Assembly: GCF_001995255.1 (NCBI RefSeq)
Contig: NZ_MUZR01000041.1
Coordinates: 1-33,725, forward strand
Length of the DNA: 33,725 bases
From: Thioalkalivibrio halophilus
Lineage (GTDB): Bacteria; Pseudomonadota; Gammaproteobacteria; Ectothiorhodospirales; Ectothiorhodospiraceae
Direction of reading: 5' to 3'
In this document: positions 1 to 33,725 of the stretch, piece after piece
How the letters are laid out: every line of letters begins with the position of its first letter
Position numbering within the stretch: position 1 is the stretch's first letter
Program-made: the position numbers and the translations under genes
Notes under the pieces: model-generated
What the model saw: only the letters and a program-made list of their open reading frames with translations
Told to the model about the DNA's origin: nothing
Database searches by the model: none

Positions 1-303
1 CCGCCCGACAATCGGGATCCGAAGCCGGAGGAGGCACGGGCCTGCCGCGGATTCCTGGATCGCCAGATCGAGGCGCTCGCCCCGGAGGTCATCGTGGCGC
101 TGGGGCGGGTCCCGGCGCACCAGCTGCTGGAGACCGAGACCGCGGTGGGGCGCCTGCGCGGGCGCGTCCACGAGTATCGCGGCATTCCGCTGGTCGTGAC
201 CTGGCACCCGGCCTATCTGTTGCGTTCGCCGCGGGAAAAGGCGCGGGCCTGGGAGGACCTGCAGCGGGCGCGTGCGTGCCTGCCGTCCGCGGCCACCGAC
301 TGA
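1..303 (+). CDS. Uracil-DNA glycosylase, family 4 type (partial, C-terminal end)
   Basis: The reading frame is open from the left edge to a TGA at 301-303, so only the last 100 residues are present. The visible part matches the C-terminal half of the bacterial family-4 uracil-DNA glycosylase/phage polymerase-related domain. It shows a hydrophobic strand ending in VIVALGR (about residues 30-36), then GIPLVVTWHPAYLLR, whose HP(A/S)YLLR element is the conserved second motif of this family. Family-4 enzymes excise uracil from DNA and normally carry an iron-sulfur cluster whose cysteines are mostly upstream of this fragment. The gene lies 49 bp before rimI on the same strand, an order often seen in gammaproteobacteria. 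The start lies outside the window, so intactness cannot be judged. Confidence 0.85.
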   Translation, partial: PPDNRDPKPEEARACRGFLDRQIEALAPEVIVALGRVPAHQLLETETAVGRLRGRVHEYRGIPLVVTWHPAYLLRSPREKARAWEDLQRARACLPSAATD

Positions 304-352
304 ACCACCGGCTCCATCCGGGGGGCGACTCCTGCACGAGGGAAGATGACCG

Positions 353-832
353 ATGAGTGCCGAAGCCCGAACCCGACCTGAACTGCGGCACATGCAGCTG
401 GCCGACATCGATCGCGTGATGGTGATCGAGCGCCAGGCGTATGACTATCCCTGGACCGCGCGGATCTTTCAGGACTGCCTGAAGGTCGGTTACGACGGCT
501 GGGTCCTCTCCGTGGATGGCCGCCAGGTGGGGCATGCGATCCTGACCGTGGCCGCCGGCGAGGCGCATCTGCTGAACCTGACGGTGGATCCGCGCTGGCA
601 GGGCTACGGGCTGGGGCGTTTCATGTTGCGCCGTCTGCTGGGCTACGCATGCGGCGAGAGGGCCGAGGCGCTGTTCCTGGAAGTGCGCCCGTCCAATGCC
701 GCGGCCGTGCAGCTCTACCGGTCGGAGGGCTTCGAGCACATCGGCACCCGACCGCGTTACTACCCGCTTCCCAGCGGCCGCGAGGATGCCTGGGTCCTGC
801 GCCGCAGCTGCGAGGAACCGGCGGGGGCCTAG
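353..832 (+). CDS. rimI: Ribosomal protein bS18-alanine N-acetyltransferase RimI
   Basis: This 159-residue GNAT protein has the usual RimI length (about 150-160). RimI acetylates the N-terminal alanine of ribosomal protein S18. The acetyl-CoA pyrophosphate loop is QGYGLG at residues 83-88. The RimI hallmark LEVRPSNAAAVQLY follows, with Glu110 and Tyr122 at the positions of the proposed catalytic base and acid. The ATG at 353 follows GGAAGATGACCG, a weak ribosome-binding site. The stop codon TAG at 830-832 overlaps the left end of a 26-bp perfect palindrome. It probably shares a transcript with the upstream glycosylase gene. A generic GNAT enzyme is the alternative, but the EVRxSN motif and the neighbour favour RimI. 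Confidence 0.9.
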   Translation: MSAEARTRPELRHMQLADIDRVMVIERQAYDYPWTARIFQDCLKVGYDGWVLSVDGRQVGHAILTVAAGEAHLLNLTVDPRWQGYGLGRFMLRRLLGYACGERAEALFLEVRPSNAAAVQLYRSEGFEHIGTRPRYYPLPSGREDAWVLRRSCEEPAGA

Positions 833-856
833 GGAAACGCTGATCAGCGTTTCCCT
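831..856. repeat. 26-bp perfect palindrome overlapping the rimI stop codon
   Basis: Bases 831-843 (AGGGAAACGCTGA) are exactly complementary to 844-856, with no loop, giving a 13 + 13 bp perfect palindrome. It overlaps the last two bases of the rimI stop codon. No T-run follows on either strand, so it is not a standard intrinsic terminator. It could be a dyad operator for the downstream gene, an extragenic palindromic repeat or a Rho-related structure. No second copy was noticed in this window. Confidence 0.8.
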
Positions 857-899
857 GGCGCATTCTGCGGTCAGGGTGCGCAAAAATGCATCGCCGGTT

Positions 900-928
900 T
901 TGCGGTTCCCCCAGCATGTGTCTATTCT
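900..928 (+). promoter_or_regulatory. Candidate sigma-70 promoter of the Sel1-repeat gene
   Basis: TTGCGG at 900-905 (three of six matches to TTGACA) and TATTCT at 923-928 (four of six matches to TATAAT) are separated by exactly 17 bp in a locally AT-richer stretch. Transcription would start near 935, giving a leader of about 29 nt before the ATG at 964. This is prediction from sequence only. Confidence 0.4.
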
Positions 929-963
929 CAGGGTCTTACGACTGACTCCGTATCGAGGCCGTG

Positions 964-1761
964 ATGAAAAAGTCCCTTCTTGCCCTGGCCGCGGCCCTGC
1001 CGCTCGTGTTCACCGCCGGCCCCGCAGCGGCCACCGAATTCGGTTACGACGAAGCCGAACGTCAGCAGGAACTGCTGGGCGTCTGGTTCGGCATCCGTGA
1101 ACGCAATGCGCAACGCGGCGACCGTGACGCGCAGTTCGACGTGGGCATGGCCCATTACACCGCGCGTGGCACCGAACAGGACGCGGCGGCGGCGGCCGAA
1201 TGGTTCGCGCGGGCCGCCGAGCAGGGGCATGCGCGCGCGCACTACTTCCTCGGCTACCTCCATGCCACCGGACGCGGGGTTCCCGTGGACGCGGAGAAAA
1301 GCGGCGAACACTACCGTCGCGCGGCGGAACTGGGCGACATGGATGCCCAGTATCACCTCGGGCGCGACCTGCTGGCGGATGAATCGGCCGATCCGGCCGA
1401 AGCCGCGGAATGGATCGAACGCGCCGCCGGTCAGGGGCTGGCCTCCGCCCAGTATCACTGGGGCTACCTGCTGGAGACCGGGCGCGGGGTCGAGCGTTCG
1501 GTGGACGACGCCGTCGAGTGGTACGTGCTCGCGGCGGAGCAGGGCAACGACCAGGCCCAGCGCGGGCTCGGGCGCCTGCACATGGCCGGCCGCGGCGTGA
1601 ATCGTGACCGGATCCAGGCCTGGGTCTGGTACAGCCTCGGCGACGACGCCGAGCACGTGGAACGCCTGGAGTCCCGCATGAGCGAGGCCGAACTGGCGGC
1701 AGCGCGCGAGAGCCTCGCCGAACAGCGCACGGCCATGCGCACCGAGGCCGCCGTGCGCTGA
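964..1761 (+). CDS. Secreted Sel1-repeat (TPR-like) protein
   Basis: This protein of 265 residues starts with a classical signal peptide: [16 protein letters not shown], then cleavage likely after AGPAAA. The mature part is a run of Sel1-like repeats. Each is about 36 residues with the signature [15 protein letters not shown].....GRGV, and at least four are recognisable between residues 50 and 225. Sel1 repeats fold as alpha-solenoids and act as protein-protein scaffolds, often in the periplasm or cell envelope. The ATG at 964 is preferred over the in-frame GTG at 961 because it gives the cleaner basic N-terminus. The gene stands alone behind its own predicted promoter. The partner is unknown, so only a general scaffold role can be given. 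Confidence 0.85.
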
Positions 1762-1853
1762 ACCGCTTGCGCGGTGGGCGAGGCCGCGCCGCCCAATGCG
1801 GCGGGCGGAATACGTTAGAATGTCGGGCTTTCTCCCCGTACGGGACCCGACCG

Positions 1854-3446
1854 ATGTCCTTTGTCGACGAGACCGCCCGCCGCCGGACCTTTGCGATCAT
1901 CTCGCATCCGGACGCGGGCAAGACCACCATGACCGAAAAGCTCCTGCTGTACGGCGGCGCGATCCAGCTCGCCGGTACGGTCAAGGGGCGCAAGTCCGCG
2001 CGCCACGCCACCTCCGACTGGATGGCGATGGAGCAGTCGCGCGGGATCTCGGTCACCTCCTCGGTGATGCAGTACCCCTACAAGGGGCGCATGGTGAACC
2101 TGCTGGATACCCCGGGGCATGCGGACTTTTCCGAGGATACCTACCGCACGCTGACCGCCGTGGATTCCGCGCTGATGGTCATCGACGCGGCCAAGGGCGT
2201 GGAGGACCGCACCATCAAGCTGATGGAGGTCTGCCGCCTGCGCGACACCCCGATCATGACCTTCGTCAACAAGATGGACCGCGAGGGGCGCGAGCCGATC
2301 GAACTGCTGGACGAGGTCGAGGAGGTGTTGAAGATCCAGTGCGCCCCCGTCACCTGGCCGATCGGCAGCGGCAAGCGTTTCCGCGGCGTCTATCACATTC
2401 GCCGCGATGCGGTGCACTTGTACGACCCGGAGCAGGGCGGCAAGAAGTCCACCGGCGAGATCATCGAGGGCCTCGACAACCCGCGCCTCGACGAGGTCCT
2501 GGGGACCCAGGCCGAAGAGCTGCGCGAGGAACTGGAGCTGGTGCAGGGCGCCTCGCACGAGTTCGACCCGGACGCCTATCTGCGCGGTGAGCAGACCCCG
2601 GTATTCTTCGGCTCGGCGATCAACAACTTCGGCATCGAGGAGCTGCTGGACGACTTTGTCGAGTACGCCCCGGGGCCGCTGCCGCGTCCGACGTATTCGC
2701 GCAGGGTGGAACCCACCGAGGAGAAGTTCACCGGGTTCGTGTTCAAGATTCAGGCGAACATGGATCCCAATCACCGCGACCGCATCGCGTTCATGCGCAT
2801 CTGTTCCGGCACCTTCGACAAGGGCGCGAAGCTGCGTCACGTGCGCATCGGGCGCGACGTGAAGGTTCCGGACGCGCTGACCTTCCTGGCCTCCGATCGC
2901 GAACACGTGGAGACCGCCTATCCCGGCGACATCATCGGCATCCACAACCACGGGACCATCCGCATCGGCGACACCTTTACCCAGGGCGAGGATCTGACGT
3001 TCAAGGGCATCCCCAACTTCGCGCCCGAGCTGTTCCGCCGTGCGCAGCTGAAGGATCCGCTGAAGATGAAGCAGCTGACCAAGGGGCTGCAGGAGCTGTG
3101 CGAGGAGGGCGCGACCCAGCTCTACCGCCCGCTGACGAACAACGACCTGATCCTGGGGGCGGTGGGGGTGCTGCAGTTCGACGTGGTCGCCGAACGCCTG
3201 CGCACCGAGTACAAGGTGGAGGCGCAGTTCGAGAACGTGAACGTGCAGACCGCGCGCTGGGTGGAAAGCGACGATCCGAAGAAACTGGCGGAGTTCAAGG
3301 AAAAGGCGGCGAACAACCTCGCCCTGGACCACGCCGGAGATCTGGTCTATATCGCTCCGACACGGGTCAATCTGCAGATGGCCGAGGAAAAATGGCCGGA
3401 GATCCGGTTCCTCGCCACCCGCGAGCACGGACAGCCGGGCGACTGA
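1854..3446 (+). CDS. prfC: Peptide chain release factor 3 (RF3)
   Basis: This translational GTPase of 530 residues (E. coli RF3 has 529) removes RF1/RF2 from the ribosome after peptide release. GTPase motifs are in order: HPDAGKTT (G1, residues 18-25), DTPGHADF (G3) and NKMD (G4), followed by the beta-barrel domains and the RF3-type C-terminus ([12 protein letters not shown]). The ATG at 1854 gives the family N-terminus [20 protein letters not shown]; the frame is open further upstream but that extension is not conserved. A TAGAAT box at 1816-1821 could be a -10 element, with no convincing -35. The gene heads a short operon with a lipoprotein and the ribosome-rescue factor arfB. Confidence 0.97.
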
Positions 3447-3481
3447 CCCGCGCCGATCGCGGCGCGGCGCTGGAGGCAGCG

Positions 3482-3787
3482 ATGATATTTCGACACCGGG
3501 CCGCACTGGCGGTCGTGATGGTTCTGGCCCTGGGGGGCTGCTCGCTGGAGACCGGGGAGCGCGGCGGCAACGGCTTCGAGCCGCGGCCGGGAACGGTCGA
3601 GGAGCTCGAGCCGTTCCATGCCTTCATCGACACCCGCCCGACCCCCGAGGAATTCCGGCGGGTCTATCCCGATGTGACGCTGGTGCTCCCGGGCGACATC
3701 GCCACGCACGAATACCGTACTGACAACAGCCGCTTTTTCGCCGAACTCGACGACGACGGCCGCATCATCGATGGCGAGTTCCGCTGA
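3482..3787 (+). CDS. Small predicted lipoprotein between prfC and arfB
   Basis: The product has 101 residues, with a signal sequence ([13 protein letters not shown]) and a lipobox LGGC at about residues 17-20, so it is predicted to be a lipoprotein. The mature part is acidic, with a conserved-looking core ([28 protein letters not shown]) and a polar end ([21 protein letters not shown]). The ATG at 3482 has a good ribosome-binding site, GGAGG five bases upstream. It starts 35 bp after prfC and ends 8 bp before arfB, so the three genes are very likely co-transcribed. I do not recognise a named family. The lipobox and operon position make it a real gene, but its role is unknown. Confidence 0.8.
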
Positions 3788-3795
3788 GCCTCCCG

Positions 3796-4218
3796 ATGCT
3801 GAAGATCTCCGGTAATGTGAGCATCCCCGACGCGGAGATCGAGCTGACGCCCATCCGCGCGCAGGGTGCCGGCGGGCAGAACGTCAACAAGGTGGCCACC
3901 GCCATCCATCTCCGCTTCGACATCCATGCCTCCGCGAGCCTGCCCGAGGTCTATCGCGAACGCCTGCTGCGCCGGCGCGACCGGCGCATCACCCGTGACG
4001 GCGTGATCGTGATCAAGGCACAGCAGTACCGCACGCAGGAGGCCAATCGCGAGGATGCCCTGGAGCGCCTGGCCGAGCTGCTGCGCGAGGCCGGACAGCC
4101 GGTGAAGAAGCGGCGCCCGACGCGACCGCCCCGTGCCGCCAAACTGCGCCGGCTGGACGCCAAGACCCGCCGCGGGCGCAGGAAGGCCCTGCGCGGGCGC
4201 GTCGACCCCGGCGACTGA
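3796..4218 (+). CDS. arfB: Alternative ribosome-rescue factor B (peptidyl-tRNA hydrolase)
   Basis: This 140-residue protein matches the ArfB/YaeJ family in length and layout. It has an RF1-like catalytic domain with the GGQ motif at residues 26-28 ([12 protein letters not shown]) and a basic C-terminal tail ([32 protein letters not shown]). In characterised ArfB that tail enters the empty mRNA channel of stalled ribosomes while GGQ hydrolyses the peptidyl-tRNA. It follows the lipoprotein gene by 8 bp and ends 5 bp from the convergent GGDEF-EAL gene, with no visible terminator in between. Its neighbourhood with prfC puts normal termination and stop-codon-independent rescue in one operon. Confidence 0.95.
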
Positions 4219-4223
4219 GCTCG

Positions 4224-6581
4224 TCAGGGCAGCAGCGCTTCCAGGCTTTGCGCGGGCATGGCGCGGTGGAACAGGAAGCCCTGGAAACGTCTGCAGCCGC
4301 GCTGTCCGAGGAACTCCTGCTGGGCGGGCGTCTCGACCCCTTCGGCCACGACCTCCAGCCCCATGGTGCGAGCAATGGCGAGGATGGTGGTTACGATCTC
4401 GGCGTCGCCCGGATCGTGTTCGAGGTCGCGCACGAAGGAGCGGTCGATCTTCAGTTCGGTCACCGGCAACCTCTTGAGATAACCGAGCGACGAGTAGCCG
4501 GTGCCGAAATCGTCCAGCGCGAGGCCGATGCCCAGCGCGCGCAGCTCCTGCAGGTTGGTCATCAACTGTTCCGATTCGTCGGCCATCACGCTCTCGGTGA
4601 TCTCGAGTGTCAGTCGCTGCGGCGGGGCGCCGGTCTCCTTCAGCAGCTGGCGCACCTCGTCGAGCAGCCGGGCATCGCGCAGGTGAGGAGCGGAGAGATT
4701 GACCGCGAGCTGCAGGGCCTCGGCGCCGGGGATGTTGCGCCAGCGGGCCAGGTGCTCGCAGGCCTGGCGCAGGGCCACCCGGCCGATCGCGAGGATCTGA
4801 CCGCTCTGCTCTGCCACGGGGATGAATTCGGCGGGTGAAACCTCCCGGGGATCGCCCGGGTTCCAGCGCATCAGGCCTTCGGCACCGATCAGGTGGCCGT
4901 CGGCGTCCACCTGCGGCTGCAGGTGAAGGAGCAGCTCATCGGCATCCAGTGCGTCCCGCAGGGCCCGTTCCAGTTCCGCCCGCCGCTGCAGCTGACGCTG
5001 CATCTCCGGGTCGTAGAAGCGCATTGTGTCGCGACCGTCATGCTTGGCCTGATACATCGCGAAATCCACCTGCTTGAGCAGTTCCTCGCTGGTGTCGCCG
5101 CCCTGCGGGAACACGGTGACGCCGATGCTGGCCTGGATGACATGCTGGATCCCGTCCAGTATCAGCGGCTCCCGAATATGGTCCAGCAATTTGGCGGCGA
5201 GCTTGCCGGCATCCGCGACCGCCTGATCCTGGTCGGGCTTGAGCTCTTCCAGCAGGACCACGAATTCGTCTCCACCGATGCGCGCCACCGTGTCCTGCAG
5301 GCGGACCTGTCCCTGCAGGCGCTGTGCGACCAGCGTCAGCAGCCGGTCGCCGACCGAATGGCCGCGAGTGTCGTTGAGGGTCTTGAAGTTGTCGAGGTCG
5401 ATCAGCAGCAGGGCCGAGGGCCGCCCGGACTGTTCGGCGGCGCGGATGGCGTGGTCCAGGCGCTCGTGCAGCAGGCGGCGGTTGGCCAGGCCGGTCAGCG
5501 GATCGAGAAAGGCGAGGCGGGCGTCTTCTTCGACTTCCAGCATGCGCCGCAGCCGCTCCACCATGTCCAGAGTGGCGCCCTGGAGGGTGGCGACTTCCCG
5601 CAGCCGCGAATCGCGGCGGATGCGGGTGGTGAACCGTCCCTGGCCCACGTCCTCGAGAGTGGCCACCGCCTCGCGCAGCGGTCGCAGGGCGCGCCCCAGC
5701 CAGAAGTACAGCGCCCAGCCGATCAGGAGGAGGGCGACGATCGCCCCGGCGCGCGTGGCGTTGTTGATGAAGCGCTGGGTTGTAACCGAGTCGGTGATGT
5801 CGCGGATGACCACGATGTTGCCGGTGACGTCCTCGCCATCGAACGGGGTCAGCGGCAGGTGCACCGCGAGTTCATGACGTCCGGCGGCGGTCGTGCGTCG
5901 TGCCGCGGCCCGGTTCAGCATGGGGCCGGGGTTGGGCAGGGCCACCGCGGGTGCAGTATGTTCCACCCGCCCCCCGGCGTCCAGCAGCGCCGCGCGGGTA
6001 TCCGCTTTGCCCGCGAGGGTGTCGAGGGCGGACCCGGCCAGCGATTGCAGCGGCACGACCACGCCGACCAGCTGCCCCTGGTCGTACAGCGGGATGGTCA
6101 GGCCGGCGAAATAACGCCCCTCCGGAGTACGGTGCAGGCCCTGGTGGATGCGGCCGTCGTCCAGCGTGGCACGAGCCAGCGGACACTCGGTGGAATCCTC
6201 GAGAACGGAGTCAAAGCGGCGTTCGCCGTCGGCGTCATAAATGACCAGGCCGCTGGCGACGCCCGCGGCGGTCAGTCGGTTGTGCAGCGGGTCGGCATAG
6301 CCCGCCACCGGTTCGTCGCCGGCAAGCGCCTCGCGCAGCGCCCGGTTGCGGGTGACCGCGGTGGCTTCGCTGCGCAGCGCCTGCAGTTCGGCCTCCAGCA
6401 CCTGTTGCCAGGCGGCTTCCTGGGTTTCCATGGCAAAGCGGTCGAGCCGCTGGTCCGCCTGCTGCAGGGCCAGATGGGCGCCGGTAGCCAGCGCGGCAGC
6501 CAGCAGGGCCAGGCCGGTGAAAACAGCCAGAGCAATCGCTGTTCGCAGCCGAATCACCCGCGCCTCCGCTCCGGACTCCAT
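4224..6581 (-). CDS. Membrane GGDEF-EAL protein (cyclic-di-GMP turnover)
   Basis: The product has 785 residues from the ATG at 6581. In order: transmembrane segment about 11-37; a periplasmic sensor region of about 240 residues (Cache/CHASE-like, not firmly assigned); transmembrane segment about 278-296; a HAMP-like linker; a GGDEF domain with intact GGDEF at 436-440 and an inhibitory-site RxxD exactly five residues before it (RLQD); and an EAL domain. The EAL signature reads EGLMRW instead of EALLRW. The other usual catalytic residues are present (NLSA, LEITES, DDFGTGYSS, LKIDRSF, AEGVET, FQG), so phosphodiesterase activity is plausible. The ATG lies one base after the rhodanese stop codon. 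A GTG at 6557 with GGAGG upstream is an alternative start directly before the first membrane segment. Confidence 0.92.
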   Translation of the reverse strand: MESGAEARVIRLRTAIALAVFTGLALLAAALATGAHLALQQADQRLDRFAMETQEAAWQQVLEAELQALRSEATAVTRNRALREALAGDEPVAGYADPLHNRLTAAGVASGLVIYDADGERRFDSVLEDSTECPLARATLDDGRIHQGLHRTPEGRYFAGLTIPLYDQGQLVGVVVPLQSLAGSALDTLAGKADTRAALLDAGGRVEHTAPAVALPNPGPMLNRAAARRTTAAGRHELAVHLPLTPFDGEDVTGNIVVIRDITDSVTTQRFINNATRAGAIVALLLIGWALYFWLGRALRPLREAVATLEDVGQGRFTTRIRRDSRLREVATLQGATLDMVERLRRMLEVEEDARLAFLDPLTGLANRRLLHERLDHAIRAAEQSGRPSALLLIDLDNFKTLNDTRGHSVGDRLLTLVAQRLQGQVRLQDTVARIGGDEFVVLLEELKPDQDQAVADAGKLAAKLLDHIREPLILDGIQHVIQASIGVTVFPQGGDTSEELLKQVDFAMYQAKHDGRDTMRFYDPEMQRQLQRRAELERALRDALDADELLLHLQPQVDADGHLIGAEGLMRWNPGDPREVSPAEFIPVAEQSGQILAIGRVALRQACEHLARWRNIPGAEALQLAVNLSAPHLRDARLLDEVRQLLKETGAPPQRLTLEITESVMADESEQLMTNLQELRALGIGLALDDFGTGYSSLGYLKRLPVTELKIDRSFVRDLEHDPGDAEIVTTILAIARTMGLEVVAEGVETPAQQEFLGQRGCRRFQGFLFHRAMPAQSLEALLP

Positions 6582-6582
6582 C

Positions 6583-7023
6583 TCATTCGAAGGGGTAGTT
6601 CCGGCGGCTCCACTCGGGGTAGCCACCGGGGAAGTAGTGGAGGTCGTCGAAGCCCCATTCCAGTGCGCGGCGGATGGCGGCCTCGGTGCGCCAGCAGTCG
6701 AATTCGTTGCAGTAGAGGACCACCGGCCGGTCCCGGCCTCCGGCGACTTCGAGCAGGGCCTCGCGGGTGAAGCGGTTCCGCGGGTCGTCGGCGTCGCGCA
6801 TGATGGTCAGGTTGATGGCTCCGGGAATGCGGCCGGCGCGATAATCCGCGGCCAGCCGCACGTCCACGAACGGTAGCCCCTCGCGAAACAGTCTCCAGGC
6901 GTCGTCCGCATCGATCCGGGTGGTGTCCGCGATGGATTCCGGGGCCCGGTAATCGTCATCGGCATCGGCGGTCGCAACCGTCAGGGCCAGCAGACACCAG
7001 AGCAGGAGGATCGGGGGGTTCAT
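6583..7023 (-). CDS. Periplasmic rhodanese-domain protein
   Basis: The 146-residue product has a signal peptide (NPPILLLWCLLALTVATADA) and a single rhodanese domain. The domain shows the FVDVR strand, the GAINL turn and an active-site loop starting at the cysteine of VVLYCNEFDCWRTEAA. The loop contains a second cysteine followed by Trp-Arg (CxxxxCWR), a form seen in periplasmic single-domain rhodaneses. Such proteins bind or transfer sulfane sulfur, but the physiological donor and acceptor here are unknown. ATG 7023 is preferred over the in-frame GTG at 7029. It lies 33 bp downstream of the Atm1-type exporter gene and runs directly into the GGDEF-EAL gene, so the three are probably one transcript. 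Confidence 0.85.
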   Translation of the reverse strand: MNPPILLLWCLLALTVATADADDDYRAPESIADTTRIDADDAWRLFREGLPFVDVRLAADYRAGRIPGAINLTIMRDADDPRNRFTREALLEVAGGRDRPVVLYCNEFDCWRTEAAIRRALEWGFDDLHYFPGGYPEWSRRNYPFE

Positions 7024-7056
7024 CGCCACCGCGGTTCACGAGTTTTGAGAAATGTA

Positions 7057-8874
7057 TCACGAGTTGTCGGTGAATTCCGAGGCGTCACCGGCCTCGGACT
7101 GCTGGTGGTGCCACAGGCGCGCATACGTGCCGTTGCGGGCGAGAAGCTCGTGATGGTTGCCGGTTTCGGCCACCCGACCGTGCTCCAGGACCACGATGCG
7201 GTCGGCGTGCTTTACCGTGGACAGGCGGTGGGCGATCACCAGTGTCGTGCGGCGCGCGGAGACCTCGTCCAGCGCCTGCAGGATGCCCTTCTCGGTGTCC
7301 GAGTCCAGCGAGGAGGTGGCTTCGTCGAACACCAGGATGGGCGGGTCCTTCAGCAGCATGCGGGCGATCGCGATGCGCTGTTTCTCGCCGCCGGACACCT
7401 TCAGGCCGCGTTCGCCGACTACCGTGTCCAGGCCATCGGGCAGACGCGCGATGAACCCTTCCAGATGCGCCAGGCGCGCCACCCGCTCGATCGCCGCGTC
7501 ACTGGCGGACGGATCGCCGTAGGCGATGTTGTAACGGATGGTGTCGTTGAACAGCACGGTGTCCTGCGGAACCATGCCGATCGCCCGGCGCACGCTGGCC
7601 TGGGTCACGTCGCGCAGGTCCTGACCATCGATGGTGATGCGCCCGCCGGTAACGTCGTAGAAGCGGAACAGCAGCCGCGACAGGGTGGACTTGCCGGCCC
7701 CGCTGGGGCCCACCACTGCAATCCGTTTCCCGGCCGGCAGGTCGATGTTCACGTCCTCGAGGATCGGACGTTCCGGCTGGTAGTGGAAATCCACGTGCTC
7801 GAAGCGCACGTGCCCGGCGCCGACTTCCAGGTCCGGCGCATCCGGCCGGTCCTCGACCTGCACGGGCTTCTCCAGCAGCCCGAACAGGCGCTCGATGTTG
7901 GCCAGCGACTGACGGATCTCGCGATAAACGAAGCCGAGGAAATTCAGCGGAATGAACAGCTGGATCATGTAGGCGTTGACCATCACCAGGTCGCCCAGCG
8001 ACATCGAGCCGTCGGCCACCCGCGCGGCGGCAAGCAGCATCATCACCGTGATGGCTACCGCGATGATCAGGGCCTGCCCGGAGTTCAGCAGCACCAGCGA
8101 CAGCACGTTCTTCGTGCGTGCCTGTTCCCAGGCCGCCAGTCCGCGGTCGTAGCGTTCGGCCTCGTAATCTTCGTTACCGAAGTACTTGACCGTTTCGTAG
8201 TTGAGCAGGCTGTCGATCGCCCGGGTATTGGATTCGTTGTCGCGCTGGTTGGCCTCGCGCACGAAGCGCGTGCGCCACTCGGTGACCCAGATGGAGAAGG
8301 CTGCGTAGACCGCCACCGCGATCAGCACGGTGAACATGAACACCGGCCCCACGGCGAACAGCAGGATGACGGCCACCAGCAGGATCTCGATCAGCGTCGG
8401 CAGGATGTTGAACACCATGAAGCGCAGCAGGAAGCTCATGCCGCTGGTGCCGCGCTCGATGTCCCGGGCCAGGCCGCCGGTCTCGCGTGCCAGATGGAAC
8501 CCCAGCTCCAGCCGGTGCAGGTGCTGGAAGACCCGCAGCGAGGCGCGCCGCATTGCGCGCTCCGCCACGCGCACGAACACCGCGTCGCGCAGCTCGCCGA
8601 AGAAGGTCCCGCCGAAGCGCAGCAGCCCGTAGCCCAGCACCAGCGCCACAGGCACGGTCACCAGCGCCTCCGCCCCGGCGTCCTCGAAGTGCTCGACAAT
8701 GTACTTCAGGGCCACCGGCACGGCCACGGTGGCCAGCTTGGCCAGGGCCATCAGGCCCAGCGCCAGGAACATCCGCCCGCGGAATTCGGACAGATACGGC
8801 AGCAGGCTGCGCACGATGCGCCAGTTGACCGCGTTGTCGGGGGCGTCGTGGACCGAAGAGCCGAAACCGCGCAT
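7057..8874 (-). CDS. Atm1-type ABC exporter (fused permease and ATPase)
   Basis: This 605-residue half-transporter has a six-helix membrane domain (about residues 25-320) followed by an ATPase domain. Motifs: Walker A GPSGAGKST, Q-loop MVPQDTVLFNDTIRYNI, signature VSGGEKQR, Walker B ILVFDEAT, H-loop IAHRLS. The membrane domain carries elements typical of the Atm1/HMT1 branch: RETGGLARDIERGTSGMSF, NYETVKYFGNE and NSGQALII. Characterised members export glutathione-linked sulfur or metal species. The downstream rhodanese would fit sulfur handling. It is transcribed divergently from recQ across about 100 bp. Substrate remains inferred; lipid A exporter MsbA is less likely because of the Atm1-specific motifs. 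Confidence 0.9.
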   Translation of the reverse strand: MRGFGSSVHDAPDNAVNWRIVRSLLPYLSEFRGRMFLALGLMALAKLATVAVPVALKYIVEHFEDAGAEALVTVPVALVLGYGLLRFGGTFFGELRDAVFVRVAERAMRRASLRVFQHLHRLELGFHLARETGGLARDIERGTSGMSFLLRFMVFNILPTLIEILLVAVILLFAVGPVFMFTVLIAVAVYAAFSIWVTEWRTRFVREANQRDNESNTRAIDSLLNYETVKYFGNEDYEAERYDRGLAAWEQARTKNVLSLVLLNSGQALIIAVAITVMMLLAAARVADGSMSLGDLVMVNAYMIQLFIPLNFLGFVYREIRQSLANIERLFGLLEKPVQVEDRPDAPDLEVGAGHVRFEHVDFHYQPERPILEDVNIDLPAGKRIAVVGPSGAGKSTLSRLLFRFYDVTGGRITIDGQDLRDVTQASVRRAIGMVPQDTVLFNDTIRYNIAYGDPSASDAAIERVARLAHLEGFIARLPDGLDTVVGERGLKVSGGEKQRIAIARMLLKDPPILVFDEATSSLDSDTEKGILQALDEVSARRTTLVIAHRLSTVKHADRIVVLEHGRVAETGNHHELLARNGTYARLWHHQQSEAGDASEFTDNS

Positions 8875-8976
8875 GGAAAGTCACCCGGATGAAGGGAGCG
8901 CGTAGCCTACTATGCACACCAGGAGGCTGCCCGTTCTTGCGCCCGGCGCGGGGCCTGGGGCAGTCTGAACAGCTTA

Positions 8977-10878
8977 ATGGCAACGCAGGTGGACCGTCCG
9001 GTGGAAGGGAATCAGACCGCAGCAACACCGGCGCAGGGAAGCGCCCCGGAAACCATCCTGCGCGAGACGTTTGGCTACCAGGCCTTTCGCGGACAGCAGC
9101 AGGCGGTGGTGGAGCATGTCGCCGGGGGCGGCGACGCCCTGGTGCTGATGCCCACCGGAGGGGGCAAGTCGCTCTGCTACCAGATCCCGGCACTGGCGCG
9201 GCGTGGCTGCGCCATCGTCATCTCGCCCCTGATCGCGCTGATGCACGACCAGGTGCAGGCCCTGCGGCAGAACGGCGTGGCCGCGGCCGGGCTGGATTCG
9301 GGGCAGGACGAGGCCACCGCGCGCGGTGTGCTGGCTGCGCTGCACGCCGGGGAGCTGGATCTGCTTTATCTCTCTCCGGAACGGCTGTTCGCGCCCGGGA
9401 TGCTGGATCGCCTGGAAGGGCTGGAGCTGGCGCTGTTCGCGATCGACGAGGCGCATTGCGTATCCCAGTGGGGGCACGATTTCCGTCCCGAGTACGGGCG
9501 CCTGGCGGTGCTGGCGGAGCGTTTCCCGTCGGTGCCGCGCATTGCCCTGACCGCCACCGCGGACGAACCCACCCGCGAGGAGATCCGCGAGCGCCTGCGC
9601 CTGGAGTCGGCGCGGATGTTTGTCAGTTCCTTCGATCGGCCCAACATCCGCTACCGGGTCGGGGCCGCCGACGGATCGTCCGGCCCGCCGCGCGAGCGCC
9701 TGCTGCGCTTCATCCGCGAGGAACACCCGGGCGAGGCGGGCATCGTTTACTGCCTGTCGCGGCGCAAGGTGGACGAAACCGCCGAATGGCTGGCGGCGCG
9801 CGGCGTGACCGCGCTTCCCTATCACGCCGGCTTGCCGGCGGCGACGCGCGCCGAGCACCAGCGTCGCTTCCTGCGCGAGGATGGCGTGGTGATGGTCGCG
9901 ACCATTGCCTTCGGCATGGGCATCGACAAGCCGGACGTGCGCTTTGTCGCCCATCTGAGTCTTCCCAAGAGCCTGGAGGGCTACTACCAGGAGACCGGCC
10001 GTGCCGGACGCGACGGGCTGCCGGCCGATGCCTGGATGCTCTACGGGCTGCAGGACGTGGTCACGCTGCGGCAGATGCTGCAGGACTCGGATGCCGGCGA
10101 GGAGCGCCAGCGAATCGAGCAGCAGAAGCTGGAGGCGATGCTGGGCTTCAGCGAACTGACCACCTGCCGCCGTCAGGCCCTGCTCGCGTGGTTCGGCGAG
10201 ACCCTGCCCGAGCCCTGCGGTTACTGCGACAACTGCCAGGACCCGCCGGCCACCTGGGATGCCACGGTGGCGGCGCAGAAGCTGCTTTCATGCATCTACC
10301 GCACCGGCGAGCGCTTCGGCGCCGGTCACGTGATTGCGGTCCTGCGCGGCAGCCGCAGCGAGCGGCTCACCCGCCTCGGCCACGACCGGCTGAGCACCTT
10401 CGGGATCGGGACCGAACTGGATGAGCGCCAGTGGCGCGGCATGGTGCGCCAGCTGCTGGCGCGCGGCCTGCTGCGTCTGGATCCCGAGGGTTACGGCGGG
10501 CTGCGGCTGGATCCCGCCTGCCGCGGCGTACTGCGTGGCGAGGAAGCCCTGCATCTGCGCCACGAGGCCGTCGCCGGGGGGCGTCCCGCGCCCGCCTCGC
10601 GCCGCGAGACGGCGCGTTCGGTCGCCGGTCTGGATGCGGAAGACCGGGCCTTGTGGGACACTCTGCGCAGGCTGCGTCAGAAACTCGCGGCGGACCAGGG
10701 CGTGCCGCCCTACGTGATCTTCAACGACGCCACCCTGCTGGAGATGGTGGCCGGCACACCGCGCACTCCGGATGAGCTGCTGGGCATCTCCGGGGTCGGG
10801 CAGCACAAGCTGGATCGCTACGGCGAGGCCTTTCTGGCGGCGATCCGCGAACACCTGGGACTGGAAGTCCGGGAATAA
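8977..10878 (+). CDS. recQ: ATP-dependent DNA helicase RecQ
   Basis: The 633-residue product has the full RecQ architecture. The superfamily 2 helicase core contains FRGQQ, Walker A PTGGGKS (59-65), the DEAH box in [24 protein letters not shown] and [10 protein letters not shown]. The zinc-binding region has cysteines in CRRQ and CGYCDNC. It is followed by the winged-helix region and a single C-terminal HRDC domain ([11 protein letters not shown] to the end). RecQ unwinds DNA 3'-5' in recombinational repair and replication-fork restart. The ATG at 8977 has no strong ribosome-binding site, and the roughly 25 residues before the helicase core are low-complexity, so the start is less certain than the gene. 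Confidence 0.95.
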
Positions 10879-10904
10879 CGAGAACGAAGTTCGGGGAGAG
10901 TCGA

Positions 10905-11651
10905 GTGACCCGCATATCATTTCTGGAAGATTTCTACCGCTATCAGGACGGGCAGCTCGTGGTGACCCCGGAGCAGGGGAGCCGGTTTGCCAAGGCCGTG
11001 GCCGGGGACTTCAACCCCATCCATGACGCCGATTCGCGGCGGTTCTGCGTACCCGGTGATCTGCTTTTCGCCCTGGCGCTGGACGCCTGGGGCGCCAGTG
11101 CCTCGATGAACTTTCGCTTTACCGGCATGGTGGGCGGCAACGCCCCCGTGCATTTCCCGGAGGATCCCGGCGAACAGGTCGCCATTACCGACGAGAACGG
11201 CAAGAGCGTGGTCGAGATCGAGCGTTCCGGGGCGGTGGTCGAGGACCCGGCCGCGATCGAGTCGCTGATCCGTAGCTACGTGTCGTTCTCCGGGCAGAAC
11301 TTCCCGCACGTGCTGGTGCCGCTGATGCGCGAGCATCAAGTGATGGTGAATCCCAAACGTCCGCTGGTGATGTACGAACGCATGGGGTTCGAACTCCCCG
11401 AGCCGCTGGCGGCCGCGGCCGCCGTGCCGGAGCCGCGCCTGAAGGACGCGGTGATGACGGTTAATGGCAAGCGCGGCGAGATCCGCCTGGATTACGAGCT
11501 GGTGACCGAAGGGGCGGTGGTCGCTCGGGGCAGCAAGCACCTGGTCCTGAGTGGCCTGCGGCCGTTCGACGAGGCCGATGTCGAGCAGCTGGTCGCGGAC
11601 TACGAGAGCTGGAAGGCGGCCTGGGCGCAGTCGGGGTCGGCGACCGCCTGA
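10905..11651 (+). CDS. DUF3581 family protein (hotdog-like)
   Basis: This 248-residue protein starts at GTG 10905 with GGAG upstream, 26 bp after recQ. The first part (FLEDFYRYQDGQLVVTPEQGSRFAKAVAGDFNPIHDADSRRFCVPGDLL) matches the gammaproteobacterial DUF3581 family. AGDFNPIHD followed by a P-GDL-F element resembles MaoC-like hotdog hydratases. The second half (from about residue 120) has no recognised catalytic motif. The function of the family is unknown to me. The hotdog resemblance suggests binding of an acyl-thioester, which is inference. It is probably co-transcribed with recQ. Confidence 0.85.
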   Translation: MTRISFLEDFYRYQDGQLVVTPEQGSRFAKAVAGDFNPIHDADSRRFCVPGDLLFALALDAWGASASMNFRFTGMVGGNAPVHFPEDPGEQVAITDENGKSVVEIERSGAVVEDPAAIESLIRSYVSFSGQNFPHVLVPLMREHQVMVNPKRPLVMYERMGFELPEPLAAAAAVPEPRLKDAVMTVNGKRGEIRLDYELVTEGAVVARGSKHLVLSGLRPFDEADVEQLVADYESWKAAWAQSGSATA

Positions 11652-11658
11652 GAATCCG

Positions 11659-11677
11659 GGCGGCCGCCGGTGCCGCC
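11659..11677. repeat. Short inverted repeat filling the convergent gap
   Basis: GGCGGC (11659-11664) and GCCGCC (11672-11677) form a 6-bp stem with a 7-base loop, lying exactly between the convergent stop codons of the DUF3581 and CZB genes. No T-run follows, so any role in termination is weakly supported. Confidence 0.3.
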
Positions 11678-12133
11678 TCAGGCGCGCACCGCCTCCGCGA
11701 ACTGCTCTTCTTCCATCTCCCGGATCTTCTTCTCCAGCGCGTCGAGGTGGTGCACCACGCTGCGCGAGGCCTCCTCCAGTGCCTCCATGTGCATCCGGAT
11801 CAGCGGTTCGTTCCGCTCGTGCTGGCGCCGGGCGAAACCCAGCAGTTTCGAAAACATCGAGGCGTTTTCTTCCTCGGTGACCAGTTTGAAGATCTCCGCG
11901 TACGCCTGATGCAGGTGACGGTGGGCCTCGTCGATTGCCTCGAATTCTGGAAAATCGTTGAGCGCCTGACCGTCACTGAAATACCACTGCCCGAACGGGC
12001 AGTCGGTGTGCAGTACGGGGATCTGGTCCTTTTCCACCGGTACACCCTGGGTGAGAAGTTCGGCGCGGCCGACCCAGGCGAGGTGGGCACGTTTGGCCTG
12101 GTGCAGACGGTCCAGGACTTCCTGCTTTTCCAT
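11678..12133 (-). CDS. Stand-alone CZB (chemoreceptor zinc-binding) domain protein
   Basis: This soluble protein of 151 residues consists of a CZB domain plus a C-terminal helix. The four zinc ligands of the domain can be placed as His17, Cys45 (in HTDCPFGQWY), His71 and His75 (HRHLH). CZB domains bind zinc and normally sit at the end of chemoreceptors or diguanylate cyclases such as DgcZ. Here there is no attached output domain. The last 50 residues (RQHERNEPLIRMHMEALEEASRSVVHHLDALEKKIREMEEEQF) look like a coiled coil that might mediate pairing with a partner. ATG 12133 has GAGGA eight bases upstream and is preferred over the GTG at 12157. Partners are unknown; a link to cyclic-di-GMP signalling is only inferred. 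Confidence 0.8.
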   Translation of the reverse strand: MEKQEVLDRLHQAKRAHLAWVGRAELLTQGVPVEKDQIPVLHTDCPFGQWYFSDGQALNDFPEFEAIDEAHRHLHQAYAEIFKLVTEEENASMFSKLLGFARRQHERNEPLIRMHMEALEEASRSVVHHLDALEKKIREMEEEQFAEAVRA

Positions 12134-12187
12134 GTCGTTGTCCTCGTCAATGAGCACGATTCCGGGCGAAGGCCGGAAATTGATCCC

Positions 12188-12216
12188 ACACTAGCAAAGT
12201 CCATTTGATTATTGAA
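12188..12216 (-). promoter_or_regulatory. Candidate promoter of the CZB gene
   Basis: Read on the minus strand, TTCAAT (12216-12211) and TAGTGT (12193-12188) are 17 bp apart in an AT-rich pocket of otherwise GC-rich DNA, about 55 bp before the ATG. Agreement with the consensus is moderate. A 7-bp inverted repeat (GCGTGCA/TGCACGC, 12224-12244) lies just upstream of the -35 and could be an operator. Confidence 0.3.
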
Positions 12217-12281
12217 GGAATAGGCGTGCATTCATGTTGCACGCGCCTGCATGTTCTCCGGGGGGCGGGACCCTCGGGCCC

Positions 12282-12315
12282 AAAAAAGCCCGGGTCCCCC
12301 AAGGGGAGCCCGGGC
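12282..12315 (-). terminator. Intrinsic terminator after the PfkB-family kinase gene
   Basis: On the minus strand a stem of GCCCGGGCTCCCC and GGGGACCCGGGC (one bulged base) closes a 3-base loop and is followed directly by six T (plus-strand A-run 12282-12287). It lies 53 bp after the stop codon of the kinase gene. This is a textbook Rho-independent terminator and the clearest one in the window. Confidence 0.88.
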
Positions 12316-12367
12316 CGGAAGCTCGCCGGAACCCGGCCATCGCGGCCGGATTCGGTGAGGGGCTGCC

Positions 12368-13300
12368 TCAGTAGCGGTAGCCGAAGGCCTTCTCGAACTT
12401 GTCGGCGAATTCCTCGGCCGAGAAGTGGTGGTTCTGGGTGCCGGAGTGGGCGATCTTGATGGAGCCGATCAGCGACGCGATGCGGCCGGTCGTCTCCCAA
12501 TCAAAGCCCTTCTCCAGGCCGAACAGCAGGCCGGCACGGTAGGCGTCGCCGCAGCCGGTCGGGTCCTTGATCGCGGCCGGTTCCACCGACGGGATGGTGA
12601 TCTTCTTGCCGCCGGTGTAGATGTCGGAGCCGTCGCCGCCACGGGTGACGATCATCGCGTCCACCATCTCCGCCAGCTGCTCCATGCTCATGCCGGTGCG
12701 ATCGGCGGTCAGCTGCGCCTCGTAGTCATTGAACGCGGCATAGGTGGCGTTCTCCATGAAGCGCTTCAGGTCGTCGCCGTCGAACATCGGCAGGCCCTGG
12801 CCCGGGTCGAACATGAACGGGATGCCGGCATCGGCGAACTGCTGGGCGTGCTCGATCATGCCGTCACGGCCGTCCGGGGAGACGATGCCGACCTTGATGC
12901 CGTCGGCGTCGGTGACCTTCTGCTGGTGCGAGAAGCCCATCGCGCCCGGATGGAAGGCGGTGATCTGGTTGTCGTCCTGGTCGGTGGTGATGAAGGCCTG
13001 ACCGGTGTAGGTGTCCCGCAGCTCCTTCACGAACTTGCGCGAGATGCCGTGCTTGTCCATCCAGTCGGCGTAGGGGGTGAAATCGCCGCCCACGGTGGCC
13101 ATCACGGTCGGATCGGCGCCCAGCAGCTTCATGTTGTAGGCGATGTTGCCGGCGCAGCCGCCGAACTCGCGACGCATGTCCGGGACCAGGAAGGACACAT
13201 TCAGCATGTGCACCTTGTCCGGGAGGATGTGGTTCTTGAAGCGGTCGGGGAACACCATGATGGTGTCGTAGGCCATGGACCCACAGATCAGAGCGGACAT
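12368..13300 (-). CDS. PfkB-family sugar/nucleoside kinase (adenosine-kinase-like)
   Basis: This 310-residue ribokinase-fold enzyme has the first PfkB signature at FGGCAGNIAYN (46-56) and the second at DPTGCGDAYRAG (246-257). Asp252 is the expected catalytic base, and GCGD replaces the common GAGD anion hole. The N-terminus (ALICGSMAYDTIM, HILPD, SFLVPDMRREFGGCAGNIAY) resembles the broad-specificity bacterial nucleoside kinases described from Burkholderia. Phosphorylation of adenosine, inosine or guanosine is therefore the best guess, with a sugar as the alternative. The start has a strong ribosome-binding site (AAGGAGT, five bases before ATG 13300). It is a single-gene unit ending in an intrinsic terminator. 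Confidence 0.88.
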   Translation of the reverse strand: MSALICGSMAYDTIMVFPDRFKNHILPDKVHMLNVSFLVPDMRREFGGCAGNIAYNMKLLGADPTVMATVGGDFTPYADWMDKHGISRKFVKELRDTYTGQAFITTDQDDNQITAFHPGAMGFSHQQKVTDADGIKVGIVSPDGRDGMIEHAQQFADAGIPFMFDPGQGLPMFDGDDLKRFMENATYAAFNDYEAQLTADRTGMSMEQLAEMVDAMIVTRGGDGSDIYTGGKKITIPSVEPAAIKDPTGCGDAYRAGLLFGLEKGFDWETTGRIASLIGSIKIAHSGTQNHHFSAEEFADKFEKAFGYRY

Positions 13301-13547
13301 GTTGACTCCTTGCGTTGTTGAAGCGGTTCGGATGATGCCGATGTGGCGTCAAAACGGCCCTGCGGCGCGCGATTGCGGGGTGCGCGGCGCGTCTGCGGCG
13401 GGCCGGACGGTGCGCACAGGGTAAATATTTGGGCGCAAAACAACAAATCGGGGTCTCGCGCAACTCGCGATGAGGGGGGACGGGGCGCCGCCATGTGGGG
13501 GCCTTTGTGGCAGCATTGGGGTATTGCCGCGAGCGAGGGCCTGTCCG
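13301..13547. other. Divergent intergenic region, kinase (-) and efflux operon (+)
   Basis: This 247-bp gap contains an AT-rich island (about 13426-13450, with the palindrome AAATATTT) that probably holds the kinase promoter. The kinase leader would be about 120 nt and GC-rich. A small inverted repeat TCGCG/CGCGA lies near 13455-13470. I found no convincing -35/-10 pair and no recognisable riboswitch. Confidence 0.4.
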
Positions 13548-13724
13548 ATGAAACCACGCATCCTGATCCCGATCCTGATCCTCCTGCTGTTGCTGCTGAG
13601 CCTGTGGTCGGCGGGTCTGGACGGCAACGGCGGCGGTCTGCTGCCGGGTGCGCCGGACAGCGGGGCGGCCCCGGCGGCCGAACCTCCGGCCCCGGTGGCG
13701 CGGGTAACCTCGATTCCGGGATGA
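13548..13724 (+). CDS. Small single-pass membrane peptide coupled to an ABC ATPase
   Basis: This 58-residue product has a basic start (MKPR), one long hydrophobic segment ([20 protein letters not shown], about 5-24) and a Gly/Pro/Ala-rich tail. It could be membrane-anchored or a long uncleaved signal. Its stop codon overlaps the ATG of the next gene (ATGA at 13721-13724), the classical arrangement for translational coupling, and GAGGG lies eight bases before its own ATG. Those two facts are the main evidence that it is real. No family is recognised. Its place at the head of an efflux operon suggests an accessory or regulatory subunit of the transporter, which is inference. Confidence 0.6.
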
Positions 13725-14464
13725 ACGCCATCCCGGCCCCGGCCGCCGGTTTCGGCCGGCGCGAGGTCATCTTCCATGCGAGCGGGGTGACCCGGGTCTA
13801 TCTCATGGGCGAGGTCACCATCCGGGCGCTGCGTGGGGTGGACCTGGAGGTCTACGCCGGCGAGCTGGTAGTGATGCTGGGCGCGTCGGGCTCCGGCAAG
13901 TCGACGCTGCTGAACATCATGGGCGGGCTGGATACCGCGTCCGAGGGCGAGGTGCGCTACCGCGACCAGGATCTGGCGCAGGCCTCCGAGCGCACGCTGA
14001 CGGCCTTTCGCCGCGACCATGTGGGCTTCGTGTTCCAGTTCTACAACCTGATCGCCAGTCTGACCGCACGCGAGAACGTGGCCATCGTCACCGAGATCTC
14101 GCGCGATCCGATGCCGCCGGAGGAGGCGCTGGCGCTGGTGGGGCTGGAGGACCGCATGGACCACTTTCCGTCGCAGCTCTCCGGCGGCGAGCAGCAGCGT
14201 GTGGCCATCGCCCGCGCGATCGCCAAGCAGCCGGCGGTGCTGCTGTGCGACGAGCCCACCGGCGCGCTGGACTCGCAGACCGGGATCCGCGTGCTGGAGG
14301 TGCTGGCGCACATCAACGAGCGGCTGAACACCACGGTCGCGATCATCACCCACAACGCGGTCATCGGCGAGATGGCCGACCGGGTAATCCATCTGCGCGA
14401 TGGCCGGGTCGATTCCATCGAGGAGAACCCGCAGCGGGCGGACCCGGCCACCCTGCGGTGGTGA
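13721..14464 (+). CDS. ABC transporter ATPase, MacB/LolD-like
   Basis: The 247-residue ATPase has Walker [11 protein letters not shown]-loop [18 protein letters not shown], signature LSGGEQQR, Walker [14 protein letters not shown] and the H-loop histidine in IITHN. The FQ-(F/Y)NL-L-A-EN pattern and DEPTGALD place it in the MacB/LolD/DevA branch, which pairs with FtsX-type permeases and works by mechanotransmission rather than by a substrate channel. It is coupled to the upstream small ORF by an ATGA overlap and is followed 9 bp later by its permease. With the adaptor at 16566 it forms a tripartite export system; the substrate is unknown. Confidence 0.93.
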
Positions 14465-14473
14465 CGCGTACCC

Positions 14474-16504
14474 GTGCGCACCCTGCATCTCAAGGTCCTT
14501 CGCGATCTCGCCCGGCTGCGCGGACAGGCGGCGGCGATCGCGCTGGTCATCGCCAGCGGGGTGCTGACCCTGGTGTTCTCGGTGATGGGCCATGACGCAC
14601 TGAGCCTGACGCAGGAACGTTTCTACGCCGAGCGCCACTTTGCCGATGTCTTCGCCGAGGTGAACCGGGCCCCGCGGCGGATCGCCGATCCGCTGCGCGA
14701 GATCCCCGGGGTGGCCGAGGTTGAGCCGCGGGTGCGCGCGCCGGCGCGGCTGGAACTGGACGGCTTCGACGACCCGATCCGTGGCCAGGTGCTGTCGCTG
14801 CCGGACGGGCGCCAGCCGGCCCTCAACCAGCTGCACCTGCGCGAGGGACGCCTGCCGGAACGGGCCCGCTCCGACGAGGTGGTGGTCAGCGACGGCTTTG
14901 CCGAGGCCCACGGGCTGGTTGCCGGGGATACGCTGCGGCTGATCATCGGGGGGCGACTGGTCGAGGTGCGCGTCAGCGGCATCGCACTGTCACCGGAGTT
15001 CGTCTACCAGGTCTCGCCGGGGCATCTGATGCCGGACTACGAGCGCTACGCGATCCTGTGGATGAACGAAAGCGCGCTGGCTGCCGCCTGGGGCATGGAA
15101 GGGGCGTTCAACAGCCTGAGCGTGAGCCTGCAGCGCGATGCCGACCGCGCGGCGGTGATCGACGCGCTGGACGTTGCCCTCGCGCGCTATGGCAGCACCG
15201 GCGCCCATGGCCGCGACGAGCTGTTCTCGCACGAGTTCGTCACCCTGGAGATCCAGCAGCTGGGCATCATGGCGGTGGTGGTGCCGGCGATCTTCCTGCT
15301 GGTCTCGGCGTTTCTGCTGCACGTGGTGATGGGGCGCATCATCCGCGGGCAGCGCGACCAGATCGCGATCCTCAAGGCGTTCGGCTACGGCAACCTCGCG
15401 ATCGCGTGGCATTACGTGCTGCTGACGACGCTGATCGTGCTGACGGGCAGTGTCGCGGGGATCGCCCTGGGGGCGTGGACCGCGCACGCCCTGGTCGACC
15501 TGTACATGGAGTACTTCCGCTTCCCGGAGCTGAACTTCCGCCTGCAGGGATGGCTGGTGCTGCTGGCGGTGGGGGTGGCGATGGTCGCGGCCCTGCTGGG
15601 CACCCTGCAGGCGGTGTGGCAGGCGGTGCGCATGCAGCCGGCGGAGGCGATGCGTCCGCCGGCGCCGGAACGCTTCCGCCGCGGCTGGCTGGAGGGTTCG
15701 GCGCTGATGCGGGGTCTGGGACAGTCCTCCCGCATCATCCTGCGCAATCTCGCGCGCCACCGGCTCAAGGCACTGGCGTCGGTGATCGGGATCGGCCTGT
15801 CCGGCGGACTGCTGCTGATCGGGGCCTACCAGCTGCAGGCGGTGGGACACATGATCGACCAGCAGTACCGGGTGACCCTGCAGATGGATGTCGACGAGCC
15901 GATGGGTACCGGGGCCTATATCCGGCGCGACGCGCTGCATCGGCTGAAAGGCGAGGGCCCGGCGGTGACCGGCGCCTGGCTGCTGGTCGACTCCGAATAC
16001 GAAGACGCGCTGTATGCCTCGCTGTCCGAACAACCCGAGGTGGCCAGCGTGGAGCGGGTGCGCGAGGCCGAGGCCAATGTGCGCGAATACATGGAGGAAA
16101 CGGTGCTCGCGTTCGCGGCGGTATTCGTGCTGCTGGCCGGCTCGATCGCCTTCGCGGTGACCTACAACAACGCCCGTATCGCGTACGCCGAGCGCGAACG
16201 CGAGCTGGCCACGCTGGAGGTGCTGGGGTATTCGCGGGCGCAGGTCAGCTGGGTCCTGCTGGGCGAGATCGCGCTGGTCAGCCTGGCCGCCATCCCGGTG
16301 GCCTGGGCCAGCGGTACCGGGTTCGCCTGGCTGCTGAACCAGGCCCTGACGCTCGAGTTCGTGCGCCTGCCGTTCATCATCACGCCGCAGCTGTACGGCT
16401 TCGCCGCGCTGGGGATCATTGTGGCCTCCACGCTGTCCGGCCTGCTGATCCTGCGCCGGCTGCGCGGCCTGGACCGCGTGCAGGCCCTGAAGGCCGCGGA
16501 ATGA
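14474..16504 (+). CDS. ABC transporter permease with two FtsX domains
   Basis: The protein of 676 residues has an N-terminal membrane anchor (about 18-38), a large periplasmic domain, then a first FtsX bundle of three helices (about 262-385). A second membrane segment (about 435-455) follows, with a smaller periplasmic part and a second FtsX bundle of three helices up to the C-terminus. This 8-helix double-FtsX form is common for exporters that carry substrates from the outer leaflet or periplasm. A GTG at 14474 is the only sensible start and its ribosome-binding site is weak, so it probably depends on coupling with the ATPase gene 9 bp upstream. Substrate unknown. Confidence 0.9.
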
Positions 16505-16565
16505 CCCCCGGTGTCCGGAACGCTCGTCTGCGGCGCGGGGGCGCGGGATCTGCGAGACTGAGGAA

Positions 16566-17759
16566 ATGGTGTTGAAGAAGCGAATCACGGCGGGACTGGT
16601 GGTGCTGGCGGGTGCCGCAGCGCTGGTGTGGGCGCTGAGCCCGCGGCCGGTCGCGGTGGCGGTCAGTGAGGTGAAGTCCGGGCCGTTCACGGAGACCCTG
16701 CGCGAGGAAGGGCGCACGCGGCTGCGCGATACCTGGGAGGTGTCCGCGCCCATCGCGGGATTCCTGCATCGCGTGCACCTGGAAGAGGGCGATGCGGTAG
16801 CCGCCGGCGATGAACTGTTCCGCATGGAGCCGCTGCCGGCGCCGGGGCTGGATGCGCGCTCGCGCGAGCAGGCCCGCGAGCACCTGGCCGCGGCACGCTC
16901 GCGTCTGCAGGGGGCACGGGCCAGCCTCGAGGATCTGCGGGCCGAGGCGCGGCTGGCGGAGTCGGAGTACCGGCGTCACCGCGAACTGTTCGAGGACGGG
17001 GCGGTGTCCGCCAGCGATCTGGAGCGGGTGGAGACCCGGCGTGATCGCGCCCGCTCGACGGTGGAGGCAGGCGAGTCGGCGGTGGAGGTCGCTCGCAGCG
17101 AGGTCGAGGCGGCGCGGGTGATCCTGGACATCGCCACCGGCGAACGCAGCGAGGAGGAAGCCGAATCGCTGGCCGTGCGTGCGCCGGCCGGCGGCGTGGT
17201 GCTGCACCGGCATCGCTGCTGCGAGGGCACGGTCGTGGCCGGCGAACCGGTGCTGGAGCTCGGGGATCCGGCGGATCTGGAGGTGCAGGTGGACCTGCTG
17301 TCGATGGATGCGGTGCGGGTAACGCCGGACATGCGTGTGCGTCTGATCGACTGGGGTGGCGATGAGGCGCTGGAGGCCCGGGTGCGCCGGCTGCGGCCGG
17401 CGGGCTTCACGCGGACCTCGGCGCTGGGGGTGGACGAGCAGCGCGTGCCGGTCCTGCTCGAAGTGGATGCGGAAGAGGCCCGCAAGGCGGGGCTGGTGGT
17501 GGGCTACCACGTGGAGGCCGAGTTCCTGCTGTGGGAAGGCGAGGACGTGCTGCAGATCCCCACCAGCGCCCTGTTCCGCGAGGACGGTGAATGGGCGGTG
17601 TTCGTGGTGGAAGAAGGCCGGGCGCAGCCGCGCCGGGTCGAGGCCGGCCGCCGCAGCGATTTCACCACGCAGATCCGCGAGGGTCTGGAGGCCGGGGAAC
17701 GGGTGGTGACTCGGCCGGGCGACCAAGTGCAGGCCGGGACCCGTGTGATCGCCGACTAA
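16566..17759 (+). CDS. Periplasmic adaptor (HlyD/RND-type membrane fusion protein)
   Basis: The 397-residue product has an N-terminal membrane anchor (about 8-24), a lipoyl half-motif (VSAPIAGFLHRVHLEEGDAV) and a long alpha-helical hairpin (about 95-195, rich in Arg/Glu/Ala). The second lipoyl half (VRAPAGGVVL), a beta-barrel domain and a membrane-proximal domain follow. Such adaptors bridge inner-membrane exporters to an outer-membrane channel. An unusual cluster HRHRCC (214-219) sits where the chain leaves the second lipoyl half and could bind metal. It follows the permease by 61 bp. GAGGA lies just before ATG 16566; an in-frame GTG at 16569 has better spacing. No outer-membrane factor gene is in the window. 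Confidence 0.9.
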   Translation: MVLKKRITAGLVVLAGAAALVWALSPRPVAVAVSEVKSGPFTETLREEGRTRLRDTWEVSAPIAGFLHRVHLEEGDAVAAGDELFRMEPLPAPGLDARSREQAREHLAAARSRLQGARASLEDLRAEARLAESEYRRHRELFEDGAVSASDLERVETRRDRARSTVEAGESAVEVARSEVEAARVILDIATGERSEEEAESLAVRAPAGGVVLHRHRCCEGTVVAGEPVLELGDPADLEVQVDLLSMDAVRVTPDMRVRLIDWGGDEALEARVRRLRPAGFTRTSALGVDEQRVPVLLEVDAEEARKAGLVVGYHVEAEFLLWEGEDVLQIPTSALFREDGEWAVFVVEEGRAQPRRVEAGRRSDFTTQIREGLEAGERVVTRPGDQVQAGTRVIAD

Positions 17760-17814
17760 GGTGCGAGGTTTATTTCCCCGATAGTGAGGCAGGATCTCTC
17801 GAGGTACTCCAGTC

Positions 17815-17844
17815 TTGACATGGTGTTCGCTTGGAGCGAATACT
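17815..17844 (+). promoter_or_regulatory. Promoter with embedded operator for the toxin-antitoxin pair
   Basis: A perfect -35 box TTGACA (17815-17820) is followed 18 bp later by AATACT (17839-17844) as the -10. The spacer holds an inverted repeat, TTCGCT (17826-17831), TGG, AGCGAA (17835-17840), whose right arm touches the -10. A dyad between -35 and -10 is the usual place for autorepression by the antitoxin or toxin-antitoxin complex. The start site would be near 17851, close before the toxin gene. Confidence 0.6.
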
Positions 17845-17867
17845 GCCGTGAGTAAGGGATGGATGAC

Positions 17868-18125
17868 ATGGACGTCAGGTTTACGACTAAAGCGATCAAG
17901 GAACTGAAGAAGGCCGGAGCGGCCAGCGACCTTGTCCTGGCAAAAATCCGGCAATATGCGGCCGAGCCGGACAGCCTGGCGAACAATGTGAAGGCGCTGA
18001 AAGGCCGAGAGGAATATCGACTTCGCGTCGGGGATTACCGGGTGCTGTTCGTGATCCTTCAAGACGGCACCATGACCATCATGGAAGTCACCGCCATTCG
18101 CCATCGGAGCAAAGCCTATGACTGA
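17868..18125 (+). CDS. RelE/ParE-family toxin
   Basis: The product of 85 residues has the compact RelE/ParE layout: two N-terminal helices (TTKAIKELKKAG..., SDLVLAKIRQYAAEP), then the beta-sheet with YRLRVGDYRVLF and a C-terminal strand ending in RHRSKAYD. Basic residues and the tyrosine near the end occupy the positions used by RelE-type ribosome-dependent mRNA endonucleases. The ATG at 17868 has TAAGGG nine bases upstream; the ATG at 17859 would leave no spacing. It overlaps the antitoxin gene by 8 bp. The DNA is visibly less GC-rich than its neighbours, consistent with horizontal acquisition. A ParE-like gyrase poison is the alternative activity. Confidence 0.85.
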   Translation: MDVRFTTKAIKELKKAGAASDLVLAKIRQYAAEPDSLANNVKALKGREEYRLRVGDYRVLFVILQDGTMTIMEVTAIRHRSKAYD

Positions 18126-18453
18126 AACGGCCGAGCAAATCACTCTTGATCGGGGCGAGTATGAGGCCCTGCTGGCGCGTCTGGAGGATGCCGAAGATCG
18201 GGCCGTCATCGCCGAGCGGCGGAATGATCCCACCCTGCCCCTTGCCGCGGTCGAACGTCACCTGGCCGGGGAAAGCCTTGTGACCCTCTGGCGGGAAGAA
18301 CGGGGGCTATCCCAGCGCGCCCTGGCCTCCGCAGCCGGTATCTCGCCCGCGATGCTGAATGAAATCGAGCGGAAGAAAAAGGTGCCCTCCATCGTGACCG
18401 CCCGTGCCCTGGCCGATGCGCTCGGCGTGGGCCTGGACGATCTGTTTGCTTGA
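18118..18453 (+). CDS. XRE-family HTH antitoxin
   Basis: The 111-residue product has an N-terminal segment (ITLDRGEYEALLARLEDAEDRAVIAERR) resembling the toxin-facing part of RelB/Phd-type antitoxins. It is joined to a Cro/CI-type helix-turn-helix at about 53-108 (LVTLWREERGLSQRALASAAGISPAMLNEIERKKK...). The gene starts inside the toxin gene (8-bp overlap), so toxin comes first, as in HigBA-like modules. The predicted binding site is the dyad at 17826-17840 in the promoter. It is followed by a long hairpin before the convergent acs gene. Confidence 0.87.
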   Translation: MTETAEQITLDRGEYEALLARLEDAEDRAVIAERRNDPTLPLAAVERHLAGESLVTLWREERGLSQRALASAAGISPAMLNEIERKKKVPSIVTARALADALGVGLDDLFA

Positions 18454-18457
18454 GCGC

Positions 18458-18527
18458 CCGGGCGCGGGGCCGTGAACCTGGTGCCTCGGCAGGCGTACCA
18501 GGTTCGGATCGCGGCCCCCGTGCCCGG
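18458..18527. other. 70-bp interrupted hairpin between antitoxin gene and acs
   Basis: The whole convergent gap folds on itself in three nested blocks. CCGGGCGCGGGGCCG (18458-18472) pairs with 18512-18527 with one G.U pair and one bulge; AACCTGGT (18475-18482) pairs perfectly with ACCAGGTT (18497-18504); and a small GCC/GGC stem lies inside. No T-run is present on either strand. It could serve both convergent genes as a terminator or RNA-stabilising structure. Confidence 0.45.
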
Positions 18528-18529
18528 CG

Positions 18530-20488
18530 TCAGGCCTTGCCCTGCAGCTGTGGGATGACCGCCTCGTTCTCCAGGGTGGAGGTGTCCGAGGTGATCTCCT
18601 CGCCCTTGGCGATGGAGCGCAGCAGGCGCCGCATGATCTTGCCGGAACGGGTCTTGGGCAGGCCGTCGGCGAAGCGGATGTCGTCGGGCTTGGCGATCGG
18701 GCCGATCTGCTCGCCCACCCATTCGCGCAGTTCCTTGACCATCTTTTCGGCTTCCTCGCCGGTCAGGCGGTCACTCTGGAGGATGACGAAGGCGACGATG
18801 GCCTCGCCCTTCACATCGTGTGGACGGCCGACCACTGCGGCTTCGGCGACTTCCTGGTGGGCCACCAGTGCGGATTCGACTTCCATGGTGCCCATGCGGT
18901 GCCCGGAGACGTTGAGCACGTCGTCGATGCGGCCCATGATCCAGAAGTTGCCTTCGGCGTCGCGACGCGCGGAGTCGCCGGCGAGGTAGTACTTGCCGCC
19001 GAACTTGGGCCAGTAGGTGTCCTTGTAGCGCTGGTCGTCGCCCCACACGGTGCGCAGCATGGACGGCCAGGGCTTCTTGATGACCAGGTAGCCGCCCTCG
19101 TCGGCGCCCAGGCTGTTGCCGTCCTCGTCCACTACGTCGGCGTCGATACCCGGAAGGGCGCGGGTGCAGGAGCCCGGGACCAGGGTGGTGGCGCCGGGGA
19201 TCGGGGCGATCATGTTGGCGCCGGTCTCGGTCTGCCACCAGGTGTCCACGATGGGGCAGCGCTCGCCGCCGACCTCGCGGTAGTACCACATCCACGCCTC
19301 GGGGTTGATGGGTTCGCCCACGGTGCCCAGCAGGCGCAGTTTCGACAGGTCGTAATGCGCGGGCAGCTCGGGGCCGGCCTTCATCAGCGCGCGGATGGCG
19401 GTGGGGGCGGTATAGAACACGGTCACGCCGTGGTCCTGGCACATCTTCCACCAGCGCCCGGCGTCCGGAACGGTGGGCACGCCCTCGTAGACCACCTGCG
19501 TCGCGCCCACCGCCAGCGGGCCGTAGGCGACGTAGGTGTGGCCGGTGATCCAGCCGACGTCGGCAGTGCACCAGAAGATATCGTCGCCCTGCAGGTCGAA
19601 CACCCATTCGTTGGTGATGATCGCGCCCAGCAGGTAGCCGGCGCTGGAGTGCTGGATGCCCTTGGGCTTGCCGGTGGAGCCGGAGGTGTAGAGCAGGAAC
19701 AGCGGGTGTTCGGATTCCACCCACTCCGGTTCGCAGTCGACCGATTCGCCGTCCACCGCCTCTTCCCACCAGACGTCGCGGCCTTCGTGCATGGTCACGT
19801 CGTTGCCGGCGCGCCGGCAGACGATGACCTTCTCGACCTCGGCGGGGTTGCTGGCCAGCGCCTTGTCCACGCCCGCCTTCAGGCCCACGACCTTGCCGCC
19901 GCGCTCGCCGCCGTCGGCGGTGATGATGACGGTGGCGCCGGAGTCCACCACGCGGTCGCGCAGCGCATCCGCGGAGAAGCCGCCGAACACCACCGAGTGG
20001 ATCGCGCCGATGCGGGCGCAGGCCTGCATGGCGATCACGGCCTCCGCGTTCATGGGCATGTAGATGACCACGCGATCGCCCTTCTCCACGCCCATGCCCT
20101 TGAGGGCATTGGCCAGCTTGCCGACCTCGTTGTAGAGCTCGCGGTAGGTGAGGTTGCGGGTATCGCCGTTTTCGGCCTCGAAGCGGATCGCGGTCTTGTT
20201 GCCGCGGGCCTCCAGGTGGCGGTCGATGCAGTTGTAGGAGACGTTCATGCGCCCGTCGGCGAACCAGCGGAAATGCGGGGCGTTCGAGCTGTCCAGGCCC
20301 TCGGTGAAGTCGGTCTGCCAGTCGATCTTCTGCCGGGCCAGATCGCACCAGAACCCCTCGTAGTCGGCCCGCGCCTTGTTGTGCAGGGCCTCCACGTCCT
20401 CCGGCTTCAGCCGGGCGTTCGCGGTGAATGCCGCCGGCGGATCGAAATGGCGGGTCTCGGTCAGGGTGGACTCGATGGTGTCGCTCAT
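18530..20488 (-). CDS. acs: Acetyl-CoA synthetase (AMP-forming)
   Basis: The 652-residue product equals the E. coli Acs length. Acs converts acetate, ATP and CoA to acetyl-CoA via acetyl-AMP. Visible motifs are the P-loop-like [11 protein letters not shown], the acetate-pocket tryptophan region [10 protein letters not shown], the hinge region [27 protein letters not shown], and the C-terminal [11 protein letters not shown] with the catalytic lysine that is regulated by acetylation in other bacteria. ATG 20488 has GGAGG five to six bases upstream and is preferred over upstream ATGs. An extended -10 (TGCTATCCT, minus strand, 20558-20550) may give the gene its own promoter. It lies downstream of the symporter/DUF294/exonuclease genes on the same strand. 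Confidence 0.97.
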
Positions 20489-20579
20489 GCGGGCCTCCAT
20501 GTTCTGCGTGGTTCCAGCGGATTCGTCGGGGTTGGGTCTCACGGGCGCGAGGATAGCATGCCTGCCGGCCGTGTCCGGC

Positions 20580-21344
20580 CTACCAGAGCCGTCGCGGCCG
20601 GAACAGCACGCGTCCCAGCGGCAGCTCGCCCGTCGGATCGCGTTCGGCGATCAGCGCGGCGAACAGTTCGGCGGCCCCGAGTGCGTCCAGCAGGGCGTCG
20701 TGGGTGCGCCGGGCGGGCAGATTGTATTCGCCGCGCAGTACGTGCAGCCGCAGCCCCCGGGCCGGGATCGGGCGGCCGGCGCGCCGCCGCGAGGTTTCGG
20801 CCAGACGCAGGGTGTCGACCACCGCCAGTGGGGGGCGCGTGCCGTAGTGACGTTCGCAGGCGCGGGCCAGAAAGCCCAGCTCCAGGGCTGCGTGATGGGC
20901 GATCAGCACGCGGCCGTCGAGGGCCCGGAACAGCGCATCCAGGGCCTCGCCGGGCGTGCCGCCGGTCGCTGCCCGGTGGTCGGTGATGCCATGGATCACC
21001 GCACTCTGTTCCGGTACCTCGCGTTGCGGTCGTACCAGTACGTGTCCGGCGGTTGCCAGGTCGATGCTGGTGCCATCCAGCGCCACCCAGCCAATGCTCA
21101 GGATGGCGTCGCGTTGCGGGTCCAGACCGGTGGTCTCGATGTCCACCGCGAGAAAGCGGGTGCGGGCTACCGGCTGTGACGGGGCGGGCGGCGGCGTGTT
21201 CAGGCAGTCCCTCAGCGCCCCGGCGGGGGCCTGGCTCCGGGCGTGGTCTCGCGCACGGCAGAAGCGCCAGTAGCCCGGCGCCAGCCAGAACGCGGCGCGA
21301 CCGGGGGCGCAGGCCTCGCGTTGCGGGGCGGCGGCGCGGGTCAT
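20580..21344 (-). CDS. DnaQ-like 3'-5' exonuclease (Pol III epsilon-type domain)
   Basis: The 254-residue product has an N-terminal extension of about 60 residues followed by a DEDD-type exonuclease domain. Exo I is [10 protein letters not shown], exo II is around HVLVRPQ...IHGITD and [12 protein letters not shown], and exo III is [13 protein letters not shown]; the H...D of exo III marks the DEDDh subfamily. Stand-alone proteins of this type are often annotated as a polymerase III epsilon subunit but lack the tail that binds the polymerase. Its ATG overlaps the stop codon of the upstream DUF294 gene (ATGA at 21344-21341), so the two are translationally coupled. This pairing next to acetate-type symporters recurs in gammaproteobacteria; why an exonuclease belongs there is unknown. 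Confidence 0.88.
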
Positions 21345-23212
21345 ACCTCGCCTTCGCCTCCCAGGGCCGCCCGGGTGGCTCGATCCACGCGCACGAAGGC
21401 GGCCTTCAGCCGGCTGCGTTCCAGCCCGGAGAGTTCCGTCGGGTCCACGTGGTTGTCCGGGGCTTCGCCGGCGGCGATCCGTCGCGCCTGATGGCGGGCC
21501 CGGACCCCGGCAATGAAGCGGAATGCCTCTTCCAGCTCCCGGGTACTGTCCGGGTCGAGGACCCCGGCGTGAGCGGCGGCGCGCAGGCGTTCCAGGGTCC
21601 CGCGGGCATCGGCTCCGGCGCGCAGGGCGCAGACCCGCGCCAGGGCCACCACCGGTAGCAGGCCGCGTTTCTTCAGGTCCAGGGCCGGAGTGTGCTCGCC
21701 ATCGTGTTCGAGCACGAAGCGGCGGAAAAAACCCAGCGGGGGGCGTACTTCGCGGGCCTGCACCGCCATGGCCGTGTGCGCCGCCTCGTGGCGGCAGCCG
21801 TCGTCCAGCGCCTGCTCCCGCAGGGGCGTGAAGAGATCGCCACGGCCGTGGATTACCCGCAGGTCGAGGTAATGCGCGGCCAGGCGGGCCTCCTGCGCGT
21901 CCGGCCGGGTGAAGGCGCGCCGGAAGGTTTCCTGCCAGGTGCTGGCGGGGCCGCGCCAGGCCGCGTGGGTGGGGTCGACGCCGCCGGGGCAGCGCCGGAT
22001 GCCGCAGGCGTCCAGCCCGTCGGTGACCTCGCGCGCCAGTTCGGCGAACCAGTCGTCGGCGTCGTTCGGGGCACCGTCGTCCCAGATGAGAGCCGTGTCC
22101 TGGTCGGTATGGGCCAGCTGTTCGTGGCGGCCCTGGCTGCCGCTGGCCAGCCAGGCCCATGCGGCCGGAGCGGGCCCCAGACGGGCTTCGGCCAGTTCGA
22201 TCAGGCATCGGGTCAGGGTGTCGACCACCAGCGTGATTACCTGCGCGGTGCGCAGGGCGTCCACTCCGGCCTCGGTGAGCCGGACCTGAAGGCGGGCCAG
22301 GCCCTGCATGTGCTGGCACAGTTCTTCCTGCGAGCCGGCCCGGCGCAGGTCACGGATCAGATGCACCGCGCTGGTGCCCTGGTGCCGGATCAGGTCGGTC
22401 CCGGAGAGGATGCCGGCCAGACGGCCTCCGGCCGGTTCCACCACCGGCAGGTGATGGATGTCGCGGCGTGCCATCTCCAGCAGGGCCTCGAAGACCGGGG
22501 TTTCTCCGGTAACGGTGACCAGATCCCGGGCCATGCACTGATGCACCGGGGTGTCCGCGGGCAGGTCCTGCGCCAGGGCATGGCGCAGGTCGGTATCGGT
22601 GAGCAGGCCGGCGGGTCGGTCCGGGTCTTTGGCCGTGTGCAGGACCAGGGCCGAGACATCCGCGTCGGTCATGAGCCGGGCCGCCTCGCGCAGCGAGATG
22701 TCCGACTGCCCCTGCAGAACCTGCGGGCTCATCAGGGTGGAGACCGGCGTGGTCAGCAGGGCGTCCGGTCCGCCCTCGGTGGCGTGCATTACCGCGTTCT
22801 CGCCGTCCGGTGCCACCGGCGCGCCCGGGGTACGCAGGAAATCAGCCAGTTCCGGATGACGGGTCGCGAGGTCCTCGGCGCGGGGCCCGGGAAGGTGATA
22901 GACCAGTGCGTCCTCGGTCACGCGTCCGTGCTCACCGGCCACTCCGCTTCCCCAGGCGCCGTCGGCGACCCGGGCCACGTCGCCTTCGCCCAGCCGGTCG
23001 TGCAGCCGGTCGCCGGCGTCCAGCAGGTCGATGGCGCCGGTGTGCACGATCCACAGCCCGTCGCTGTCCCCTTCGGGCGGGAACGGCGCGCCGTGGCGCA
23101 GGTAGCGCAGGGTCAGGCGGCGCACCATCGCGGAGCGGGTCTCCGCGGACAGCTCCGCGAGATCCGGCGACTGATCGAGGAATTCGCGGATCTCGTCGAG
23201 TTCGGCGTTCAT
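21341..23212 (-). CDS. DUF294 nucleotidyltransferase-like protein with CBS pair (copy A)
   Basis: The product has 623 residues. In order: a degenerate cyclic-nucleotide-binding-like domain (about 15-130, without the usual phosphate-binding FGE...RxA cassette); a CBS pair (about 155-280, VSTLMSPQVLQGQ... and HQCMARDLVTVTG...); then a DUF294 nucleotidyltransferase domain with GSQGRHEQLAHTDQD (the G-S...TDxD catalytic signature) and its C-terminal helical partner domain. Proteins of this build resemble the GlnD/GlnE-type nucleotidyltransferase fold and are thought to be regulatory, with CBS domains sensing adenine nucleotides. It lies 153 bp after the symporter gene, across a strongly structured gap, and is coupled to the exonuclease gene. 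A paralogue lies on the other side of the symporter. Confidence 0.88.
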   Translation of the reverse strand: MNAELDEIREFLDQSPDLAELSAETRSAMVRRLTLRYLRHGAPFPPEGDSDGLWIVHTGAIDLLDAGDRLHDRLGEGDVARVADGAWGSGVAGEHGRVTEDALVYHLPGPRAEDLATRHPELADFLRTPGAPVAPDGENAVMHATEGGPDALLTTPVSTLMSPQVLQGQSDISLREAARLMTDADVSALVLHTAKDPDRPAGLLTDTDLRHALAQDLPADTPVHQCMARDLVTVTGETPVFEALLEMARRDIHHLPVVEPAGGRLAGILSGTDLIRHQGTSAVHLIRDLRRAGSQEELCQHMQGLARLQVRLTEAGVDALRTAQVITLVVDTLTRCLIELAEARLGPAPAAWAWLASGSQGRHEQLAHTDQDTALIWDDGAPNDADDWFAELAREVTDGLDACGIRRCPGGVDPTHAAWRGPASTWQETFRRAFTRPDAQEARLAAHYLDLRVIHGRGDLFTPLREQALDDGCRHEAAHTAMAVQAREVRPPLGFFRRFVLEHDGEHTPALDLKKRGLLPVVALARVCALRAGADARGTLERLRAAAHAGVLDPDSTRELEEAFRFIAGVRARHQARRIAAGEAPDNHVDPTELSGLERSRLKAAFVRVDRATRAALGGEGEV

Positions 23213-23249
23213 CCCGGTACTCCGTGGATGGCTGGCTGGGGTGTCGCGA

Positions 23250-23342
23250 GGATCGTCCGCAAGCCCACCCGCGTGGATTTGCGGACGATCCCCGAGAGAA
23301 ATACCTCGGGGATCGTCCCGGGCCCGGCCTGGTGGCCGGCCC
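23250..23342 (-). other. Overlapping, mutually exclusive hairpins between symporter and DUF294 genes
   Basis: Three stem-loops fill the gap. A: GGATCGTCCGCAA (23250-23262) with 23279-23291, 13 perfect bp. B: GACGATCCCCGAG (23284-23296) with 23305-23317, 13 perfect bp. C: a GC stem of 23321-23329 with 23334-23342. A and B share 23284-23291, so they cannot form together, as in attenuators or alternating REP-like elements. On the minus-strand transcript the order is C, B, A. No T-run follows any of them. Confidence 0.7.
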
Positions 23343-23365
23343 CGGAAGCGGATCCCAGGAACGGA

Positions 23366-25135
23366 TCAGTCGGCGCGCGGCACGCGCACGCTTTCCACCA
23401 GGTCCTGGATGTCCTTCGGCGGCGGAGCGGTCATCTTCATCACGATGAAGGCGGTGATGAAGTTCAGGGCCGCACCGATGGGACCGAAGCTGGAGGGGTT
23501 GATCCCGAAGATCCAGCCCTCCGGCGTGTCCGGCAGCATGGCGGTCTCGGGGAAGAAGAACCAGCCCTTGTACATGAAGATGTACAGCAGGGTGGTCACC
23601 AGACCCACCAGCATGCCGGTGATCGCGCCTTCGCGGTTCATCTTCTTCATGAAGATGCCCATCATCAGGGTCGGGAACAGCGAGGCGGCCGCGAGTCCGA
23701 AGGCCAGTGCCACCACCTCGGCCGCGAAGCCCGGTGGATTGAGCCCGAGATAGCCGGCGAACAGGATGGCCACGGCCATCGCTATGCGTCCGGCCAGCAG
23801 CTCGCGCTTCTCGCTGATCTTGGGCGTGAAGACCCCTTTCAGAAGGTCATGCGAGATGGCCGAGGAGATCGCCAGCAGCAACCCGGCCGCGGTGGACAGC
23901 GCCGCCGCGATCCCCCCGGCCGCCACCAGGGCGATCACCCAGCCCGGCAGGCCGGCGATCTCGGGGTTGGCCAGCACCATGATGTCGCGGTCCAGCTCGA
24001 CGATCTCGCTGCCTTCCCAGCCGTATTCCTCCTCGGCCATGGCGGCGAATTCTTCGTTCTGGTCGTTGTAGTACTGGATCACGCCGTCGTCGTTCTTGTC
24101 CTCGAATTCCAGCAGGCCGGTCTGTTCCCAGCGATCCATCCAGGCTGGCTTGTCCTCATAGGCCAGGTGGCCTTCCTCGGTGCCGATCTCGCCCGGATGC
24201 ACGGTGTTGACCAGGTTCCAGATGGCCATCGCACCCACCGCCGGCGCGGTGGTGTAGAGGATGCCGATGAAGACCAGCGCCCAGCCGGCCGACTTGCGGG
24301 CATCCCGCACGCGCGGGACGGTGAAGAAGCGGATGATGACGTGCGGCAGGCCCGCGGTACCGATCATCAGCGCCAGGGTCAGCAGGAACATGTTGAGCAT
24401 GCTCATGCCGCCCTCGGTGGCCGTGTATTCGGTGAAGCCGAGTTCCACCATGGTGTTGTCCAGGGCCTCCAGCAGGTAGGTGTCGGAGCCCTGCAGGGTC
24501 GACCCCAGGCCCAGCTGCGGCAGCGGGTTGCCGGTCAGGGTGATGGCGATGAACACCGCCGGCACCGTGTAGGCGAAGATCATGATCACGTACTGCGCGA
24601 TCTGGGTGTAGGTGATACCCTTCATCCCGCCAAGTACAGCGTAGATGAACACCACTGCCATCCCGGCGACCAGGCCCACTTCCAGCTGCACCTCGAGGAT
24701 GTTGGAGAAGGCGATCCCCACGCCGCGCATCTGCCCGATCACGTAGGTGATGGACATCGCCAGCAGCGAGATCACGGCCACCACGCGGGCCGGCTTGGAG
24801 TAGAACCGGTCGCCGATGAATTCCGGCACCGTGAACTTGCCGAACTTGCGCAGATAGGGGGCCAGCAGCAGGGCCATCAGCACGTAGCCGCCGGTCCAGC
24901 CCATCAGGTAGGCGCCCCCGGTGAAGCCGAGGAAGGCGATCAGGCCGGCCATGGAGATGAAGCTGGCCGCGGACATCCAGTCGGCCGCCGTGGCCATGCC
25001 GTTGGCGACCGGGTGGATGCCCTTGCCCGCCACGTAGAATTCGCTGGTCGAGCCGGCGCGGGCCCAGATCGCGATCCCGATGTAGATCGCGAAGGTGATG
25101 CCGACCACGATCAGGCTGAGAGTCTGTTGATCCAT
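23366..25135 (-). CDS. Sodium:solute symporter, VC_2705 type (acetate-permease-like)
   Basis: The 589-residue product has about 12-13 transmembrane helices and SSS-family landmarks: SEFYVAGKGIHPVANGMATAADWMSAASF, the GGMKGITYTQIAQY segment and AALSTAAGLLLAISSAISHDL. It is related to the acetate permease ActP, but the partner small subunit and the long soluble insertion place it in the large-subunit group of the two-subunit VC_2705-type symporters. The insertion (about 315-385) is acidic and contains an EF-hand-like loop DKNDDGVIQYYN (346-357). It begins 7 bp after the DUF4212 gene. With acs downstream, acetate or another short monocarboxylate is the likely substrate. Confidence 0.9.
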   Translation of the reverse strand: MDQQTLSLIVVGITFAIYIGIAIWARAGSTSEFYVAGKGIHPVANGMATAADWMSAASFISMAGLIAFLGFTGGAYLMGWTGGYVLMALLLAPYLRKFGKFTVPEFIGDRFYSKPARVVAVISLLAMSITYVIGQMRGVGIAFSNILEVQLEVGLVAGMAVVFIYAVLGGMKGITYTQIAQYVIMIFAYTVPAVFIAITLTGNPLPQLGLGSTLQGSDTYLLEALDNTMVELGFTEYTATEGGMSMLNMFLLTLALMIGTAGLPHVIIRFFTVPRVRDARKSAGWALVFIGILYTTAPAVGAMAIWNLVNTVHPGEIGTEEGHLAYEDKPAWMDRWEQTGLLEFEDKNDDGVIQYYNDQNEEFAAMAEEEYGWEGSEIVELDRDIMVLANPEIAGLPGWVIALVAAGGIAAALSTAAGLLLAISSAISHDLLKGVFTPKISEKRELLAGRIAMAVAILFAGYLGLNPPGFAAEVVALAFGLAAASLFPTLMMGIFMKKMNREGAITGMLVGLVTTLLYIFMYKGWFFFPETAMLPDTPEGWIFGINPSSFGPIGAALNFITAFIVMKMTAPPPKDIQDLVESVRVPRAD

Positions 25136-25142
25136 GGCCGGA

Positions 25143-25403
<261 letters not shown>

Positions 25404-25443
25404 GGTGTTGCTCCTCTTTTCGTAGGTATTGGCTGTGGTGGCC

Positions 25444-27318
25444 TCACAGCTGGTACTGCACCGCAAGCTGCCCCTGCAGCTTGCGGGCCTGGCGGAAGGA
25501 TTCCTTGAGCACCCGTCCCTCCAGGGCGCCCAGTTCTTCCGGCCGGATGCGGCTGTCGTCCTCGCGGCCCTCGCGCAGGGCCTTCTGCTGCGCGCGCAGG
25601 CGCAGCATCTGCAGATAGCGCAGGGCCGCGTGATAGTCGGCGGCATCGCCGGGGCGCATGGCCTCGGCACTGACGGCCTGATCCATGCGCTCGTGGCTGC
25701 CGGTGGCCGGCAGTTCGGCGGCCAGAGCGATCACCCGCGCGCCGTCCACGAACGGGGTCAGGCCCTGTTTCTTCACGTCGATCCCTTCGGCCCCGGCGCG
25801 GATCTCGCCGAACAGGCCCAGCGGCGGTCGGAAGGCCTGCTGGTTGGCCGCCATCTGCCGGCGAAAGCGCGAGTTGTAAGCGGTTTTCTGCAGCAGGAAG
25901 GTGCGCAGTGCCTCCACCGGCGAGGCGTCGCCGTCCACCGCGCGCAGGTCGAAGAAGATGGTGCTCTTGAGCAGGTGTTCCGGGGTGCCCTGTTCGATCC
26001 AGCGGGTGAAGCGGGCCTCCCATTCCGGGCCGCTGAGGCAGCACTCCGGATTGCCGGCCATGATGTTGCCGGGGCACAGGGTGAAACCGCATTCCGCCAG
26101 CGCCCGGTTGACGGCCTGCGCCCAGGGCAGCAGGCGTGCGCGGACGGCGTCCTCGTCGCCCGGCTCGGCATCGAACAGGATGCCGTTGTCCTGGTCGGTG
26201 ATCAGCGCCTGCTCCTCGCGGGCCTGCGAGCCGAACGCCAGCCAGGTGAAATCGATGCCCTCGATGTCGTACTGCGGGCGCAGCAGGGCCAGCACCCGGC
26301 GGGTCGCGTGTTCGTTCAGGCGAGTGATCAGGCGCAGGACCTGGTCCGCCTCGGCGCCCTGGGTGATCACCGCCTCCACCAGCCGCGGGACCTGGCGCAG
26401 GCGCGCGGCGATCTCGTCGACCGCGGTCGCCTGGCGGATCTCGCGCACCAGCCCGTCCAGGGTCAGCGGCTGGCGGGTGAGCAGGTCGCGTTCGCCCAGC
26501 ACCCCGGCCAGGCGCCCGTCGCGCACTACGCACAGGTGGGTCATCCCGTGTTCGGTCATCGCCTCGATGCCCTCGAAGCCCGGGGCATTCTCTTCCAGCG
26601 CGACGGGGTCCGGGGTCATCACCGCGCGCACCGGCGTGTCCAGTCCGACGCCTTCCAGGGCCACTCGGTTGAGCAGGTCATGCAGGGTGAAGATGCCCAC
26701 CGGTGCGGCCTGGTCGTCCACCGCGACGATCGATCCCACCCGCTGGTCGCGCATGGTGGTCAGGGCCTCGCGCAGCGGGGTGTCCGGGCGGCAGGTGACC
26801 GGTTCGCGCGCCAGGCGCAGTGCCAGCGGGGTGTTCAGCTGGCCGCCGCCGGCCGCGTCATGACTGGCGAGGCTGTCGAGGCCCTGATGCAGGCGGTCCA
26901 GCAGGTTGGCCAGACGCCGCGTGCAAAAGTCGTTGAATACCCGCGAGCGGGCCCGCAGGCGGTCGAAATCCTCAAGGCTCAGTTCCAGGCACAGGGTGTC
27001 CTCCGCCGCGCGATGCACGGTATGCACCGCGCGGCGGCCGAGCAGGGCCCCGATCGGGAAACACTCGCCGGGGATCAGCTCCCAGGCGTTCCCGGAGAGC
27101 TGTTCGTCCTCGCTCGGGCTCTCCCCGCGGATGCGTCCCTGACGGATGATGTGGAAGCGCTGCGCCGGGCCCGCTTCCGGGTCGGTGATGCGCGCCCCCT
27201 GTTCGTAGAAGCGCGTCTGCAGACGCGGCAACAGGAATTCCAGCGCCTCGGCCTCGAGCTGGTCGAAGGGCGCGTGGGCGCTGAGGAACTCGCGGGTGCT
27301 GTCGAGGGCGTCGGACAT
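25444..27318 (-). CDS. DUF294 nucleotidyltransferase-like protein with cNMP and CBS domains (copy B)
   Basis: The product has 624 residues with the same order as copy A: a cyclic-nucleotide-binding-like domain (about 10-130, better preserved, with GECFPIGALLGRRAVHTVHRAAEDTLCLEL), a CBS pair (about 150-285), then the DUF294 nucleotidyltransferase core with AFGSQAREEQALITDQDNGILFD and a helical C-terminal domain (NPECCLSGPEW...KKQGLTPFVDGARVIAL). It is the first gene of the symporter operon. ATG 27318 is chosen because it starts the family-like N-terminus; no clear ribosome-binding site is visible. A sigma-54-like promoter and a GTTACG array lie upstream. Its role is probably regulation of uptake or of acetate metabolism; the target is unknown. 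Confidence 0.88.
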   Translation of the reverse strand: MSDALDSTREFLSAHAPFDQLEAEALEFLLPRLQTRFYEQGARITDPEAGPAQRFHIIRQGRIRGESPSEDEQLSGNAWELIPGECFPIGALLGRRAVHTVHRAAEDTLCLELSLEDFDRLRARSRVFNDFCTRRLANLLDRLHQGLDSLASHDAAGGGQLNTPLALRLAREPVTCRPDTPLREALTTMRDQRVGSIVAVDDQAAPVGIFTLHDLLNRVALEGVGLDTPVRAVMTPDPVALEENAPGFEGIEAMTEHGMTHLCVVRDGRLAGVLGERDLLTRQPLTLDGLVREIRQATAVDEIAARLRQVPRLVEAVITQGAEADQVLRLITRLNEHATRRVLALLRPQYDIEGIDFTWLAFGSQAREEQALITDQDNGILFDAEPGDEDAVRARLLPWAQAVNRALAECGFTLCPGNIMAGNPECCLSGPEWEARFTRWIEQGTPEHLLKSTIFFDLRAVDGDASPVEALRTFLLQKTAYNSRFRRQMAANQQAFRPPLGLFGEIRAGAEGIDVKKQGLTPFVDGARVIALAAELPATGSHERMDQAVSAEAMRPGDAADYHAALRYLQMLRLRAQQKALREGREDDSRIRPEELGALEGRVLKESFRQARKLQGQLAVQYQL

Positions 27319-27353
27319 CGTGTCGGCTGCGGGAATCGGCGTCCCGCGCCCGA

Positions 27354-27369
27354 CGCAAGTCGCGGGCCA
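27354..27369 (-). promoter_or_regulatory. Candidate sigma-54 (-24/-12) promoter of the symporter operon
   Basis: The minus strand reads TGGCCCG-CGAC-TTGCG. The GG and GC dinucleotides have the exact spacing of the TGGCACG-N4-TTGCA consensus, with two deviations. Transcription would start near 27343, 25 nt before ATG 27318. The GTTACG array is at about -72 to -140 from that start, where enhancer-binding activators of sigma-54 usually bind. No good sigma-70 pair was found for this gene. Confidence 0.5.
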
Positions 27370-27414
27370 GTGATTCCGGGCTTGTAAAAACAGTGGCTTG
27401 TGAAGCAGAAGGGG

Positions 27415-27483
27415 GTTACGGGTGTTACGCCACGTAACACCCGTCGTTACGCCGCGTAACGGCCCGTAACGGCCCGGCGTAAC
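27415..27483. promoter_or_regulatory. Operator-like array: seven GTTACG/CGTAAC copies in 69 bp
   Basis: GTTACG occurs forward at 27415, 27424 and 27446 and inverted (CGTAAC) at 27433, 27455, 27465 and 27478. Two pairs form GTTACG-N3-CGTAAC dyads whose starts are 22 bp apart, two helical turns. The first is embedded in a 12-bp perfect inverted repeat (ACGGGTGTTACG/CGTAACACCCGT), and CGTAACGGCC is tandemly repeated at 27455-27474. It lies between the divergent symporter operon and the HARP gene. Confidence 0.75.
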
Positions 27484-27490
27484 ACCCCGG

Positions 27491-27519
27491 TTGACCCCCT
27501 CGCGGGGGGTATCGATGAT
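27491..27519 (+). promoter_or_regulatory. Candidate sigma-70 promoter of the HARP gene
   Basis: TTGACC (27491-27496) and GATGAT (27514-27519) are 17 bp apart, directly downstream of the GTTACG array. The spacer contains a short GC hairpin, ACCCCC/GGGGGT (27494-27510). The start site would be near 27526, about 27 nt before the ATG. Confidence 0.45.
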
Positions 27520-27552
27520 GGGAGCCCGTCCCACAGCCACCGGAAGGTCCCC

Positions 27553-28161
27553 ATGCGCCGCTTCGTGCTGGACACCAGCGTCTTCACCAACCCGCACGTC
27601 TCGGCGCAGTTCGGCGAGACCCCCGAGGCGGTCCTGCAGCAGTTTCTCTGGCTCGCGCGCGACTGCAGCGCGGAGTTCTACATGCCGCTGTCGGTCTACG
27701 AGGAATTCCGCACCATGCGCGACCTCGAGCCGCTGGCCGCCGATTTCGAGACCGTGGTGTGGGTCCGTTCGCCGCGGCGTTTCGCGCTGACCCTGCCCAG
27801 CGACATCCTCTACGAATTCATCGACGAGGTGCGCACCCGGATCGACCGGGGCCTGCGCATCGCCGAGGAGCACACCCGCGAGGCCGGCGCGGCCGAGTCC
27901 CTGCGCCCCGAGCTGATCACCCAGCTGCGCGAGCGTTTTCGCGAGGCGATGCGCAAGGGCCTGGTGGATTCGCGCGAGGACGTGGACGCGGTGCTTCTGG
28001 CGATGGAACTGGATGCCGAACTGGCGACCGCCGATCAGGGGATGCGCAAGCTGGGCAATCGCATGGGGGTCAAGCTGGTGACCGCCGAATACCTCGCCGG
28101 CGTGATGCAGAACCTTGCCGAGGGCGCGGGTTTCACGCGGGGCTTGTCCGCGGGGTCGTGA
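27553..28161 (+). CDS. RNA-free ribonuclease P, HARP type (Aquifex Aq_880-like PIN protein)
   Basis: This 202-residue PIN-domain protein strongly resembles the minimal protein-only RNase P of Aquifex aeolicus: RRFVLDTSVFTNP at the start, AEFYMPLSVYEEF (40-52), VRSPRRFALTLPSDILYEFIDEVR (71-94), RIDRGLRIAEEHTREAG (96-112), and the C-terminal acidic cluster VDSREDVDAVLLAMELDAELATADQGM (138-164). Candidate metal-binding acids are Asp7, Asp139, Asp143, Asp145 and Asp161. The helical insertion between about 83 and 135 is the spike-like oligomerisation region of the family. HARPs cleave 5' leaders from pre-tRNA; relatives are often labelled RNA ligase partner protein. ATG 27553 has GGAAGG five bases upstream. 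No RNA ligase gene is adjacent. Confidence 0.88.
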   Translation: MRRFVLDTSVFTNPHVSAQFGETPEAVLQQFLWLARDCSAEFYMPLSVYEEFRTMRDLEPLAADFETVVWVRSPRRFALTLPSDILYEFIDEVRTRIDRGLRIAEEHTREAGAAESLRPELITQLRERFREAMRKGLVDSREDVDAVLLAMELDAELATADQGMRKLGNRMGVKLVTAEYLAGVMQNLAEGAGFTRGLSAGS

Positions 28162-28208
28162 CAGCCAATACTGGGCCCTGGTCCCCCTGCTGGATGGTCG
28201 CCGCGTCC

Positions 28209-29651
28209 ATGAACCGCCGTACCCCTGCCCTGCTGGCAATCCTGCTGCTCGCGCTGCTTCCGGCCATTCCCGGGGGCGCGTTCGCCTCCGAGTACGAGTA
28301 TCTGCCCACCCCGCTGAAATCCGCGATCGATGCGCAGGGCCTGCCACCCGGGTCCGTGGGGCTCTGGATCCAGCGCGCCGGGGACAATGCCGTGCTCGCG
28401 CAGCTTAATGCCGACCGGCTGTTCAACCCGGCTTCCACACTCAAGCTGGCGACCTCGCTGGCGGCGCTGGACCAGCTGGGGCCGGACTACACCTGGAAGA
28501 CCGAGCTGTGGGCCGTCGGCGAGCTGCGCGAGGGGGTTCTGGACGGCGACCTGGTGGTGCGCGGCACCGGCGACCCCGGCATGGTCAATGAGGAGCACTG
28601 GCGCATGCTCGGGCAGCTGCGTCAGGCGGGCGTGGAACGCATCGCCGGCGACGTGATCCTGGACGCCTCGCATTTCGACGTGGGGCCGCAGGATCCTTCC
28701 GTGTTCAACGGGAAGCCGCTGCGGGCGTATAACCAGGGCGTGTACGCCCTGCACGTGAACTCCAACGCCCACCGCATTCGTGTGCGGCCCGGGCGCAATG
28801 GCGAGGCCGTCCGGGTGAGCCTGGATCCCCCACTTCCGGACGTGGAGATCGACAACCGGCTGCGGCCCGGGCGTGGTCGTTGCGGTGACTTTCAGCGCGG
28901 GATCGAGATCGATGCCGACCGCAGCAACGGACGCCTGACGCTCAGGGGCGAGTATCCCGTGCATTGTGGTGAATACGAATTGCTGCGTTCGGTAACCGAG
29001 CCCGAACGCAATCACGCCGGGCTGTTCCGTCTGCACTGGTCGCAATGGGGCGGGGAGCTGGACGGCGAGATCCGCCCGGGGCGCATGACGCCCCTGCAGG
29101 AGGAGCCCCTGGTGACGCACCGCTCGCGGCCGCTGGCGGACCTGATCCGGGTCTCCAACAAGTGGAGCTCCAACGTGATGACCCGGCATCTGATGCTGAG
29201 TCTGGGCGCGGAGCGCCACGGCGCCCCGGTGACCAAGGAGCGTTCGCGTCAGGCACTGCTGCAGGCCCTGCGCGAGCTGGACGTGAACCCCGGTGGCATG
29301 CGGGTGGACAATGGTTCGGGGCTGTCGCGTGACGCACGCATGTCGCCGTACCAGCTGGGGCAGATCCTCAAGGCCGGGTGGGAACATCCACTGCGGCCCG
29401 AGTTCCAGTCCTCGCTGGCCCTGGCCGGGGTCGACGGCACCCTGCGCAACCGCTTCAACAACGGGGCCGAACGCGGGCACATGCATCTGAAGACCGGACA
29501 CCTGCGCGAGGTCTCCGCGGTGGCCGGCTACGTGCGTACGCAGAGCGGGGATGACGTGCGCGTCGTTCTGCTGGTGAACGACCCGCGCGCCCATATCGGG
29601 CCGGGGCGCAGCCTGCAGGAGGCCGTTCTCGGCTGGGTGCGCGCGCTGTAA
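28209..29651 (+). CDS. dacB: D-alanyl-D-alanine carboxypeptidase/endopeptidase (PBP4)
   Basis: The product of 480 residues (E. coli DacB has 477) has a signal peptide (TPALLAILLLALLPAIPGGAFA). The three penicillin-binding motifs of class C low-molecular-mass PBPs are present: STLK at 76-79 with Ser76 as nucleophile, SSN at 320-322 and KTG at 428-430. The long segment between the first two motifs holds the extra PBP4 domains. It acts on peptidoglycan in the periplasm. ATG 28209 is preferred over ATG 28194 because it starts directly at the basic n-region; neither has a strong ribosome-binding site. It follows the HARP gene by 47 bp and is probably transcribed with it. Confidence 0.95.
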   Translation: MNRRTPALLAILLLALLPAIPGGAFASEYEYLPTPLKSAIDAQGLPPGSVGLWIQRAGDNAVLAQLNADRLFNPASTLKLATSLAALDQLGPDYTWKTELWAVGELREGVLDGDLVVRGTGDPGMVNEEHWRMLGQLRQAGVERIAGDVILDASHFDVGPQDPSVFNGKPLRAYNQGVYALHVNSNAHRIRVRPGRNGEAVRVSLDPPLPDVEIDNRLRPGRGRCGDFQRGIEIDADRSNGRLTLRGEYPVHCGEYELLRSVTEPERNHAGLFRLHWSQWGGELDGEIRPGRMTPLQEEPLVTHRSRPLADLIRVSNKWSSNVMTRHLMLSLGAERHGAPVTKERSRQALLQALRELDVNPGGMRVDNGSGLSRDARMSPYQLGQILKAGWEHPLRPEFQSSLALAGVDGTLRNRFNNGAERGHMHLKTGHLREVSAVAGYVRTQSGDDVRVVLLVNDPRAHIGPGRSLQEAVLGWVRAL

Positions 29652-29673
29652 CCGGTGCGGTCAGGGCGTCCGG

Positions 29674-30345
29674 TCAGCAGTCCGGTGCGTCGTCGTCTTC
29701 CGGTGCGTCGTCGTCTTCCGTTGCGTTCCCCGGGGCCACCGGACACACCTGCCAGCGTGACAGGATGGGCGACCGTGATACCCGAACCTCCAGTTCGGCC
29801 AGCCACAACGCGATCATGCGGTTGGAATTGTGGCGCAGGCTGTACCGGGTGGGGTGCTCGACGAAGGCCATGTCCCAAACCGCCATTTCGCGGCGGTCGT
29901 CCTGGCCGCGTCGCCACAGGGCTTCCAGATCCTCGCGCAGGGCGGCGGTCTCGTCGGCATCCACCGTGAGGGTGTGCACCTCGCGTACCGGAACTCGCAG
30001 GTCGCGTCGGAGGGCTGCCTGCGGGGCCTCGCCGGTCAGGACCTGGCGTCCCAGCGCGGCCCGGGTCGGCCAGGCCAGCGCGGCCAGCGCGCTGAAGGGC
30101 CCGGTACGGCGTTCGGCATAGAACCGCCAGTCCCCGTAGGAATAACGCAGCCAGTGCCGGCCGTCCGCGTCCGGCAGCAGCAGACTGCTGTGTCGTCCAT
30201 GGTCGATGATCAGCACCTGTGTCGCGGGGTCCGGATCGGGAGGCGGCTGCACCTGTACCGGTGCGCAGCCGGCGAATGCCACCACCAGCAGGACCAGGAG
30301 AACGGTCCGGGGGGCGCGGAGGTACGGGACAGCGGGCCGGGGCAT
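29674..30345 (-). CDS. Predicted lipoprotein, possibly DUF2459-like, with acidic repeat tail
   Basis: The 223-residue product has a signal sequence (PRTVLLVLLVVA) and lipobox FAGC at about 24-27. The core VLIIDHGRHSSLLLPDADGRHWLRYSYGDWRFYA resembles the N-terminus of DUF2459/TIGR02117-type proteins, which have a conserved His strand followed by a GWGD-FY motif, but the similarity is partial. The C-terminus ends in a duplicated EDDDAP hexapeptide and a final cysteine. In the DNA this is an 18-bp direct repeat (29681-29698 and 29699-29716). It follows the 30365-30916 gene by 19 bp on the same strand. Function unknown. Confidence 0.7.
   Translation of the reverse strand: MPRPAVPYLRAPRTVLLVLLVVAFAGCAPVQVQPPPDPDPATQVLIIDHGRHSSLLLPDADGRHWLRYSYGDWRFYAERRTGPFSALAALAWPTRAALGRQVLTGEAPQAALRRDLRVPVREVHTLTVDADETAALREDLEALWRRGQDDRREMAVWDMAFVEHPTRYSLRHNSNRMIALWLAELEVRVSRSPILSRWQVCPVAPGNATEDDDAPEDDDAPDC
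29681..29716. repeat. Tandem 18-bp direct repeat in a coding tail
   Basis: TCCGGTGCGTCGTCGTCT occurs twice without a gap, and a degenerate third start (TCCGTTGCG) follows. It encodes the duplicated acidic hexapeptide at the C-terminus of the minus-strand lipoprotein, so copy-number changes would keep the frame. Confidence 0.85.
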
Positions 30346-30364
30346 GGGTCGCTCGCGGTTTCCG

Positions 30365-30916
30365 TCAGTGACGTTCCAGCTTGCCCAGTTCGCTCAGGAT
30401 GGACTGCACCAGGTTCTCGCCCTGCGGACCCATGCCCTGACACAGCACCTCCGGATCGCGTTCGCCATCCACCAGGCGCTTGGCGATGCCGCCCAGGCGG
30501 GCCATGTCGCCGCCCGCGCGGGTCATCTGTTCGGCCATCTGCGACAGCCAGTGCAACGACTGCGGATCGCCGCGGGATGCTCCGTGGATCATCTGGGCAA
30601 GGCCCGGCGCGGCCTGCGCGGCATCGGCGGTCTGGTTCGGGTCCGGCAGCGTGGCCGGGTCCTGCAGGCCGGTGAGAATGGACGAAAGAATGGTGTTGTC
30701 TTCCTCGTCCAGACCGTTCAAAAGAGACGGGTCGCGCTGGCCGTCCAGCACCTGACGGATGCGGGCGACCAGGTCCGTCCAGCCGCCCTGGATCGCCTGT
30801 TCCAGGACGGGCTCCAGCTCCTGTCGGCTCTGCGGGTTCTGGCAGGCCTGCACCACCAGATGGATCAGCGTGGCATGGGCCTGCCGGATCTGCTGCGCGC
30901 GCGGCGAATCCTGCAT
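30365..30916 (-). CDS. Uncharacterised helical protein
   Basis: The product is a soluble protein of 183 residues without signal or membrane segment. It is largely helical and rich in Gln, Leu and Asp. Two similar stretches stand out: RIRQVLDGQRDPSLLNGLDEEDNTILSSILTGL and IAKRLVDGERDPEVLCQGMGPQGENLVQSILSEL. Both contain (V)LDGxRDP followed by a helix ending in (I)LxxL, which suggests an internal duplication with the first unit near residues 53-85 and the second near 146-178. I do not recognise a family. ATG 30916 has AAGGA eight bases upstream. It is transcribed divergently from the ZapG-like gene and probably together with the lipoprotein at 29674. Confidence 0.75.
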   Translation of the reverse strand: MQDSPRAQQIRQAHATLIHLVVQACQNPQSRQELEPVLEQAIQGGWTDLVARIRQVLDGQRDPSLLNGLDEEDNTILSSILTGLQDPATLPDPNQTADAAQAAPGLAQMIHGASRGDPQSLHWLSQMAEQMTRAGGDMARLGGIAKRLVDGERDPEVLCQGMGPQGENLVQSILSELGKLERH

Positions 30917-31060
30917 CGTGGGAATCCTTGCTTTCCGGGGGTTTGTGCGAGGGTAGCATGTGCGTTCGCACGGAGCGTGGGGCACAATGGCCCCGGGACG
31001 CCTCGGGGAAAGGCCCGGGGCTCCGGAAGCAACGCCGGCGGCGCGCCGGAGCGAAAAAAG

Positions 31061-31564
31061 GTGACAGCGGTGGAAGAACAGACGGCAGTCGGGCTGTGGG
31101 TGGCCCTCGGCATCCTGGCGATCGTGGTGGCGGCGCTGGTCGGCTTCTGGGTCGGTCGGGTGACCAGCGACGAACGCAAGCTGATCCGTCAGCTGGAAGA
31201 AGAGCTGGATCAGCGCATGCAGGAGCTTACGCGCTACCGCTCGCAGGTGAACGATCATTTCGACCGTACGGCCACGCTGTTCGCCAGCATGGCGGGCACC
31301 TACCGCGATCTCTATCACCATCTGGCGCAGAGCGCCGAGGAGCTGGCCGACAAGCCCACCCGCGAACGCCTGGAGGATCGGGCGGGCAAGATGCTGGCGA
31401 ACACCCACCAGCGCGATTTCGATCCCGGTCAGGGCGGCGGCGAATCTTCGGAGTCGGGCGACCGGGGCCCGCAGGAGTCCGGACGCCTGTCCGATGCCTC
31501 CGATCCGGAAGAGGCCGGGCAGCGCGAGCGCCGGTCCGATCCGGAGCGCCCGCGCCCCGATTGA
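31061..31564 (+). CDS. zapG: YhcB/ZapG-like DUF1043 envelope protein
   Basis: This 167-residue protein has one N-terminal transmembrane helix (LWVALGILAIVVAALVGFWVGRV), followed by a coiled coil (DERKLIRQLEEELDQRMQELTRYRSQVNDHFDRTATLFASMAGTYRDLYHHLAQSAEEL) and a disordered acidic tail. The pattern YRxQVxxHFxxTAxLFxxMxxxYRxLYxHLA is the signature of the YhcB/ZapG family, which links cell division and envelope growth in gammaproteobacteria. GTG 31061 has GGAG nine bases upstream; GTG 31070 is a possible alternative. It ends 45 bp from a convergent lipoprotein gene. Confidence 0.87.
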   Translation: MTAVEEQTAVGLWVALGILAIVVAALVGFWVGRVTSDERKLIRQLEEELDQRMQELTRYRSQVNDHFDRTATLFASMAGTYRDLYHHLAQSAEELADKPTRERLEDRAGKMLANTHQRDFDPGQGGGESSESGDRGPQESGRLSDASDPEEAGQRERRSDPERPRPD

Positions 31565-31609
31565 GCCGCTCCCGGTCCCGCCCCGGAACCGACCCGTGCG
31601 GATCCCGGG

Positions 31610-32005
31610 CTACCGGCGCGAGAGCTCGGCCCGGATCTGGTTGTCCAGGTTCTCGATCCAGCGGTTGTAGTTCGGGTGGATCTCGCCGTTGGTGTGGTTG
31701 AGGTTCGTGCTGTCCTTGTAGTCGATGCGGTATTGCCCGGCGGAATACGGGATCTCCACCACGGCCGTGTGATCGCGCACGCGGATTGCCCCTTCCATCA
31801 CGCCCGGTTCGACCTCCTCCATGCGCCAGCCGAGCCGTGCGCCGGCATCGCGGATTGCCTGCGACATCACCTCGGCACCGGGACGTTCGCCCTGCGCATT
31901 GGTGATGGTGGTGTCGCTGACGTTATACACCGGGGCGGTGCCCCGGCAGCCGGCCACCAGGAACAGGCTGGTGACGACGACGATGAGCAGGGTCTTGTAG
32001 TGCAT
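31610..32005 (-). CDS. Small lipoprotein
   Basis: The product of 131 residues has signal sequence MHYKTLLIVVVTSLFL and lipobox LVAGC at about 16-20. The mature domain (VYNVSDTTI, SQAIRDAGARLGWRMEEVEPGVMEGAIRVRDHTAVVEIPYSAGQYRIDYKDSTNLNH, NYNRWIENLDNQI) fits a widespread family of proteobacterial lipoproteins of unknown function. Its pattern is a helix with LGW, a strand carrying R.H.A.V.I.Y, and a YKDS.NL motif. ATG 32005 is chosen because the lipobox signal starts there; the frame is open 15 codons further. It is downstream of the glycosyltransferase gene by 63 bp and on the same strand, so co-transcription is possible. Confidence 0.82.
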   Translation of the reverse strand: MHYKTLLIVVVTSLFLVAGCRGTAPVYNVSDTTITNAQGERPGAEVMSQAIRDAGARLGWRMEEVEPGVMEGAIRVRDHTAVVEIPYSAGQYRIDYKDSTNLNHTNGEIHPNYNRWIENLDNQIRAELSRR

Positions 32006-32068
32006 GGTGCGGTGTTCCCTCCAGTTCTCCGGTGTGCGACGCAACGACACCCGAGTGTAGAGTTCCGG

Positions 32069-32824
32069 TCAGCTGTTTTCCACGGTCGGCGCCACCTCCG
32101 GCCGGCGCAGCGAGCGCCACAGCCCGAGCGGGCGCATTCCGCGACGCAGCAGATGACCGGCGACCATGAAGATGATGCGCAGGGTGTCGGCCGCCGGCCG
32201 GAAATGGCTGGGACGGCGATCCTCGGGATAGATGCAGCGCACCGGCACCAGACGTGCCGGAAAGCCGTGCCGTTCGGCCGCGATCAGTGCCTCGCTCTCG
32301 AACACGAACGAGCGGCCGCGCCCGTGGGGGATGCGCATCTGCCGCAGCAGATCGGCGGGGTACAGGCGAAAGCCCGACTGCGAATCGCGCAGCGGCTGCG
32401 CCGAGGCCCAGCCGATCCAGAAATCCGCGACCCGGTTGCCGAACAGGCGCAGCGGCGGGGTGCTTTCGCGCTCCTTCAGCCGGGCACCGAGGATCAGGTG
32501 GCGGGGTTGTTCCCGCCACGCGGCGATCAGCGCCGGGATCTCCTTGGCGTCGTGCTGGCCGTCGCCGTCCAGGGTGACGACCGCGTCGGCGCCCTCGGCC
32601 ACCGCCTGCTGCATCCCGGCCCACAGGGCACCGGCCTTGCCGCGGTTGGGTTCCAGGCGCAGGACCTCGGCATGGGTGGCCGCCAGGGTGGCGGTGTCGT
32701 CGGCGGAGCCGTCGTCCACCACCAGTACCCGGTCGACCTGCGCCCGCGCGGCGGCGGCCACCGCCTCGATGGTCGCGGCCTCGTTGTGGGCCGGGATCAC
32801 GGCGAACACGACGGGCTCGGTCAT
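32069..32824 (-). CDS. Family 2 glycosyltransferase
   Basis: The 251-residue product has a GT-A fold: VIPAHNEAATIEAV at the start (nucleotide-binding strand), VLVVDDGSADDTA, then the metal-binding DxD region VTLDGDGQHD and a later QSGFRLYP segment. It has no clear transmembrane helices, unlike dolichol-phosphate mannose synthases with membrane tails. ATG 32824 is preferred, since the upstream extension is not conserved. It lies 19 bp after a FabG-like reductase gene, which is itself coupled to a hotdog dehydratase gene. Such a combination occurs in aryl-polyene and related lipid loci. Sugar donor and acceptor are unknown. Confidence 0.87.
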   Translation of the reverse strand: MTEPVVFAVIPAHNEAATIEAVAAAARAQVDRVLVVDDGSADDTATLAATHAEVLRLEPNRGKAGALWAGMQQAVAEGADAVVTLDGDGQHDAKEIPALIAAWREQPRHLILGARLKERESTPPLRLFGNRVADFWIGWASAQPLRDSQSGFRLYPADLLRQMRIPHGRGRSFVFESEALIAAERHGFPARLVPVRCIYPEDRRPSHFRPAADTLRIIFMVAGHLLRRGMRPLGLWRSLRRPEVAPTVENS

Positions 32825-32843
32825 GGTTGCGCGGTCCGGGGCA

Positions 32844-33566
32844 TCAGGCCAGAGCACCGTTGATGCCGATGACCTGCCCGGAGACGTAGCCGGCGGCCTC
32901 GGAGGCGAGATAGCCCACCAGCCCGGCGACCTCGGCGGGCTCGCCGGCGCGCTGCATGGGCACCATGCGGCGGATGGATTCGTGGTCGAAGGCGGATTCG
33001 CTCATCGGGGTCTCGATGATGCCGGGCGCGACCGCGTTGGCGGTGATGCCGCGGCTGGCGACCTCCTGGGCCAGCGACTTGATCGCCCCGTGGAGCCCGG
33101 CCTTGGCGGCGGCATAGTTGGCCTGGCCGCGGTTCCCGGTGACACCGGCCACCGAGGTCACCGCGATGACCCGGCCCCAGCGGGTGGTGATCATCGGTAG
33201 CAGCGCCGGCTGGATCACGTTGTAGAAGCCGTGCAGCGAGACCTCCAGCGGTCGGCGCCACTGTTCCGGGGTCATGCCGGCCAGCGGGGCATCGTCGTGC
33301 ACCCCGGCGTTGTGCACCAGGATCTGGAACGGTCCGCGGGCGATCTCGGTCTCCAGTGCCTCGCGGGTGGCCTCGGCATCGGTGATGTCGAAGCCCAGTA
33401 CTTCGGCCTGGCCGCCATCGGCGCGGATCTGTTCGGCCACCTCGGTGGCGGCGTCGGTATTGCGGTTGGCATGGACGAAGACCTCGCAGCCGGCGGCGGC
33501 GAGATCCCGGGCGATGGCCGCGCCGATGGCGCCGCTGCCGCCGGTGACGAGTGCGCGTCGCGTCAT
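32844..33566 (-). CDS. 3-oxoacyl-ACP reductase, FabG2-like
   Basis: The 240-residue short-chain dehydrogenase has the NADPH-binding TGGSGAIG (8-15), NAG (85-87), the catalytic Ser in VTSVAGV and YAAAK (Tyr-x3-Lys). The C-terminal GYVSGQVIGINGAL is typical of FabG enzymes. It reduces 3-oxoacyl-ACP in fatty-acid-type chain elongation. The ATG overlaps the stop codon of the upstream dehydratase gene (ATGA at 33566-33563), so the two are coupled. Together with the dehydratase and the glycosyltransferase this looks like a dedicated second fatty-acid-type pathway rather than the housekeeping fab cluster. Confidence 0.92.
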   Translation of the reverse strand: MTRRALVTGGSGAIGAAIARDLAAAGCEVFVHANRNTDAATEVAEQIRADGGQAEVLGFDITDAEATREALETEIARGPFQILVHNAGVHDDAPLAGMTPEQWRRPLEVSLHGFYNVIQPALLPMITTRWGRVIAVTSVAGVTGNRGQANYAAAKAGLHGAIKSLAQEVASRGITANAVAPGIIETPMSESAFDHESIRRMVPMQRAGEPAEVAGLVGYLASEAAGYVSGQVIGINGALA

Positions 33567-33725
33567 GGGGTTTCTCCGGATTCCAGGATGACCGTGGCGC
33601 GGGCCGCCAGCAGGCGTTCGCCGCCGGCTTCCACGGCGAGATCGTAGATCGAGCTGCGGGCGTCGGCCATCACCCGCTGCGCGTGGATGTCCAGTGCGGT
33701 TTCGACGGTGTCCAGGCGCCGCGCG
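33563..33725 (-). CDS. Hotdog-fold 3-hydroxyacyl-ACP dehydratase (partial, C-terminal end)
   Basis: The frame is open from the right edge to the TGA at 33565-33563, giving the last 53 residues. They include ALDIHAQRVMADARSSIYDLAVEAGGERLLAARATVIL, which fits the final strands of a FabZ/FabA-like hotdog dehydratase (YD..V..GG..L..AR..V). The stop codon overlaps the start of the FabG-like gene. In aryl-polyene clusters an ApeP-type dehydratase precedes the reductase in this way, so that identity is suspected, but the catalytic part is outside the window. Confidence 0.55.
   Translation of the reverse strand, partial: ARRLDTVETALDIHAQRVMADARSSIYDLAVEAGGERLLAARATVILESGETP

Follow-up and report, generated by a model that had tools for sequence, protein, structure and literature searches.

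The closest described relatives of the gene analysed here belong to the HARP family (homologs of Aquifex RNase P), which includes Aq880, Hhal2243 and Hth1307. According to the account in PMC10941002, most bacteria that have a HARP also carry an RNA-based RNase P. Reports on activity differ: the HARPs of T. nitratireducens and H. halophila were negative on pre-tRNA (PMC12153264), and in the set described in PMC10941002 some HARPs failed one or both assays, perhaps through misfolding, whereas others did show activity. Whether a given HARP is active therefore cannot be read from its conserved residues alone. The association of HARP with an RNA ligase is already known: PMC12153264 gives the two genes as closely linked in 127 of the 164 bacterial cases and describes a HARP-Rnl3 locus in Thioalkalivibrio and its relatives. 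The association rests so far on gene neighbourhood and co-occurrence. What is new here is not this association but two exceptions within Thioalkalivibrio, in which the pair is split, and how they arose. We found no description of a split HARP-ligase pair in the open full-text literature; the supplementary table of PMC12153264 may list these genomes.

The HARP gene of Thioalkalivibrio halophilus lies in a 33,725-nucleotide stretch of DNA (hereafter, the window; Table 1) from a draft assembly of 2,871,788 bases in 97 contigs. The initial annotation had recognised it from its motifs and had named VapC toxins as the alternative. In profile searches, the ORF scored above the curated cut-offs of PF08745 (PIN_5; 203.4 bits, cut-off 27), TIGR03875 ("RNA ligase partner protein"; 214 bits, cut-off 95.3) and NF003344 (labelled just "hypothetical protein"; 294.2 bits, cut-off 241), and five more PRK04358 models matched below their own cut-offs. 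None of these models bears the name HARP, which comes via the PDB, where the matches comprised seven distinct sequences, each named RNA-free ribonuclease P (best match 7og5, E = 2.3e-78). VapC toxins have the PIN fold and the aspartate pattern in common with HARP, and one might be mistaken for it; however, no Pfam family other than PF08745, VapC-type PIN included, matched the ORF at E ≤ 0.01. Together with the three models above their cut-offs and the uniform PDB matches, this excluded the toxin, a reading that retains practically no probability.

The candidate active-site aspartates mentioned in the initial annotation are in place. In the alignment with the PDB match 7F3E, which is Aq880 (PMC8405995), D7, D139, D143 and D161 pair with Asp7, Asp138, Asp142 and Asp160 in the numbering of that paper; PMC8266387 numbers the last of these D161. 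The spike-helix residues R126 and R130 correspond to R125 and R129 among the mutants tabulated in PMC8266387, assuming that its numbering is that of Aq880. The ORF is a full-length HARP, a member of a known family.

Table 1. Coordinates of the HARP gene, its control region and neighbouring genes in the window
Feature	Coordinates	Strand	Remarks
HARP (homolog of Aquifex RNase P; Pfam PIN_5)	27553..28161	+	202 aa, ATG start; profile and PDB matches
Putative HARP promoter, sigma-70-type	27491..27519	+	TTGACC-N17-GATGAT
Array of seven GTTAC/GTAAC half-sites, operator of the acetate operon	27415..27483		Palindromes GTTAC-N5-GTAAC at 27424-27438 and 27446-27460
Sigma-54-type promoter aimed at DUF294	27355..27369	-	TGGC-N7-TTGC, 36 bp upstream of the DUF294 start
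DUF294 nucleotidyltransferase-like protein with CBS/cNMP-binding, first gene of the acetate operon	25444..27318	-	Profile match
Symporter small subunit (TIGR03647)	25143..25415	-	ORF frame extends further upstream; start approximate
VC_2705-type sodium/solute (acetate-type) symporter	23366..25135	-	TIGR03648, 834.3 bits
Second DUF294-CBS protein, downstream of the symporter	21341..23212	-	Homology
Acetate-CoA ligase (Acs)	18530..20542	-	Homology
dacB-type D-Ala-D-Ala carboxypeptidase (S13/PBP4), lying 3' of HARP in its new position	28209..29651	+	TIGR00666, 209.1 bits

A genome-wide search for the RNA-based RNase P, which the initial annotation had suggested, recovered both of its components. 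The RNase P RNA scored 317.5 bits, and the rnpA match ended two bases short of the end of contig C35, so that its truncation is that of the assembly. HARP is thus not the sole RNase P of T. halophilus, which in this respect resembles most bacteria that have a HARP. Across the genus, RF00010 matched 24 of 30 genomes (23 above the cut-off), and the other six probably reflect assembly gaps and not HARP-only genomes; four of these are 58-77% complete (G027, G028, G031 and G032), and two (G035 and G036) are 96% and 99% complete, in 240 and 280 contigs. All 42 tRNA genes recovered from T. halophilus end in CCA, and the ARAGORN output for them contained no oddity calling for a special enzyme. The set is incomplete, as tRNA-Ile(GAT) and tRNA-Ala(TGC) were absent from it, perhaps gone with an unassembled rRNA operon. 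With Hth1307 described as cleaving CCA-bearing pre-tRNA 10-fold more slowly (PMC10652100), a tRNA set of this kind would seem to be a poor fit for a cell relying mainly on HARP for 5' processing.

We surveyed 47 genomes of the family Ectothiorhodospiraceae, 30 from Thioalkalivibrio and 17 from other genera. An Rnl3-type RNA ligase (TIGR01209) was present in all 30 Thioalkalivibrio genomes and HARP in 29; neither was detected in the 17 genomes from other genera. In the sole HARP-less genome of the genus (G032, 66% complete), the ligase match stops 60 bases short of the end of its contig, at the side where HARP would be expected. HARP and ligase are arranged tail to tail in 27 of the 29 genomes having both, with 43-130 bp between the profile matches, the exceptions being T. 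halophilus and Thioalkalivibrio sp. ALJ24. The initial annotation had stated that the T. halophilus HARP has no RNA ligase neighbour. No ligase gene indeed stands beside it, but the absence is local only: a ligase is encoded on contig C11 (15017-16120; 270-271.9 bits against TIGR01209, cut-off 136.9). Its frame is open for 368 codons and includes a KIDG stretch that presumably represents ligase motif I. Thus, T. halophilus has both families in one genome, as do the relatives with the described locus, but here and in ALJ24 the genes are unlinked, and in T. halophilus they lie on different contigs with other neighbours on both sides. A second scan, of 41 HARP loci from named genomes overlapping the first set, found the ligase tail to tail in 34. 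The seven unpaired loci comprised ALJ24 (L164), Halorhodospira abdelmalekii (L198) and five in which the contig ends less than 1 kb from HARP (L196, L197, L201, L203 and L204). For H. abdelmalekii, the 6 kb visible on each side of HARP contained no match to the ligase query.

For the comparisons that follow, T. halophilus (G000) and ALJ24 (G021) are referred to as the split lineage. Group A comprises 13 genomes (G015-G020, G022-G026, G039 and G040) and group B deeper members of the genus (e.g., G012, G013, G014, G030 and G035-G038), a division of our own based on sequence identities and trees; group comparisons covered the 13 group A genomes, at most 8 of group B and the 2 split genomes. The locus L031, with a truncated HARP, was left out of the ALJ24 comparison, group identities, trees, upstream-motif counts and dN/dS. 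In trees also leaving out G034, the HARP of the split lineage clusters with group A. Neighbourhoods were compared at 19 other loci in one comparison (out of 29 genus relatives) and in ten genomes in another.

Genes for a Na/Pi cotransporter and a beta-CASP nuclease precede the ligase in all 13 group A loci, and in both split genomes the ligase adjoins homologues of these two genes, on a contig apart from HARP. The ligase has thus stayed with its former flanking genes, and it was HARP that moved away. In the split lineage, it now stands between the acetate operon and dacB. The initial annotation had correctly placed a metabolite-uptake operon divergent from HARP and dacB after it. The operon encodes a DUF294-CBS protein, a symporter small subunit and the VC_2705-type sodium/solute symporter, whose substrate is probably acetate. 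In the ten other genomes compared, the acetate operon and dacB occupy different neighbourhoods; in 14 further genomes they are on separate contigs, and G038 has no dacB match. The right-hand neighbours of dacB are those seen in group A. Furthermore, the window and ALJ24 align collinearly across nearly the whole window, so the rearrangement is common to both genomes, and despite the draft state of the assembly HARP and the ligase each have at least 5 kb of other genes on either side.

Identity to ALJ24 varies along the window. The block from the symporter through DUF294 to HARP (about 23.5-28.05 kb) is ~95% identical, the DUF294/HARP intergenic region within it ~93% and the immediate flanks ~79%. 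These values suggested joint recombination of the block, a reading on which we do not rely because comparable identity to ALJ24 is reached elsewhere in the window (13.5-17.8 kb, ~95%; 32.3-33.5 kb, 91-98%).

The initial annotation had described a short divergent control region with a dense operator array, shared by HARP and the uptake operon. The array is real. Its exact palindrome, GTTAC-N5-GTAAC, occurs just twice in the 2.87-Mb assembly, both times in this array; a spacer of N4 gave no match, N5 being the correct spacing, and a looser palindrome (up to 3 mismatches) was not enriched across the window (8 matches against 4.2 expected, with 11 of 100 shuffles reaching 8). The DUF294 gene was located in 27 of the 30 genus genomes, those in which it is missing (G027, G032 and G034) being 66-79% complete. 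All 27 upstream regions contain at least one GTTAC-N5-GTAAC, starting 119-154 bp before the gene (about 0.0002 per region expected by letter shuffling), as well as the sigma-54-type -24/-12 pair [TC]GGC-N7-TTGC (chance 0.011; in L084 the reported match is off-position, and the usual site is visible in the sequence). Such an arrangement is that of an operon with a sigma-54 promoter and an enhancer upstream of it. T. halophilus thus shares both elements with the 26 other DUF294 loci of the genus, whereas HARP as their divergent neighbour is confined to T. halophilus and ALJ24. Of the 27 loci with the array, 25 are in genomes in which HARP has remained beside the ligase. The array is therefore that of the acetate operon, and its description as a shared element does not hold in this respect.

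HARP has a promoter motif of its own. TTGAC-spacer-ATGAT stands ahead of HARP in 26 of the 28 genus genomes, with ATGAT 24-34 bp before the start (0.00007 per region expected by letter shuffling; the count leaves out L031 and L180, the latter with a short upstream region), and the remaining two carry CGAAGATG at that place. Among 17 loci not named Thioalkalivibrio, 6 have the motif and 11 lack this form. The motif is present at both the ligase locus and the new locus, so HARP appears to have moved together with its own promoter; the junction would fall between the last half-site, which ends at 27483, and the -35 box at 27491, a gap of 7 bp. With its promoter conserved at both loci, HARP is most likely expressed chiefly from it, and the array may now influence this expression as well.

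A candidate regulator of the array was identified by comparison with group B, in four loci of which (L145-L148) two genes upstream of the acetate operon form a conserved pair, a histidine kinase and an NtrC-type regulator in L145. The best T. halophilus homologue of this regulator (71% identity) is encoded on contig C20 (3728-5047) and may bind the array; 11 more homologues in the genome are 37-48% identical.

HARP is under purifying selection in the split lineage. Comparison of this lineage with group A gave a median dN/dS of 0.118, against 0.033 within group A and 0.107 between groups A and B, values that, like all those given here, are rough, as dS was high in many pairs and pairs with dS ≤ 0.15 were dropped. 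Between T. halophilus and ALJ24 it was 0.040, or 0.058 with the fuller sequence. Given the 0.107 between groups A and B, the split lineage is not unusual for its distance. The ligase gave higher medians in the split lineage (0.420 in comparison with group A, 0.303 for T. halophilus with ALJ24) than within group A (0.127) or group B (0.175). Acceleration of the ligase as a consequence of the split was considered and dropped, as the adjacent Na/Pi cotransporter gene, which did not move, shows an equal rise (0.436 and 0.405; 0.128 within group A), and the rate of the ligase is therefore no evidence about the split. The dacB values were 0.311, 0.168 and 0.129. The ligase is less constrained than HARP, yet its frame is open. 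These sets leave out G034 for HARP and G032 for the ligase, besides L031, and ignore the beta-CASP gene.

Taken together, we consider it probable, if far from certain, that HARP is an accessory enzyme acting in trans, split from its ligase, in a cell in which the RNA-based RNase P is the main tRNA 5' enzyme. As an intact ortholog of the known HARPs, it is predicted to be a metal-dependent endoribonuclease of the PIN type that forms homo-oligomers, up to a dodecamer, and cleaves pre-tRNA or RNAs resembling tRNA. Routine tRNA 5' maturation would be left to the cell's RNA-based RNase P, and the Rnl3 ligase is the customary genomic partner of HARP. In the split lineage, the tail-to-tail pair has been broken up: the ligase kept its old neighbours, and HARP, apparently with its own promoter, came to lie upstream of the acetate module and ahead of dacB. 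As both genes are intact after the split, they would be able to cooperate in trans from separate loci. An accessory role fits the CCA-bearing tRNA genes and the slow cleavage of such substrates by one HARP, and we infer the role in vivo, the division of labour with RNase P and the cooperation in trans from these genomic data. The partnership with the ligase is suggested by co-occurrence and neighbourhood, which could also reflect shared ancestry of the locus. In contrast, replacement of the RNA-based enzyme by HARP, as a full backup RNase P in harsh conditions, is improbable. Family membership and the catalytic residues are consistent with it, and some HARPs are reported to complement the loss of RNase P in E. 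coli or yeast (PMC12153264, PMC10941002), but the genome contains RNase P RNA, assays of relatives were negative (PMC12153264), and all 42 tRNA genes have the CCA that made a poor substrate for the HARP described in PMC10652100. A toxin-antitoxin or defence function of HARP and ligase has been raised, with PIN_5 put in a VapC-like group (PMC12153264). It is very improbable here: both genes are kept after their separation in 2 of 29 genomes, which is unexpected for a linked pair, and the PADLOC models gave no match to HARP or ligase at E ≤ 0.01. Moreover, loss of the ligase in Thermococcus kodakarensis, where the genes are unlinked, caused no growth defect (PMC12153264). Retention of the split genes makes any model that requires both at a single locus, the linked toxin-antitoxin pair among them, less likely and leaves room for a partnership in trans.

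The new position of HARP raises a different possibility, that it was recruited to the acetate regulon, an enhancer-binding regulator on the array next to its -35 box making it responsive to acetate or carbon. The array stops 7 bp short of that box and has seven half-sites in T. halophilus and six in ALJ24, whereas the other 25 loci have three to five; the intergenic region is more similar to ALJ24 than the sequence just outside the symporter-HARP block, and the NtrC-type regulator on contig C20 is a plausible protein to bind it. However, the array is that of the acetate operon and is found also where HARP is elsewhere, and local duplication could supply the additional half-sites. Enhancer-binding proteins activate sigma-54, not sigma-70, promoters, and the match between regulator and operator is a presumed one, with the 11 other homologues as competing candidates. 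We regard this recruitment as unlikely, although HARP may be under acetate control. The fuller scenario, in which the pair was split, its two members go on functioning in trans and HARP has come under the enhancer of the acetate operon, tying the processing of tRNA or other RNA to carbon supply, is quite unlikely. The new position also yields a testable prediction on HARP expression under acetate.

At the ligase locus, all 13 group A genomes (e.g., L069:3684-8665) have a Na/Pi cotransporter gene near or overlapping the ligase frame and, as a second RNA-processing gene nearby, that for a beta-CASP/RMMBL metallo-beta-lactamase nuclease, with domains scanned in L069 only; the beta-CASP gene is absent there in the four group B loci seen (L065, L066, L073 and L075). 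In the window, a ParE-type toxin gene followed by one for an HTH protein (17859-18453) forms a likely toxin-antitoxin pair and has no match in the ALJ24 alignment. In four group B loci (L155-L158), the genes homologous to those at 7057-11651 of the window are found near dacB; in the window, the 16 kb between them (11678-28161) hold genes for a CZB protein, a PfkB kinase and an ABC/MacB-type exporter, the toxin-antitoxin pair, the acetate module and HARP.
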